From positions 62,001 to 126,000 of the forward strand of contig JAJPIF010000002.1 of the NCBI GenBank assembly GCA_021324885.1: DNA of 64,000 nt. The letters run 5' to 3'. The notes beneath the pieces are model-generated. The model had not been told where the DNA came from and did no database searches. It worked only from the letters and a program-made list of their open reading frames with translations. Numbering within the stretch: position 1 is the first letter of the stretch; each line of letters opens with the position of its first letter. The position numbers and the translations under genes are program-made. This stretch comes from Pseudomonadota bacterium. Its GTDB lineage: Bacteria; Desulfobacterota; Binatia; Binatales; Binataceae. Shown in pieces: positions 1-64,000 of the stretch.

Positions 1-1635
1 AAGGATCGCGAAATTTTCCCAGGGCAGACTGCACTTCGGAGCTTCCTTCATCCAAAGTGCAGTCAGGGTGAAGCGCTCGGCCCACACGTCGCGGCGCTTT
101 TCCAGGACCCGCTCGATGATTTCTTCGTACACCACCCTGTCCGCCCGGCCCTCCAGGCGCGAGAGCAGATCCTCGACCGCATCGCCTCCTTCAGCCCATG
201 ACTGGGCCCATTTGCGCTTCATTCCCCATTTGGCGCTGGTGGCAAGGATTGAGTTCACCGACGAGGACGCGAGCAGTTGGTAGGGAACCTCCTTGACGAG
301 GTCCGCGAGCAATTCCTGCCATCCCGGCTCCACTGGCTGCCAGTTGGACGCCTGCAGATATTCGGCCAGTTCCAACAGCCGGGCGGGCGGCGGCTCCGCG
401 TTCTTGAGCGCGTCTTTCAAGTAATATCCGACCATCAGGTCGAGATAACGGCGCGAGGCGCGAAGCAGGTGAACATCGGAACTGCGCTCGCCGAGCAACT
501 CCTTTATATCGCGCATTGATTGGGGATCGCTGGTCCACGCGTCCGCGATGCCGGCGCCGCTTTTGAAAAGAATTCCGGACAGCCGGTAACCACCGCCATC
601 ACTGCTGACCACCATCGCCATCTGCGCGCCGGCGCCGTCGGGGGAGGATACCCGCATTTCGACGACTGCGGCGCCGGAACTTTGCCATTGCGCGCATTCC
701 ACGCCGGCCAGACGCGCCGCTCTGACCGCCTGATCAAGCGGCTCCCGTTCGGCTTCGGGCAGCCATCGCCGCACCGCGATCAGGCGCCGCAGCGTGTTGG
801 GAGTGACCGCGTCGGCAGCGCGCACGAGAGCGTTAGCTACCGCGGTTCGCACCTGGCTGTCGGAGTCGAGGACACCCAACGCGATGCCCTCCTTGACTGA
901 GCCGGGCGCCGCGGCGAACAAGGCGCCGACCAGCTCGCTGGAGACGGGCCCGGCGGAACGCATACTGGAGTAAAGCACGTCACTAACCAGAAACGGATTG
1001 TTATCGCATCTCGCGGCAATCTCGGCGCACAAGGAGATCGGATCCGGCGGTTCGGATGTCCCCGCCGCCTGCTCGCAGGCTTCCAGGAAAAGCAACTCGA
1101 GCTCGGGCCCTGGATGGATCTTCTGTTTGCGAAAAATCTCCGCGATAGCGAGGACCCACTCAGCGCTGACCGCGCCTTCGCGGATCGCCTGCACAATCCT
1201 CGCCTCGAAATCGTCGCGAATTTGTCTTGCCCATGAATTGCCGCTATCCAGGCTGCGGTGAAGCATGCTCAATTGCAGCTCGATTAAGAAGCAATAGGCG
1301 TCCGCCAGTTGTTCGGCCTCCTCCACACCGTGGCCCGAATTTGCCGCCCGTAAAAAACCTTCCAAAAAGTAGAAAAGACATTCGGGATTATCAGCCAGGA
1401 AACCCCGGGTCTCATGATCGAGCACCGAGTTGCCTGCCGCCGCAATTCTGGCCGCCATCGTACGGGCAACGCGATCGAGGAGTGCGGCGGCCGCATCGTG
1501 GTCGTGTCGCGCTTGCGCGGCTTGCAACAAACCCGCGTTCAGGGTCACTGGCTTCGAGCTCGCCGCACCGATACAACAACGCTTGAATTTGCGCCCGCTG
1601 CCGCACGGGCACGGATTGTCTCGCCCCACCGCCAT
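1..1635 (-). CDS. Large SEC-C motif protein, partial (C-terminus beyond left edge)
   Basis: The frame is open from the ATG at 1635 to the left edge without a stop, giving at least 545 residues; the C-terminus is outside the window. The start follows a strong ribosome binding site (GGTGGAGGTG just upstream). Residues 9-21 read CPCGSGRKFKRCC, a SEC-C zinc-binding motif, the short Cys-rich module first known from the SecA C-terminus and found alone on many proteins. The remaining 520 residues have no motif I recognise. They look mostly helical; around residues 250-310 there is an alternating hydrophobic pattern (e.g. DSDSQVRTAVANALVRAAD) that resembles HEAT-type repeats. No signal peptide or membrane segment is visible, so it is probably cytoplasmic. 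Function unknown; the SEC-C motif is certain, the HEAT comparison is a guess. Confidence 0.8.
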   Translation of the reverse strand, partial: MAVGRDNPCPCGSGRKFKRCCIGAASSKPVTLNAGLLQAAQARHDHDAAAALLDRVARTMAARIAAAGNSVLDHETRGFLADNPECLFYFLEGFLRAANSGHGVEEAEQLADAYCFLIELQLSMLHRSLDSGNSWARQIRDDFEARIVQAIREGAVSAEWVLAIAEIFRKQKIHPGPELELLFLEACEQAAGTSEPPDPISLCAEIAARCDNNPFLVSDVLYSSMRSAGPVSSELVGALFAAAPGSVKEGIALGVLDSDSQVRTAVANALVRAADAVTPNTLRRLIAVRRWLPEAEREPLDQAVRAARLAGVECAQWQSSGAAVVEMRVSSPDGAGAQMAMVVSSDGGGYRLSGILFKSGAGIADAWTSDPQSMRDIKELLGERSSDVHLLRASRRYLDLMVGYYLKDALKNAEPPPARLLELAEYLQASNWQPVEPGWQELLADLVKEVPYQLLASSSVNSILATSAKWGMKRKWAQSWAEGGDAVEDLLSRLEGRADRVVYEEIIERVLEKRRDVWAERFTLTALWMKEAPKCSLPWENFAIL

Positions 1636-1892
1636 CACACACCTCCACCTGGCATCGATCTAGCGGCAAGCGGCGCGACAAAAAAGGCGTTAACGTTTTA
1701 TCTGTCCACAGTCAGCGCTGTGTAAAAGCGCGGTAATATAGAAACGCAGGCTCTCACAACCATTTCAGGCCGGGCGAACCATTAGCGCCGCTCCCAAAGC
1801 CAGGGGCGTCCACGCCTGGTTGTGAACGGCGGACCGGCGACCCGCGGCACGGCGGATGGAGCGAGGGTTCATCAATCCATTTGCAATATCCG

Positions 1893-3278
1893 TCAGCGGC
1901 GCAGGCCGGCTTCGGGTTGCAGCGCCTGTCGCACCTCGTCGTCGGTGGGCCACCAGTCGGGGCGCTCGATTTCGGTCACGCGGTCACGAATAAAGCTGGC
2001 GGGCGGATCGATCTTGTACAGGCGGCGGGCGTTGTCGCCCAGGAATCTGGCCTGATATGACTCCGGCAGCTCGCATTTGCGCATCGTCTCGATCGCGCGC
2101 CAGGCGTCGTCGCCGTCGTGATGGTACACGTCGGAGGACCACGCCAGGATGTCGCGATAGAAATCCGGCATCCGCGAGGGCGGCGCCTCGTCGCCCTCAA
2201 ACCCGGTGACGCAATGGGCGAAAAAGGTTTCGCTCGGCAATCGTTTGAGTGGATAGCGCTTGCGATCGTTGCGGTAGAGCCGGTAGGCCTTGTCGCACTC
2301 GTCGAGCAGGAAACTCAGCCACGTCGATGAGGCCTCGAAGACCGCGGCTCTTAATTTGGAAAACCGCTCGAAGAATCCCGACATCAGGGCCATCGTAACC
2401 CACAGCGCGGCCTCGGCCTGGAAGTTCTGCACATTGGTCAGGAACAGATGCGCCAGTCCCGAGGAATTGATGCACCATTCCATCAGTTCAGCGCCCGAAT
2501 GCTGTTCGGTGTAGGCTGGCGGCTTGAGCGATCCAAAAGCCGAGAACGGATGCATCCCGAACACCACGCCGGTTTCTTCCATCGCCTTCCATACCGGATC
2601 GTACTTCGGCTGAACCGGGTAATTGCCAAGGGCGTCGATCGGCCGCACCAACGCGACGCGGCATCCCCTGGCCGCAACGCGGCGGACCTCGTCGGCGGCG
2701 AACTTCGGATTCTGCAGCGGCAGCAGTGCGGCGAAATAAAGCCGCTGCGGACCTTCCTGGCAGTATTCGTATGCCCAGTCGTTATAGGCCTTGCACATCG
2801 CCTTGGCGCCAATGTCGTTCTGGAGCCAGGGATAGGTGTCGATATCGCTTGGAATGATCATCACCTGGTCGATGCCCTGGATATCCATGTCGCGCAGGCG
2901 AGGTTTGGGCTCGTAGGCCCCGCGATGGTGGACATAATCAGCCTGCTCGGCGCTAAGCGCGGTCTGGCGCCGGAGATTGCGCACGTGCAGGGTCCGCTGC
3001 AGGTTGTGTTTGAGGCCGGGACCGGCGATCGTCAGGAGGTTGAGCGTGCCGGGCGTGGCGCCGACGTGGCGGGACATGGCGCCCATCCCGGCCTTGCCGT
3101 TAACGATGAGCTGGCGGCTTTCGGAGTCAAACCACATCGTGTCCTCCAAAGCCCGCAACTCGCGCTGGCTGAGACTGTCTTTGGCCCGATCCCATAGTCC
3201 CGGCGGTTCGGCGATATGGGCGTCGCAGTCGAAGGTCGCGAAATTCTTGCTCATCGGGGCAAACTTCTGAACACGCAT
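1893..3278 (-). CDS. Amidohydrolase-2 family metal-dependent hydrolase (461 aa)
   Basis: A TIM-barrel amidohydrolase of the ACMSD/gamma-resorcylate decarboxylase type (amidohydrolase_2). The N-terminal metal-binding strand appears as FDCDAHIAEP (residues 16-25), the usual start of this fold; internal family features include MHPFSAFG and ASSTWLSFLLDECD. Family members perform hydrolysis or non-oxidative decarboxylation of small ring compounds; the substrate here cannot be read from sequence. The start at 3278 has a GGAGAG ribosome binding site nine bases upstream, whereas the alternative Met at residue 9 has none. It is the last gene of a four-gene minus-strand cassette with a second, diverged amidohydrolase 40 bp upstream, an SDR dehydrogenase and an MFS transporter, which suggests uptake and breakdown of one compound. 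Confidence 0.85.
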   Translation of the reverse strand: MRVQKFAPMSKNFATFDCDAHIAEPPGLWDRAKDSLSQRELRALEDTMWFDSESRQLIVNGKAGMGAMSRHVGATPGTLNLLTIAGPGLKHNLQRTLHVRNLRRQTALSAEQADYVHHRGAYEPKPRLRDMDIQGIDQVMIIPSDIDTYPWLQNDIGAKAMCKAYNDWAYEYCQEGPQRLYFAALLPLQNPKFAADEVRRVAARGCRVALVRPIDALGNYPVQPKYDPVWKAMEETGVVFGMHPFSAFGSLKPPAYTEQHSGAELMEWCINSSGLAHLFLTNVQNFQAEAALWVTMALMSGFFERFSKLRAAVFEASSTWLSFLLDECDKAYRLYRNDRKRYPLKRLPSETFFAHCVTGFEGDEAPPSRMPDFYRDILAWSSDVYHHDGDDAWRAIETMRKCELPESYQARFLGDNARRLYKIDPPASFIRDRVTEIERPDWWPTDDEVRQALQPEAGLRR

Positions 3279-3318
3279 TTGGACTCTCCAATCGGAAGTT
3301 CGGGCGCCCTCGTGTTGC

Positions 3319-4407
3319 TCAGGTTCCCAAATGATAAAGGCGGGCGGCGTTGTCGAATACCATCTTGCGGGTAACTTCTTCCGGCACGCCTTCGAAATCC
3401 GCCTTGATCACCTCGCGGGAACGCGGCCAGGTGGAATCGGAATGGGGGAAATCGGATCCCCACATGTAGTTGTCTTCGCCGATAAACTTGAAGGTGGCGG
3501 GGCCAACCGGGTCGTCCAGAAACGTCGCCCAGACCTGGCGCTTGAAATATTCGCTCGGCTTAAGCGTGAGGTTAGCGTAGGTGCCGACCTTGTTGTACTT
3601 CTCCCAGGCATGATCGAGACGATACAGGAAATGCGGCAGCCATCCGGTGTCGTTCTCGGCCGATACCAGCCGCAGCTGCGGAAACCGCTCCAGCACGCCG
3701 CCGATGATGATGTCGGCGAACGTCCGCTGAACTTCGGAAATCAGGAACATGTAGTAAAGAACCACGTTACTTTGCCGGGGAAGACTTTTGCGGCCGCTGA
3801 TTACGTGCAGCGAGATCGGGATCTGAAGATCGCTGGCCGCCTGCCAGAACGGATCATACATCGGCAGGCTGTAGGGTTTGTCCTCGGGCGGCGCGCCGCT
3901 GATCTGCGCTCCCGCCAGGCCCAGCTTGGCCGCGCGCTCCAATTCGCGAATCGCCACGCCGATGTCGTCGGTCGAGATCATGGCGATACCAGCCAGGCGT
4001 CTGCGATTGTAATTGCAGTACTCGGCCAACCAGTCGTTATAAGCCGCAAAACAGGCTTGCTGCAGCTCGAGGTCAAGCAGAGCGAACAGCGGCAGGCCCA
4101 GACTGGTGTAAAGCACTTCGCCTTCGACGCCGTCGATGTCCTGGTCCTTGAGGCGTTCGGCGGGGTCCCATCCGCTGGGACGGACGGCTTCATACCCGGT
4201 CTTCCAATGTTTGGCCAGTTCCTCGCCGCTTTTGCCGCTGGCGCTGATGCCACCGACGGCGAACGGCGTAATCCCCGGCGCCATCAGAAACGCCGTGGAG
4301 CCGCGCATCTCGATATGAGGCGCGTTGTCCCTGAATTTACGGTCCAGCCGCGAAGTCCAGAGATCGGCCGGTTCAACCGTATGCGAATCCGCCGAGACTA
4401 CATGCAT
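3319..4407 (-). CDS. Amidohydrolase-2 family metal-dependent hydrolase (362 aa)
   Basis: Second TIM-barrel amidohydrolase of the cassette, shorter than its neighbour. The N-terminal metal site reads VSADSHTVEP (residues 4-13), the C-terminal conserved block reads MWGSDFPHSDSTWP near residue 316, and SAENDTGWLPHFLYRLDHAW lies in the middle, all typical of this family. The start at 4407 has an excellent GGGAGG ribosome binding site. Members act as decarboxylases or hydrolases on aromatic or other cyclic acids; a precise substrate cannot be assigned. It differs clearly from the downstream paralogue, so the pair is not a recent duplication and may act on successive intermediates or form a mixed complex (inference). 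Confidence 0.85.
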   Translation of the reverse strand: MHVVSADSHTVEPADLWTSRLDRKFRDNAPHIEMRGSTAFLMAPGITPFAVGGISASGKSGEELAKHWKTGYEAVRPSGWDPAERLKDQDIDGVEGEVLYTSLGLPLFALLDLELQQACFAAYNDWLAEYCNYNRRRLAGIAMISTDDIGVAIRELERAAKLGLAGAQISGAPPEDKPYSLPMYDPFWQAASDLQIPISLHVISGRKSLPRQSNVVLYYMFLISEVQRTFADIIIGGVLERFPQLRLVSAENDTGWLPHFLYRLDHAWEKYNKVGTYANLTLKPSEYFKRQVWATFLDDPVGPATFKFIGEDNYMWGSDFPHSDSTWPRSREVIKADFEGVPEEVTRKMVFDNAARLYHLGT

Positions 4408-4503
4408 GGGACTAACCTCCCTGTGATCCAGCCAACTCCGTCAAGTCGCATAAGAATAGATTATCTGAACTAACGTTCGCAATTTATTTTTGCCACAAAA
4501 GCA

Positions 4504-5307
4504 TCACCCGATCCGCCCGCTCTGGCCGCCGTCCACTGGCAGCACGACGCCGGTAATGAAGCGGGCTTCATCGGAAGCCAGGAAAAGAGCGGCATAGGCG
4601 ATGTCCCATCCGGTGCCCATCTTCGCGCCGAGCGGGACTTGCGCATCGCGCGCAGCACGCACTTTGTCCTTTGGAATGCCGCGCGCCTGCACGATGCCTT
4701 CAATTGCCATCGGCGTGTCCATCAGTCCCGGCATGATCGCGTTGACGCGGATGCCGTATTTGGCGTTTGCCATCGCCATCTGATGGGTAATCGAATTGAC
4801 TCCGGCCTTGGAAACCTTGTAGGCCAGCATCCCGTTCATCGCGCAGATGGCGGCGATCGAGGAAATGTTGACGATACTGCCCGCGCCCTGGCGGCGCATC
4901 ACCGGGATTACCTCCCTGCACATCAGGTACACGCTCTTGAGGTTGGTGGTGAAGATGCGGTCCCATGCCGTCTCTTCCAGATGAGTCACGCCGGCATCGC
5001 CCGCTCCGATTCCCACGTTGTTGTGCAGGATATCGATGCGCCCGAATTTCCTGACGCAAGCCTCTGCCAGGCGTTTGCAATCGGCGGCCCTGGTCACGTC
5101 GGTTTCCATCGCGATCGCCTCTCCGCCCTCTTTTTCGATCATGGTGCAGGTGTCCTGCGCGGAGTCCAGGCGGCGATCGACGCAGACGCATCTGGCGCCT
5201 TCGCGCGCGAACACGATCGCGGTGGCCCGCCCGTTGCCGATCGTGTCGCCCGGAGTCTGCCCAGCGCCGGCGATGATCGCTACTTTGTCCTTGAGCCGAT
5301 TACCCAT
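4504..5307 (-). CDS. Short-chain dehydrogenase/reductase (267 aa)
   Basis: Classical SDR NAD(P)-dependent oxidoreductase of normal length. The nucleotide-binding glycine loop is the longer variant GAGQTPGDTIGNGRA (residues 14-28) rather than TGxxxGxG; NNVG follows near residue 95, the catalytic Ser is in ISSIAA and the catalytic Tyr-Lys pair is YKVSK. The C-terminus VDGGQ is standard. The extended glycine loop is known from one SDR subgroup (GSSGPGWGNGKA-like). A GAGGAG ribosome binding site precedes the ATG at 5307. It sits between two amidohydrolases and an MFS transporter and probably oxidises or reduces an alcohol/ketone in the same pathway. Confidence 0.88.
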   Translation of the reverse strand: MGNRLKDKVAIIAGAGQTPGDTIGNGRATAIVFAREGARCVCVDRRLDSAQDTCTMIEKEGGEAIAMETDVTRAADCKRLAEACVRKFGRIDILHNNVGIGAGDAGVTHLEETAWDRIFTTNLKSVYLMCREVIPVMRRQGAGSIVNISSIAAICAMNGMLAYKVSKAGVNSITHQMAMANAKYGIRVNAIMPGLMDTPMAIEGIVQARGIPKDKVRAARDAQVPLGAKMGTGWDIAYAALFLASDEARFITGVVLPVDGGQSGRIG

Positions 5308-5377
5308 GGGATTAGCTCCTCATGCGGGTTTGCTGAGGTATGTTTGACGCCGGGCGACATGCGAATGCAAGCGCGAA

Positions 5378-6637
5378 TCAGGCGGCGGAGAGCGGCGCAA
5401 TCGCGTTGCGATGCTTCAGCGGATAGATCAGCACCCAGCTCAGCAGACCGCATCCGGCGCCCAATACCGCCACCCCGCCATAACTGCCAGTGCGATCGAC
5501 AATCAATCCCGCCAGCGGCGGCCACGCCAGCGAGCTGAAGGCAGAACCGCCGTAGATCACCCCGAGCATCGCACCCAGCCCGTGCACGCCGAACAGATCC
5601 GCTACCACCGCCGGACATAGCGCGACCGAACCGCCGTAGCCGATTCCCAGGATCACGGCAAACACGACCAAGGCTGCATAAGACGGCGGCGTAAACCAAA
5701 GCACATAGCTGGCGCCGATCATCCACAGCGCCAGCTTGTACAGCCAAATCACGCCGAGCCGATCCGATGCTCCACCCAGTCCGAGACGTCCAATCACGCT
5801 GGCGCCGCCGATTATTCCCAACAGGCTGGCCGCCGCGATCGGATTGATGTGGCGGGTCTGGGCGAAGTCGGGCAGATACACGAACGGGATGAAGATGCCG
5901 ACGTTGGACAGCGTGCCTGCAAGGCAGAGCATAATGAATGGCGCCGTGCGTGCCACGTCGCCCAACCTGGTCTGGGTGCGCACCGCTGGTAGCGGCGGAC
6001 GCTCGGTAAGGATCGCGCAGATTAACAGCAGCGCAGCGCCGATTACGCCGAGCATCAGGTACGAGGTGCGCCATCCGTAGCGATGGATCAGCACACCGAT
6101 CAATGGAACGACGAACAGTGTGCCGCATCCGATACCGGAAACGGTCAGGCCGATCGCGGCATTGCGCCGGCGCTCGAACCATCCGCTGACCGCCGCGACC
6201 ATCGGAATAAAAACGCATCCTGACGCGATGCCCATCGCGATGCCATAGCTCAGATAGCCCATCCATAGCCGGTCGATACGCGAGGTTATAATCAGGCCAG
6301 CCCCCATCGTCAGCGATGCCAGCACCACCATGGGCCGCGGGCCGAAGCGGTCGGTGAGATATCCCGCCAACACACCGAACAGGTTGGAGACAAACATGTT
6401 GACGGAGAAAATGCCCGCGGTATCGGCGCGTCCGGCGCCCAGGTCGCGGGCTATGGAATCGAAGAAGGCGCCGAAGCTGTACTGGACCCCATAAACGATG
6501 AAGCAGGTAAAAAACGCGGTCGCCGCAACCATCCATGCGTGCGCGGAATCAGGTCCGCGCGCCCCCGGCGCGTGGCCGCCGGCACGCGAAGTGACCAAAG
6601 CCGGCGGTTTTCCAAGCGGTACAGACGCTTTCGCCAT
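5378..6637 (-). CDS. MFS transporter, monocarboxylate-permease-like (419 aa)
   Basis: Major facilitator superfamily permease with about twelve membrane segments. The first begins at AWMVAATAFFTCFIVYGVQY, the cytoplasmic loop 2-3 motif is seen as GYLTDRFGPRPMV, and the pattern of an N-terminal YSFGAFF segment matches the monocarboxylate/oxalate-formate branch. A GTG at 6733 would add 32 residues that lack any MFS similarity and have no ribosome binding site, so the ATG at 6637 is preferred, though its own site is weak too. As the first gene of the cassette 6637-1893 it likely imports the acid substrate of the downstream amidohydrolases and SDR (inference). Confidence 0.85.
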   Translation of the reverse strand: MAKASVPLGKPPALVTSRAGGHAPGARGPDSAHAWMVAATAFFTCFIVYGVQYSFGAFFDSIARDLGAGRADTAGIFSVNMFVSNLFGVLAGYLTDRFGPRPMVVLASLTMGAGLIITSRIDRLWMGYLSYGIAMGIASGCVFIPMVAAVSGWFERRRNAAIGLTVSGIGCGTLFVVPLIGVLIHRYGWRTSYLMLGVIGAALLLICAILTERPPLPAVRTQTRLGDVARTAPFIMLCLAGTLSNVGIFIPFVYLPDFAQTRHINPIAAASLLGIIGGASVIGRLGLGGASDRLGVIWLYKLALWMIGASYVLWFTPPSYAALVVFAVILGIGYGGSVALCPAVVADLFGVHGLGAMLGVIYGGSAFSSLAWPPLAGLIVDRTGSYGGVAVLGAGCGLLSWVLIYPLKHRNAIAPLSAA

Positions 6638-7069
6638 AAGGGCGCATCTTAACCCGCTAGTGGCATTTCGAACCAGTGCATTGTTTTCTTGCTTCGGGCC
6701 GTTGAGGCGCCGGACAGGCCCAGACCGCTGCACCGTTGGAGCAACCGCAAGTCAGTACGACCGGCCTCAGTGACGTGTGCCGGTTTAGCGCCGCATCGGC
6801 GGCCGCAACTCCGACGCCCAAGCCGACGCCGCTGATCCTCAATCTCAATCATTTCTATCCGGCTCTCGAATAGCAGTAGTCTGAACCGCAGGCGCCGAGT
6901 TTTGCCGCCGAAATTCTGCGCTGCTTGCTCAACTATCCGCCGGAACGGATTAGGGATTTGCGCGACCGGGAGATCATAGCGTAATCCATAGAGCTGCATT
7001 CAGCGGTCCACTGACGCTCGAAAAGGGAAGCTAAAGTTCGGCTGACACGAAGGCAACGGAGGAAATGCG
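6638..7069. other. Intergenic region between divergent MFS and luciferase-like genes
   Basis: About 430 bases with no convincing gene. One plus-strand frame is open from 6706 to a TAG at 6871, has a second TAG at 6877, and stays open to a TAA at 6982. Its second part translates to residues such as AAEILRCLLNYPPERIRDL that look protein-like, and its first part has a TPTPKPTP stretch. This could be a decayed gene fragment or chance. The region must also carry the divergent promoters for the MFS cassette and for the gene at 7070; I could not identify clear -35/-10 pairs. Confidence 0.4.
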
Positions 7070-8077
7070 ATGGCGTACAAGCTCACGATGGGCATTGGAT
7101 GGGAAGGCAGACCGGATTTCAACGGCCTGATCGAGCGATCCAAACTGATGGACGAGGTTGGCATCCATTCGATTTGGCTGGCCGAAGCATGGGGGCACGA
7201 CGCATTTACATTGCTGACGCTGGTCGCCGAGCACACGAAAAGGATCCAGATCGGCACCTTTATCGTTAATATCTACGGGCGCACGCCGGGGGCGTACGCG
7301 CAGCATTTCGGTACCCTCGACATTCTCAGCAAGGGCCGCATGATCATCGGGCTGGGCACCACCAGCGCGAACGTTGCCGAGCATTTCCACGGCGTCAAAT
7401 TCCAGCCCGCTGTAACCCGCATGCGCGAGTATATCGATATCATCAACATGCTGATGGCGGGCCAGCCGCTGAGGTACGAGGGCAAGCTGTTCAAGCTCCA
7501 GCGCGGCTTTACTTTGCGCTTTGAAACTGAGCGCAAACACATCCCGATCTTTGTCGGCGCCATGAATCCGAAAAGCGTGGAGTTGACCGCACAGAAGGCG
7601 GACGGCTGGTTCCCGGTCGATATCCCGCTCAGCCAGCTTGGGGCGGCTATTTCGCAATTCCGCGAGGTTGCGCGCACTGCCGGACGCGATCCGGCGGCAA
7701 TCGATGTCATGACGCCGGGCAGCGTGATCATCACGCGCAACGTCGAGCGCGCGAAAACCGCGACGGCCAGCGGTCTGGCCTTTTACGCGGGCCGTATGGG
7801 CACTTTCTATTCTACCCAACTGACCCGCTATGGCTTCGGCGATGAGGTGAAAAAAATCAAACAGGCTTGGGACGCACGCGACGCCAAAGCCGCCACTGCC
7901 GCCGTTTCGCCGCGAATGCTCAACGAGATGTGCTATGTGGCCGAACCCCATGATCTGGGCGGTGCGCGCGAGCGGCTGGCGGCCCAGGAAGCCGCGGGCG
8001 CGACCCTCCATCGCATCGAGATCGTGGAGCGCGACCCAGCCGCATTCGCGAAAATCGTCGAGACACTATCAAAATAA
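7070..8077 (+). CDS. Luciferase-like (LLM class) flavin/F420-dependent oxidoreductase (335 aa)
   Basis: Bacterial luciferase-like monooxygenase superfamily protein of the class that often uses F420 instead of FMN. Family features are SIWLAEAWGHDAFTLL (residues 35-50), the RIQIGTFIVNIYGRTP block, GRMIIGLGTTS, and PIFVGAMNPKSVELTAQKADGW. Length is typical for F420-dependent methylene-H4MPT-reductase-like oxidoreductases. The start has a GGAGG site six bases upstream. It is transcribed away from the amidohydrolase cassette and may share substrates with it. The sequence does not settle whether the cofactor is F420 or FMN. Confidence 0.88.
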   Translation: MAYKLTMGIGWEGRPDFNGLIERSKLMDEVGIHSIWLAEAWGHDAFTLLTLVAEHTKRIQIGTFIVNIYGRTPGAYAQHFGTLDILSKGRMIIGLGTTSANVAEHFHGVKFQPAVTRMREYIDIINMLMAGQPLRYEGKLFKLQRGFTLRFETERKHIPIFVGAMNPKSVELTAQKADGWFPVDIPLSQLGAAISQFREVARTAGRDPAAIDVMTPGSVIITRNVERAKTATASGLAFYAGRMGTFYSTQLTRYGFGDEVKKIKQAWDARDAKAATAAVSPRMLNEMCYVAEPHDLGGARERLAAQEAAGATLHRIEIVERDPAAFAKIVETLSK

Positions 8078-8127
8078 ACCTTCGGCTTACAATCGGGTTT
8101 ACTTAGCCGACCATCGGGAGGAAGTAT

Positions 8128-8583
8128 TTGATCAAAACCGTATCCAGTGTTTTGATCTCAAGTCTGCTTATGATTGAGGCTTGCGCTTCGCTGATTCCAG
8201 CGCCGGAAAAGCCGGCCCTCGATATCACCGGCACGTGGCAGGGCAGCACCACGACCAATTGCGGAGTGATGCTCCTGGAAAAAGGTCGATGCTCTGCCGT
8301 GGAGCGTGTCACCTTCACCCTGTTTCAAAATGGCCCCGACGTAAGCGGATTTTACCGCTGCGAAACCGGCACGATGATTTGCCGCAACCTCAACGACCGC
8401 GGCAGCGTTGTCTCCTCTTCCATTCAGGGTTCGCTTGCCCGCCTTCGAGTGATGCTCCCCGACGGCTCAAGCTGCATGTTCGACGGCCATTTCCGCTCCC
8501 AATCAGCGGCCGGAGCATTCTTCTGCTATCAAGGCGGCGGACTGCTGGAGGAAGGCCGCTGGCAACTGGGCAGAATGTACTAG
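8128..8583 (+). CDS. Small putative lipoprotein (151 aa)
   Basis: Not a family I recognise. The start is a TTG at 8128 preceded by GGGAGGAAG at ideal spacing. A hydrophobic N-terminus ends in LMIEACASL, a possible lipobox with Cys at residue 19, although Glu at -2 is unusual. The mature part has several cysteines (TTTNCGVML, GFYRCETGTMICR, GSSCMFDG, AFFCYQGG), which could form disulphides in the periplasm, and the pattern ITGTWQGS at its start is common in small beta-barrel-like secreted domains. The gene follows the luciferase-like gene by 50 bp and ends before a plus-strand terminator at 8773. Confidence 0.7.
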   Translation: MIKTVSSVLISSLLMIEACASLIPAPEKPALDITGTWQGSTTTNCGVMLLEKGRCSAVERVTFTLFQNGPDVSGFYRCETGTMICRNLNDRGSVVSSSIQGSLARLRVMLPDGSSCMFDGHFRSQSAAGAFFCYQGGGLLEEGRWQLGRMY

Positions 8584-8725
8584 CCCCAGGGCGCGCGAGG
8601 CTTGGAGGCCACCGTTATCGCCAATGGCGCACTGAGGACCGCCTCTGGCCTCCCGAAAAAATGGCCGGGCATCTCTCCGTTTCAGAAAGAGGGATTAAAT
8701 CAGCGTCTCTCCTCAGAGTTCGCCG

Positions 8726-8759
8726 AAAAAAAAAGGACCGGAGATCTCTCCCCGGTCCT
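8726..8759 (-). terminator. Rho-independent terminator for the korAB operon
   Basis: A perfect 8-bp stem (AGGACCGG at 8734-8741 pairing with CCGGTCCT at 8752-8759) is flanked on its left by nine A residues (8726-8734), which read as a U run on the minus strand. It lies 65 bases past the korB stop codon and is placed to end minus-strand transcription. Confidence 0.8.
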
Positions 8760-8772
8760 CTGTTTGCTCCAC

Positions 8773-8815
8773 AGAGCAGCCGTCAGCGGCCGCTCTGCTC
8801 TATTTTTCTCATTTT
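8773..8815 (+). terminator. Rho-independent terminator for the plus-strand genes
   Basis: A 10-bp stem with one mismatch (8773-8782 with 8787-8796, loop TCAG) is followed on the plus strand by a T-rich tract (TATTTTTCTCATTTT from 8801). It faces the minus-strand terminator and would end transcription coming from 7070-8583. Confidence 0.65.
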
Positions 8816-8823
8816 CTCTTTTC

Positions 8824-9822
8824 TTACTTCACGCTCCAGGTATCGCCGCGGCGCAGCAGCGAGCGTAGTTCGCCAGGACCCTGGGTCTTTTTCGCGTGCT
8901 CCAACTGGGCGTTGACGGCGCTGTCGTATGTCGGACGCGAAGTCGCGTAAAAGACGCCGATCGGAGTGGGCATCGGCGGTTCAAAATTAGCCAGCATGAA
9001 CGCCAACGGCAGATTGGTCTCGTCGTGTACCAGCAGGTCCTTGTCGGTCACGCCGTTGCCAAGTTGAACCACTTCCGGGCGCATCCCGTTCATCCGGATA
9101 CCTTTGTCGCGGTTCTTGCCGAAGATCAAAGGCTTACCATGCTCCAGGATCAGTTGATGGTCGGCTTTGATCGCCTTGTCGCTGACGTCGTTGAAAGCAC
9201 CATCGTTGAAGATGTTGCAGTTTTGCAGGATCTCGACGAATGAGGCGCCGCGATGTGCATGCGCCCGCTTCAGTGTGTCCTGCAGATGCTTCTGCTCGAC
9301 GTCGATCGAACGCGCGATAAAGCTGGAATGCGCGCCGAGCGCCACGGTGATCGGGTTGAAGGGAAAATCCACCGACCCGGCTGGAGTCGATTTGGTGACC
9401 TTGCCGACTTCTGAAGTGGGCGAGTACTGACCCTTGGTCAGGCCGTAGATCTTGTTGTTGAACAGCAGGATTTTCAGGTCGATGTTGCGGCGCAACGCGT
9501 GAATCAGGTGATTGCCGCCGATCGAAAGGCCGTCGCCGTCGCCAGTCACGACCCACACGTCGAGTTCGGGACGCGTCATCTTAAGTCCGGTGGCGATCGC
9601 CGGCGCGCGTCCATGGATGGTATGGAAGCCATAGGTGTTCATGTAATACGGAAAACGGCTGGAGCAGCCGATTCCGGAAATAAACACCGTATTTTCGCGC
9701 GGCACGCCCAACTCGGGCATAATCTTCTGCACCTGGGCCAGGATCGCGTAGTCGCCGCATCCCGGACACCATCGCACTTCCTGGTCGGAGATAAAATCTT
9801 TACGCGTAAGCGCAGTAGCCAT
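8824..9822 (-). CDS. korB: 2-oxoacid:ferredoxin oxidoreductase, beta subunit
   Basis: Thiamine-pyrophosphate-binding beta subunit of a 2-oxoglutarate/2-oxoacid:ferredoxin oxidoreductase, which oxidatively decarboxylates a 2-oxoacid to acyl-CoA and reduces ferredoxin. Seen: WCPGCGDY (residues 18-25; Cys ligands of the 4Fe-4S cluster), GIGCSSRFPYY, and the TPP/Mg motif GDGDGLSIGGNH with NNKIYGLTKGQ. Length (332) matches KorB. It begins 5 bp after korA and has a GAGGG site, so both are cotranscribed. Whether the substrate is 2-oxoglutarate or another 2-oxoacid cannot be settled from sequence; 2-oxoglutarate is the most common for this subunit layout. Confidence 0.93.
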   Translation of the reverse strand: MATALTRKDFISDQEVRWCPGCGDYAILAQVQKIMPELGVPRENTVFISGIGCSSRFPYYMNTYGFHTIHGRAPAIATGLKMTRPELDVWVVTGDGDGLSIGGNHLIHALRRNIDLKILLFNNKIYGLTKGQYSPTSEVGKVTKSTPAGSVDFPFNPITVALGAHSSFIARSIDVEQKHLQDTLKRAHAHRGASFVEILQNCNIFNDGAFNDVSDKAIKADHQLILEHGKPLIFGKNRDKGIRMNGMRPEVVQLGNGVTDKDLLVHDETNLPLAFMLANFEPPMPTPIGVFYATSRPTYDSAVNAQLEHAKKTQGPGELRSLLRRGDTWSVK

Positions 9823-9827
9823 CTGTT

Positions 9828-11720
9828 TCAGCCCTCCAGCGCCCGGGTGACCCGGGACTCGACTTCGCTGACCTTGAACGGCCGTCCCTGAATCTTGTTG
9901 CAGCCAACTGCATCGATAAGGTAATCGGCCCTGATCATCTTGAGCAGTTGTCCCATGTTCATTTCCGCAACCATCACCTTTTTGAACCGGCGCAGGATAT
10001 CGCCGAGATCAGAAGGCAGCGGATTGAGCCATCGCAGATGCACGTGCGAGACGCTCTTGCCCTTGGCGCGCATCCTGATCACCGCCTCGCGCAGGGTGCC
10101 GTAAGTCGACCCCCATCCTACCAGCAGCAGATCGCCGCCCTGCTCGTCGCCAAAAACTTTGGTGGCAGGAATTTCGCGTGCGATGCCGGCGATCTTGCGC
10201 GCCCGCAACCGCACCATCATCTCGTTGTTCGAAGGCGAATAGCTAACGTTTCCGGTCAGATGTTCGCTGGACAGGCCACCGATACGATGTTCGAGACCCG
10301 GCGTTCCGGGAACCGCCCATGGACGCGACAACGTCTCCTCATCACGCAGATACGGCATAAAGCCGTTGGGATCGGTGCGGAACGCGACTTTGATCTCCGG
10401 CAACTGCTCTGGCTCAGGCACCAGCCACGGCTCGGAGCCGTTGGCCAGATGCCCGTCGGTCAGCAGAATGACAGGGGTCATGTATTTGACTGCGACCCGG
10501 ACCGCTTCGAACGCGCAGTCAAAGCAGTCAGCGGGCGTCGCTGCGGCAATGATCGGAATCGGCGATTCGCCATGCCGCCCGTACATCGCCATCAGCAGGT
10601 CGGCCTGCTCCGGCTTGGTCGGCATCCCGGTGGAAGGACCAGCGCGTTGAATATCGGTAATCACCAAAGGCAGTTCGACTTTGACCGCCAGGCCAATCGC
10701 CTCGGCCTTGAGGTTCATCCCAGGGCCGGAGGTGGTGGTGATCCCGATCGCCCCGCCGAAGGCGGCGCCAATCGCGGAAGCAACGCCGGCAATCTCGTCC
10801 TCGGCCTGAAAGGTGTAAACCGGGAAGTTCTTGAAGCCCGACAGATCGTGCAGAACGTCGCTGGCCGGGGTGATCGGATATGACCCCAGAAACAACGGCC
10901 GTCCGCTCTTGACGGCTGCCGCCACAAAGCCCAACGCCGTCGCGGTGTTGCCGGTGATGTTGCGGTAGAATCCGGGAGCGATCTGGGCCGGTTTCACCTC
11001 GTAGGCGCTGGCAAAGATTTCCGTCGTCTCGCCGTAGTTGTACCCGGCTTTGAAGGCCCGCATGTTGGCTTCCATCACGTCGGGGGTCTTCTTGAACCGG
11101 CTTTCGATATAGTCCGTCACCGACTTCGTCGGACGCTGGAACAGCCAGGAAACCAGGCCTAGTACGAAGAAATTGCGGCAGCGGTTGACCGCGCGGGTGT
11201 TAAGCCCCAGTTCCCGGACCGCTGAGGTGGTGAGTTTGCTGACTTCGATTTCAAAGACCTGGTACTTGTCCAGCGAATGGTCGGTCAGCGGATTGGAGGT
11301 ATAGCCGGCCTTTTTGAGGTTGGCGTCGGTGAATCCTTCTTTGTCGACGATCAGCACGCCATTGGGCGGGAGATCGTCGATGTTAACCTTCAGCGCGGCG
11401 GGATTCATCGCCACCAGCACGGAAGGTTCGTCTCCCGGGGTAAATACCGGCTGGCTGGAGAAATTCAACTGGTAGCCGCTGACGCCGGCCAGAGTTCCCG
11501 CAGGGGCGCGAATCTCCGCTGGAAAATCCGGCAGCGTCGCGATGTCGTTGCCGGCCAACGCGGATTCGGCAGTGAACTGCATGCCCGCCAGCTGCATACC
11601 GTCGCCGGAGTCGCCGGCAAAGCGGATTACAAACTGAGGTCGGGTCTCGACCGGCTTGCGCTGGCCGGCTGATCCTGACCCCTGCCCAAGTTGTTGGGCC
11701 GTCTCAGGTGGTACAGCCAT
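9828..11720 (-). CDS. korA: 2-oxoacid:ferredoxin oxidoreductase, fused gamma-alpha subunit
   Basis: 630-residue KorA in the common gamma-alpha fusion arrangement. Residues about 28-190 are the gamma domain (FVIRFAGDSGDGMQLAG at the start); the alpha domain follows with GSYPITPASDVLHDLS, TFQAEDEIAGVASAIGAAF, TTTSGPGMNLKAEAIGLA and QRAGPSTGMPTKPEQADL, the pyrimidine-binding parts of the TPP enzyme. An AGGAGAG ribosome binding site precedes the ATG. Together with KorB it forms a cytoplasmic enzyme that yields reduced ferredoxin, which may feed the NADH-module-free complex I encoded further right (inference). Confidence 0.93.
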   Translation of the reverse strand: MAVPPETAQQLGQGSGSAGQRKPVETRPQFVIRFAGDSGDGMQLAGMQFTAESALAGNDIATLPDFPAEIRAPAGTLAGVSGYQLNFSSQPVFTPGDEPSVLVAMNPAALKVNIDDLPPNGVLIVDKEGFTDANLKKAGYTSNPLTDHSLDKYQVFEIEVSKLTTSAVRELGLNTRAVNRCRNFFVLGLVSWLFQRPTKSVTDYIESRFKKTPDVMEANMRAFKAGYNYGETTEIFASAYEVKPAQIAPGFYRNITGNTATALGFVAAAVKSGRPLFLGSYPITPASDVLHDLSGFKNFPVYTFQAEDEIAGVASAIGAAFGGAIGITTTSGPGMNLKAEAIGLAVKVELPLVITDIQRAGPSTGMPTKPEQADLLMAMYGRHGESPIPIIAAATPADCFDCAFEAVRVAVKYMTPVILLTDGHLANGSEPWLVPEPEQLPEIKVAFRTDPNGFMPYLRDEETLSRPWAVPGTPGLEHRIGGLSSEHLTGNVSYSPSNNEMMVRLRARKIAGIAREIPATKVFGDEQGGDLLLVGWGSTYGTLREAVIRMRAKGKSVSHVHLRWLNPLPSDLGDILRRFKKVMVAEMNMGQLLKMIRADYLIDAVGCNKIQGRPFKVSEVESRVTRALEG

Positions 11721-11897
11721 TTGGATCTGCTCTCCTCTTCAGACAGAACGCTTAAATTTGAGTTGAGTTACGGGGGCCATGGGTAGCTCCACCGGGCTTT
11801 TGCACAAGCACAGCGAATAAGATGGATCACGTAACAGAAATATAACTAATGGTGCGCCATGATCATAGAGGTGTCCCATCCGCTGCGCAAACGATCG

Positions 11898-12179
11898 CTA
11901 GTGGACCTCAAAACCCTGCCAGTTCCCGCCATATTCCGACCACTCCTCCTCCACCTTGGTGACGCGGGCGCCTCGCGGTCCCTGATGGGCCCACGCCGCC
12001 AGCATCGCCAGCTTTGCGCGCTCCCCCTCGGCCCGAATTTCCACCGTTCCGTCGGCCAGATTGCGCACGGTTCCGCCGAGCCCAAGTCTGCGCGCCTCAT
12101 GCAACGTGGCAAAACGGAACCCGACGCCCTGCACGCGGCCGTGAACGATAAGCCGAACTTGCGCTTTGCCAGACCCCAT
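11898..12179 (-). CDS. acyP: Acylphosphatase (93 aa)
   Basis: Small acylphosphatase that hydrolyses carboxyl-phosphate bonds. The family signature is complete: VHGRVQGVGFR (residues 12-22, catalytic Arg22) and GTVRNLADGTVEI (Asn40 active-site residue). The frame continues upstream into ligA, but the ATG at 12179, two bases after the ligA stop, gives the normal family length and is the sensible start; the ribosome binding site is weak, so translation may depend on ligA. Gene pairing of ligA and acylphosphatase suggests cotranscription only, not a shared pathway. Confidence 0.92.
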   Translation of the reverse strand: MGSGKAQVRLIVHGRVQGVGFRFATLHEARRLGLGGTVRNLADGTVEIRAEGERAKLAMLAAWAHQGPRGARVTKVEEEWSEYGGNWQGFEVH

Positions 12180-12181
12180 CG

Positions 12182-14281
<2,100 letters not shown>

Positions 14282-14378
14282 TCACCCGGCCCGCAACACG
14301 CGCAAGCATCCCATTTTTCTCGTGCCCGCGATTTCCCCAGAGATCGGGGTCGTACCCAAAACCTCCGCCGCCATCTTC

Positions 14379-15071
14379 CTACCTGCCGTAGCCCATCGCC
14401 GACAGGAATTCATCCAGCGAGCGGAAACGCATGAACATGTTGTGGCGTTTTTCGTTGCCGATAGTCGAGGTGGCTTCGGACGAATACGCGTGTCCCGGAT
14501 AGACCACGGTGTCGTCGTCGAGATTTCTCAAAGTGTGATTGAGGCTGTAATACATCTGGGCGGGATCGGCGCCCGGAAGATCGACGCGTCCGCACGATCC
14601 GATAAACAGCGTGTCACCCGAGATCAGGTTGCTCCCGATCAGGAAGCATTGTGAGCCCGGCGTATGGCCCGGCGTGTGCAGGAACTTGACCGTCAAATTG
14701 CCCACCTCGGTGGTATCGCCGCCTTCGACCACAACCATGTCAGTGGGCGAAAGCCCGACCTGCCGGCGCGCCAGCGCAGCTTCGGCCTTCTGCAGGTACA
14801 GCTTGGCCTTGACCTTGCCCAGCATCTCCGCCGCGCCTTCGATATGATGGCCCATAATATCGCCGCCCAGATGATCGGCGTGATAATGCGTAATCAGTAT
14901 CTTATCGACTTCGTAGCCGTCGCGCCGGACCAAATCGAGGATGCCGTCGATATTCCATGCCGGATCGACCACCGCCGCCTTATGCGTTGCCGGATCGCCG
15001 ATGATATAGACGTAGTTGGCCATCGGGCCGGCTTCTACCTGGCGTAAATGAATGCGCGGTTGCTCTGACAT
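14379..15071 (-). CDS. MBL-fold hydrolase, glyoxalase II / persulfide dioxygenase-like (230 aa)
   Basis: Metallo-beta-lactamase-fold protein. The metal motif is THYHADHLGGD, followed by HTPGHTPGSQCF, SGDTLFIGSCGRVDLPGADP and VVYPGHAYSSEATSTIGNEK, a set shared by hydroxyacylglutathione hydrolases and persulfide dioxygenases. A longer frame exists to 15137, but MSEQPRI at 15071 has a GGGA site and gives normal length. A rhodanese lies two genes upstream (15718-16158), a pairing seen with persulfide dioxygenases, so sulfur metabolism is possible; the sequence alone does not separate the two activities. Confidence 0.85.
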   Translation of the reverse strand: MSEQPRIHLRQVEAGPMANYVYIIGDPATHKAAVVDPAWNIDGILDLVRRDGYEVDKILITHYHADHLGGDIMGHHIEGAAEMLGKVKAKLYLQKAEAALARRQVGLSPTDMVVVEGGDTTEVGNLTVKFLHTPGHTPGSQCFLIGSNLISGDTLFIGSCGRVDLPGADPAQMYYSLNHTLRNLDDDTVVYPGHAYSSEATSTIGNEKRHNMFMRFRSLDEFLSAMGYGR

Positions 15072-15082
15072 CTGAGTCCCTT

Positions 15083-15709
15083 TTATTTCGAGTTCTTGCG
15101 CCGCGCCCGGGAATCGATGCGCAGGCCGCGGTCCCACAGGAACTCATCTTCTCCCAGCCGCCTGGAAATCCATCTGGACTGCACGAACAGATGGTCGCTG
15201 AGCCTGTTTATATAAATAATCACTTGATCGCTGATTTGCTCGTCGCGTTTGACCGCCCAGCAAATCCGCTCCGCGCGTCGGCATACGGTGCGCGCCAGGT
15301 GCAAAAAGGCGTTGAGCTTGCCGCCCCCGGGCAGGGTGAATGACTTGAGCTGGCCGAGTTCGGCATTCATGCGGTCGATTTCATGTTCAAGCTGCTCGAC
15401 TTCGCCCTCGCCCATCCGATGCATCCCGTCGTATTCGGCGCCCGGGGGCGTGGCCAACTCGCTGCCAACGTCGAACAGTTCGTTCTGGATCCGCCGCAGC
15501 ATCTCGGAGTACCACCCGTAATCATCCCCCAGCCGCTCGCGGTAATCGAGAGCGAAGGTGCGGACGATGCCGACAACCGAGTTCAATTCGTCAACCGTGC
15601 CGTATGCTTCGAGGCGGCCGCTTTCCTTCGGCACCCGCGCCCCACCCACCAGTGAGGTCATCCCCTTGTCGCCGCCGCGCGTGTAGATTTTCGTGAGACG
15701 TATAGCCAT
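15083..15709 (-). CDS. PduO-type ATP:cob(I)alamin adenosyltransferase (208 aa)
   Basis: Transfers the adenosyl group of ATP to cob(I)alamin to make coenzyme B12. Diagnostic PduO-type features: the N-terminal TKIYTRGGDKGMTSLVGG ATP-binding element (residues 6-23), DELNSVVG, the VCRRAER helix residues and YINRLSDHLFVQ near the C-terminus. Slightly long (208) because of a loop around EYDGMHRMGEGEV. The TGA is 11 bp before the MBL gene and the start is 8 bp after the rhodanese stop, so the three genes form an operon. Implies a B12-dependent enzyme elsewhere in the genome. Confidence 0.93.
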   Translation of the reverse strand: MAIRLTKIYTRGGDKGMTSLVGGARVPKESGRLEAYGTVDELNSVVGIVRTFALDYRERLGDDYGWYSEMLRRIQNELFDVGSELATPPGAEYDGMHRMGEGEVEQLEHEIDRMNAELGQLKSFTLPGGGKLNAFLHLARTVCRRAERICWAVKRDEQISDQVIIYINRLSDHLFVQSRWISRRLGEDEFLWDRGLRIDSRARRKNSK

Positions 15710-15717
15710 CGGAGCTC

Positions 15718-16158
15718 CTACAATCCGGCCTTGCGGCGCAGGCTTTGGTAGGAGTTCTCGCCGACGTTACTGGATACCGGCAGACCCGCGTCGCGCCATC
15801 CGGGAACCACCACCTGCCCGCTCTGATCACGGACGCCGCCAAAGCCGCCCCGGACGTTGGTCAGGTCGCTGAAACCGGCGGCTTCCAAAATTTCGCACGC
15901 GTGCTGCGACCGCCCCCCGGCCAGGCAACCAACAACCAGCTTGTTATCCTTGCACAGGACGGACCCCGCCACCCGCAAAAAATCGCCGTTGGGCTCCATC
16001 TGGCCCGGGCCCTTGATGAAAACCACCGGGATATTGATTGCTCCAACAGGGTGGCCTTGCGCGAATTCAGCCTCGGTCCTGACGTCGAGATAAACCGCGT
16101 CAGGATTGCGCTGGAGGATTTCGTGTGCCTGCGGTGGTTCGGTCTGTTTTATGGCCAT
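15718..16158 (-). CDS. Rhodanese-domain protein (146 aa)
   Basis: Single rhodanese-like sulfurtransferase domain. DAVYLDVRTEAEFAQGHPVGAINIP is split across the first half (LDVRTEAEFAQGH visible at about residues 21-33), and the active-site loop is CLAGGRS with the catalytic Cys present, so it should be active in transferring sulfane sulfur. The start at 16158 (MAIKQTEP) has an AGGAG site; a longer frame upstream has none. The C-terminal 40 residues (GGVRDQSGQVVVPGW onward) extend beyond the minimal domain. Cotranscribed with the adenosyltransferase and the MBL hydrolase. Confidence 0.87.
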   Translation of the reverse strand: MAIKQTEPPQAHEILQRNPDAVYLDVRTEAEFAQGHPVGAINIPVVFIKGPGQMEPNGDFLRVAGSVLCKDNKLVVGCLAGGRSQHACEILEAAGFSDLTNVRGGFGGVRDQSGQVVVPGWRDAGLPVSSNVGENSYQSLRRKAGL

Positions 16159-16270
16159 GATGCGCTCCTGCCCCTCTGATGCTGTCAGCATCACCATAAT
16201 ACACCGGCCTCACGGCCGAATGATGGGCCACAAGCTAGCCCCTGCGGCCTGCCGGTTTCAATCGCCGCAG

Positions 16271-16783
16271 CTATGGCGCCGGGTTGCCAAACCGCTCGAA
16301 ATGGACCATCTCCCGCCTGGGCTTAAGGGGCTTGGCGGAGGGCGGATTGCCCAGGTCCGGGTAGCCAAACGGCAGGACGGTGAAAACCGCCCATCGGTCG
16401 GGCACGCCCAGGCGCCGTGCAATCGCATCGGAATCGAAATTGCCCACAAAACACGTCCCCAGGCCCATCGCCCATCCGGCATCCGCCATGTTGCATACGG
16501 CCTGTGCGCAATCGATATCGGCCCAACGCTTGTTTTCAGTGTCCTTCAGCAACACCACCGCGGCGGGGGCGTCGGCGACGTAGCGGCCGGTCGTACAGAG
16601 CGCGCCCAAATCGCGCAAAGTGCCGGGATCGCGCACAATTATGAAACTCCACGGCTGCAGGTTGCGCGCGCTCATCGCATGCCGCCCCGCATCGACAATG
16701 CGCCTGAGTTGTTCAAGTTCAACCGGCCGGCGGTCAAATTGCCGTACGGCCTTACGGGTCATGATCGCTTCAATGGCGTCCAT
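16271..16783 (-). CDS. Nitroreductase family protein (170 aa)
   Basis: FMN-dependent nitroreductase-fold protein. Seen: TRKAVRQFDRRPVE (residues 9-22, FMN phosphate-binding), SARNLQPWSFIIVRD, and the central GLGTCFVGNFDSDAI helix, with the C-terminal FGYPD. Length fits the short subgroup of this family. Substrates of such proteins range from nitroaromatics to quinones and enones; nothing here decides it. It lies upstream of the rhodanese-led operon with a 112-bp gap and has no clear ribosome binding site. Confidence 0.88.
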   Translation of the reverse strand: MDAIEAIMTRKAVRQFDRRPVELEQLRRIVDAGRHAMSARNLQPWSFIIVRDPGTLRDLGALCTTGRYVADAPAAVVLLKDTENKRWADIDCAQAVCNMADAGWAMGLGTCFVGNFDSDAIARRLGVPDRWAVFTVLPFGYPDLGNPPSAKPLKPRREMVHFERFGNPAP

Positions 16784-16889
16784 ACCACAGATCGTGACCG
16801 ATTCGCCGTCAGGCGCAAGTCTTCGCCGGTTGGATGGGGCTGAAGGCGATGCCTTGAAGCGTCAGCGGGGCGCTTGGTAAAAGAAATCC

Positions 16890-17381
16890 ATGGCTGCACT
16901 GGAACCAGGCGCGATAGCTCCACCGTTTCGGGTCGAGGACCTCGACGGCACGGTCCGTTCGCTGGAGGATCTGCGTGAGGGCGATTTATTGTTGCTGTTC
17001 TTTTACCATAGCGAATGCCCGACCTGCCGGATGGCGGTGCCATTCATCGGCAATCTGGCGCGGGCCGCACGCTCGGAGCGGATGAAAATCTGGGGCGTAA
17101 GCCAGGACGACCGCGATGGTACGGTCAAATTCGCCGCCGCCAGCGGACTGGAGATGCCGATACTGATCGACACAGATCCGTACCCATTGTCGCAGGCATA
17201 TGGGCTGACCAACGTGCCCACGCTCTTTCTGATCGACTCGACCCGCACCGTGCTCGACCAATGCGTCGGCTTCTCCAGGGATGACTTCGTCCGAATCGCG
17301 CGCGTCGTGGCAAAACAGGCAGGCTCCCCCGTTCCCGATATCTTCGGGGGCAAGGAAGTGCCTGCGATGGCCTATGGTTGA
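16890..17381 (+). CDS. Redoxin / AhpC-TSA family protein with CPTC motif (163 aa)
   Basis: Thioredoxin-fold protein of the AhpC/TSA-redoxin superfamily. The N-terminus APPFRVEDLDGTVRSLEDL is the usual entry of this fold, and FYHSECPTCRMAVPFI carries a CxxC pair (Cys43 and Cys46), as in TlpA/ResA-like or bacterioferritin-comigratory-type proteins. NVPTLFLID holds the cis-proline region. There is no signal peptide, so it is probably a cytoplasmic thiol oxidoreductase or peroxidase. It is an isolated plus-strand gene, convergent with the 91-residue gene at 17406; its ribosome binding site is poor. Confidence 0.85.
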   Translation: MAALEPGAIAPPFRVEDLDGTVRSLEDLREGDLLLLFFYHSECPTCRMAVPFIGNLARAARSERMKIWGVSQDDRDGTVKFAAASGLEMPILIDTDPYPLSQAYGLTNVPTLFLIDSTRTVLDQCVGFSRDDFVRIARVVAKQAGSPVPDIFGGKEVPAMAYG

Positions 17382-17405
17382 GGAGCCCGGAATGCGGACT
17401 GAGGT

Positions 17406-17681
17406 TCAGCTCCGCCGATAAATCGCAAACTCCTCCGTCATCCGTTCGGCGCGCTCCTGGGCGGAAGACAACCGTTGGGTACGAAGGAAGAATTGTACCA
17501 ACTCTTCGTATCCGACCTGCCCGGTCGGCCCCACCACGTCAACCAGTTCCTGAATCAGGCTGGGGAACCGTTCGCTTGGGATGTAGTAGTGCGCCCATCC
17601 GAAATTACAATGGCGCTGCAGGATTTTCGCGATCGATTTTTCCAGTAGCGCGCGATTTGAGCTGCGGTCGCTTTCACTCAT
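17406..17681 (-). CDS. Small hypothetical protein (91 aa)
   Basis: I do not recognise the family. The product is acidic-neutral, mostly helical and soluble, with no motif or signal peptide: HCNFGWAHYYIPSERFP in the middle and ELVQFFLRTQRLSSAQERA toward the end. The ATG at 17681 has AGGAG 12 bases upstream. The frame has the codon bias of its neighbours and a well-defined stop, and lies 50 bp after the cysteine hydrolase gene on the same strand, so it is probably real and cotranscribed. Confidence 0.6.
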   Translation of the reverse strand: MSESDRSSNRALLEKSIAKILQRHCNFGWAHYYIPSERFPSLIQELVDVVGPTGQVGYEELVQFFLRTQRLSSAQERAERMTEEFAIYRRS

Positions 17682-17731
17682 GACCCTTGGCTGCTCCTGA
17701 TGCTTTTCTCTCTTACCTGATCGCAGCTAAC

Positions 17732-18625
17732 TTAGCGTGGTGACGCCTGCTTTTCCAGCTTGTTGTCATCCTCGTTTTCATCGGCCCAGATGATCTTGCG
17801 GTAGTCGAACTTGATGTCCTCAATCAGGTTGAATTTGATTATCTCGAAATAAGGTGACAGGTCAAAATCGCGCGGAGTCACAAACGTGGTAGGCACCGGC
17901 TGGAGGATCCCAAAGCGTCGCGCGTCGGGGCGCCGGACCAGGCGGACAAGCCCCCGGCGATCCTCATCGGACAACGGCGGCTCCTTGAAGCTGGGGATGA
18001 TCGGGAACCGGACTTTGGCGAAAGCGTTGGCGATCATGCTGGAGCAGATAACGTGGGTGGGTTCGCCACTGCCGAACTCCAGGGCCGTGCGCCGCAATCG
18101 CCGCGGGACGAGATGGACCGGGAGAAAATAGCGTCCCAAATCGAAGATGTTTTTGAGGTCGTAAGTATAACCAACATTGCTCAGCACTTCGTCGATCACC
18201 GCCGCCCGGTCGGAACGCGAAAGGTTGAAGGGCCGGCACACCCGGATGTTGAAGTCGCGATATTTCTGCAGCGGCGTCAGCACCACGCCTTCCTGAACCA
18301 GCGCTTCGACCAGCAGATGGTGCGCTTCCTCGCCGAACTTGTCGAGCAGACGCTGGCGCGCTGCCGGATCGCGCCGCAACGGCTCGTCACCCACATAAAT
18401 TGCGGAATGCGACCACGAGCTTTGCGTCAGGTACTTGATGCATTCGCTGATGCGCTCGTTGCCTTCGACCAGCACCACGTCGCCCTTGCGGATATAGCGC
18501 TTGAGCCGCACCATATCGTTGGGCACCCGCAACGGTTCCTGTTCCAGCGGCTTGGTCAGGAGCTTCAGGGCGAGCCCGACCACTCCGCGTCTGATCTTGT
18601 CGAACCACTTCATTCGCACTGCCAT
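17732..18625 (-). CDS. YiiX-like permuted NlpC/P60 cysteine hydrolase (297 aa)
   Basis: Circularly permuted papain-fold protein of the YiiX/YebB type. The His comes first, in SSWSHSAIYVGD (His73), and the candidate catalytic Cys later, in THVICSSMIANAF (Cys194); HLLVEALVQEGV supplies the conserved Glu strand. Such enzymes are predicted amidases or esterases acting on lipid- or peptide-type bonds. There is no classical signal peptide, but the N-terminus is basic with a hydrophobic stretch (VVGLALKLL) that could be peripheral to the membrane. Cotranscribed with the 91-residue gene downstream. Substrate unknown. Confidence 0.78.
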   Translation of the reverse strand: MAVRMKWFDKIRRGVVGLALKLLTKPLEQEPLRVPNDMVRLKRYIRKGDVVLVEGNERISECIKYLTQSSWSHSAIYVGDEPLRRDPAARQRLLDKFGEEAHHLLVEALVQEGVVLTPLQKYRDFNIRVCRPFNLSRSDRAAVIDEVLSNVGYTYDLKNIFDLGRYFLPVHLVPRRLRRTALEFGSGEPTHVICSSMIANAFAKVRFPIIPSFKEPPLSDEDRRGLVRLVRRPDARRFGILQPVPTTFVTPRDFDLSPYFEIIKFNLIEDIKFDYRKIIWADENEDDNKLEKQASPR

Positions 18626-18798
18626 ACAATCGTGCCGCCGCCAGCAAGATCAGTATAGCTTATTTCATGCCAAGGTGTGAAAAGCTGGTTGCAAGTGCGT
18701 TTCCTGTCTCTGCCACCCTCACAGCAAGCGTGCCGGACAAGCTTTTCGGTTCACTTCCGAGCATCGCCCATCCGGGCAAATGCGCGGCAGCACTCAGC

Positions 18799-21039
18799 TC
18801 ACTTCAGAGTGATCGCTCCTGCGGGACTGTTGCCCGAACTGGTAAACGGCAAAAAAGGAGGATTCAGCACCTGAACGTAGGATGCACCTGGCAGCGCCCT
18901 GGATGGTCTGGCAAATGTTAACTGGCTGGAGTCCACGAAAGTCAGTGGAATCTTCGGGACGCCCGAAGCAGCCAGCCCACCAAGATTAACGACCGCGCCC
19001 GATTGTGTATTGAAGAAGTTAAGCACTGTCGCTTCGGAAAAGCCGGTCCCGTCCACGATCAGCATACTGCCCGACTGGGTCACCGAAGTGACCGTAATCT
19101 TCTCGCCAATCGGCACCGAAACCGCGTTGCTCTTTTCGCTGAAGCTCATCGACAGGCCGGCGTTGCTGACGACGAAGGAACCGGGACCGGTCGCCGGATC
19201 ATTGGGCCCCACGTTCGGGAGCGAAAAGCTGATTAAGTTGCCGGTCAGCCCAGCACTGCCGGGGTGCAGGACGAAAGGACCCACCTTGCCACCCGGGCAG
19301 GAACAGAACAGATCGACCGCGACGCCATTGGTGGTGTCAAATCCAGTTCCGCCCAACGTCACCAGCGAACCTTGCGTCACCACGGTCTCCACGTTGTCAG
19401 TGGCGAACGAGGGATCGCTGCTGGTCGCGGCGAGCGGGAAGCCATTTATTGAGGTAATCGTTGGAATGCCAGCGGCCGCCGAACCTTGCAGCAGGGCGGA
19501 GGCGGGCTGGGATGCGGCAAATCCCTCGTCCCTGTTCACCACCTGAATCGATACGAAACCTTCTCCCAAGGTGGTGCTGGCGGGAACGCTGACAGTGAGT
19601 AGAGTCGGCGTCTGGCCCGTGGGGACGAACGGGCCCGCGTTGATGGGACCATCCGAGGTGGCGACGAAGAAGTTCACCACCGACCCCGCGCTGAAATTCA
19701 AACCGCTGACATTGAAGGAACTTCCAACCAAAATTATCCCCGGAACGCTGCTGATGACGGGTGCGCCCGATAGCGGTGTGGCCGTCGGCGTTGATTGGGG
19801 CGTAGCCGAGACCGTGGGCGTTGGCGTCGCCGCCGCAGACGTCGAAGTTGGGGTTACGGTGGCGCTCGGGGTCGGCTGACATATGAGCACCGCAGCATGT
19901 CCCACTCGCGCAGTGGTCATGGTATTGGCTGTATTGGCGAAAGTGTTGGCGGCTGGGTCATAGAGCCACGCCGTGTTGGGTGCTACTAAAGTGCCTCCTG
20001 CGTAAAAACCAACCGCCACCTCTCCTCCCGTAATCAGGACCTGCCCGTCCGGCAACAGGATGGCCTGCTGAAGAGCGCGATCCGAAGCACAGTCAACCTG
20101 CGCGCAATCGGTCCGATCGCAAGCGGTATCGCACGGGATTGAGGACTGGGGAATTTGGATGAATGCATCTTTCGACGGCTGATACAACTGCGCTTCTCCC
20201 AGAATGTCGGCAGTGCCAGGGCCATTGTTGAATCCACCCAGGAACAATACATCCCCATTGTCAAGCTTCGTGGCTGACATGTAACTGATGGGAGGTCCGC
20301 TCATGGCGGCTCCGGTACCCGCGGGGGAAAAGCTATTGGACGTCGTGGAGTATAGCTGAGTCGTTGGCGCAGTGATGTCAGGACCAAGCTCCACTACCAG
20401 CACTTTATCGTCGAGAACGGTCGAACTTACCCCCTCGCCCAATATCGCGCCAGCGCCGACAGCGTCATTGGAGCCGGGCCGATACAGGTCGGTCATCTGA
20501 TCGCCGAGCAACAGAACGTCGCCGTTGTTGAGCAGGGATGCCGCGCCTATCATGTCAATGACGCTGCTGTTGACAGGACTGAAAGTTCCCGCGGTCCAGT
20601 TATAAATTTCCGCGGTATTCACTCCTCCTGCGCCAATGGTCCGTTGAAATAGAAGCACGTCGCCATTTGTCAACCCGACCGCCGCATTGTGCCTGGCATC
20701 CAGTGGGGTCGCGGTCGGGATGAAATCGTTATGGTCCGGCCGGTATAGTTCCGCCGCTCCATTTGCTGTGACAAGGACATTGCCGTTTGGCAGAAGTGTG
20801 GCAGTCGTCAAACCGCAGCCCGCGCAGGCTGGAGGGGGCAACGACGGTTGGCCTGAAGTCCTGGTAAAGGTTTCAGCGGCGGGATCGTATAACTCGGCGG
20901 TCGGCGGAGGATTCGTGCTTTCATAATTGTCAGTGTCACCGCCAACCAGCAGAACCCGCGCATCACAGTCCGCCGACTGCGCAAAGGCACTTACCGGCAT
21001 TACCAGGATGGCAATCAGCCACGAAATCAGCATCTTCAT
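18799..21039 (-). CDS. Secreted kelch-repeat / IPT-like domain protein (746 aa)
   Basis: Exported protein with a Sec signal peptide (MKMLISWLIAILVMPVSAFA, residues 1-20). Residues about 25-385 are a beta-propeller built of repeats with the pattern NGDVLLLG...AELYDP (visible several times, e.g. LNNGDVLLLG and LPDGQVLITGG), as in kelch/galactose-oxidase-like propellers. A Thr-Pro-rich linker (about residues 386-425, e.g. TPTPTVSATPQSTPTATP) follows, then three IPT/TIG-like Ig-fold domains, each beginning with a PxISSVPG- or PTITSINGFP-like strand. No sorting signal or membrane anchor is seen. The start at 21039 has AAGGA seven bases upstream; the TTG at 21054 is less likely. Function unknown; adhesive or carbohydrate-binding roles would fit. 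Confidence 0.8.
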   Translation of the reverse strand: MKMLISWLIAILVMPVSAFAQSADCDARVLLVGGDTDNYESTNPPPTAELYDPAAETFTRTSGQPSLPPPACAGCGLTTATLLPNGNVLVTANGAAELYRPDHNDFIPTATPLDARHNAAVGLTNGDVLLFQRTIGAGGVNTAEIYNWTAGTFSPVNSSVIDMIGAASLLNNGDVLLLGDQMTDLYRPGSNDAVGAGAILGEGVSSTVLDDKVLVVELGPDITAPTTQLYSTTSNSFSPAGTGAAMSGPPISYMSATKLDNGDVLFLGGFNNGPGTADILGEAQLYQPSKDAFIQIPQSSIPCDTACDRTDCAQVDCASDRALQQAILLPDGQVLITGGEVAVGFYAGGTLVAPNTAWLYDPAANTFANTANTMTTARVGHAAVLICQPTPSATVTPTSTSAAATPTPTVSATPQSTPTATPLSGAPVISSVPGIILVGSSFNVSGLNFSAGSVVNFFVATSDGPINAGPFVPTGQTPTLLTVSVPASTTLGEGFVSIQVVNRDEGFAASQPASALLQGSAAAGIPTITSINGFPLAATSSDPSFATDNVETVVTQGSLVTLGGTGFDTTNGVAVDLFCSCPGGKVGPFVLHPGSAGLTGNLISFSLPNVGPNDPATGPGSFVVSNAGLSMSFSEKSNAVSVPIGEKITVTSVTQSGSMLIVDGTGFSEATVLNFFNTQSGAVVNLGGLAASGVPKIPLTFVDSSQLTFARPSRALPGASYVQVLNPPFLPFTSSGNSPAGAITLK

Positions 21040-21412
21040 TCCGCATTCCTTCAAGAGCCGCCAACATCTGCATCACACCACGATCGATGGATGCCTGCAT
21101 TGACCCTGCCAGTACACTTGTTCGGCAGACGCGATTCGCCTTGCCCAAAACCCCGTGCGGGCTGGCTGACAAGTGACCGACTGGCGAAATTCCAGTCATT
21201 TTTTCAGATCATTAAACGGGTCACTCCCGCCCCTCCGGGCAACGGGCCCAAAGACAATGTTACGATGGAGAATCTTACAGCACGATCTAAACAGAAAGAC
21301 AGAAATTAGATCAGACCTATGACTATTTGGGAATCCAAGCGACCCTGGAGGAAAATCAACTGTGAGCTTCTGTGACTAATACTCTGTTCGCCGGGACAGA
21401 CACTAACAATAA

Positions 21413-21436
21413 GGCAATTATTTCACCATAATTGCC
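21413..21436. promoter_or_regulatory. Perfect inverted repeat, possible operator
   Basis: GGCAATTA at 21413-21420 and TAATTGCC at 21429-21436 form perfect 8-bp arms around an 8-base centre. The spacing, one and a half to two helical turns between arm centres, fits a dimeric regulator site upstream of the kelch gene; no U run follows, so it is a poor terminator. Assignment as an operator is inference. Confidence 0.35.
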
Positions 21437-21494
21437 GATATGTACGGATTTCTCACGGATTTCTCTCCTCGATAGAGAGAAAATTGTCGATGAG

Positions 21495-21529
21495 GCCGGC
21501 GTCGCGCTATTGCGGAGCGCGATGTCGGC
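21495..21529 (-). terminator. Long hairpin, possible terminator after the DUF1573 gene
   Basis: Fourteen paired positions (21495-21508 with 21516-21529, two G-U pairs) around a 7-base loop. It lies 43 bases after the minus-strand stop at 21572. On the minus strand the stem is followed only by a weak U-containing stretch (CAATTTTCT, about eight bases later), so terminator function is plausible but not certain. Confidence 0.4.
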
Positions 21530-21571
21530 TCCTCTTCGTGTCCTGACGAGATTTAAGGGGCCAGAATTATG

Positions 21572-22588
21572 CTAGCCCTTGAACGAGCCCACTATGCCGT
21601 AAAACGGTATGGTCAGGCTGGTTTGTTCCGGGTCGTCGGTCTTGATCAGAAGCTGGCCGTGCAATTGCCCGTCGGGGGTGCCTTTGCGCAATTCAAGCGT
21701 GATTTTGTACTGCTTGCCCGGCGTGATCGGATCGGCCCTGGCTATCACGGCGGGCGACGTGCTTGACACTCCAGTGATTGACACTGACCGGGTTCCGTTG
21801 TTGGTCAGTCTCACGATCCTCATCGCGCCCTGGCCATGAGGCAGGATTCCGAAGGATACCTGGGCCGGCTCAGTGATCAGATCGCCAACCACCCGGCCAT
21901 CAACGGGGATTTCGATCGGCCGCCCAGTGGTGGCAATTTCGATAGTGTCGTCAAACGGCCCTACTGGCATCGTCTTGAGCAGCGTGACCTTCAGCTTGAG
22001 GTCCGGCATCTGCTTGACGACGATATTTGGGTTGGAGTTCGAAATCCTGGTGATTTTGAAATCCCGGGGGGCGGTGCCGTTGTACTTGATCGCGACCTCC
22101 TGCGTCTGTTCGCTGCCCTTCTTCACCCCCTGGAAAATGACTTGATCCGGAATCGCCTCCGATTCGCGCCTGATCACGCCCTGGATTTCGAGCGTCAGAT
22201 CCGGCGTTTTCGGATCATTGGTGTAAACGTCGATCCGGCGGCTGGCGCGGCCTTTCTCATGCCTAGTGTCGAAGGTCACCGGCAATTCGGTCTGCTCACC
22301 CGGACGCAGCCGCTGCCTGTCCGATTTCGCTGCAGTGCAGCCGCACGAAGTCTGAACCTGACCGATTATCAGATCGGCCTGACCGGTATTTTTGATTGTG
22401 AAATCGTGCTTGACCGGCGTGCCTTCAAGCACGGTGCCGAAATCATAGACCGGCGCAGGCGCTTCGATCTGCGGTTGCGGAGCGCTGGTATGAGCGGGAG
22501 CAGCGGGTCCCGCCGCATACACTGTGATGGATCCCGTCAGCGCCATGGCGATTGCCAGACCGAAAATTCTTTTTGCAGCAGATCTCAT
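21572..22588 (-). CDS. Exported DUF1573 domain protein (338 aa)
   Basis: Signal peptide at residues 1-25 (FGLAIAMALTGSITVYA). The region after it matches the DUF1573 Ig-like fold: PVYDFGTVLEGTPVKHDFTI, then GQVQTSCGCTAAKSD with the characteristic SCGCT motif, and FDTRHEKGRASRRIDV. Two further Ig-like beta segments follow (IVRLTNNGTRSVSITGV near residue 230). DUF1573 proteins are periplasmic or cell-surface proteins of unknown role. Ribosome binding site not evident. It is the last gene of the minus-strand set following accC and precedes the hairpin at 21495. Confidence 0.85.
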   Translation of the reverse strand: MRSAAKRIFGLAIAMALTGSITVYAAGPAAPAHTSAPQPQIEAPAPVYDFGTVLEGTPVKHDFTIKNTGQADLIIGQVQTSCGCTAAKSDRQRLRPGEQTELPVTFDTRHEKGRASRRIDVYTNDPKTPDLTLEIQGVIRRESEAIPDQVIFQGVKKGSEQTQEVAIKYNGTAPRDFKITRISNSNPNIVVKQMPDLKLKVTLLKTMPVGPFDDTIEIATTGRPIEIPVDGRVVGDLITEPAQVSFGILPHGQGAMRIVRLTNNGTRSVSITGVSSTSPAVIARADPITPGKQYKITLELRKGTPDGQLHGQLLIKTDDPEQTSLTIPFYGIVGSFKG

Positions 22589-22682
22589 TGGTTCGAAGCA
22601 ACGTCGATGGTTTCGTCCGCGCCATCATAGACGCACGTGCGGGCGCTCGAATTCAAAGGGTCCCGACGCAAGGCACACAGCA

Positions 22683-24077
22683 TCAGGAAACGCTTGCATG
22701 CTGGCGGCGCGCAGGCCGCGACGCAGCCGGGTCGTGCTGCGGCTCGTACCGGGTCAGAAAATCGGTGGCGACCTGGCCGGCACGAAAATCGGGGTCGTCC
22801 AGAATCTTCAGATGCAGCGGAATGTTGGTCTTGATGCCGTCGATGATATACTCGCGCAGCGCTGCTTTGGAACGCGCAATGGCCAGTTCGCGATTGTCAG
22901 CATGCACGATTAATTTGGCCACCAGCGGGTCGTAATGCACGGGAACCCGATAACCGTCATACAGCGCGGTTTCCACGCGCACACCAAGTCCGCCGGGCGA
23001 ATGGTGGTTGGAGACGACGCCAGGTGAGGGCAGATGCAGGTCTGGGTCTTCGGCGTAAATGCGACATTCGATCGCCGACCCTTTCAGCGTCACCTGGCGT
23101 TGTTTGATGCGCAGCGTCTCTCCCATCGCCAGCAGCAGACTCTCTTTCACCAGGTCGATCCCGGTGACCATCTCGGTCACGCCATGTTCGACCTGGATCC
23201 GGGTGTTCATCTCGATGAAGTAGAAGTCGCCGTCGGGCGTGAGCAGGAACTCGACCGTACCGACGTTGGAATAACCCACCACTTCGGCAGCGCGAACCGC
23301 CGCCTTTCCCATTCGCTCGCGCAGCCGTGAATTGAGGACCGGACAGGGAGACTCTTCAAGCACCTTCTGATGGCGGCGCTGAATGGAGCAGTCGCGCTCG
23401 CCCAGATGGATAACGTTTCTGCGGGTGTCGGCCAGGATTTGGAATTCGACGTGGCGGGCGCGCTCCAGGTACTTTTCGAGATACATCTTGCGAGACCCGA
23501 AAGCGGCTTCGCTCTCCGAGCGCGCCTGGGGAAACAGGCGCGTCAATTGTTCGGCATTGCGGACCACGCGCATACCCTTGCCGCCGCCGCCGGCCGCCGC
23601 CTTGATCAGCACCGGGAAACCCAGGGCCTTGGCCTGGGCCTGCGCTTCGCGCAATTCCGTAACGCCGGTGCCTTCGGAGCCGGGCAACACCGGAACCCCG
23701 GCCTTTTTCATGATCCGCAGCGCTCGTGGCTTGTCTCCCATCAGGCGGATATGGCGGGCGCGCGGCCCGACGAAATGCAACCCCGACCTTTGACAGGCCT
23801 CGGCGAAATCGCCGTTTTCCGACAGGAAGCCATAGCCCGGATGGACCGCGTCGGCGCCATAGGCGATCGCCGCGCTGACCACCGACTGGATATTCAGGTA
23901 GCTGTCCTGGGCGGCAGGCGGGCCGATACACACCGATTCGTCAGCCATCCGGACATGCATGGCGGACTTGTCGGCGGTCGAATAAACCGCAACGGTTGGA
24001 ATGCCGAGTTCGCGGCAGGCTCGAATAATCCGTACCGCGATCGTGCCACGATTGGCTACCAGAAGTTTTTTGAACAC
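22683..24077 (-). CDS. accC: Acetyl-CoA carboxylase, biotin carboxylase subunit
   Basis: ATP-grasp enzyme that carboxylates the biotin of AccB, the first step of fatty acid synthesis. Seen: the N-terminal KLLVANRGTIAVRIIRAC, the ATP-binding glycine loop KAAAGGGGKGMRVV, EKYLERARHVEFQI, the catalytic GERDCSIQRRHQKVLEESP, and FIEMNTRIQVEHGVTEMVTG. Length 464 is a little above the usual 445-450 because of a basic C-terminal tail (SRPARRQHASVS) that is not conserved in the family as I know it. accB lies 91 bp upstream on the same strand. Confidence 0.96.
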   Translation of the reverse strand: MFKKLLVANRGTIAVRIIRACRELGIPTVAVYSTADKSAMHVRMADESVCIGPPAAQDSYLNIQSVVSAAIAYGADAVHPGYGFLSENGDFAEACQRSGLHFVGPRARHIRLMGDKPRALRIMKKAGVPVLPGSEGTGVTELREAQAQAKALGFPVLIKAAAGGGGKGMRVVRNAEQLTRLFPQARSESEAAFGSRKMYLEKYLERARHVEFQILADTRRNVIHLGERDCSIQRRHQKVLEESPCPVLNSRLRERMGKAAVRAAEVVGYSNVGTVEFLLTPDGDFYFIEMNTRIQVEHGVTEMVTGIDLVKESLLLAMGETLRIKQRQVTLKGSAIECRIYAEDPDLHLPSPGVVSNHHSPGGLGVRVETALYDGYRVPVHYDPLVAKLIVHADNRELAIARSKAALREYIIDGIKTNIPLHLKILDDPDFRAGQVATDFLTRYEPQHDPAASRPARRQHASVS

Positions 24078-24168
24078 GTCGAATTACTCAGGTTGCCAGC
24101 ATTATAGCCGCCGACCCGGTCCGATGCGCCAGCACGGGACCGCCGTGGCGGCATGGGTTGAATGAATC

Positions 24169-24633
24169 CTACACCGCAGTCTCGATCACCATGAGCGGCT
24201 GGTCATATTCGACCGGCTGTCCGTTTTCGACCAGGATCTTTACCACTCTTCCAGCTATTTCCGATTCGATTTCGTTCATCATTTTCATCGCTTCCACGAT
24301 GCACAGCGGCTGGCCCTTCTGGACCGTGTCCCCTTCCTGGACAAAAGGCGCCGCGTCCGGAGCCGATGCACGATAAAACGTACCGACCATCGGGCTTCTG
24401 AGCAATGACTGGTTCTCGGCCAATTCCACAGCCGTCGCACCGCCCGGGTGCGGCGCTCCAGCCACGGCGACCACCGGCCGCGGGGGTGGTTGTGCGGATC
24501 GGACCGGTTCCGGCGGAACAAAATCAGCCGTCCTGACCAGGCGAATCTTGCCTTTTTTGTCTTCGACTTCCAGCTCGGTAAGGCCGTTTTCCCGCATCAG
24601 CGCGATCAAGGCCTTGATGTCACGCAACTCCAT
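24169..24633 (-). CDS. accB: Acetyl-CoA carboxylase, biotin carboxyl carrier protein
   Basis: BCCP of 154 residues. The C-terminal biotinyl domain has the biotinylation motif EAMKMMNEI with Lys117, preceded by [18 protein letters not shown], and the N-terminal helix [20 protein letters not shown] is typical. A Pro/Ala linker joins them (residues 40-75). The ATG at 24633 is preferred over 24660, because the GGAGG site lies between the two starts. Partner of the AccC encoded just downstream; the carboxyltransferase genes accA and accD are not in this window. Confidence 0.95.
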
Positions 24634-24725
24634 CCCCGAACCCCTGCCTCCGGTAACCATCAGTTAAGCTCGCGCGCTCACGCTTGCGGCGATCATCAGT
24701 TCGGACATTTGATTTTCTCGGATCC

Positions 24726-25202
24726 CTAACGGCCGCGATTGGGATCAGCCAGCACGACGGCCGCTCGCAAGGCCAGATAATAGCTGTTGGCGCCCAAGCC
24801 CATGATCCGGCCTTCAACGACGTCCGCGATCGTCGAATGATGACGAAAAGGCTCGCGCCGGTAAACATTTGAGAGATGGACCTCAACCACAGCTATCCCC
24901 AGCATCTGGATCGCGTCTCGAATCGCCACGCTGGTATGAGTGTAGGCGGCTGGGTTGATTACCAGGGCGTCGTACTGGCCGCGCGCCGCCTGAATACGGT
25001 CCACTAAAGCGCCTTCGCTGTTGGACTGGAAGGTGTCCACATCGACGCCCAGTTCCGCGCCCAGACGCCGCAGCTCTTCGTCGATTTGGGCCAGCGTAAC
25101 CCGTCCATAGATTTCGGGTTCGCGTTCACCCAGCAGGTTCAAATTGGGGCCATGCAAAACCAGAATTCGCCCGTGATTCCTTTTGCCTCCAGCTACAGCC
25201 AT
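24726..25202 (-). CDS. aroQ: 3-dehydroquinate dehydratase, type II
   Basis: Type II dehydroquinase, third step of the shikimate pathway. Signature [17 protein letters not shown] (residues 16-32) with the catalytic Tyr, then [31 protein letters not shown] (active-site region), [18 protein letters not shown] and the final [10 protein letters not shown]. 158 residues, normal size. It is the upstream neighbour of accB (92-bp gap), an order often seen in deltaproteobacteria and firmicutes. Confidence 0.96.
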
Positions 25203-25273
25203 CGTCTCGACCGCCTCGGATACGCTTGGATACTAGCACATTTGCGCAATCATGCCGCCTGGCCGCGGACACC

Positions 25274-26146
25274 TCACCTGTCCGAGCCACGCCTGTCGCT
25301 GAAGGCTTCTTTGTAAACCTCCCGGCTGCTGCGCCCTTGCAGGCGGGCGAGCACCTTGGCCGCCTGACGCGGCTGCAAACCCGCGGCCGTGAGATCATCA
25401 ATCGTTAAGCCGGCGGTACCGTGTTGCCGGTCGCGGTGGTGGCCGTGAGCGCCGGCGACGATCAATGTGACCTCCCCTTTGGGTGAATCCGGCCATCGGT
25501 TCGCGATTTCTTCCAGCCGGCCGCGTACGACTTCCTCGAACACCTTGCTCAATTCGCGCACTACCGCCGCTTCGCGATCCGGGCCAAATTCCGCCGTCAT
25601 TTCGGTAAGAGTTTCGGAAAGCCGGCGCGGGGATTCAAAGAAAACCATTGTGCGCGGCTCATATTTAAGCTCGCGCAGCCTCGCCTGGCGGGGACCGTTA
25701 CGTGCGGGAAGAAACCCTTCGAAGCTGAAACGATCGGTGGGAAGGCCGGCGATCGAAAGCGCAGCGGTGACCGCACTGGGCCCTGGAACCGACCGCACCA
25801 CGCATCCGGCATCCCACGCGGCGCGCACCAGCCGGTAGCCGGGGTCGGAAATGGCGGGGGTACCGGCGTCGGTGACCAACGCGATCGCGGTCCCCTGCGC
25901 AAGCTTTTGCGCCAGCGCCTGGGCGCGCGCCTCCTCGTTATGTTCGAAATAGCTAATCAGGGGACGGCTGATGCCGTACGCGGTCAGCAGGCGTCCGGTG
26001 TGGCGGGTATCCTCGCAAGCGACCAGATCAACCTGCGCCAGCACCTCCAAAGCCCGCGCCGAAATATCGCGCAAATTGCCCAACGGCGTCGCAACAACGT
26101 ACAGGATACCGCGTTGCGCACTGCTATTTGATTCATCAGCATTCAT
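25274..26146 (-). CDS. rsmI: 16S rRNA (cytidine-1402-2'-O)-methyltransferase RsmI (290 aa)
   Basis: Tetrapyrrole-methylase-fold rRNA methyltransferase that 2'-O-methylates C1402 of 16S rRNA. Seen: LYVVATPLGNLRDIS (from residue 15), VACEDTRHTGRLL, ISYFEHNEEARA, ALVTDAGTPAISDPGYRLV, and VPGPSAVTAALSIAGLP. The frame extends 131 residues upstream to 26539, but the extension has no family similarity and overlaps the promoter region of the divergent gene, so the ATG at 26146 is preferred; this gives the normal length. No clear ribosome binding site there. Confidence 0.93.
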   Translation of the reverse strand: MNADESNSSAQRGILYVVATPLGNLRDISARALEVLAQVDLVACEDTRHTGRLLTAYGISRPLISYFEHNEEARAQALAQKLAQGTAIALVTDAGTPAISDPGYRLVRAAWDAGCVVRSVPGPSAVTAALSIAGLPTDRFSFEGFLPARNGPRQARLRELKYEPRTMVFFESPRRLSETLTEMTAEFGPDREAAVVRELSKVFEEVVRGRLEEIANRWPDSPKGEVTLIVAGAHGHHRDRQHGTAGLTIDDLTAAGLQPRQAAKVLARLQGRSSREVYKEAFSDRRGSDR

Positions 26147-26432
26147 TCGAGCGAATTTTGGCAGTGATTCAAAAGCGATCCGAGCGCAATCCAAACCATC
26201 CTTATCCAAAGCAGGCGGCCAGACAAGCGAGCTCAGCGCCTGATTGACCAGCCGCAGGGTTGGATTTCGAATCGAAATCTCAAGAGGAGATGGAAGAACG
26301 CTCGATGCAATTATCTTCCCTGTAATTTTCCCCCAGCCAGGATCTGGTTCCAGCCTCAGGCGAGGCGGAGAATATTCCGCGGTATTATCCGTTCCGAGAA
26401 AATGGCTGTCGCCAAACGCAGAGCGGCCGTTG

Positions 26433-27008
26433 ATGAAACTGGAACATCTCAAGCACTTGATAACGCGAAACCTGGCAATCGCCTGCCTGGGGGCGCTGTT
26501 GCTGGCCGCCGGCAGCCTGTGGCTGATGCGGCGGGCCATCGCGCCACGAGACCCAACAGCGCTGGAAATCCACGCGGTCGCGCATCAATGGTGGTGGGAA
26601 TTCGATTACCCATCTGGAGTGAAAACCGCTGACGAATTGCGCATCCCTGAAGGCCGGTCAGTGCGGCTGGAGCTGACCTCCGCCGACGTGCTGCACAGCT
26701 TTTGGCTGCCGTCCATGAAACAGGGTGTCGATGTGGTTCCGGGCCGGAACACGACGCTTATACTCGGCTCGCGCAGCCGGGGTACGCTCTGGGGCTCGTG
26801 TGACGCGGATTGCGGCTGCAATACGATGTGCATGCGGTTTCGCATACTCGTCAGCACGGATTCGGAGTTTAGACGATGGATGGAGAAACAGCGCAGGGTT
26901 CTGAAGGCGCCTCGCAGATCGGCGCCGGCGTGCGCGCTGAATCCGAACCTGGACCGAGACCGCGCACTGGTTGCCGCCCGGCGGCTGCAACACATTCCTG
27001 CTCAATGA
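26433..27008 (+). CDS. Cytochrome c oxidase subunit II-like CuA protein with altered site (191 aa)
   Basis: Short subunit II-like protein: one membrane anchor (about residues 13-32, AIACLGALLLAAGSLWLM), then a cupredoxin domain. HQWWWEFDYP (51-60) is the aromatic-rich strand, and VLHSFWLPSMKQGVDVVPGR contains His88. The CuA loop reads WGSCDADCGCNTMCMRF: Cys123 and Cys127 have the correct C-x3-C spacing and Met134 is in place, but the second His ligand position (C127+4) is Thr131 and two extra Cys (129, 133) are present. No oxidase subunit I is nearby. The start is the ATG at 26433; the upstream extension to 26244 is not family-like. It overlaps the Sco gene by four bases. Confidence 0.78.
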   Translation: MKLEHLKHLITRNLAIACLGALLLAAGSLWLMRRAIAPRDPTALEIHAVAHQWWWEFDYPSGVKTADELRIPEGRSVRLELTSADVLHSFWLPSMKQGVDVVPGRNTTLILGSRSRGTLWGSCDADCGCNTMCMRFRILVSTDSEFRRWMEKQRRVLKAPRRSAPACALNPNLDRDRALVAARRLQHIPAQ

Positions 27009-27610
27009 CAACAACAACGGCGGGAGCTTTTACGTTGCTCGGTTTCCTGAGCCTCGCGCTCCTGGTTGGGAGCGGATGTCAGCGCAACGAGCAATTACCG
27101 GCGGGGGTCTTCGATGGCGGCACCGATGCCGATTGCCTGCCGAACGCAAATTTTGTGGATCAATATGGACATCCCGTGGATCTGGCCAGCTTGAAAGGTA
27201 AATGGGTGCTGATCGATTTCATCTACACCAGATGCCCGGGACCTTGCGAGCTGATGACGAGTAAGCTCGCCAAAGTGGCAGACCGTCTTGGCGCAAGTTT
27301 GGGCAAAAAGATTGAGTTCGTTTCAATAACGCTGGACCCTGAACATGACGGCCCCAGGCAGTTGCGCGCATGGGCGGCGGCACAGGGCGCAGAGAAACCG
27401 GGATGGTTGTTTCTGACCGGGTCGGTGCAAAACCTGGATAAAGCGATGGCGCCTTTCAAGGTCCAGCGCCATGTCGAACCGGACGGCTCGGTCGATCACG
27501 TAATCGAGTACTTCCTGGTCAGCCCCGACGGGCACGAACGGCGCCAGTACAGCCCCAACGAGGCCACGTCGCAAGTGGTCGCAAACGACCTGCGCAGCCT
27601 GGCATCGTGA
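27005..27610 (+). CDS. Sco family copper chaperone, likely lipoprotein (201 aa)
   Basis: SCO1/SenC/PrrC-type thioredoxin-fold copper protein used to build CuA sites. The N-terminal hydrophobic segment ends at GSGCQRN (possible lipobox Cys25). The copper motif is YTRCPGPCELM (Cys77 and Cys81, CxxxC), and the third ligand His165 is in GSVDHVIEYFLV. FVSITLDPEHDGPRQLRAW is the usual SCO strand. The ATG overlaps the stop of the preceding CuA-like gene (ATGA), indicating translational coupling, so it probably metallates that protein. Convergent with nuoN. Confidence 0.92.
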   Translation: MTTTTAGAFTLLGFLSLALLVGSGCQRNEQLPAGVFDGGTDADCLPNANFVDQYGHPVDLASLKGKWVLIDFIYTRCPGPCELMTSKLAKVADRLGASLGKKIEFVSITLDPEHDGPRQLRAWAAAQGAEKPGWLFLTGSVQNLDKAMAPFKVQRHVEPDGSVDHVIEYFLVSPDGHERRQYSPNEATSQVVANDLRSLAS

Positions 27611-27671
27611 TCGGCAGCACCAAAGCCCGCGGGAAGGGCGGACACAGCGCCCAGCCGCTATTTGATCCGAA

Positions 27672-29156
27672 TTACGCGGGGCCGATGAAAAATTTCAAGG
27701 AACGGCCGGCGAAATCAATCAACGGCCCCCAGTACAGGCCCAACACGATGGTGGCGGCGGCCAGCGCCCCCATCAAGCCGTAGTTCCAGGCTTCAGCCGT
27801 GACTGCTCCTTCATCGCCTTCCGGCTCGTCAAGAAACATCGTCCGGATCGGACGGACGTAGTAATAAAGCGAAATCACCGAATTGATGATGCCGACCAGC
27901 GCGAGAATATAGAATTGGCCTCGGATCGCAGCGGCAAACAGATAGAACTTGCCGATAAAGCCGACGGTCAGGGGAATGCCGGTAAGTGAGAACAGGAATA
28001 TCGCGAGCGCCACGGCGGGCACCAGTCCGCCGCGCCACGCCAGGCCGCGATAGGCGTCGATATCTTCATGACCGGTGGCGTTGGCCACGATCATCACGAC
28101 CAGAAACGCGCCGGCATCCATTACATAGTACGCAATCAGGTAGAACATCATCGCGCGAAGGCCGTCATTGGAGAGCACCACGAATCCCATCAGCGCGTAT
28201 CCCGCCTGCGCGATACTGGAATAAGCGAGCAGCCGTTTCATGTTGTTCTGCTGCAACGCAGCGAGGTTTCCCAGCGTCATCGTAATCATGCAGATCACGA
28301 GCAGCAGTTGCGGCCAGTCCACACCGCTCAGCGCCTGCCAGTTGCCGTCCGCGGCGAGATGCGAAATGGCTGGATAGAAGAAGCGGGTAAGAAGCGCGAA
28401 CCCTGCCGCTTTGGAGCCTACCGCGAGAAACGTGGTGATCGGAATCGGGGCGCCGGTATAGACGTCGGGCGCCCACATATGAAACGGCACCGAGGCGACC
28501 TTGTAGCCCATCCCGGCCAGGATCAGAACCAGCGCAATGAACACGGCAAGCGACGACCCGGTCCCGCTTTGGCTCAAGGCGGCGTTGATCGCGCCGAAAT
28601 CGAGTCCGCCGGCGATCCCGAAAATCCAGCTCATCCCATAAATCATCGTTCCCGAAGCAACGCCGCCATAGATCAGGTATTTTAGCGCCGCTTCCTGCGA
28701 CCGGCGGTTATGTTTCAAAAACCCGGTCAAAATATATGAAGTCAAACTGACTAATTCGAGCGACAGGTAGGCCATCAGCAGATTGTTCGCCTCGGCCATC
28801 AAAAACATCCCGAGCGAAGCCGATAATAAAATGGCGTAGTACTCGCCTTGTTCGCACCGCCTGACCTCCACAGATCCGATCGACATCCACACCGCAACTA
28901 TGGTTGCCAGCGTGATCAGCAGGCGGAAGAAAAAGGCGAACGAGTCGAACACCACCATCCCGTTGAATAACCAGGTATTGCTCGCGCCGCCGGCGATCAC
29001 CAGCAGCAATGTCGCCACCGAGGCGGCCATCGCCAGCGCGCCCGCGACCCTGCGGTTTACGATAATCAAATCCAGCAGGATCAGCAGCACAATCGCTCCG
29101 CTCAGGACGAGTTCGGGAATGAAATGAGACAGACTCGCGACGTTGTCCAGTTGCAT
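27672..29156 (-). CDS. nuoN: Complex I membrane subunit NuoN (cluster 1)
   Basis: Antiporter-like proton-pumping subunit of NADH:quinone-type oxidoreductase complex I, 494 residues, many membrane segments. Seen: YLSLELVSLTSYILTG, the Lys-containing VPFHMWAPDVYTGAP, and NMKRLLAYSSIAQAGYAL. Last gene of the first nuo cluster, 12 bp after nuoM. A second, divergent nuoN is at 39244. Confidence 0.95.
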   Translation of the reverse strand: MQLDNVASLSHFIPELVLSGAIVLLILLDLIIVNRRVAGALAMAASVATLLLVIAGGASNTWLFNGMVVFDSFAFFFRLLITLATIVAVWMSIGSVEVRRCEQGEYYAILLSASLGMFLMAEANNLLMAYLSLELVSLTSYILTGFLKHNRRSQEAALKYLIYGGVASGTMIYGMSWIFGIAGGLDFGAINAALSQSGTGSSLAVFIALVLILAGMGYKVASVPFHMWAPDVYTGAPIPITTFLAVGSKAAGFALLTRFFYPAISHLAADGNWQALSGVDWPQLLLVICMITMTLGNLAALQQNNMKRLLAYSSIAQAGYALMGFVVLSNDGLRAMMFYLIAYYVMDAGAFLVVMIVANATGHEDIDAYRGLAWRGGLVPAVALAIFLFSLTGIPLTVGFIGKFYLFAAAIRGQFYILALVGIINSVISLYYYVRPIRTMFLDEPEGDEGAVTAEAWNYGLMGALAAATIVLGLYWGPLIDFAGRSLKFFIGPA

Positions 29157-29167
29157 CGTGTCTATCC

Positions 29168-30673
29168 CTAGTGCGCCAAAGCGACCGACGCGGTGTGGGG
29201 GGCCGAGGCGATAACGACCTGGTTGAGATGGGTCAGCGAGGTGTTAAGCAGGCCGAGAATCGCATGCGGGTAAACGCCGAGAATCAGCACGATCGCCGCC
29301 AGCGGCACCAGAGTGAACAGTTCACGCGCGCTCAGGTCGGAAAAGCCGATGTATCGGTCGTTAACCGGTCCGAGATAGATGCGTTGATACGTCCAAAGCA
29401 TATAACCTGCGGTGAGAATCGCGGCGGACGCGCCCAATACGGTCATGATCGGATGCACCTGCCAGGAGCCCAGCAGAACCAGCACTTCGGAAATGAACGC
29501 CGACATGCCCGGCAGTCCCATCGCAGCGAAAAACGCCAGACCCGTGATTCCTGCGTAGATCGGCAGATGGCTGGCGAGACCGCCGAAACCATCGATCTCG
29601 CGATGGTGTGCGCGGTCGTAAATGACGCCCACCAGGATGAAGAGCATCGCCGTGATGGTGCCATGGTTGAACATTTGCAGGACGGCGCCGTTGATTCCAG
29701 CCGCCGTAAATGCCGCCAGCCCGAGCATCACGTAACCCATGTGGCTGACCGAGGAATATGCGATCAATTTCTTGTAGTCGGTCTGCGCCATCGCGCACAG
29801 CGCGCCGTACACGATGTTGATGGTGCCAACCACACCCAGGAAAGCCCATGCCATGTCGTGGGTGGCCGCCGGCAAAATTCCGAAATTGACGCGCAGGATC
29901 CCGTAGGTGCCCATTTTGAGCAGGATACCGGCCAGGATCACGCTGATCGCGGTGGGCGCTTCGACATGCGCGTCCGGCAACCACGTGTGGAAAGGGAATG
30001 CGGGAATTTTAATTGCAAATCCAATGAACAGGGCGATCCACGCGATGCGCTGGAAGGTGATGCTGTAGCTGGCGGCATTCGCGGCAAGTTTGGTCATGTC
30101 AAAGGTCGGAGTCGGGTTGTAGTAGTATAGCCCGAGCATCGCCAGCAGGATCAGCACCGACCCCAGCAGAGTATATAGAAAGAACTTGATAGCCGCGTAC
30201 TCACGCCGCGGACCGCCCCAGATGCCGATCAGAAAGTACATCGGCAGCAGCATCACTTCCCAGAAGATATAGAAGAGAAAAAAATCGAGCGCCACGAACA
30301 CGCCCATCATGCCGGTATCCAGCAAAAGCAGCAGGGCGAAATACCCTTTTACGCCTTTTTCAATACCGAAGCTGGCGAACACCGAAATGAAGCAGATCAG
30401 CGCCGTCAGCAGGACCATCGAGATGCTGATGCCATCCACGCCGATGAAATAGTTGATGTGATAAGCGGGCACCCACGGATATCTTTCCGCGAATTGAACC
30501 GCGGTAGTGGCTGTATCGAAGTGCGCGTACAGATAGATCGCTATTACGATCTGCGGAACCGTGGCGGCCGCCGCCAGCCATCGGATCAGGTTGTGCTGGT
30601 CTCTGGGGCAGAGCAGGATCAACACCATCCCAACGAGCGGCGCGAACGTAATTATCGTCAGCAAGTGGTCCAT
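29168..30673 (-). CDS. nuoM: Complex I membrane subunit NuoM (cluster 1)
   Basis: Antiporter-like proton-pumping subunit, 501 residues. Family blocks FWEVMLLPMYFLIGIWGG, FPFHTWLPDAHVEAPT, GILLKMGTYGILR and KKLIAYSSVSHMGYVMLG are all present, including the conserved Glu and Lys in membrane segments 5 and 7. Its gene lies between nuoL and nuoN in the canonical order. Confidence 0.95.
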   Translation of the reverse strand: MDHLLTIITFAPLVGMVLILLCPRDQHNLIRWLAAAATVPQIVIAIYLYAHFDTATTAVQFAERYPWVPAYHINYFIGVDGISISMVLLTALICFISVFASFGIEKGVKGYFALLLLLDTGMMGVFVALDFFLFYIFWEVMLLPMYFLIGIWGGPRREYAAIKFFLYTLLGSVLILLAMLGLYYYNPTPTFDMTKLAANAASYSITFQRIAWIALFIGFAIKIPAFPFHTWLPDAHVEAPTAISVILAGILLKMGTYGILRVNFGILPAATHDMAWAFLGVVGTINIVYGALCAMAQTDYKKLIAYSSVSHMGYVMLGLAAFTAAGINGAVLQMFNHGTITAMLFILVGVIYDRAHHREIDGFGGLASHLPIYAGITGLAFFAAMGLPGMSAFISEVLVLLGSWQVHPIMTVLGASAAILTAGYMLWTYQRIYLGPVNDRYIGFSDLSARELFTLVPLAAIVLILGVYPHAILGLLNTSLTHLNQVVIASAPHTASVALAH

Positions 30674-30723
30674 ATTGTGTCGCTATTCACCAGTAGAGCT
30701 TTTCCCAGACCCGTTCATCCAAA

Positions 30724-32781
<2,058 letters not shown>

Positions 32782-32937
32782 AACCTCAGACCATCGACAA
32801 GCGCCAGAAGATGTCCCACGCTGGCAGGCCGCCAGCCGCTGGAGCCGTTAGTCAGTCATCCGCCTCAGATCCATCTCCCTTGACTTGCCGCGCATTTAAT
32901 ATCGGAAACTCAATCAGGGTGAAAGCCCTGAGGTCAG

Positions 32938-33252
32938 TCAGCCATTGAGCGTTTCGGTCGCGTCCACATCGATGGTACGCAGATCCTGATAGATGGCCAG
33001 CACGATGGCGAGGCCGACCACCGCCTCGGCCGCCGCGAGCATGATTACGAAGAGGCTGAAGACCTGGCCGTCGTACCTGCCCCCGCCAAAAAGCGCGAAG
33101 GCAAGATAGTTGATATTGGCCGAATTCAGTATCAGTTCGACGCCCATCAGGATGCCAATTGCGTTGCGCCGCGACATCACACAGAACAGGCCCAGCGCGA
33201 AAACGATCAGGCTGAGCACCAGGAAATGATTTAAAGTCAGACCGCCGGGCAT
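32938..33252 (-). CDS. nuoK: Complex I membrane subunit NuoK (cluster 1)
   Basis: 104-residue MrpC-like subunit with three membrane segments. The GVELILNSANINYLAF segment contains the conserved Glu, and AAAEAVVGLAIVLAIYQ the second one. It starts two bases after the nuoJ stop. Confidence 0.93.
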   Translation of the reverse strand: MPGGLTLNHFLVLSLIVFALGLFCVMSRRNAIGILMGVELILNSANINYLAFALFGGGRYDGQVFSLFVIMLAAAEAVVGLAIVLAIYQDLRTIDVDATETLNG

Positions 33253-33254
33253 CG

Positions 33255-33779
33255 CTACTCCTCATTACTCAATCGATTTGACACACCGCGGTCGAGCGGG
33301 CGCGAAATCACGACCGCACCGATCAGCGCGGCCAGCAGCACGATGGAGGCCAGTTCGAAGGGTAGCGCGTAGGGACCCAGGAAGGCGTTCCCGATCCCGT
33401 ACGTCGTCGGCGCCACGATTATTCTGGCGCTCTGACGCCATGGCGTTCTGAACACCGCGAAAATCATGATCCCCGCCGCCACGGCGCTGATAATCAGGGC
33501 GGGCAGCCGGCCGACGGCGCGATTGGAAATGGTGACGTCGGCAATACCCTGGGTCAGCATCACGGCGAAGAGCGTCAACACCAGGATTCCGCCGACATAG
33601 ACCAGCAACTGGATCATCGCGACGAAATCGGCAGCCAGCAGCACGTAAATTCCGACGACGCCCATAAATGCCCCCAGCAGCGCGAACGTCGAGCGCACTA
33701 TATTTCGCGAAAAGGCGACGATCGCCGACGAGCCCACCGTCAGAACCGCCAAAACATAGAATATCGCCTGTGCAATCAT
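33255..33779 (-). CDS. nuoJ: Complex I membrane subunit NuoJ (cluster 1)
   Basis: 174-residue membrane subunit with about five segments. The GVVGIYVLLAADFVAMIQLL and YVGGILVLTLFAVMLT segments, the latter with the Gly-rich YVGGILVL signature, mark NuoJ. The C-terminal third is the usual variable loop and last helix. Confidence 0.93.
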   Translation of the reverse strand: MIAQAIFYVLAVLTVGSSAIVAFSRNIVRSTFALLGAFMGVVGIYVLLAADFVAMIQLLVYVGGILVLTLFAVMLTQGIADVTISNRAVGRLPALIISAVAAGIMIFAVFRTPWRQSARIIVAPTTYGIGNAFLGPYALPFELASIVLLAALIGAVVISRPLDRGVSNRLSNEE

Positions 33780-33812
33780 GGGACGTCCGCTATGGGCCTC
33801 AGCCGCGCCTTT

Positions 33813-34370
33813 TCATGCGACCTTTTCGGCCGGCTTGTCGCTGCCGGGCTGCGCGAATTCATTCACGTAGCGCATCCCTCGATTCAGTATTGGAATGATG
33901 CGCGGATCGGTCTCGGGACCTTTGGCGGGTTTGTAGGCGTAGATAGGTTCGGGGACGAAGCGCCGGATCATGCTCTCCAGCGAGAAATCAGCGCCCTCGA
34001 ATTCGGTCGTATGGTGGATCGAGCCGGTCGGGCACGGTTCGCTGCACAACCCGCAATACATGCATTTGGCGATGTCGATATCGAACTGCGAGATCAGCAT
34101 CTGGCGGGTTTGCTTGTCCTTCTCCACGACGATCACGATGCAATCGATCGGGCAGGCCCGTTCGCAAGCCAGGCATCCGGTGCAGATATCGAGATCGACT
34201 TCCAGAATTCCGCGATAGCGGATCGGCAGGGTGTCCTGCACCCGGACCGGGATGCGGTCGGGATACTGGACGGTGTAAGGTTTGCGGATCAGGTGAGAAG
34301 CGGTGACCGCCAGCCCTTCGAAAATGGTGGTGATCGCGTCTTTGATATTGCCGAAATAGCTCTTGGCCAT
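33813..34370 (-). CDS. nuoI: Complex I iron-sulfur subunit NuoI (cluster 1)
   Basis: Peripheral-arm subunit carrying clusters N6a and N6b. Two complete 4Fe-4S motifs are seen, CTGCLACERACP and CMYCGLCSEPCP. Length 185 is normal. It delivers electrons to the NuoB N2 cluster. There is no counterpart in the second nuo cluster. Confidence 0.96.
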   Translation of the reverse strand: MAKSYFGNIKDAITTIFEGLAVTASHLIRKPYTVQYPDRIPVRVQDTLPIRYRGILEVDLDICTGCLACERACPIDCIVIVVEKDKQTRQMLISQFDIDIAKCMYCGLCSEPCPTGSIHHTTEFEGADFSLESMIRRFVPEPIYAYKPAKGPETDPRIIPILNRGMRYVNEFAQPGSDKPAEKVA

Positions 34371-34393
34371 AAGTTTTTATCGCATGCGCGAAG

Positions 34394-35584
34394 TCAGATG
34401 GTGGGGCTTAAATAAAGCTCCATCTTCGAGCGTCTGAAGTAATGCAACACGCGTCTGAGGAACGTCACCACAATTGCCAGGAAAAGCGCCAGCATAATCC
34501 ATGGCGCGACGGAGTTTCCACTGGGCCAGATCGCGATCCACGCCGCCGTTCCGACCAGGTCAACAAAGGAAATGGGCACCAGGTATTTCCAGCACAGCGA
34601 CATGAGCTGATCGATGCGGACCCGCGGCAGCGTGCCCCGCACCCACACCGAGATAAACACCAGGAACAGGACCTTGATGTTGAAGGTAATCAGCTGCAGC
34701 ACATTCATCACCACCGCGTTGTTGCTGATCAGCGGAAATTGCCATCCGCCCAGAAACAGCGTCGTGATGATCGCGCCGATAATGAACAGGTTCCCCCATT
34801 CGGCGGCGAAGAAAAACAGGTAGCGCATCCCGCTGTATTCGGTGGCGAATCCGGCCACCAGTTCGGATTCGGCTTCGGGCAGGTCGAAGGGAGTGCGATT
34901 GCCCTCGGCCAGCGCGGAGATGTAAAGGACATTGGCGGCAATAAAGGTAAAGGGGTTGCTGAAGGCAAACCAGGTCCATGGGGCCCATCCCTGGGCCTTG
35001 ATGATGCCCTGCATCGAAAGCGTCCCGGCCATCAGCACTGCCGGGAAAATCGACAGGCCGGCGGGTATCTCGTAGCTCACGATTTGCGCGGCTGAACGAA
35101 TTCCCCCGATCAGCGACCACTTGTCATTGGACGCCCACCCCGCCATCAGAACGCCCACCACGGTCAGCGCCGTGACCGAGGTCATATAAAGGATGCCGAC
35201 ATTGAGGTCTGCCAGGATAAGTTGCGAAGAAAACGGCATCACCGCCCACGGCAGCGTAAACGCCAGGATGACAAGGTAAGGCGCAAACTTGAACAGCGCC
35301 GGATCGGAATCGGCCGGGATCAGGTCTTCCTTGCAGATATGCTTGAGTCCGTCGGCGAGCCATTGCAAAAACCCGTTGGGGCCGACGCGGTTGGGACCGC
35401 ATCGCGACTGCATCCGTGCCCATACCCGACGCTCCACCCAACTGACAATCCCGGCGAAGGGAAACGCGATACCGAGAAAGACGATCAGGCTGAAGACGAA
35501 AATGAAGAGCGCGTAGATGAGGTCGCGCGGCGGATTGGCGCCGAACATACCCTGGGCTATCAAGCTGTCGGCAAGCTGCTGCAT
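34394..35584 (-). CDS. nuoH: Complex I membrane subunit NuoH (cluster 1)
   Basis: 396-residue subunit that forms the quinone entrance with NuoB and NuoD. The cytoplasmic loop [17 protein letters not shown] with its conserved acidic residues, and [19 protein letters not shown] near the N-terminus, are diagnostic. Sits between nuoD and nuoI. Confidence 0.95.
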
Positions 35585-35588
35585 CGGT

Positions 35589-36704
35589 TCAACGGTCGAT
35601 CTCGGGCGCGATTACATCGAGGCTGGCAATCAGCGTTACCAGGTCGGCGATCATCAGCCCGCGGCTGAGCTTGTTAATCATACCCATCGCGGCAAACGAC
35701 CCGGTGCGGACATGCACGCGCCACGGATAGGCGCTGCCGTCGCTGACCGCGTACCAGCCCATGTCGCCGCGCGAGCTCTCGACTCGAACCTGGCACTCTC
35801 CCGCCTTGGGCTTGAAATTGCGCGGCACTTTGGCAAGTACCGGACCGTCGGGGATCCGGTTGAGCGCCTGACGCAGGATTTTCGAGGACTCCCGCATCTC
35901 GCGTATTCGCACCATGTAGCGGTCCATCGCGTCGCCGAGCGTGCCGAACTCACCGGTGCCCACCGGGACATCGAAATCAAATTCCGGATAAACCGAATAG
36001 GGAATATCCTTGCGGATATCCCATTTGAATCCCGAGCCGCGCAGATTGGGACCAACCAGGTTGTAATCGATAGCGTCCTGGGTGCTAATCACGCCAACGT
36101 TGGCCAGACGTTCGACGTATATTTTGTTGTACGAAATGAGGGCGTTGTATTCTTCCCAAATCGGATCGAAATGGTCGAGATAGGCCAGCGCCTTCTCGCG
36201 CCATCCCGGCGGCAGGTCCCATCCAACGCCGCCGATCCGCATATAGTTGAAGGTAAGCCGCGCGCCACACAACTCCTCGATCAGATCGTTGATCATCTCG
36301 CGTTCGCGGATCGCATGGGTAAACGGCGTCATCGCGCCTATATCCATGCCCATCGTGCCGACCGACAGCAGATGGGAAGCGATCCGATTGAATTCGGCCG
36401 CGATCACCCGGCAGTATTCGCCGCGCCGGGGCACCACGATCCCGCCGAGCCGTTCGCAAGCCATCGCCCAGCCCTGATTGGTGAACATCGCGGAGACGTA
36501 GTCCACCCGATCGGTGTAAGGCATGAAGCCGTGATAGCCGACCTTTTCCGCGATCTTTTCGATCGATCGATGGAGATAGCCGACGTCGGGGATGGCCTCG
36601 CGCATCACCTCGCCGTCGGCCTTGATCACGAAGCGCAGCACCCCGTGGGTTGACGGATGCTGCGGCCCCATGTTGAGCGTCATTTCCTCGGTTCGGATGC
36701 TCAT
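35589..36704 (-). CDS. nuoD: Complex I subunit NuoD (cluster 1)
   Basis: 49-kDa-type subunit of the quinone site, 371 residues, separate from Nuo[16 protein letters not shown] (from residue 11), [33 protein letters not shown] and the closing VIAPEIDR are conserved. It overlaps nuoC by four bases (ATGA). The length is at the short end of the family because its N-terminus starts right before the conserved GPQHPSTHG block. Confidence 0.95.
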
Positions 36705-37222
36705 TTCCTGTCCGCTTCCATCCTGATGATTGGGCTGTCACGGACGGTCGAGATGCCGTGATATTCCATCGGCTCGACGAAATCCTTGCGCTGCGGATGG
36801 CCCGGCCAGTCCTCCGGCATCAGGATGCGCCGCAGGTCGCTGTGGCCTTGGAACGTAACGCCGATCAAATCGAAGATCTCGCGCTCCATCCAGTTGGCCG
36901 ACTTCCACACGGTTTCAACCGTTTCGACGACTGGATTATCGCGCGGCAGTTTCACCTTGAGGGTGACACCGTAGCGCTTGGGGTAGGAGTAAAGCTCATA
37001 AACGACTTCGATACGATCTTTGTAATCGACCCCGATTTCGTTGGTAAGGCAGTTCATCGCCGTTTCGGGATGGTCGCGCAGGAAACGGCAAATCTCGACG
37101 ATCGCCGACGGATCGACAACCATGAAGGGATCGAGCGCCTTCTCATTTATTTCGAGCACCTTGGCGCCGAACCGCTCCTTGACAGCCTGGTATGTCGCCA
37201 GCGCGTCCATGTACAGGTTCAC
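36701..37222 (-). CDS. nuoC: Complex I subunit NuoC (cluster 1)
   Basis: 30-kDa-type subunit, 173 residues. The C-terminal signature [31 protein letters not shown] is split between several conserved blocks; the strand [13 protein letters not shown] precedes it. It lies between nuoB and nuoD and is translationally coupled to nuoD. Confidence 0.95.
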
Positions 37223-37232
37223 CCAGCGCCGG

Positions 37233-37742
37233 CTATGCCTGCGCCGCCTGGGTGGGCTTGCCGTTGGCGCGGGTCAGCCAGCGCTCGTTCATGATCTTTT
37301 CCTGGAGCTTGAGCAGACCCTCGGTCAGCGCTTCGGGACGCGGCGGACAGCCGGGCACATAGACGTCAACCGGCAGGATCTTATCGACTCCGTCGCACAC
37401 CGAATAGGCCAGTTGGAAGAGCCCGCCGCAGTTGGAGCAACTGCCCATCGAGATCACATACTTCGGATCGGGCATCTGATCGTAAAGCAGGCGCGTGCGC
37501 AGGGCCATTTTCAAGGTCAGGGTGCCCGCCACGATCATCAGGTCGGACTGGCGCGCCGACGCCCTGGGGGTGGCGCCAAAGCGCTCGATATCGGCGCGGG
37601 GTCCTCCCGTATGCATCAATTCGATAGCGCAGCAGGCGAGGCCAAAAAGCATGTACCAGATGCTCGATTTGCGCATCCAGTTGATCACTTCGTCGGTTTT
37701 CGTCGTCAGAACGTAATCCGGCAGCGTGTTGAGTAAAGGCAT
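37233..37742 (-). CDS. nuoB: Complex I subunit NuoB (cluster 1)
   Basis: 169-residue subunit carrying cluster N2, the immediate donor to quinone. Tandem Cys in [13 protein letters not shown] and the further ligands in [12 protein letters not shown] and [14 protein letters not shown] are all present. Its N-terminal half carries the [14 protein letters not shown] block. No NuoB exists in the second nuo cluster. Confidence 0.96.
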
Positions 37743-37766
37743 CGCTAAATCACTCCAAGGCAGCCT

Positions 37767-38153
37767 TCAGTCAGCCACCTTTTTGAGCCATTCGAGATCG
37801 TGTTTGACCCAGACATATATGAGGCCAACCATCAAAATGCCGAGGAAGATCAGGATTTCAGCCAACGTGTACAGGCGATGACCGCGCCTGATCCAATCCA
37901 TGTAGACGACCGCAACCGGGGTGAGGAAGGCAACCTCCACCTCGAACACCACGAAAATCAGCGCGATAAGGTAAAAGCGTACGTTAAAGTTGATCCAGGC
38001 TTTGCCTGTGGGCGGCTCGCCGCATTCGTACGGCGTCAGCTTGCGTTCATAGGGGTTGTTCGGCGCCAGCAGCTTCTGCAAGCCGAAGTTCACCGCCATA
38101 AAGCCGATGCCGATTATGGCAAGAGCAAGCGCAACGCCAAACTGGAAGTACAT
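37767..38153 (-). CDS. nuoA: Complex I membrane subunit NuoA (cluster 1)
   Basis: First gene of cluster 1. A three-segment membrane subunit; PYECGEPPTGKAW is the conserved loop with the Cys implicated in quinone-site conformational change. The ATG at 38153 (128 residues) has GGAA nine bases upstream; a TTG at 38168 would add METTI and is less likely because its site is adjacent to the codon. Promoter elements are not clear in the 270 bases upstream. Confidence 0.93.
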   Translation of the reverse strand: MYFQFGVALALAIIGIGFMAVNFGLQKLLAPNNPYERKLTPYECGEPPTGKAWINFNVRFYLIALIFVVFEVEVAFLTPVAVVYMDWIRRGHRLYTLAEILIFLGILMVGLIYVWVKHDLEWLKKVAD

Positions 38154-38423
38154 AATCGTCGTTTCCAATCCTCATGTAGCTTGCGCGAAACAGAGGTGTC
38201 AAGCAGCAGTTCTTTCAAAAAGGGTGGCGGGAGTTTAAGTTTTGCTTCCGCACCCGCGCACCGGGCACTCTACGCATGGGGGAAAGTAAATCAGCTTGCC
38301 GGCGAGGATAGTTCCGAAATCGGACCGTTCCGCCAGGGGTGTCGGAAGACTTCTCCGGTCACAGCAACCGGCCTGCGGGCGGCGCGTGTTTCAGTTCAGC
38401 GAACGAACTGCCCGGCCTGGGTT

Positions 38424-38765
38424 CTATTTGAGGCGCTGCAGCAGGGACTTGAGCTCGGCCTGATCCAGCCAGCCACCGCCGTCTTCGGGGCAGCTCAGGA
38501 TGGTCAATCCCTTTTGCTCGGTTTTCACCAATGGATGATGGCAGCGGGGGCACAAAGCGCCCATGGTTTCGGCAGCGGCACTAACCGCCTGCTTCAACTC
38601 GGCCTGCTTGCGGCGGAGCCTTTCGAGCAGCTCGCGGTCGCGCTGCGCAGCCCATTGGTCCTCGCGGGCTTTTTCAAGATCGCGAATCTTGTCGCCAAAC
38701 CTGTCCTTTTCGTCCGACACGAAAGCAAACGCTCCTAGCCTTATGAATGGCCCCAGTTCTTCCAC
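38424..38765 (-). CDS. TFIIB-type zinc-ribbon protein (113 aa)
   Basis: Soluble protein with an N-terminal coiled coil (residues 25-60, RDLEKAREDQWAAQRDRELL) and a C-terminal zf-TFIIB-like ribbon: CPRCHHPLVKT ... CPEDGGGWLDQAEL, i.e. CxxC and a second Cys with the GxW(L/V)D motif of that family. The GTG start at 38765 has no good site. It is 13 bp after fmdB and is probably translated with it. Function unknown; such zinc ribbons are often protein-folding or nucleic-acid-binding adaptors. Confidence 0.75.
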   Translation of the reverse strand: MEELGPFIRLGAFAFVSDEKDRFGDKIRDLEKAREDQWAAQRDRELLERLRRKQAELKQAVSAAAETMGALCPRCHHPLVKTEQKGLTILSCPEDGGGWLDQAELKSLLQRLK

Positions 38766-38778
38766 CGCCGCGGGTGAT

Positions 38779-39114
38779 TCATAGCATATCTTTGATCAGT
38801 TTTCCGCTGCGCGCCTTTTCCACCGTCGCTTCGAACTTCGGCCCCAGGTCCACGCCCATCTGTTGCGCGCGCTTCTTCGCCCATAATCCCACGTTGCGCG
38901 GGTCCCTGTAAAAGCTCTCGTCCCGAGACCGTGCGGGATCGAAGCTCTTAAGCCGCGATGCTTCGGTTTCGACCACCGCGAAGGTGGACATGACGCGGCG
39001 GGTCCTGCGCGAGCCACATTGCGGGCAGGCGGGGGTCGTTTCACGCCGGGATCCAATCACGATCTCCGATCCCAACGCGCCGCAACGGCAACACTCGTAT
39101 TCAAAGATAGGCAT
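38779..39114 (-). CDS. FmdB-family zinc-ribbon protein (111 aa)
   Basis: FmdB/CxxC_CxxC putative regulatory zinc ribbon: MPIFEYECCRCGALGSE with CxxC, and CPQCGSRRTRR with the second CxxC. The remaining acidic-basic C-terminus is helical. FmdB proteins are widespread small proteins next to many enzyme genes and have no settled function. The gene lies between the two nuo clusters on the same strand, together with the TFIIB-type ribbon gene. Confidence 0.88.
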   Translation of the reverse strand: MPIFEYECCRCGALGSEIVIGSRRETTPACPQCGSRRTRRVMSTFAVVETEASRLKSFDPARSRDESFYRDPRNVGLWAKKRAQQMGVDLGPKFEATVEKARSGKLIKDML

Positions 39115-39243
39115 GCTACACGATCAACAATAATCCCGCCAAGGCAAGCGGGCAACCGCGGCCCGACTTCTGGCCATCGCCCCAAACCAATGGATGAAAT
39201 GACGCTGGTTCGGCGCTGAGCGAGCGGATAATCAGCGCCATGG

Positions 39244-40740
39244 CTACGGACGCAGCGAGGCGGTGGTGGCAAGCGGAGGTTTGCTCAAGGCGGAGGCGAA
39301 AGCGCTGGTTGATGCGTTCATGTAGGGTTGGGGATAGACACCGATAGCGATCGTCGCGATTACCGCGATCGCGATAGCGGCGATCAGTGCCGGACGTGAG
39401 CTAAGAGCAACCACCTCGGCGCCGCCTTCATCCGTGTACATCGCGACCACCGGCCGCAGGTAATAATAGGCGGACACCACGCTGTTGACTACCGCAATAA
39501 CCACCAGTGCCACGTAGCCCTGATTCAGAGCGGCCGAGAAGACCGAGAACTTGCCGACAAATCCCGCTAGAGGCGGAATCCCGGTTAGCGAAAACAGCAT
39601 AATCGCCATCGCGGCCGCCAAAGCCGGCTCGCGCGTGCCCAGTCCGCGCAGGTCGGAAATCAACTCGTGCGGATGTCCGCGGCGGCTCAGCGCGATAATC
39701 ACGGCGAAGGCGCCGAGGTTGGTGAACGCGTAACCGAGCAGGTAGTACAAGACCGCCGCTCCGGCGATCGAGGTACCGGCCGTCATCGCGACCAGGATAT
39801 AGCCGGCATGCGCTATCGCCGAGTAAGCCAGCATCCGCTTCAAATTGGTCTGCATCAGCGCGACGATATTGCCCGTGGTCATCGTCAGGACCGCCAGGAC
39901 CCACAAAACCATCGACCAGTCCGTCTGCACGCCAAGCAGATGGACCAGGAAAACCCGCACGAAGGCGGCGAAGGCGGCCAGCTTGACGCCCACGGCCATA
40001 AAAGCGGTTATGGAGGTCGGCGCGCCTTCGTAAACGTCGGGCGTCCACATATGAAACGGCACCGCGGCGATCTTGAAGCCAAATCCGATCAGCAGCATCC
40101 CAACTCCGATCAGCAGCATCGGAGCGGGGACGCCCGTGGCCAGCGTGCTCAGCGCGTGCAGTTTGATCGTGCCGGTCGCGCCATAGATGAGCGCGATGCC
40201 ATAGAGCAGGAAACCGGTGGAAAACGCACCCAGCAGAAAGTATTTCAATGACGCTTCGTTGGAGCGCGGGCTGGTGCGGGCGAGACCGGCCAGGATGTAA
40301 ACGGAGATCGACATGGTTTCCAGCCCGATGAAAACGATAATCAGATCGCCCGCCGCCGCCATCAGCATCATTCCCGCCGTCGCAAACAGAACCAGTGAAT
40401 AATATTCCCCGCCGGGCAGACCTTCCTCGGCGACGTAGTCAAGCGACATCAGCACAATGATAGCGGCGGCGAACAGAATGGTCAGATAAAAAAAGGCCGT
40501 GTAACCGTCGGCGACCAGCGCGCCGCCGAAGCTGATCTGCTGATTGCCGGGGATCGCTAAAGCGGTACAAAAGGCGATCGCTATTGTCAGCAGCGAAAGC
40601 CATCCAAGTCCCTCGCTCTCGCGATCATCGACTTTTACCCCGGCCAGCAGGACGATTATCGCGCCCAAAGCGACGATCAAAAGCGGCACAATAGGCCGCC
40701 AGTCGAAAGTGATTGCAGCCAGACTAAAGGTGTTTGTCAT
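39244..40740 (-). CDS. nuoN: Complex I membrane subunit NuoN (cluster 2)
   Basis: Second NuoN, 498 residues. VPFHMWTPDVYEGAPT, LKRMLAYSAIAHAGYIL and FIGLETMSISVYILAGL are present. It differs from the 27672 copy in length and sequence, so it is an old paralogue. It overlaps nuoM2 by four bases and ends the second cluster. Confidence 0.95.
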   Translation of the reverse strand: MTNTFSLAAITFDWRPIVPLLIVALGAIIVLLAGVKVDDRESEGLGWLSLLTIAIAFCTALAIPGNQQISFGGALVADGYTAFFYLTILFAAAIIVLMSLDYVAEEGLPGGEYYSLVLFATAGMMLMAAAGDLIIVFIGLETMSISVYILAGLARTSPRSNEASLKYFLLGAFSTGFLLYGIALIYGATGTIKLHALSTLATGVPAPMLLIGVGMLLIGFGFKIAAVPFHMWTPDVYEGAPTSITAFMAVGVKLAAFAAFVRVFLVHLLGVQTDWSMVLWVLAVLTMTTGNIVALMQTNLKRMLAYSAIAHAGYILVAMTAGTSIAGAAVLYYLLGYAFTNLGAFAVIIALSRRGHPHELISDLRGLGTREPALAAAMAIMLFSLTGIPPLAGFVGKFSVFSAALNQGYVALVVIAVVNSVVSAYYYLRPVVAMYTDEGGAEVVALSSRPALIAAIAIAVIATIAIGVYPQPYMNASTSAFASALSKPPLATTASLRP

Positions 40741-42287
40741 CGGGACCTGTCAGCCTTGGTTAATTCCGCCACGACCGCCGAGGTTGCGGAAGGCGAATCG
40801 ATACGTGCGATGTGCGTATGCGTGCGCTGCACCAGCGCCAGCACGGAAGGCTCCATCCGGTTGAGCAGCGGCCCGGGATAAAAGCCCATGAAAAACATCA
40901 GGCCGAGCAACGGAACCATTACCGCGATCTCGCGCAACGAGAGATCCGGCAGCGCCTTATTAACGTCCTTGGTGATCGGGCCGAACATCACGCGCTCATA
41001 GGCATAAAAGAGATACAGCGCCCCCAGGATCAATCCGCTGACCGCGAACAGGGCGGCCAGCCAGGTGTGCAGGTAAGCGCCCAGCAGAATCAGGAATTCG
41101 CCGACGAAGCCGTTCAAACCAGGCAGCCCGACTGACGACAACATCACGACCATAAAGATTCCGGCATAGATCGGAATGCTTTGCCACAACCCGCCAAATT
41201 CCGAAATTTCGCGCGTATGACGGCGCAGGTAGAGCATCCCGACCAGCAGGAATAAGCTGCCTGTCGAGATTCCGTGATTGAGCATCTGGTAGATCGCGCC
41301 TTCCACACCTTGCGGATTGAGAGCGAAGATTCCCAGCACCACGAAGCCCAGATGGCTGACCGAGGAATATGCGACCAGGCGCTTCAGGTCGGGCTGAACC
41401 AGGGCCAGCAGCGCGCCAAACACGATGCCGACCACCGCCAGGGCCATGAAGATGGGCGCCGCCTCCCTGGCGACATCGGGGAACAAGGGAATAGCGAAGC
41501 GCAGGAACCCGTAGGTCCCCATCTTCAACATCACGCCGGCCAGGATCACGGAGCCCGCCGTCGGCGCTTCGGTGTGGGCGTCGGGCAACCAGGTGTGAAA
41601 CGGCCACATCGGCACCTTGATGGCAAAGGCCAGGGCGAAACCGGCAAACAGCCAGCGCGCCTCGTTCATCGTGAGCGGCACCGACATCAGGTCGGGCAAA
41701 TCGAAGGTCAGATGGCCCAACGCGGTGCGCGCCCTGAAGACCAGGTACAGGATCGCGACCAGCATCAACAGCGATCCGAGCATCGTATACAGGATGAACT
41801 TGAACGCGGCGTAGATTTTGCGCCCGTGGCCCCAGATGCCGATCAGGAAGTACATCGGAATCAGCATCACTTCCCAGAACACGTAAAAGAGGAAGAGATC
41901 GATGGAAACCAGCGTTCCCAGAAGTCCGGTTTCCAGCACCAGCATGAAGAAACAGAACTCACGAACGCGAAACCCGATATCGCCGCCGCCGGAATACAGC
42001 AGCGAAAGTGCAATCAGAATCGTGGTGAGCAGCACCAGGAATAAACTGATGCCGTCCAGACCCATGTGATAGGAAATCCCAAACTGCGGAATCCAATCAT
42101 AGCGCTCGACGAACTGATAGGACGCCTGCTGCGGATCAAAGGCGGCGAACAGGTAGAAGCTTATCGCCAGCGGGATTAGCGAGAAGATAAACGCGGATCG
42201 CCATGCCGCGCGTTCATCGCTTTGCAGTGTTACGAAACCCGCCCCGAGCAGGGGCAGGAATACCAGCGCCGTCAACCAGCCGCTCAT
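40737..42287 (-). CDS. nuoM: Complex I membrane subunit NuoM (cluster 2)
   Basis: 516-residue antiporter-like subunit. WPFHTWLPDAHTEAPTAGS, GVMLKMGTYGFLR, KRLVAYSSVSHLGFVVLG and FYVFWEVMLIPMYFLIGIWG mark it. It overlaps nuoL2 by one base and nuoN2 by four bases, giving a tightly coupled set. Confidence 0.95.
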   Translation of the reverse strand: MSGWLTALVFLPLLGAGFVTLQSDERAAWRSAFIFSLIPLAISFYLFAAFDPQQASYQFVERYDWIPQFGISYHMGLDGISLFLVLLTTILIALSLLYSGGGDIGFRVREFCFFMLVLETGLLGTLVSIDLFLFYVFWEVMLIPMYFLIGIWGHGRKIYAAFKFILYTMLGSLLMLVAILYLVFRARTALGHLTFDLPDLMSVPLTMNEARWLFAGFALAFAIKVPMWPFHTWLPDAHTEAPTAGSVILAGVMLKMGTYGFLRFAIPLFPDVAREAAPIFMALAVVGIVFGALLALVQPDLKRLVAYSSVSHLGFVVLGIFALNPQGVEGAIYQMLNHGISTGSLFLLVGMLYLRRHTREISEFGGLWQSIPIYAGIFMVVMLSSVGLPGLNGFVGEFLILLGAYLHTWLAALFAVSGLILGALYLFYAYERVMFGPITKDVNKALPDLSLREIAVMVPLLGLMFFMGFYPGPLLNRMEPSVLALVQRTHTHIARIDSPSATSAVVAELTKADRSR

Positions 42288-44206
42288 CAGCGCATCACCA
42301 GGTATAGGTAAAAGGCCGCAATTCCCACAGCACCGATCAGGTAAATCAGCGCGTAATGCTGCACATTGCCAGTCTCGAACCGCCGAACAGCGTCGCCGCT
42401 CGCCTCCACGGTCGTTCCGGTGCCGTTCACGAGTCCGTCAATCGTGTAATAGTCAAGTCCCTTGAACAGCACGTATTGCGCGATAAAAAAGAGCGGCCTG
42501 GAAACCAACGCATCGTAGATCTGATCGATGTAGTACTTTTCCAGCAGCAGCTGATAAATCGCTTTGGCACGCCACGCCAGGTAGGTCGGCAGTCCCGGGT
42601 AACGGATATAGAAAATGTACGCGATAAGCGCGCCGGTCAGCGAAACCGCAAGGCTCAGGATACTCAGTCCCAGGTCGCTGGCTTCAAGCGCCGGCTTGAA
42701 GATCCCCACCGAGCCTGACAGGAAGCGCGAGAAAGAGCCACCCCACAGCCAGCCTTCCGGCAGCTGCACCCAGCCGCCGATTACACATAGCAGGGCTAGC
42801 GCCATGAGGGGCAATGTCATCACCGGCGGCGACTCATGCAGATGGTGGGCGCGCTCGGGTTCCACCCGCGATTCGCCATGGAAGGTCATGAACATCAGCC
42901 GGAACATGTAAAGACCGGTAAACCCCGCCGTTATCAGTCCCAACAGCCACAATCCGAAATGACCAGAGGTATAGGCTCCGGACAAAATCATGTCTTTTGA
43001 AAAGAACCCGGCAAATGGAGGCACTGCGGCGATCGCCAGGGTAGCGATCCACATCGTGGTGCAGGTGATCGGCATCTTACTGGCCAGGCCGCCCATCTTG
43101 TTCATGTCCTGCTCACCGCCCATGCCGTGAATCACCGAACCGGCGCACAGGAAGAGCAGCGACTTGAAAAACGCGTGCGTCATCAGATGGAAAATGCCGG
43201 CGGAAAACGCCCCGACGCCAACGGCGAGGAACATGTAGCCGAGCTGGCTGATAGTCGAATAGGCAAGTACGCGCTTGATATCGGGCTGGGTGATTGCGAT
43301 AGTCGCAGCGAAAATACAGGTTATTGTTCCCACCGTCGCCACCAGCTCCATCGCATCGGGGCTCAACAGGTAGAGGAAATTCAGCCGCGCAACCATGTAA
43401 ACGCCGGCTGTGACCATGGTGGCGGCATGGATCAGCGCGCTGACCGGCGTCGGACCCACCATCGCGTCAGGAAGCCAGATATAGAGCGGAATCTGCGCCG
43501 ACTTGCCGGTCGCCCCGATGAACAGCAGCACGCAAATCATGGTCGCCGTAGCCGGCCCGAACCAGGCGATGTGCTGCCGCAGTTCGACGAAATTGAGCGT
43601 CCACAGTCCGTGCGTGGCTCCCACCCAGACCGTGGTGAGGATGCCGAGGATGAAAGCGGCATCGCCCACGCGGTTGACGATGAACGCCTTGCGGCCGTTG
43701 TAAGCATACTCAGGATTGGTGTACCAGAACGCGATCAACAGGTAGGAGCAAAGCCCCACGCCCTCCCAGCCGACGAACATCAGGAGCAAATTGTCCGCCA
43801 AAACCAGCGTGAGCATCGAGAGAACGAACAGGTTCATGTAAGTAAAAAAACGGGCGTAATCTCCGTCCTCGGCCATGTAGCCGCTGGAATAGATGTGAAT
43901 CAGCATACCGACGCCCGACACCACCAGGACCATCACGGCGGTCAGCGCGTCAAAGCGCAGCGCGACGTCAACCTTGAAGGCGCCAGCTTCGATCCACGGC
44001 CACAACGTGGAGGTGAGCGCGCCGCCGGTAGGCAATCCCAGCAGCCGACCAAAAGCGACGGCGCCGACCACAAAAGCGGCCCCGATTACGCCGGCTCCCA
44101 CGATGCCGACAGTGGTGCGTCCCGCGCGCTGCCCCACAAACAGGTTGAAGACCACGCCGATCGCGGGAAACAGCAGGATTAAGCCAAGGGGGAAATGTTC
44201 CGCCAT
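42287..44206 (-). CDS. nuoL: Complex I membrane subunit NuoL (cluster 2)
   Basis: 639-residue NuoL paralogue. Seen: LMFVGWEGVGLCSYLLIAFW, IPLYIWLPDAMVGPTPVSA and QPDIKRVLAYSTISQLGYMF. It is shorter than cluster 1 NuoL; the difference lies mainly in the C-terminal region around the lateral helix and its flanking loops. Confidence 0.95.
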   Translation of the reverse strand: MAEHFPLGLILLFPAIGVVFNLFVGQRAGRTTVGIVGAGVIGAAFVVGAVAFGRLLGLPTGGALTSTLWPWIEAGAFKVDVALRFDALTAVMVLVVSGVGMLIHIYSSGYMAEDGDYARFFTYMNLFVLSMLTLVLADNLLLMFVGWEGVGLCSYLLIAFWYTNPEYAYNGRKAFIVNRVGDAAFILGILTTVWVGATHGLWTLNFVELRQHIAWFGPATATMICVLLFIGATGKSAQIPLYIWLPDAMVGPTPVSALIHAATMVTAGVYMVARLNFLYLLSPDAMELVATVGTITCIFAATIAITQPDIKRVLAYSTISQLGYMFLAVGVGAFSAGIFHLMTHAFFKSLLFLCAGSVIHGMGGEQDMNKMGGLASKMPITCTTMWIATLAIAAVPPFAGFFSKDMILSGAYTSGHFGLWLLGLITAGFTGLYMFRLMFMTFHGESRVEPERAHHLHESPPVMTLPLMALALLCVIGGWVQLPEGWLWGGSFSRFLSGSVGIFKPALEASDLGLSILSLAVSLTGALIAYIFYIRYPGLPTYLAWRAKAIYQLLLEKYYIDQIYDALVSRPLFFIAQYVLFKGLDYYTIDGLVNGTGTTVEASGDAVRRFETGNVQHYALIYLIGAVGIAAFYLYLVMR

Positions 44207-44210
44207 CGCG

Positions 44211-44513
44211 TTACCACCGCATAAGGTTGATTTCGTCGGCGTTGACCGTGGCGCGGTTGCGGAAAGTGGCCAGGATGATTCCGAGCCCGACTGCCGCTTC
44301 GGCGGCCGCCACGGTCATTACGAAAAACACGATCGATTGCCCGTCAACCGAACCCCAGGCCCGGCTGAGGGAAACGAAAGCGAGATTGACGGCATTGAGC
44401 ATCAACTCGATCGACATGAAGATGATGAGCACGTTGCGCCGGAGCAAAACTCCCGACACCCCGATACAGAAAAGGACCGCGCTTAGAATCATGTAATAGC
44501 TTGGCGGAGCCAT
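44211..44513 (-). CDS. nuoK: Complex I membrane subunit NuoK (cluster 2)
   Basis: 100-residue Nuo[20 protein letters not shown] and [17 protein letters not shown] carry the conserved Glu residues. Its ATG overlaps the nuoJ2 stop by one base (TAATG), indicating coupled translation. Confidence 0.94.
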
Positions 44514-45043
44514 TATGGAGTTCCTCCCGGGGCGCCCCCGCCGCCAGCTGTGGTACGCCGCGCCAATGCGACCCCGCCGATTACTCCCACCAGCAGGAGG
44601 ACCGAAGTCGCCTCAAACGCGATCAGATAATCGGTGAACAGGCTTTGCGCCAGGCGTCCGATCGAACCGAAATCCATCGCGACCGCCCGGTTTTGCGTGA
44701 TTGCCGGCGGGGGATGGACCACGAACAGGAGCAGTTCGGCGATCAGGGCCGCGCTGCCCAGCGAACCCAGGAATTTAAGCGCCAGATGCCCCGGTTCCAG
44801 CGGTTGCGATTGCAGGTTAAGCAACCAAATCACGAACAGAAACAGGACCATGATCGCGCCGGCGTACACGATCATCTGGAGAAATCCGACGGTGGCCGCA
44901 CCCAGCCCGATGAACAGCACCGCGATCACCACCAGCGTCATCACCAGCGACAGCAGGCTGTGCACCGGATGGCGCTGGAGAACGACACCGGCCGCTCCGA
45001 TGATTGCCAGCGCAGCAAGAAAGATAAACAGCCACAGAGGCAT
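44513..45043 (-). CDS. nuoJ: Complex I membrane subunit NuoJ (cluster 2)
   Basis: 176-residue membrane subunit. [20 protein letters not shown] and [16 protein letters not shown] are the characteristic segments. The ATG at 45043 lies two bases after the nuoH2 stop codon and has a GGGGAG site six bases upstream; a TTG at 45058 would overlap nuoH2 and is less likely. Confidence 0.93.
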
Positions 45044-45044
45044 C

Positions 45045-46172
45045 CTAGACTCCCCCAAACACGATCACGCAGGCGGTGACGGCGACGTTGAGCAGGCCCA
45101 GCGGCAGCAACCCCTTCCACCCCAGCCGCATCAGTTGGTCATAGCGGAAACGCGGCAGGGTCCATCGCAGGAGTATTTGCAGCCAGCAGAAGGCCACCAC
45201 CTTGAGCGTGAAGGTGATGATTTGAATGATGGCTACGGCCAGGTTGGGCAAATGAAAGAACGCGCCGCCCGGCAGATGGAAACCGTCGGGATAAAGCCAG
45301 GGAAACTGCCATCCGCCGAAAAAAAAGGTCGTGACCAGCGCCGATACCAGTACGATTTCGGCGAAATCCACCAGCATGAATACGGCCTGCTTGCCACCCG
45401 AGTATTCGGTGAAATATCCGGCTATCAGTTCCGATTCGCCTTCAGGCAGGTCAAAGGGAACGCGCTTTGATTCCGCCATCCCGGCCGTCAGCAGCAGCAG
45501 GAAGGCCAGGGGCTGGACGAAAATTCCCCATCGCGGCAAAAAGCCAAACCATACCCCGCCCTGCTCGCGACACATCAACTGAAGGTCGAGCGTGCCGTAG
45601 GTCATCACCATCGAGACGATCGCCAGGCCCATCGCAAGTTCGTAGGAGATCATCTGGGCGGTGGCGCGAATTCCCCCCAGCAGGGCCCAGCGATTGTTGG
45701 AAGCCCATCCCCCTAGTGACACGCCGTAAACTCCCAGCCCGATCGTGGCCAGGATATAAAGGGCGGCGACGTTGAGGTTGGCGGCCTGTAAATTGATGGA
45801 ACGGTCGCCAATGATCAGGGTGTCGCCGAAGGGCACCACGGCGAACGTGATCAGCACCGGAAACATGGCCAAAAACGGAGCCAGGGCATGGAGGAATCGA
45901 TCGGCGCCGGCGGGCACGAAATCCTCCTTGGTGAACAGCTTGAGCGGGTCGGCCATCAGGGTGTTGACAAAGCCGAGATTGGGGAGGCCCAGGCGGCGTC
46001 CGACGCCGACAATCGCGGCGCGGTTGGCCCCGACGCGATCCTGGATCAGCGCGCTGCCCTTGCGCTCGAACCAGAGCAGAATCGCCGACAGGTTCAGCAC
46101 CATCAGCAGGACGATGATCGCTTTTATAGCGCCGATAATCAGTTCAGCTAACACGGCGCGCCAGCTCGTCAA
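45045..46172 (-). CDS. nuoH: Complex I membrane subunit NuoH (cluster 2)
   Basis: NuoH paralogue of about 375 residues with RVPFDLPEGESELIAGYFTE and the ERKGSALIQDRVGANRA N-terminal loop. This subunit normally contacts the quinone-reducing subunits B and D, which cluster 2 does not encode. The start is uncertain: TTG at 46172 overlaps nuoE by 29 bases, and a GTG at 46154 (369 residues) is an alternative; neither has a clear ribosome binding site. Internal loop GRRLGLPNLGF looks like an insertion relative to cluster 1. Confidence 0.93.
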   Translation of the reverse strand: MTSWRAVLAELIIGAIKAIIVLLMVLNLSAILLWFERKGSALIQDRVGANRAAIVGVGRRLGLPNLGFVNTLMADPLKLFTKEDFVPAGADRFLHALAPFLAMFPVLITFAVVPFGDTLIIGDRSINLQAANLNVAALYILATIGLGVYGVSLGGWASNNRWALLGGIRATAQMISYELAMGLAIVSMVMTYGTLDLQLMCREQGGVWFGFLPRWGIFVQPLAFLLLLTAGMAESKRVPFDLPEGESELIAGYFTEYSGGKQAVFMLVDFAEIVLVSALVTTFFFGGWQFPWLYPDGFHLPGGAFFHLPNLAVAIIQIITFTLKVVAFCWLQILLRWTLPRFRYDQLMRLGWKGLLPLGLLNVAVTACVIVFGGV

Positions 46173-46644
46173 CCAGGTTGGTGACCGATTCAGGAGTCAG
46201 GTTTTCGTAAAAGCGTTCGTGATTGAGCTGGAGCATCGGAGCGGTGCCGCAGGAGGCCAGGCATTCGACCTCGGTAAGTGAAAATTTGCCGTCAGCGGTG
46301 GTTTCGCCGGGCTCAATTCCCAGCTTGCGGCTGAGGCAATCGAGGATTTGCTCGGCGCCCCGCAGGCGGCAGGGCAGATTGGCGCAAACCTCAAGATGCC
46401 AGCGGCCCATCGGCTTGCGGTAGAACATTGTATAGAACGAAACCACAGCCCGTACATGCGCGGCCGGCAGTTCCATGAGCCGGGCGACGTAGTCCTCGAC
46501 CTCCTCGCTGATCCAGCCGAACTCGCGCTGCGCCATCCACAAGGTCGGCAGCAGGGCGGCCTGACGCGTGGGGTAGCGGCCGAGCACCTCGCGATACTCT
46601 TTGAGCGTGGCTTGGGAGAACTCGATCGGTTTTTGGTCTGCCAT
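46144..46644 (-). CDS. nuoE: Complex I 2Fe-2S subunit NuoE (cluster 2, without F or G)
   Basis: 24-kDa-type subunit, 166 residues. The 2Fe-2S ligands are intact: C-ANLP-C (Cys87, Cys92) and C-LAS-C (Cys128, Cys132). RYPTRQAALLPTLWMAQREFG and VVSFYTMFYRKPMGR are typical. NuoE normally works with NuoF (NADH, FMN) and NuoG, but neither is encoded here or elsewhere in the window. The frame extends to 46770, but MADQKPIEF at 46644 gives a normal length. First gene of cluster 2; divergent from rsmD with about 210 bases between them. Confidence 0.93.
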   Translation of the reverse strand: MADQKPIEFSQATLKEYREVLGRYPTRQAALLPTLWMAQREFGWISEEVEDYVARLMELPAAHVRAVVSFYTMFYRKPMGRWHLEVCANLPCRLRGAEQILDCLSRKLGIEPGETTADGKFSLTEVECLASCGTAPMLQLNHERFYENLTPESVTNLVDELARRVS

Positions 46645-46855
46645 TTTCCCGTCAGCGTAATGCAGCGCCTTATCCGTGGATAGCGCCGCTTGCAAAAATC
46701 TTATGACACCTAGCCAAAAGCTCCGTTCCCCGCAAGTATTCCGCCGCGACTCATCCGGCACAAGTACCATCGTCGAGCACGCAATCGACCGGGACCGCCC
46801 CCAGGCGAAACGCCCATTTGGCTGCGTTGATGCAAGCAGTTAGATTTATAGCCAG

Positions 46856-47428
46856 ATGCGAGTTATCGCCGGAGATGCGCGCGGGCACAAACTCGGGGCA
46901 CCGCGCGGCTTGGCCACCCGCCCTACTCTGGCACGGGTGCGGGAGTCGATGTTTTCACGGCTCAGCGTGCGCCTTGATCTTCAGGGTCTGCGCGTACTGG
47001 ATCTGTTCGCAGGCACCGGCGCGCTGGGGATCGAGGCGCTGTCGCGCGGGGCCGGACATGTCACCTTCGTCGATTCAGCGCGCGCGGCGATCAAAGCGCT
47101 GCGCCGCAACCTTGACGCGCTGGGGTTTTCCGGCCGTGCCCGGGTAATCCGTGGCGACGTGATCCGGACAATCCAGGCGCTCGGCGCTGAGCACGAACGC
47201 TTCGGCCTGGTGCTGCTCGATCCGCCCTATCGCAAGGGCTGGGGCGATATTGTGTTGACCCGCTTGATGGAATTCGATCTATTGTCTGACGGAGCGTGGG
47301 CGGCAACTGAGGTTTCGCGTCTGGAGGCGGTGCCGGCTTCCCTGCCCGGTTTGCAGCGGCTAAGCCTGGCCACGCTCGGCGACCATCAAATCGCCCTTTA
47401 CCGGCGCCAGAGCGGAGAGGCTGCGTAA
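46856..47428 (+). CDS. rsmD: 16S rRNA (guanine-966-N2)-methyltransferase RsmD (190 aa)
   Basis: SAM-dependent methyltransferase that modifies G966 of 16S rRNA. The opening MRVIAGDARGHKLGAPRG is the family start, VLDLFAGTGALGIEALSRGA is the SAM-binding motif and LLDPPY the catalytic motif. Its stop overlaps the coaD start by one base (TAATG). The pair rsmD-coaD is common in bacteria. Confidence 0.96.
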   Translation: MRVIAGDARGHKLGAPRGLATRPTLARVRESMFSRLSVRLDLQGLRVLDLFAGTGALGIEALSRGAGHVTFVDSARAAIKALRRNLDALGFSGRARVIRGDVIRTIQALGAEHERFGLVLLDPPYRKGWGDIVLTRLMEFDLLSDGAWAATEVSRLEAVPASLPGLQRLSLATLGDHQIALYRRQSGEAA

Positions 47429-47940
47429 TGAACAAGAGCAAGGAGAGCGCGCACCGCTGTGCGGTTTACCCCGGAACCTTCGACCCGATTCACAACGGGC
47501 ACATCGACATTATCCGCCGATGCGTGGAGATTTTCGACGAAGTCATCGTGGCGGTGGCCTATAATCCGCACAAGGATAACGCGTTGTTCACGCCCGATGA
47601 GCGCGTGGCGCTGATTCGCGAATCGATCCGCGATCTTGAACCGCGCGCGCGGGTCGACAAGTTCAGCGGCCTGTCGGTCGAATACGCCGAGCGCATTGGC
47701 GCCAAGGTGATCATCCGCAGTCTGCGCGCGGTCACCGATTTCGAGTACGAACTGGGCATGACGCACATGAACAAGTACATGAAGCCCAACGTAGAGACGA
47801 TTTTCCTGTTCGCCAATCCGGCGCTGTTCTTCTCCGCCTCACACCTGATCAAGGAAGTCGCCGCCTACGGCCAGCGGCTGCCCGCGCTGGTGCCGGCCCC
47901 CGTGATGCAGCGGCTGCGCGAAAAGTTCAAACTGGACTGA
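47428..47940 (+). CDS. coaD: Pantetheine-phosphate adenylyltransferase (170 aa)
   Basis: CoA biosynthesis enzyme that adenylylates 4'-phosphopantetheine. The HIGH-type motif appears as YPGTFDPIHNGHIDIIRR (residues 12-29), followed by VAYNPHKDNALFT and the ISS-type loop ANPALFFSASHLIKEVAAYG. Slightly longer than the usual 160 at its N-terminus. Followed after 19 bp by an aminotransferase gene, an order I recall from deltaproteobacteria. Confidence 0.96.
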   Translation: MNKSKESAHRCAVYPGTFDPIHNGHIDIIRRCVEIFDEVIVAVAYNPHKDNALFTPDERVALIRESIRDLEPRARVDKFSGLSVEYAERIGAKVIIRSLRAVTDFEYELGMTHMNKYMKPNVETIFLFANPALFFSASHLIKEVAAYGQRLPALVPAPVMQRLREKFKLD

Positions 47941-47959
47941 GCGCCATTAAGGAATCCCG

Positions 47960-49162
47960 ATGCTCAAGCTCAATCGTAGAGTCGCCGCGCTGCGCCCGTC
48001 CGCGACGATGGCCGCCGAGGCACGCGCCACGGAATTGAAGGAAGCCGGCGCCGACGTGATATCGCTGGCCGCGGGGGAGCCCGATTTCGACACCCCGGAG
48101 CGAATCAAGGAGGCGGCGCGCCGGGCGTTGGCCGCGGGACAGACCAAGTACACCGCAGCGAGCGGCACCACCGCGCTCAAACAGGCCATCTGTTACAAAC
48201 TCAAGCGTGATAACGGACTGGAATACGAAGCGGCGGAGGTGATGGCTTCGGCGGGCGGCAAGCAGGGCGCCTTCAACGTCATTGCAACGCTGTTCGACGA
48301 AGGCGACGAAGTCATCATACCCACCCCGGCATGGGTCAGCTTTGCCGAGATGGTGCGGCTGTCCGGCGCGCAGCCCAAACTGGTACGCGCGTCCCAGGAT
48401 CACGGCTTTCGCCTGAGCGCGGCGCAACTACGCTCGGCTATCAGCGCCAGAACGCGCGGCATTATAATCAATTCGCCCTGCAATCCGACCGGAGCGGTCT
48501 ATCGCGAGGAGCATCTGCGGGAGTTAAGCCGCGTGCTCGCCGAGTCGGGAATCTGGGTGCTGTGCGACGACGTCTATGAGCACATGACCTACGGCGGCAG
48601 CGCGCCCCATCTGTTCCGCATCGAACCTCGGCTTCGCTATCACGGCATCGTGCTTAACTCGCTATCGAAGACTTATGCAATGACCGGATGGCGGGTGGGA
48701 ATTGTGGCGGGACCGCGCGAGGTGATCCAGGCGGTCGCGCGGTTGCAGGGACAGAACAGCGGGAATCCCAACTCGATAGCCCAGGCGGCGGCGGTGGAGG
48801 CGCTGAAAGGACCGCAGGACGAAGTCGCCACGATGGTCGCGGAGTTCCACAAGCGGCGCGACTACGTGGTCGAGCGCGTGCGCGCGCTGCCCGGCTTCAG
48901 TCTGCCCAACCTGCCCGAGGGCGCGTTTTATGCCTTCCCCGAAGTAAGTCCGCTGCTGAGCGTCAAATGGAAGGGGGCGCCGATCGGGGACGGCGACGGG
49001 CTGGCGCGGATACTGCTGGACGAGGCGCAGGTCGCGTTGGTGGGGGGAAACGATTTCGGCGCGCCCGAGCATGTGCGTATCTCGTATGCAACTTCGATGG
49101 CGAACCTGCAAAAGGCATTCGACCGGATCGAAGGCGTGGCGCGCCGGATTCTGGAAGGGTAG
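47960..49162 (+). CDS. PLP-dependent class I/II aminotransferase, aspartate-type (400 aa)
   Basis: Fold-type I aminotransferase of the AspAT Ib group. Seen: DVISLAAGEPDFDTPERI, NSPCNPTGAVY (substrate binding), LCDDVYEHMTY, and the PLP lysine Lys237 in NSLSKTYAMTGWRVG. The C-terminus EHVRISYATSM carries the carboxylate-binding Arg. It probably makes aspartate or a related amino acid from its 2-oxoacid. Cotranscribed with rsmD and coaD. Confidence 0.93.
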   Translation: MLKLNRRVAALRPSATMAAEARATELKEAGADVISLAAGEPDFDTPERIKEAARRALAAGQTKYTAASGTTALKQAICYKLKRDNGLEYEAAEVMASAGGKQGAFNVIATLFDEGDEVIIPTPAWVSFAEMVRLSGAQPKLVRASQDHGFRLSAAQLRSAISARTRGIIINSPCNPTGAVYREEHLRELSRVLAESGIWVLCDDVYEHMTYGGSAPHLFRIEPRLRYHGIVLNSLSKTYAMTGWRVGIVAGPREVIQAVARLQGQNSGNPNSIAQAAAVEALKGPQDEVATMVAEFHKRRDYVVERVRALPGFSLPNLPEGAFYAFPEVSPLLSVKWKGAPIGDGDGLARILLDEAQVALVGGNDFGAPEHVRISYATSMANLQKAFDRIEGVARRILEG

Positions 49163-49168
49163 CCGGGC

Positions 49169-49936
49169 TTACATCGCGGTCAGACCGCCGTCGACGGCCA
49201 GCGCGGCACCGGTCACAAACGAGGAGTCATCGGAGCACAGCCATAGGACCGCGGCGGCGATTTCGTCGGGCGTACCGAGCCGCCCCACCGGTTCGATCTC
49301 GGCCATGCGGGCGCCGCGCTGGGGCACTACCTCAAAGATTCGCGACAACATCGGGGTTTCAATCGCGCCGGGGCAAACCGCATTGACACGGATTTTCTGC
49401 CGAGCATATTCCAAGGCGCCGGTTCTCGTCAGTCCGATCACTCCGTGCTTGGATGCGCCGTAAGCGGCTGAGCCTGGATTGGCCACCAGGCCCGCAGCCG
49501 ACGCCAGGTTGACTACCGAACCGCCGCTGCCCTGCTTGAGCATCTGGGCGATCTCATATTTCATGCATAGCCACACGCCCTTGAGATTGACGGCGATCAC
49601 GCGGTCGAAGTTTGACTCCGGCGCATCGGCGATATTGTCTCCCCATTTCCCTTCGATACCGGCGATATTGGCGGCACAGTCGAGGCGGCCAAACTTCTTC
49701 ACCGTCTGGTTGACGAACGCTTCGACCTGCGCCGCGGCGCTGACGTCGCAGGCCGAGAAGAAGGCATCGCCGCCCGCCGCCAGCGTCATCCCAAGCGTCT
49801 CCTCGCCGCCTTTTCCATCGACGTCGCAAATCGCGACTTTGGCGCCCGCGCGCGCCGCCGCGATCGACGTCGCCCGGCCCATCCCCGAAGCGCCGCCGGT
49901 TACCAGTATCACCTTGCCCTCGAGTTTAACATTCAT
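49169..49936 (-). CDS. Short-chain dehydrogenase/reductase (255 aa)
   Basis: Classical SDR: VTGGASGMGRATS (Gly motif near residue 13), CAANIAG, the catalytic Ser in NLASAAGLV, and YGASKHG (Tyr, Lys). Ends AVDGGLTAM. The ATG at 49936 follows AAGGTGG, whereas the GTG at 49945 is part of that site. Convergent with the aminotransferase gene (6-bp gap). Substrate not predictable. Confidence 0.9.
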   Translation of the reverse strand: MNVKLEGKVILVTGGASGMGRATSIAAARAGAKVAICDVDGKGGEETLGMTLAAGGDAFFSACDVSAAAQVEAFVNQTVKKFGRLDCAANIAGIEGKWGDNIADAPESNFDRVIAVNLKGVWLCMKYEIAQMLKQGSGGSVVNLASAAGLVANPGSAAYGASKHGVIGLTRTGALEYARQKIRVNAVCPGAIETPMLSRIFEVVPQRGARMAEIEPVGRLGTPDEIAAAVLWLCSDDSSFVTGAALAVDGGLTAM

Positions 49937-49994
49937 ACGATCCACCTTGTGGGAAGTGAGTTATGAGGCTGTTCGGCGAAGCAGAAACGCGCGC

Positions 49995-50855
49995 CTACAG
50001 ATGGGCCGCAAGCAAAAGCGCTTCGTTGTCCATCCGCACCCGTCCCGACGCGTCGGCATAGCGTCGCGCCTCCTGCGCGATTGAGTCAAGGATCCGCTGC
50101 TGCAGCTCGGGCGTTTGCTTTGCAAGCAGCGCACGAAAGGGCGTCGAGACGGCGCGCCGCTGCTCGGCGAAGGCCGCGGGCGATTCGAATTCAAACCGCA
50201 CGTTGAGCGGCTCGACTCGGATATCCTTGAATCCAGCCGCCTCAAGCGCGCGCTCCAGCGGTTTGGTATCGGCCAGCTTAAGCGGACCCGGCGCATTGGG
50301 CGGCGGCGGCGGCAGTCCGGCCAGATTGCGGACGGCGTCGTCACCCAGACTGATCATCGGCACTTTGTGCGCCGGTCCCCAGACTGCCGTGGCAAACCGC
50401 CCTCGTGCGGACAGCACTTGCGCAAGGCGGCGGATGGCCTTGTCGAGGTCGCCGACGAACATCAGACCCCATCGGCACACTGCCGCATCGAAGTCCCGCT
50501 CCTCGACTTCCAACTGCTCGGCGCTGGTGACCACGAATTTCATGTTGCCAATCCTCAGCGCGGCGGCCCGCTCACGCGCCAGCTCAAGCATCGCCGGTGA
50601 CTGGTCGGTCGCCACGACCAGTCCGGCTGGCCCGACCTTGCGCGCCGCGGTGATTGCCGGCTCGCCCGAACCGCTGGCGATATCGAGCACGCGGTCGCCG
50701 GTTTTCAAGCCGCCCAGTTCGACCAGCCGATTGGAGACATGCTGGGCGGCGTGCTCCAGCATCGTCCACATCTGCTTCCAGCCCGGCGCCGCACTGTTCC
50801 AAAATTCGAGTTGCTCGCGATTAATGCGATCCGCATCGTAAATCTGCTCGCTCAT
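49995..50855 (-). CDS. Class I SAM-dependent methyltransferase (286 aa)
   Basis: Rossmann-fold methyltransferase of the UbiE/COQ5-like type: GDRVLDIASGSGEPAITAA is the SAM-binding motif (about residues 55-73), VVATDQSPAMLELARERA the ribose-binding Asp, and DAAVCRWGLMFVGDLDKAI the motif near substrate. The rest is helical. The ATG at 50855 has AGGA eight bases upstream; the TTG at 50861 is less likely. 58 bp upstream of the SDR gene on the same strand. Small-molecule substrate likely, identity unknown. Confidence 0.88.
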   Translation of the reverse strand: MSEQIYDADRINREQLEFWNSAAPGWKQMWTMLEHAAQHVSNRLVELGGLKTGDRVLDIASGSGEPAITAARKVGPAGLVVATDQSPAMLELARERAAALRIGNMKFVVTSAEQLEVEERDFDAAVCRWGLMFVGDLDKAIRRLAQVLSARGRFATAVWGPAHKVPMISLGDDAVRNLAGLPPPPPNAPGPLKLADTKPLERALEAAGFKDIRVEPLNVRFEFESPAAFAEQRRAVSTPFRALLAKQTPELQQRILDSIAQEARRYADASGRVRMDNEALLLAAHL

Positions 50856-51222
50856 GATCAAAATCCTGAGACCGAGCTAAGCATCATCCGATCCAGCGCG
50901 TCAACGACAGGATCCCCAACGCGGCGCCTGGCTGCACGACAAGGGCCCAGGCCCAACCGCGGCTGCTTCAGTCGCAAACGCGTCATCCTACGAACAATCC
51001 CGGCTGATTATGAAATTCACCTAAGTTTCTATGGCATTCGTATTGAATTTATTGAAAAAAGGGAGTGCCTGAACGTAAAGCCTTTTAAAGTTGCGAAATA
51101 CCTTTACATCAGGCTAATTTGGCGATATTTTGTCTAATTGTCGCGTTCACCCTGGAGGTCGGTGCCGGAGTGCGAAGGCGGCTTTCGGTCGGGATTTTAG
51201 ATGGGCTGCAGGAGAGAAGTTG
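50856..51222. other. AT-richer intergenic region before the glycan locus
   Basis: About 365 bases without a gene between the divergent methyltransferase and UDP-sugar dehydrogenase genes. Clearly richer in A and T than the flanks, especially 51000-51140. It contains the predicted promoter listed at 51103. No hairpin, tRNA-like structure or repeat was seen. Confidence 0.5.
51103..51131 (+). promoter_or_regulatory. Predicted sigma-70-type promoter for the UDP-sugar dehydrogenase gene
   Basis: TTTACA (51103-51108) and TATTTT (51126-51131) are separated by 17 bases, the ideal spacer, with five of six and four of six matches to the -35 and -10 consensus. Transcription would start near 51138, giving a leader of about 85 bases. 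Prediction only. Confidence 0.4.
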
Positions 51223-52545
51223 ATGGCGGGTTTGCTCGAGCATGCAATTCGTAAATTCGAGGATCGCAGCGCCCGTGTCGGCGTGTTGGGCCTGGGCTAC
51301 GCTGGGCTGCCTCTTACGTGCTGTTTTGCTGAGGCGGGATTTCAAACCATGGGCTTCGATATCGACCCGGCGAAAATCGAACAGTTGCAGGCCGGCCGAA
51401 GCTATATTGGCCACATTTCTGGTGAAAGAATCGCGCAATTGGTTAAATCCCGACGTTTGAAACCGACTACGGATTTTTCCTTGTTGCGTGATTGCGACGC
51501 CGCCATCATCTGCGTGCCGACACCGCTGGGCGAAGGACGCACGCCCGATTTGAGGTTTGTCATCAATACAGCGACGGCGGTCGCCGAGCACCTGCATCGC
51601 GGGGAACTGGTAGTGCTGGAAAGCACCACTTACCCCGGGACGACTGATGAGATACTGCTGCCGTTGTTTCAGAGTTCCGGATTAAAAGTGGGAGAAGATT
51701 ATTTTCTCGCGTTCTCGCCCGAACGCGAGGACCCGGCCAACCCGGATTTTTCAACCCGCACCATTCCCAAAGTCGTTGGCGGCATAACTCCCAACTGCGG
51801 CAGGGTCGCAGGCGCCGCTTATGGCGCGCTGGTCGAGCGAGTCGTGCCAGTCTCCTCGGCCCGGGCGGCCGAAGCCGCCAAGCTGCTCGAAAACATCTAC
51901 CGATGCGTCAATATCGCGATGATCAACGAGCTCAAGTTGCTGTTCGAGCGGATGGGTATCGACGTTTGGGAAGTGATTGGGGCGTCGGCGACCAAACCTT
52001 TCGGCTTCACTCCTTTTTATCCGGGTCCCGGACTGGGCGGGCACTGCATTCCCGTCGATCCCTTCTATTTGACCTGGAAAGCCAAGCAATACGACTTCAA
52101 TACCCGTTTTATCGAACTGGCCGGCGAAATCAATTCGGGAATGCCGCAGCATGTGGTCGACCGCCTTATCGAAGGATTGAACCTGATGGGTAAGGCGCTT
52201 AACGGCGCTCGCATCCTGCTGATCGGCGCCGCTTACAAGAAGAATGTCGAAGACGTAAGGGAAGCACCAGCCATCCGCATTATCCAGCTCCTGCACGAAC
52301 GCCTTGCCACGGTGAATTACCACGATCCCTACGTGCCGCGATTGGAAACCCGTCATCTGGAAAAGCCGCTGTTCTCAGTCCGATTAAACTCCGAGATTGT
52401 TGCGGCGAGCGATGCTGTCATAATAGTCACCGATCATGCCGATATAGACTACCGCCTGATCCTGAACCACGCCCCGTTGATCGTGGACACGCGCAACGCG
52501 ACCGCGCCATACCGTAAGCCGTCGCATCGCGTGATCATGGCTTAG
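51223..52545 (+). CDS. UDP-sugar 6-dehydrogenase, WecC-like (440 aa)
   Basis: NAD-dependent nucleotide-sugar dehydrogenase of the UDP-glucose/GDP-mannose family, most like UDP-N-acetylmannosamine or UDP-N-acetylglucosamine dehydrogenases. VGVLGLGYAGLPL (Rossmann Gly-rich, from residue 18), ESTTYPGTTDEI, the catalytic Cys in GPGLGGHCIPVDPFYLTW and AYKKNVEDVREAP are conserved. It makes a uronic-acid sugar donor for the glycan. The AGGAGAG site supports the ATG at 51223; the frame upstream is not family-like. Exact sugar specificity unresolved. Confidence 0.9.
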   Translation: MAGLLEHAIRKFEDRSARVGVLGLGYAGLPLTCCFAEAGFQTMGFDIDPAKIEQLQAGRSYIGHISGERIAQLVKSRRLKPTTDFSLLRDCDAAIICVPTPLGEGRTPDLRFVINTATAVAEHLHRGELVVLESTTYPGTTDEILLPLFQSSGLKVGEDYFLAFSPEREDPANPDFSTRTIPKVVGGITPNCGRVAGAAYGALVERVVPVSSARAAEAAKLLENIYRCVNIAMINELKLLFERMGIDVWEVIGASATKPFGFTPFYPGPGLGGHCIPVDPFYLTWKAKQYDFNTRFIELAGEINSGMPQHVVDRLIEGLNLMGKALNGARILLIGAAYKKNVEDVREAPAIRIIQLLHERLATVNYHDPYVPRLETRHLEKPLFSVRLNSEIVAASDAVIIVTDHADIDYRLILNHAPLIVDTRNATAPYRKPSHRVIMA

Positions 52546-52661
52546 TCAGCAATCGTTGACCGCCAACACGGTGCAATTGCAAATTCCTCTGCCCCGATTC
52601 GGAGAAAATTAAGGTTTGACCATAACCTAAGGGTCCAGATCAAAGAAATCGAAAGGTTCTC

Positions 52662-54137
52662 TCACGAATCGAAGCTATTATAATGCCTCTCAACAAGTGA
52701 GCTGGCAGGGATGGCGCGTGTTTCGTTCGGATAGCTTTCCGGGCTGTTCACTTTCCAAAGCCAGACCGCCACCACGTAGATTACCAATGGAACTGTGGGA
52801 ACTGCATAACGGGAATTTTCCCCCAGTTCAATCGCCGCCTGCACCAGCGAGGCCGCCAGCACCACCGCGATTACGCAGCAGTCGAAATCCAGGCTCAAGC
52901 GCCGGCGTATCAATTGAAGCGCGCCCCAGCCGGCGATCAGCAGGAACAGTAGGTTTACGGCGAACCAAACCAGCTTCTGGACCTTCCACAGCTTGCGTAC
53001 AAAAAGGCCGAACGCCGGCTTGTAAAACTGGTCCGGAAATCCAAAATATGCGTCGGGAATCCAGAATCGGTTCCAGCCTCGCAACACGCTGCGCGCGTAG
53101 AGCAGCGGATGCGCGATGAACATCTCGAGCGACATGCGGGTGAGTCTGCGTGACAGCTCGATCTCCGTCCATCCGGTCTCTCTATATATTTCCGGAGCCG
53201 CTTCGAAGATCGCTTCGGAACGCGATCCGCCTTCTGCAATCTGCCTTCTCACCACCCGCAAATACGGCTCACGAATAGCGACATAACGCTCCGGAGCAAG
53301 TTCAATAAACTCACCACTATGATTACTCAGTGACAGACCCACCGTGCTCATGAGACCGAAGTAACCAGCCACGAACCAATTGAAAATGCACCAGGCCAGC
53401 ATCAGCCCGGCCGCGGGTATTGCAAACGCTGCAAGACGCCTGGTTCGCGCGCCCGCGCCTTCCCGCTCACCGAGTTTTAGCAGAGCCGAAAAATATATGA
53501 ATAATAGAAAGGCGTACAACGGCCGGGCCAGCGCGGTCATACCGGTGAGTAAGCCTGTTACTGCGTACCAGGTCACCGCCCTGCGCGTGGACGGCCTGGA
53601 AACGGTTCGTTGCAGCGCCACAACCGATGCCAGCAAAAAAAACGTGCACACGGTTTCGGACATCATTGCCGATTCATAGGTTATCGCGCCCAAATCGAGC
53701 GCCCAGGCGGTCCCGGCAAGAATCCCGAAAACACTGCTGTTGGTTCGACGCATTACCAAAAGAGCCAGCAGCGAAGCTGTCGCAACGCCGATCAGGGTTT
53801 GCACCAGCCTCGCCGTGACGTAGTCTCTCCCGCTCGCCAGCAGAAGGAGGGGGAAAACCGGCGTTCTGCTGGCGTCCCAACCTCCGAAGCTCAGCGAACT
53901 GAAGTCACTGGCCAGTTCGAGATAGCTGGGGGTGTCGGGATCAACCGCAGGCGCGCAGTTCCTGACCATCAATAGCCGCGCAATCATCGCGACAATCACC
54001 ACCGCCAACAGCATCCTGGCGGTAGCTCGGCGCGAGCGACCCGGGTCAGGCGCCGGATCGACTTTGAATGAACAGCGCGCGCTTTCAGTTGCCGATTGCA
54101 ATCCGAACCGCAGCTGGATGGCCTGGAGCGCCGGCAC
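52662..54137 (-). CDS. GT-C-type membrane glycosyltransferase-like protein (491 aa)
   Basis: Polytopic membrane protein with about ten segments; the periplasmic loop after the first segment reads CAPAVDPDTPSYLELASDF, an acidic motif in the position of the catalytic Asp of GT39/GT83-like mannosyl- or arabinosyltransferases. These enzymes use a lipid-phosphate sugar. The GTG at 54137 overlaps the next gene by 53 bases; ATG at 54014 is an alternative that removes 41 residues of non-conserved, basic N-terminus. Last gene of the glycan operon. Confidence 0.7.
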   Translation of the reverse strand: MPALQAIQLRFGLQSATESARCSFKVDPAPDPGRSRRATARMLLAVVIVAMIARLLMVRNCAPAVDPDTPSYLELASDFSSLSFGGWDASRTPVFPLLLLASGRDYVTARLVQTLIGVATASLLALLVMRRTNSSVFGILAGTAWALDLGAITYESAMMSETVCTFFLLASVVALQRTVSRPSTRRAVTWYAVTGLLTGMTALARPLYAFLLFIYFSALLKLGEREGAGARTRRLAAFAIPAAGLMLAWCIFNWFVAGYFGLMSTVGLSLSNHSGEFIELAPERYVAIREPYLRVVRRQIAEGGSRSEAIFEAAPEIYRETGWTEIELSRRLTRMSLEMFIAHPLLYARSVLRGWNRFWIPDAYFGFPDQFYKPAFGLFVRKLWKVQKLVWFAVNLLFLLIAGWGALQLIRRRLSLDFDCCVIAVVLAASLVQAAIELGENSRYAVPTVPLVIYVVAVWLWKVNSPESYPNETRAIPASSLVERHYNSFDS

Positions 54138-55371
54138 GCTTGCTGTCGAGCTTCTGCAGTGCGTCCACTATATCAGGCAGCATCGCTTTGGCTACAACCA
54201 TGTTGCCGGCCTCGTTGATATGTACATAGTCGAGAAAATAAGGCGCGCTGGATGTACTGAAAAGACCGCTCATGTCGCGGACGCCGACTTTCTCGTGAAT
54301 CTCAGCCATCCTTTGGTAGACGCCTATATAAAGGTCTCGGTTCTCGCGCACCCACGGATCGTTTTCCCAGGCGGCTTCGTATGGTGTCAGCTTCTTCTTG
54401 TAGTAAATTACCGGCTGCCAGTAGAACAGGCATTTGAAACCGTACCGCCGCGACGCGTCCTCGACAACGCTCTTGTTGTACAAATAATCGCGGATAACGT
54501 CATCCTCAAGATGGGGATCCCGCTTCTCCGCGGTCTGTCCGCGCCGCCGGTGCATAAGTCTGATCAACCTGCCTTGAAGCAGGCGATACTCTTGGGGCGC
54601 CAGCCGCTCGGCGATCATCTGCGCCATCTCTCCGAGACCGGAGTTGACAACCATCGATTTGAACGCCTCATAATACAAGAGCGAGCGATCGTGCGGATTG
54701 TGCCAGTTCAGCAGGTTGAACTCCCGGCCGCGATACCTTTCATCATAGGTGACTCCCGCCCGGCTGTTGAGCGCCGCCGATTCGACGTCATTGCTGCCGT
54801 CATAGAAAATAACCAGGTCAGGGATGCTTCCATGAAGCAGTTGCTCCTGAAGAAAGAGTACTTCTTGAGTACTGACATAACCGCGTTGTCCGTAATTGGT
54901 TACTTCCACCCTGTAGGGAGTGGCCGCAAGCAATTTCTGGATTAGAGAAGGAATCGTATAATCGTCGCGGGCGCCTTCGCCCCATATAGCGGACCCGCCG
55001 AACATGAAGATACGCAGCACTCTTGTTTTCGGCACCGCGTTTGAGCGTTCGGCGCCGCGCCAGGTCGGCCGAATGCCGTCGTCTCCAATGTTGATGTATC
55101 TGCCCCGACGGGGCGACGCGATCCAGTAAACATAAGGATGCCATTGGACCGTGAATGCGGCCAGCTCATCGTAATACTCACGGGTCCAGCGCTCCTTCTG
55201 ATAACCGTCGGCATACACTCGCGGATCGACTTCCGGCTTGCGCGTAAAATGCAGGCCGATATCAATGGTCAGCTCTAAGAAAGCAAGCATCAAAAGAACC
55301 AGGGTGACCTCGATCCAGATCACCCACAGCGCACGCTTCAGGCCCGCGGCTACTTTATACAGATCTGCCAT
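54085..55371 (-). CDS. Membrane-anchored SGNH-hydrolase-like protein 1 (428 aa)
   Basis: An N-terminal membrane segment (residues 14-36) is followed by an extracytoplasmic SGNH/GDSL-like domain: FMFGGSAIWGEG (nucleophile Ser block), the Gly block VTNYGQRGYVSTQEV, the Asn block in YDGSNDVESA, and the catalytic Asp-His pair in FLDYVHINEAGN. These domains usually act as O-acetyl or acyl esterases/transferases on polysaccharides. A paralogue with the same layout is at 58690. Chosen start is the ATG at 55371; a TTG six bases upstream adds two residues. Confidence 0.8.
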   Translation of the reverse strand: MADLYKVAAGLKRALWVIWIEVTLVLLMLAFLELTIDIGLHFTRKPEVDPRVYADGYQKERWTREYYDELAAFTVQWHPYVYWIASPRRGRYINIGDDGIRPTWRGAERSNAVPKTRVLRIFMFGGSAIWGEGARDDYTIPSLIQKLLAATPYRVEVTNYGQRGYVSTQEVLFLQEQLLHGSIPDLVIFYDGSNDVESAALNSRAGVTYDERYRGREFNLLNWHNPHDRSLLYYEAFKSMVVNSGLGEMAQMIAERLAPQEYRLLQGRLIRLMHRRRGQTAEKRDPHLEDDVIRDYLYNKSVVEDASRRYGFKCLFYWQPVIYYKKKLTPYEAAWENDPWVRENRDLYIGVYQRMAEIHEKVGVRDMSGLFSTSSAPYFLDYVHINEAGNMVVAKAMLPDIVDALQKLDSKRAGAPGHPAAVRIAIGN

Positions 55372-55474
55372 CGTCAAATGATCGCGGTCTGAAATCGCAT
55401 TGCTTGGCGATTGACGGTTTACCGGAGGTAGAGAAAGCCAGGCTGCCCCGCCAATACATCCGGCCCCTCCAAAC

Positions 55475-57190
55475 TTACAACACCGGCAGCCCCCGCCCCG
55501 GTTTTGCCCAGGGACACGGACTGCGTTTAATTTTGGGCAAAAGTGTCTGTTTTGCCGCAGCGCTCGTGTTTAGCCGGTCCACCTCTCCCGTGCCGACGTC
55601 CACCAAGAGGAGCAAATCGTTGAATCCGTAACTGTTTTCGTCGTAAGACTGCGTAATTACACCGTTCCTTGCCAGTTTGGCGTGGCTATTGACCACGTCC
55701 CCTCTGAGAGTGTCATCACCGTAACTGAGTTGAAGCACCCCTGTCATGTCCCAGGTGCTCTCGAACACGATCCCCGGTCCAATGTAGGGACAGAATCCAG
55801 CCACCAAAACGGTGCTTCCCACCGGTGCACGCACCAGCGCCCGATGGACCGCGGCCAGCACCTGCGACTGACGCGCCCCGGCGGCTATCCAGTATTGCGC
55901 GATTGTACTTACGATCAGGTAGTTGGATCCGCATAATACCGCGATGAAAAAGGCGAAAATCGCGGCCCGGTTGGCCTGGCCAAAAAGGTTTGAGAACAAG
56001 CCCGCGCAGCCCGCAACAACGGCCGAGGCGCCGATGGCCGCGGCTATCGTTATGCGGTTGTCGGCTCCGGTCGCAATGAAACTGTCTTTTTTGTCCGCAA
56101 AAAACCAGGCCAGACCCATGATGGAGGTGAGCAGACCAAACGCGATGAGGCAGGCCGCTGCGCTTTTGACCGGCGGCCTGTCAACGGGCGTTCCCGCTTT
56201 CCGAATATAAGCAAACACCAGCGCGCCCAACGCGGCCGCGGTGAAAACAAATTGACCGGATGGAGCGAGATGAAGGCATTGCCATGCCGTGTAGGGGACC
56301 TCGAGGGCAAAGCGGCCGAAGTCGAACTCGATCAGATGCGCGGCAAAGGCGCGCGCAATCGGTCCGAAGTCCCGCAGCACATTGTAACTATGGCGCGAAT
56401 AGTAACGCGTTTCTACCGCGATCTTGTAAGACATAGCCGCGGACAAGGCGCCGGCGAACGGCAGGTAAAGCCGCAAGGATCGGTAACGAACTGAAGGCTC
56501 GCTCGAGTTGAAGTTCGACGAGCTGAACTTTACCAGCACCGGAATCAGAAGCATCAAACCAAAAGTGACTTCATATGCCAACACGCTCAAGGCTGCCGAA
56601 ACCGACGCGAGCAGCAGCCACAACACCGATGGAGTTCCACGCCGCCCGGCAGCATTAAGCATTGCGAGTACGGCAAGGAGGCATAAGGCGCAGCTCATCG
56701 GCGCCTGGAATGAAGCAAACCAGAACCGGGCCGTCGAATAGTGCGGGAGAAGCGAATAGATCAGAGCGACAGCCAGGCTATCCAGACGTGAAAGGACTTT
56801 TCGGCACACCAGATAGAGCAGCACGGAGACCAGGCAAACTATGAGGCTGTTGGTCAGGTGATATGCGATTGCCCGGTTGCCGAACAGCCGGTACAGAGCG
56901 GCAAAATAAAATATCTGCACAGGCCGCATCTGCATCTGCCGTTCGTGGGTCGAAAGAGCGGCAAAGCATGCCAAAATCGAAGGATGCCGTACGGTCGAGA
57001 GGTCCGCAAACATGCCCCAATCATCACTGTAAAAACCCAGTTTTCCGGCGTACGAGGCGAAAGTGAATACGCAAACACCGGTGATCAGGACGCAATCCCT
57101 GACAATTCCGAAATCGAAAGCAAATCGCGGCCCACGCCATTGGCAATAATCGACCGCTGCGCGCATTGATTTGGCGGCGCTCTCTTTCAC
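55475..57190 (-). CDS. GT-C-fold-like polytopic membrane protein (571 aa)
   Basis: Membrane protein with about eleven segments and the motif GKLGFYSDDWGMFADL after the first segment; acidic YSDDW followed by RPVQIFYFAALYRLFGN resembles GT-C glycosyltransferases. The large periplasmic loop lies near the C-terminus (VLVAGFCPYIGPGIVFEST). The GTG at 57190 overlaps the stop of the following gene in transcription order (GTGA). Function as glycosyltransferase is inferred; no full catalytic assignment. Confidence 0.65.
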   Translation of the reverse strand: MKESAAKSMRAAVDYCQWRGPRFAFDFGIVRDCVLITGVCVFTFASYAGKLGFYSDDWGMFADLSTVRHPSILACFAALSTHERQMQMRPVQIFYFAALYRLFGNRAIAYHLTNSLIVCLVSVLLYLVCRKVLSRLDSLAVALIYSLLPHYSTARFWFASFQAPMSCALCLLAVLAMLNAAGRRGTPSVLWLLLASVSAALSVLAYEVTFGLMLLIPVLVKFSSSNFNSSEPSVRYRSLRLYLPFAGALSAAMSYKIAVETRYYSRHSYNVLRDFGPIARAFAAHLIEFDFGRFALEVPYTAWQCLHLAPSGQFVFTAAALGALVFAYIRKAGTPVDRPPVKSAAACLIAFGLLTSIMGLAWFFADKKDSFIATGADNRITIAAAIGASAVVAGCAGLFSNLFGQANRAAIFAFFIAVLCGSNYLIVSTIAQYWIAAGARQSQVLAAVHRALVRAPVGSTVLVAGFCPYIGPGIVFESTWDMTGVLQLSYGDDTLRGDVVNSHAKLARNGVITQSYDENSYGFNDLLLLVDVGTGEVDRLNTSAAAKQTLLPKIKRSPCPWAKPGRGLPVL

Positions 57191-58659
57191 CGGTGGGCTT
57201 GCTGCTCAAGATCGCGGCGTTCAGGCGAATCGCCGGACAAACCGCAACGGCGCAAAAGCACGATAATTGCCAGAAACGCCAGCCACGTGCGCATGGTCTG
57301 CACGTATTCATGATCGGCCAGGGTAAAGTAATGCGGCAAGGGCATGAACACAAAGAGACTCAGAAATACCAGAGGGTGCGGCAACTCACTTAAGCCGCCC
57401 GAGAACAGACCATAGATCACGATAACCAGGGGAACCACGGCGGAGCAGGTAATCGTAATATACCTGATCCAGGTGAAAGCCGTTCGCTCAAGCCGTTCCC
57501 GGGCGTCCCAGGGCCATCTATCGAATATGTCGGTGCACCAGACTACGTAAAAGCGCTCCGTCGCGCGCCAAACGGTCTGCGCCGGATGGGCGCGCATATA
57601 GTTAAGCGCCCGCTCGCGGCAAAGGCGTACGTAACCGATTTCTCCCAGTGATTTGTACAGCGCCGCTTCCTGCGCGTTCAGGGCGGGATGCAGCGAGGTG
57701 GCCTGCTCGCGAATGCATCCGCGGGGGTTGTTGCCCTGGAACAACTCGTACCATCCGTTGGATCGCATCGGCACGAAGGCGTGAAGTTCGACGGCGTTGC
57801 GGATCAGCCACGGCGCAACGATTGAGCCGGCAACCGCCGCCGACACCGCCGCGGCTCCGGCCATCGCGCGCAGCGGCGCACGCCTGCGTATGAACGGCTC
57901 CATCAGGGCCACCGCATACACCGGCAGCGGCGTCACGTTAATCAGGGCCAGGATGCCGGCGGCTGCACCCAAAGCCGCGCCGGAGCGCCGCTTCGGATCA
58001 TCGCACCACCATAGCGCGGCACACACCAGCAAGGCGATCGCCAGTTCCTGCCACTGGTAATACCAGATTTCCGGGATGCGCAATAACGACTCGGGCCAGA
58101 AACAAAAGACCAGGGCGGCTGCAGCGGGTGTATACGACGGAACTCGGGGCGCGCGCCGTGTGACATAACGTGCTACCAGCCAATACAGAGAAACCGACAA
58201 CGCTGTTGGTATCGTTTGTAGTAAGACCAGCGCCCGGTATGTTCGCTCGGAGGCTTCCCCCTGCAGTCTCATCACGGCGGCCCAGAGATAGGGCATAAGC
58301 GGGCATTCCCATGCAGTGGGCACGTTCCCTTCGGAAAAGGGCGAGCTGAAGCCCCGACCGTGAAATATATTGAGGGCTATATTTCCGATCTCCGCAAAGG
58401 CGAAGGTGTTGGCCGGGATATGCTGCGCGCGGAATATCGCGTGAGCCAGGGGATAGAGCAACCGCACCGCCAACGACGCGGCGAACACCCGCAACATTGC
58501 GGTAACCGGCCGATCGGCGGGAAGCCATCCCTCAAGCCGCGTTAGAAGATTTTTCTCCCGCGGGCCGCATTCGGCCAAACCCCCGTGTAAATCGGCGGAT
58601 CGCCTGGCCGCAGTGGTTTTGGAGATCATCCCGGTATTTAACGCAGACGCTCGTGCCAT
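57187..58659 (-). CDS. GT39/ArnT-like membrane glycosyltransferase (490 aa)
   Basis: Polytopic membrane protein. Signature of this GT-C family: FAEIGNIALNIFHGRGFSSPF with PTAWECPLMPYLWAAVM shortly after, including the acidic residue near the first periplasmic loop. Several membrane segments follow and the C-terminal part is soluble. Most likely transfers a sugar from a polyprenyl phosphate. Translationally coupled to the gene at 55475. The N-terminal 50 residues are poorly conserved. Confidence 0.75.
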   Translation of the reverse strand: MARASALNTGMISKTTAARRSADLHGGLAECGPREKNLLTRLEGWLPADRPVTAMLRVFAASLAVRLLYPLAHAIFRAQHIPANTFAFAEIGNIALNIFHGRGFSSPFSEGNVPTAWECPLMPYLWAAVMRLQGEASERTYRALVLLQTIPTALSVSLYWLVARYVTRRAPRVPSYTPAAAALVFCFWPESLLRIPEIWYYQWQELAIALLVCAALWWCDDPKRRSGAALGAAAGILALINVTPLPVYAVALMEPFIRRRAPLRAMAGAAAVSAAVAGSIVAPWLIRNAVELHAFVPMRSNGWYELFQGNNPRGCIREQATSLHPALNAQEAALYKSLGEIGYVRLCRERALNYMRAHPAQTVWRATERFYVVWCTDIFDRWPWDARERLERTAFTWIRYITITCSAVVPLVIVIYGLFSGGLSELPHPLVFLSLFVFMPLPHYFTLADHEYVQTMRTWLAFLAIIVLLRRCGLSGDSPERRDLEQQAHR

Positions 58660-58689
58660 ACCAGTTTTGTCGCCAATACCAACCTGGGC

Positions 58690-59934
58690 TCAGTGACTGT
58701 TGCTTTCCAGCGCGCGGACCTGGTCATTGAGCTTTGGGGTCACTTGTTCCAGGGCAGCGGCGATATCGTCTATCATGGCTTCGGCAATAAGCCGATTGCC
58801 GGCGCCGCTGACATGTATTTCATCAATGAAATAAGGCTGCGGTTTATTCCGGAAAAGACCGCTCAAATCATGGATTTGATTTTTACCGGCGATTGTCGAA
58901 ATACGGCGGCCGATTGCCTGGTCGAAAGCTTTTTCTTCGGGGAAATAGGCCTGATCCTGTACGACCCGCTCGAAAGGGCTGGTTTGGTTCTTGTCCAACA
59001 GGGACGGCTGCCAGTAAGTCAGGACGCGAAAACCGAATTGCAGGGCCAAAGCATCGGCGAAGCGTTTATTCAATAAATACATTCGAACGACCTGCTGCTG
59101 GAACTGATCGTCATTGGCCAGGCGCCTGATGGTCTCTCTAGCGGCCCCGGCTGCGACCAGGCGTCCGTCCACTTCGGAGTAGGATTCAGGCGCCAGCGCC
59201 ACGACCAGCTTCTTGCCTATTTCGGCGACTCCGGTATCCAGAACAAATCTCGCGGCGGCGGCGGCGAACAGGCGCCGGCGGGAACTCCAGAGGTTGAATT
59301 CCCTGCTTCTTGTTTCCTCATCATAGGTAAGGCCGGGCGCATCATTATATTCCGCGGAGAAGACATCGTTGTAGCCGTCGAAGAAAACAGCGAGATCGGG
59401 TATGTTGCCGGCTCGTATGTACTCGGCCAGCAACAATACCTCCTGGGTGCTGACATAGCCGTCCTCGCCCATATTCGTGACCTCGGCGCATATATGACGG
59501 GCGTCGAGCATCTTCTGAACCCAGGACGCTATTGTCTCATCGTCGCGCGCGCCGATACCCCACATCGTGGATCCGCCGAACATGAATACGCGAGCCGGAT
59601 GTTCGCAATCAGTACGGCCGTGCGCATGTGCGGTCCTGCGCAATCCCGCCGCATCGACGTTAATGTATTTGCTCGTGTACTGCGCGCCAACCCAGTACAC
59701 GTAGGGCTGCCATCTTGAGTTCTTTTTGGCCAGTTCGTCGAAATACTCGCGCGTCCAGGCGGCTCCATGATAAGCGTCGGCGAAAGCGCGGCGGTCGATA
59801 ACCGTCCGTGAATGGAATACGACGATAGCCATCGCATCGAGCACGATAAGGCCGAAGAGGACCAGTCCCACCTGAATCCAGATTACCGCGATCCAGCGCA
59901 CGACGGCGTGCGCAAAATGACGCGGGCCGTTCAA
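58690..59934 (-). CDS. Membrane-anchored SGNH-hydrolase-like protein 2 (414 aa)
   Basis: Paralogue of the protein at 54085 with the same layout: one N-terminal membrane segment and an SGNH-like domain. FMFGGSTMWGIGARDD, NMGEDGYVSTQEVLLL, FFDGYNDVFSAEYND and DEIHVSGAGNRLIA align block by block with the paralogue. The TTG start at 59934 has an AAGAGG site at good spacing. Likely a polysaccharide O-acyl esterase or transferase acting outside the cytoplasmic membrane (inference). Confidence 0.8.
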   Translation of the reverse strand: MNGPRHFAHAVVRWIAVIWIQVGLVLFGLIVLDAMAIVVFHSRTVIDRRAFADAYHGAAWTREYFDELAKKNSRWQPYVYWVGAQYTSKYINVDAAGLRRTAHAHGRTDCEHPARVFMFGGSTMWGIGARDDETIASWVQKMLDARHICAEVTNMGEDGYVSTQEVLLLAEYIRAGNIPDLAVFFDGYNDVFSAEYNDAPGLTYDEETRSREFNLWSSRRRLFAAAAARFVLDTGVAEIGKKLVVALAPESYSEVDGRLVAAGAARETIRRLANDDQFQQQVVRMYLLNKRFADALALQFGFRVLTYWQPSLLDKNQTSPFERVVQDQAYFPEEKAFDQAIGRRISTIAGKNQIHDLSGLFRNKPQPYFIDEIHVSGAGNRLIAEAMIDDIAAALEQVTPKLNDQVRALESNSH

Positions 59935-59983
59935 ATGAAACCTCTTGGCTTACAAGCGCTTCACTCCCGGACCCGGAAACCAG

Positions 59984-62275
59984 CTACAACTTGCGCAAAA
60001 CCACAAATTCGTGAGTCGGAGTGCTGGTCCTTTGGAGCCGCTGAAGGCCGGGATACCGCGCGAGTTCCTCGATTGCCCACCTTCCCCCGAAGTGAAGGCG
60101 TTTGGCTAACCACGATTCATCAAAGGATTCGCGGAAGTCGCCGGCGAAAAGAATGTCGCCGGCGCGCATACTTGATACCAATCGATCGAACGCAGCGCGC
60201 AATTTTCCCGGACGGCGGATATAACCAAGCACGTCCATGGCGACGATAAGATCAAAATGTCCGGGAATCTGATCGCTGCGAAGATTCCAATGAGAAAAAG
60301 TCACGTGCGCGCCCCAAACGCATCGCTCACGGGCGCGCTGAAGTGCGATGTCGGAGAAGTCCACCGCCATCAGCGAGCCGCACAACGGGGCCAGCATTTC
60401 GGTGAAGACGCCTTCGGCGCAGCCGATTTCCAGAACACGGCCGAATCCTTGCGGAGGACGCACAGCCTCGAGCATCCCCAGGGCCATGAGATGAAGCTCG
60501 CGCTTGGAGGAGTCGGTGGTATACTTCCATGGGTCGTGCGCGCGTTCGTATTCGACGTCGAAGGCCCCAACCTGCCTGTAGGGATCCCTTATCGAATAAA
60601 CCACCCCGGCGAGCTTCGGATGCCGCGATGCTTGCAAACCGCATATGCGGGCGAATGAGCGCAAGAGCGGGTAAGCGCTTTTAACGGCCGCCAGAAACAG
60701 GTCGGCCAGCGCATCGATTCCAAACCGCATCAGCCTCCGTTCCTCCTCGTGGGCGCCAAGTGCGGCGTAGGCGATGAAATAGCCCAGTCCCCCTGACAAC
60801 GCGGCCGCGATCACCGCAAACCAGCGCCCATCATGAAGGCTTCGTACTGTAATCAGAGCCGCGCACGCACAGACCATCGCGGGTATCCAGACGCGGCGGG
60901 CGATGCGGCGCGCAAGATCGGAGAGCGCGACGCCGCAGACGTCTGCCGCCGCCCGCAGCATCAAAACGGCCGCGACCGGCGCCGAAAACATCAAGGCCCA
61001 GGCGGCGCCCACCGGTCCCAGCCGTCTCAGCAGGTAGGCGGTCAGAGGCAGCGCCACCAGCGCCACGCCGAACACCGTCGCCGATAAGAATCCGACCATC
61101 CCACGGCCGGTCAGGAGACTCGCTGCGGCTGCGTCGCACGCGCTGATGGCCGAGGCCACAACCATGAGGCGCAAGACCAGCACCGTGCCTTCGGGCACGC
61201 GGCCCAGCCAAGCCGTCAGCAGGTATGGAGCGGCTATCCACAAAATGATGTAGACGGGCAAGGTCAGCACGACCACCAAGCGCGTGCCGGTCTCGAGCGT
61301 CTGCGCCGTGGAGGTGGCGCAGTTGGTGCGTTGATGCCGGCTTGACGCCGGAATGATCGCCGTCGTCAGCTCCCAGGCGATGTTGCCCGCCGCAAGCGGG
61401 AACTTGCAGCCGAGCTGGTAGGGAACCAGCGCGGCAGGTCCGAGCATGAGCCCGATAAGCATCGGCGGCCCGTTCCACAGGGTGGCGTTGGCCAGAACGC
61501 TGGCCTGACTCAAAAGGCTGAAGCTCATTTGCGGCCGCAGGATGTCCAGTTCCAGCGGGTGGGGCTTCTGCCTGAACGCAGGGACCATTGCGGCGACCAC
61601 AGCATAAGCGGCGACCAGACTGAGTATTGATACCGCGGCCTCGGCTTGAACTACGGCAAGCAATCGCCCGCCCGACGACAGCACGCACACGATCGCAAAT
61701 GCGTTCAACAGGCAGGTCGAAACGGCAATCAGATTGGACAGGTCGAACCTGCGCAATCCCTGCAGCACCGACAGCTGCAACGAACACATCTGGTCGGCGA
61801 TAAATCCAGCCGCCACGATTATGAATACCTTGGTGACAAGGCCGGGAGTCACAACGGTGCTTTGACGGCGCGACGCGAGCGCCAGACCCGTACCGATTAT
61901 AGCCAGCGCCCCCAGGATCATGATCCGCAGATAAAAGTTGGCGGCGGCTCTGATGAACGGGGCAACCTCCGAATGTTCGTTCCCGGCGGCGCCCACCTCG
62001 CGAATCACCGTCAGTTGCACCCCGAGATCCGCAATCGTAGCGACCGCATCCGTGACCATCGAGGCGAACAGCCATAGACCGAAAAGATCCGTTCCAAGCC
62101 CTTTCAGCATCAGCGGGACCAGAACAATTGCGACCAGGGCCAGAAGGAGCTTGCTCCCGCCGTTGATGAGTCCGTGGCCCATCAGCCGCATCGGCTCCGA
62201 AGTTCCCGCAGTGGCGGAGCGCGGTGCCGGTCTTATTTCCGGCAGGTCAGCGATAGCTTCAGCGGACGCCGGCAT
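59984..62275 (-). CDS. Wzx-type flippase fused to a NodS-like methyltransferase (763 aa)
   Basis: Residues about 30-500 form a MATE-like oligosaccharide flippase of the Wzx/RfbX type with twelve or more membrane segments (GHGLINGGSKLLLALVAIVL at the start, LGPAALVPYQLGCKFPLAA inside). Residues about 560-763 are a soluble SAM methyltransferase: AHDPWKYTTDSSKRE, RVLEIGCAEGVFTEML (SAM loop) and LMAVDFSDIALQRARER match the NodS-like N-methyltransferase family. There is no stop or frameshift between the domains. Cytoplasmic methylation and lipid-linked glycan export would thus be on one chain. Overlaps the GT2-NodB gene by 17 bases. Confidence 0.8.
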   Translation of the reverse strand: MPASAEAIADLPEIRPAPRSATAGTSEPMRLMGHGLINGGSKLLLALVAIVLVPLMLKGLGTDLFGLWLFASMVTDAVATIADLGVQLTVIREVGAAGNEHSEVAPFIRAAANFYLRIMILGALAIIGTGLALASRRQSTVVTPGLVTKVFIIVAAGFIADQMCSLQLSVLQGLRRFDLSNLIAVSTCLLNAFAIVCVLSSGGRLLAVVQAEAAVSILSLVAAYAVVAAMVPAFRQKPHPLELDILRPQMSFSLLSQASVLANATLWNGPPMLIGLMLGPAALVPYQLGCKFPLAAGNIAWELTTAIIPASSRHQRTNCATSTAQTLETGTRLVVVLTLPVYIILWIAAPYLLTAWLGRVPEGTVLVLRLMVVASAISACDAAAASLLTGRGMVGFLSATVFGVALVALPLTAYLLRRLGPVGAAWALMFSAPVAAVLMLRAAADVCGVALSDLARRIARRVWIPAMVCACAALITVRSLHDGRWFAVIAAALSGGLGYFIAYAALGAHEEERRLMRFGIDALADLFLAAVKSAYPLLRSFARICGLQASRHPKLAGVVYSIRDPYRQVGAFDVEYERAHDPWKYTTDSSKRELHLMALGMLEAVRPPQGFGRVLEIGCAEGVFTEMLAPLCGSLMAVDFSDIALQRARERCVWGAHVTFSHWNLRSDQIPGHFDLIVAMDVLGYIRRPGKLRAAFDRLVSSMRAGDILFAGDFRESFDESWLAKRLHFGGRWAIEELARYPGLQRLQRTSTPTHEFVVLRKL

Positions 62276-64000
62276 GCTCGTTGCTACGCAATTTGCACGA
62301 ATGCCCCAAGACCGGTTGGGTTCGGGGCGAAGAAACGGCGTTCACGACAACCGGGTTACGGGCGCGCAGCGACACCCGGCCCAATTCAACGGCCAGGGCA
62401 AGATTGCCTATTCGATGGTCAGACCTGATAGCCGTGGTATGCATCCGGTAAAGATCCGTGCACAGCGCGTTAAGACCTGGTTGGTCGCCCATTGCCATCT
62501 CGAACGATCGCCGCACGCAGTCCAAAATCGCGTCATTCACGGCACCGCCGGGATATAGGAAGGACAGTGGAGGACGGCCCAGCACCCGGGTCAGGTCCGC
62601 GGCACTGCCTTCGATCTCATCCGCCAGCCGATCGGCTTCGAGCCCGCTTAGATGGCGAAGGCGGCGGCCATGCGAGCCAAACTCGATCCCTTTTTCCGCC
62701 CAGTACCGGATTTGCGCGGCGGTCATCAGGGGCTGGGGACCGATGCCCGACTCGCGATCCCATTGCGACGTGCCGCCGATTTCCGCGGTGACCACGTGAA
62801 CCGCAGCACGGAAACCGTGGCGGAGCAGAATCGGAAGCGCGCTTTCCGCCAACTCCGCGTAGGCGCAGTCGAAGCTTATCAGCACCGGGCGATCGGGCAG
62901 CGCTTCTCCCCTTCTTATCCAGGCCAGCCATTGCGACGGCGCGATTGCGGCATATCCGCGGCGCGCCAGCCATCGCACCTGCGCCTGGAAACTCTGCGCC
63001 GATTCAATCCGCGCATAGCGCAGCACTGGCAGCCTCATCCCGAACTCGCGCCGCAAAGCTTGCCAGGAACCCGCCTCGCGCATCGCGCCGCGCATGATCG
63101 CGATCGCCCTGCGGTATTGAAAAACACGAAGGCCGATCTGCTCGATTCGGGAATTCGCGCTCAGACTTTCCGCCATTGAACACGGTACACGCAGGGCCAG
63201 GTCCGGCGAAATCGGGGGAATACAGCACAGCGACCAGAGCATCAGCTTCGCGCGCGATTCCCCAATCAACGAGGCGAGGATCGATGCGCGCCGGTACCCG
63301 CCATGCTTGCGCGCCAACTGTACATCCGCTTTACCCGTACGCGGCGCATCTGAAGCGACCGCCTGGCCGGCGCTTTTGGAGTAGATTTCGTAAACCGGGG
63401 CGTCGGGCAGAAACCTGAATTGCACTCCTGCATTCCACAGCCGGATCGCGAACTCCTGATCCTCGGAGCTGGAAAACCTTTCGTCATAGCCCCGATGGTT
63501 GAGCAGCAGATTTCGGGGGGCGGAAAAGTTGGCGGCAAGCCAGATTTTGTATGCGGACCGCATCGGTCCCTGCCCGGCCAGCTGGTCGTGATATTCGTTA
63601 TGCGAGCGTCTTACCAGTTCAGTCGCGAGACCGCTTCTGCTTTCCGGCGCGCTGCGCAGAGGTCCAATTACGATGCCGTCGAAGCCGTCGTTGTGCGCCG
63701 CGATATGGCGAGCGGCGAACGTCGGTTGGCCAAACATGTCGTCATCCAGGAGCAACACCAGTTCACCACGCGCTGCCTCAATGCCGGCGTTGCGCGCAGC
63801 CGCTAGACCGCGATGCGGACGTTCGATTACCCGCAGCGCAACCGACGATCTTATGCTGCGGACAAATTCAGCGGTGCCGTCGGTGGATCCGTCGCAGACC
63901 ACAACCACTTCGTATTCGCCCGGCGGCAAATCCTGATTGAGGGCGTGCGGCAAAGTTCTGGCCAGCATCGCGCAGCGATTGAGCGTCGGTATAACGATCG
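62259..64000 (-). CDS. GT2 glycosyltransferase fused to degenerate NodB-like domain, partial (N-terminus beyond right edge)
   Basis: The frame continues to the right edge: upstream of the Met at 63968 it reads IVIPTLNRCA, the classical GT2 N-terminus, so the true start is outside the window. Visible: GT2 domain with EVVVVCDGSTDGTAEF, LVLLLDDDMFGQPTF (DxD) and SSSEDQEFAIRLWNAG, then a polysaccharide-deacetylase (NodB) domain. The NodB motif 1 is VLISFDCAYA: the first Asp is present but the second, a metal ligand, is Cys (62865-62867). Motif 2 is GSHGRRLRHLSGL: the second His ligand is replaced by Leu (62658-62660). Motif 3 is SFLYPGGAVND. A deacetylase activity is therefore doubtful. Confidence 0.78.
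   Translation of the reverse strand, partial: IVIPTLNRCAMLARTLPHALNQDLPPGEYEVVVVCDGSTDGTAEFVRSIRSSVALRVIERPHRGLAAARNAGIEAARGELVLLLDDDMFGQPTFAARHIAAHNDGFDGIVIGPLRSAPESRSGLATELVRRSHNEYHDQLAGQGPMRSAYKIWLAANFSAPRNLLLNHRGYDERFSSSEDQEFAIRLWNAGVQFRFLPDAPVYEIYSKSAGQAVASDAPRTGKADVQLARKHGGYRRASILASLIGESRAKLMLWSLCCIPPISPDLALRVPCSMAESLSANSRIEQIGLRVFQYRRAIAIMRGAMREAGSWQALRREFGMRLPVLRYARIESAQSFQAQVRWLARRGYAAIAPSQWLAWIRRGEALPDRPVLISFDCAYAELAESALPILLRHGFRAAVHVVTAEIGGTSQWDRESGIGPQPLMTAAQIRYWAEKGIEFGSHGRRLRHLSGLEADRLADEIEGSAADLTRVLGRPPLSFLYPGGAVNDAILDCVRRSFEMAMGDQPGLNALCTDLYRMHTTAIRSDHRIGNLALAVELGRVSLRARNPVVVNAVSSPRTQPVLGHSCKLRSNEHAGVR

Follow-up and report, generated by a model that had tools for sequence, protein, structure and literature searches.

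A Wzx-type flippase joined to a NodS-family methyltransferase in a polysaccharide locus of Binataceae

In the window, the whole 64,000-nucleotide stretch of Binataceae DNA analysed here, a single minus-strand gene encodes a MOP/Wzx-type flippase and, in the same polypeptide, a class I S-adenosylmethionine (SAM) methyltransferase of the NodS family. This is a new domain architecture built from known parts, a variant of known systems; no report of a Wzx/MOP flippase–methyltransferase fusion was found in the open-access literature. We favor a model, to which we give a probability of roughly 60%, in which a lipid-linked glycan is modified by the methyltransferase at the cytosolic side of the membrane and is then exported by the attached flippase.

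One reading frame encodes both domains

The frame opens with an ATG at 62275 and its stop ends at 59984, giving 763 amino acids with no internal stop; the plus strand across the same interval contains stops throughout. A frame check and Pfam searches confirm what the first-pass annotation had described, a single 763-residue frame that runs from a flippase to a SAM methyltransferase without stop or gap (Table 1). Both domains exceed their curated cut-offs: Polysacc_synt (PF01943) covers residues 39–313 (E 2.6e-13, 50.5 bits versus 28.2) and NodS (PF05401) covers residues 579–722 (E 9.8e-22, 78.2 bits versus 24). The SAM-binding motif LEIGCAEGVF is intact at residues 615–624, and no GT2 or deacetylase domain is found in the fused protein by Pfam. 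The flippase half matches the NCBIfam MOP flippase model PRK10459 weakly (30.6 bits versus a cut-off of 273) and returned no matches in a sequence search of the PDB. The proposed count of twelve membrane segments is only approximate, since hydropathy, together with the helices seen in a model of very low confidence, points to 12–14. An AlphaFold model of the fusion computed from a two-sequence alignment has a mean pLDDT of 34.7 and is unusable.

Table 1. Features of the fusion gene and its neighborhood (window coordinates; dN/dS relative to the orthologue in the second species, rough values with synonymous sites near saturation).
Feature	Coordinates	Strand	Basis
Fused gene, MOP/Wzx-type flippase + NodS-family class I SAM methyltransferase	59984..62275	-	Open frame, Pfam, orthologue
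Flippase domain, residues ~25–506, 12–14 predicted membrane helices	60758..62203	-	PF01943, hydropathy, dN/dS 0.21
Linker, residues ~507–572	60560..60757	-	dN/dS 0.22, without gap or stop
Methyltransferase domain, residues ~573–763	59987..60559	-	PF05401, PDB 3ofj, dN/dS 0.12
Internal GGAGG-N3-ATG (Met516), could start a separate methyltransferase	60716..60740	-	Sequence, codon alignment
GT2 glycosyltransferase + polysaccharide deacetylase, catalytic residues lost; upstream of fusion, 17-base overlap	62259..63998	-	Pfam, motif alignment
SGNH/GDSL-like protein, downstream	58690..59934	-	PF13472 E 2.8e-5, under cut-off; G002 orthologue in same place
Multi-membrane-span protein, GT-C-like by context	57187..58659	-	No Pfam match; G002 orthologue in same place, 60% identity
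GT-C-like (PMT_2) membrane protein	55475..57190	-	PF13231 E 2e-4, under cut-off
Second SGNH/GDSL-like protein	54085..55377	-	PF13472 E 5.6e-9
GT-C membrane glycosyltransferase (PMT)	52662..54137	-	PF02366 E 7.8e-6; G002 orthologue
Nucleotide-sugar dehydrogenase (UDP-glucose/UDP-HexNAc dehydrogenase family)	51130..52545	+	Named from translation

The source is an incomplete draft assembly of 30 contigs, a setting in which an assembly or sequencing artefact might fuse two genes. A search for the same architecture elsewhere recovered one full-length fused orthologue, in a second species of the genus (G002, contig JAJPHZ010000022.1; 63% identity over residues 4–763); homologues are therefore not always split genes. 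Because this genome was assembled separately, and because the linker is conserved as coding sequence, an assembly join is ruled out. Around the junction (codons 470–600) the reading frame has 0 stops and every other frame has 2–7. Against the orthologue, dN/dS is 0.21 for the flippase, 0.22 for the linker, and 0.12 for the methyltransferase, rough values because synonymous sites are near saturation; this comparison indicates purifying selection on the linker as well as on the two halves. With the coding frame alone open across the junction and dN/dS low, a sequencing error that hides a stop between the domains is very unlikely. The independent orthologue and the conserved linker together make the chance that the fusion is an artefact negligible.

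A Shine-Dalgarno-like GGAGG and an in-frame ATG at the domain junction may be left over from a time when the methyltransferase was a gene of its own. The GGAGG sits three bases 5′ of the ATG at codon 516, and the gene could thus yield two products, the fusion and a free methyltransferase. We consider this very doubtful: codon 516 is GTC in G002, which rules out a conserved internal start and makes a separate product at most species-specific, and the purine-rich stretch doubles as code for a conserved Glu-Glu-Glu-Arg-Arg.

Relatives of the methyltransferase and origin of the fusion

By sequence comparison, the methyltransferase is a relative of NodS and not NodS proper. It matches solved NodS (PDB 3ofj) with an E of 1e-16, and the two share a Pfam family, the SAM motif, and ~150 residues alignable at 33–34% identity. 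However, the domain scores 68.9 bits against the NodS equivalog NCBIfam NF041650, for which the cut-off is 300. In the tree the two fused domains group (94/99), and the standalone methyltransferases of G036 and G001 fall with them in a single clade (100/99) that excludes both rhizobial NodS and the trifunctional proteins discussed below. The Tyr-Tyr pair near the methyl group in NodS is Gly-Tyr in the fusion (VLGYI versus VLYYL), Ser-Cys in G036, and Asp-Tyr in G001. Further unlike NodS, the domain is attached to a flippase, and no nodABC genes were seen near the fusion.

Two of the three genomes of the genus carry the fusion; in G001, the third, the methyltransferase occurs solely as a free-standing protein of 243 aa. 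G036, another member of the family, also carries a separate enzyme (267 aa, 48% identity over the domain); from query residue 516 onward, an extension at its N-terminus can be aligned with part of the fusion linker. NodS-family matches occur in 12 of 148 genomes of the class, where the only flippase fusions are the two described here, and in 89 of 395 genomes of the phylum sample. Outside a 2561-aa frame in G366 and several of 400–470 aa, seven of the longer NodS-family frames in the phylum sample were read by eye and by hydropathy, and these contain no flippase. Of 124 plasmid records, none matches the query over its full length, and a scan of 84,980 species genomes, which reaches close relatives only, returned a single orthologue. 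The standalone enzymes of G001 and G036, and the lack of a further flippase–NodS fusion in the class genomes, the phylum sample, and the plasmids, bear out the statement in the first-pass annotation that the two kinds of protein are normally separate. The fusion is apparently lineage-restricted. Two other candidates proved to be different proteins: the 610-aa gene that immediately precedes the G001 methyltransferase, considered as a split flippase, encodes a Glycos_transf_4/CoA_binding_3 protein, and a long match in G067, which extends over the coordinates of both halves, comes from a protein with GT2, methyltransferase, and deacetylase domains.

Since the fused domains group in the tree, the simplest history has just one fusion event, in which a flippase would have been joined, within part of a single genus, to a methyltransferase that nearby relatives keep as a separate protein. 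The join could be a neutral accident that tethers the products of neighboring pathway genes and leaves methylation and flipping independent, as the separate enzymes of relatives and the fluid domain order of related proteins would allow. Yet the fusion is intact at 63% identity and both halves are under strong purifying selection, though stop mutations could split it. We regard mere tethering as possible, if on the unlikely side.

The polysaccharide locus

The relatives of the methyltransferase lie among glycan genes. In G001 its start and the stop of a Glycos_transf_4 (WecA/MraY-type) gene, of the type that starts undecaprenyl-linked glycans, overlap, and in G036 it is adjoined by a homologue of that gene (44% identity). 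The G001 methyltransferase is followed by SGNH-like genes homologous (35–43% identity) to the ones located downstream of the fusion, which makes the position partly conserved. Among more distant relatives, some form one protein with a GT2 and a deacetylase and others are paired with PIG-L deacetylases; NodS itself has NodB/NodC as neighbors.

G002 has the same gene order around the fusion, with orthologous GT2-deacetylase, SGNH, and GT-C neighbors. The GT2-deacetylase frame upstream of the fusion passes the window end and comprises 623 aa on the contig (full frame in L023). Past the window end, the operon continues upstream with two more GT2-deacetylase genes, a GT2, a GT4, and a WecB-like epimerase, all named from translations. 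Of the three GT2-deacetylases of this locus, only the one at L023 5120-6913 keeps the catalytic FDD and HxxxH motifs; two have lost them, including the copy adjoining the fusion, and G002 repeats this pattern of one canonical and two degenerate copies. The degenerate copies are possibly pseudo-enzymes kept as intact genes. GT2-deacetylase paralogues were noted at 62259-63998 (-), L023:2007-3668, L023:5120-6913, and L019:11992-18677.

The nucleotide-sugar dehydrogenase of the window probably supplies precursor. A second, unfused Wzx, identified by profile search, lies ~27 kb upstream of the fusion together with a polymerase-like gene named from its translation; both belong to the same large polysaccharide locus (L054:7751-9106 and 4178-5602, respectively). 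Elsewhere in the window, positions 27672-46172 apparently hold genes for membrane subunits of respiratory complex I in two sets, named from translations only.

Proposed methylation and export of a lipid-linked glycan

Because a genuine fusion sits in an exopolysaccharide locus, methylation coupled to export is its natural reading. We propose that the fusion is an inner-membrane protein with two functions that works in the pathway for a secreted polysaccharide. A glycan would first be built on the undecaprenyl carrier; the C-terminal domain, on the cytosolic side, would methylate it using SAM; the N-terminal MOP flippase would then move this glycan, still on its lipid, across to the periplasmic side for use by polymerising or GT-C enzymes. 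The tether would hold the modifying enzyme at the export portal, and most exported units would receive the methyl mark. The presence in the locus of WecB-like, GT2, GT4, GT-C, polymerase-like, and Wzx genes, several of them named from translations only, supports a role in glycan synthesis. The termini of MOP flippases lie in the cytosol, where SAM is, and it is this knowledge of the family that suggests a cytosolic C-terminus here; we infer the placement, the substrate, the order of steps, and the coupling of methylation to export.

The likeliest acceptor would be a sugar, plausibly an amine freed by the canonical GT2-deacetylase. N-methylation of an amino sugar, raised in the first-pass annotation, is plausible because the locus holds this partner deacetylase with intact catalytic motifs, which is circumstantial evidence; the equivalog miss, the separate clade, and the Gly-Tyr pair count against it. 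The fold alone leaves the acceptor unfixed because WbdD, to which NodS is the nearest structure, methylates phosphate (PMC3482155). The fusion, the normally separate parts, and the coupling as a natural reading all stand from the earlier interpretation, with aminosugar N-methylation as a plausible candidate activity. The fusion suggests an unusual methylated sugar in the polysaccharides of an uncultured lineage.

Because the locus has a second, unfused Wzx, the fused flippase may not carry the main repeat unit; that Wzx and the polymerase-like gene could serve the main polymer. In a serious rival to our model, the flippase carries one undecaprenyl-phosphate-linked, deacetylated, N-methylated sugar, which the downstream GT-C proteins attach to a polymer in the periplasm. 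The GT2-deacetylase, the flippase-methyltransferase, and several GT-C-like proteins share an operon and parallel ArnC (GT2), ArnD (deformylase), ArnE/F (flippase), and ArnT in their order of activities, GT2, deacylation, flip, and GT-C transfer (PMC12748117). However, the Arn proteins are separate and include no methyltransferase, ArnE/F are not MOP flippases and come from another family, and the GT2 domain fits EpsD (9e-59) far better than ArnC (6e-6). MOP members, moreover, usually carry diphosphate-linked oligosaccharides, and we judge a side-branch of this kind rather unlikely.

In a stricter version of the coupling that we favor, the quality gate suggested in the first-pass annotation, the flippase would move methylated substrate only, by direct hand-over or by recognition of the methyl group, and methylation would act as an export licence. 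The fusion puts both activities together, and there are precedents for such a gate: the flippase TacF, from the same superfamily, blocks the transport of teichoic acid that lacks phosphocholine (PMC13385700), and WbdD capping, phosphorylation followed by methylation, is needed for export of O9a (PMC3482155). Yet the selectivity of TacF lies in the flippase itself, without fusion, the partner of WbdD is an ABC transporter, and a fused enzyme would lessen the need for a gate. We consider a gate unlikely, and less likely still a self-contained modify-then-export machine in which the flippase takes the glycan directly from its own methyltransferase and methylation is a built-in export checkpoint within one polypeptide. 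The gate, the Arn-like branch, and the neutral tether are refinements of our preferred model or compatible with it, and the likelihoods we attach to them overlap.

TacF is one of the rare worked cases of how a flippase distinguishes completed lipid-linked glycans from incomplete ones; a natural enzyme–flippase fusion makes the link between modification and export directly testable. Mycobacterial MviN is a MurJ-type flippase. This membrane protein of peptidoglycan synthesis is a precedent for a soluble domain at the C-terminus of a flippase-type protein, but there the domain is a regulatory pseudokinase instead of a methyltransferase (PMC12599244). Like the Wzx/MOP flippases (PF01943; TacF, MurJ), the fusion has a domain match over the cut-off and lies in a polysaccharide locus; unlike them, it bears a C-terminal methyltransferase, and no solved structure is reachable by sequence from its flippase half. 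WbdD, the kinase-methyltransferase of E. coli O9a, couples methylation of a lipid-linked glycan to export, as the fusion would in our model, and has a fold nearest NodS, but acts on phosphate and is unfused to its transporter.

The protein named by NCBI as a trifunctional GT2/class I SAM methyltransferase/polysaccharide deacetylase also fuses a NodS-family methyltransferase to glycan enzymes. It differs in that all three domains form one protein, whereas here the flippase bears the methyltransferase and the GT2-deacetylase is a protein of its own; the methyltransferases of the trifunctional proteins fall in a different clade. A relative from the class encodes a 1220-aa protein of this kind, with GT2, NodS-family methyltransferase, and polysaccharide deacetylase domains (L017:2946-6608), and the same three-domain architecture is annotated as trifunctional in Gloeothece and Sulfitobacter plasmids.
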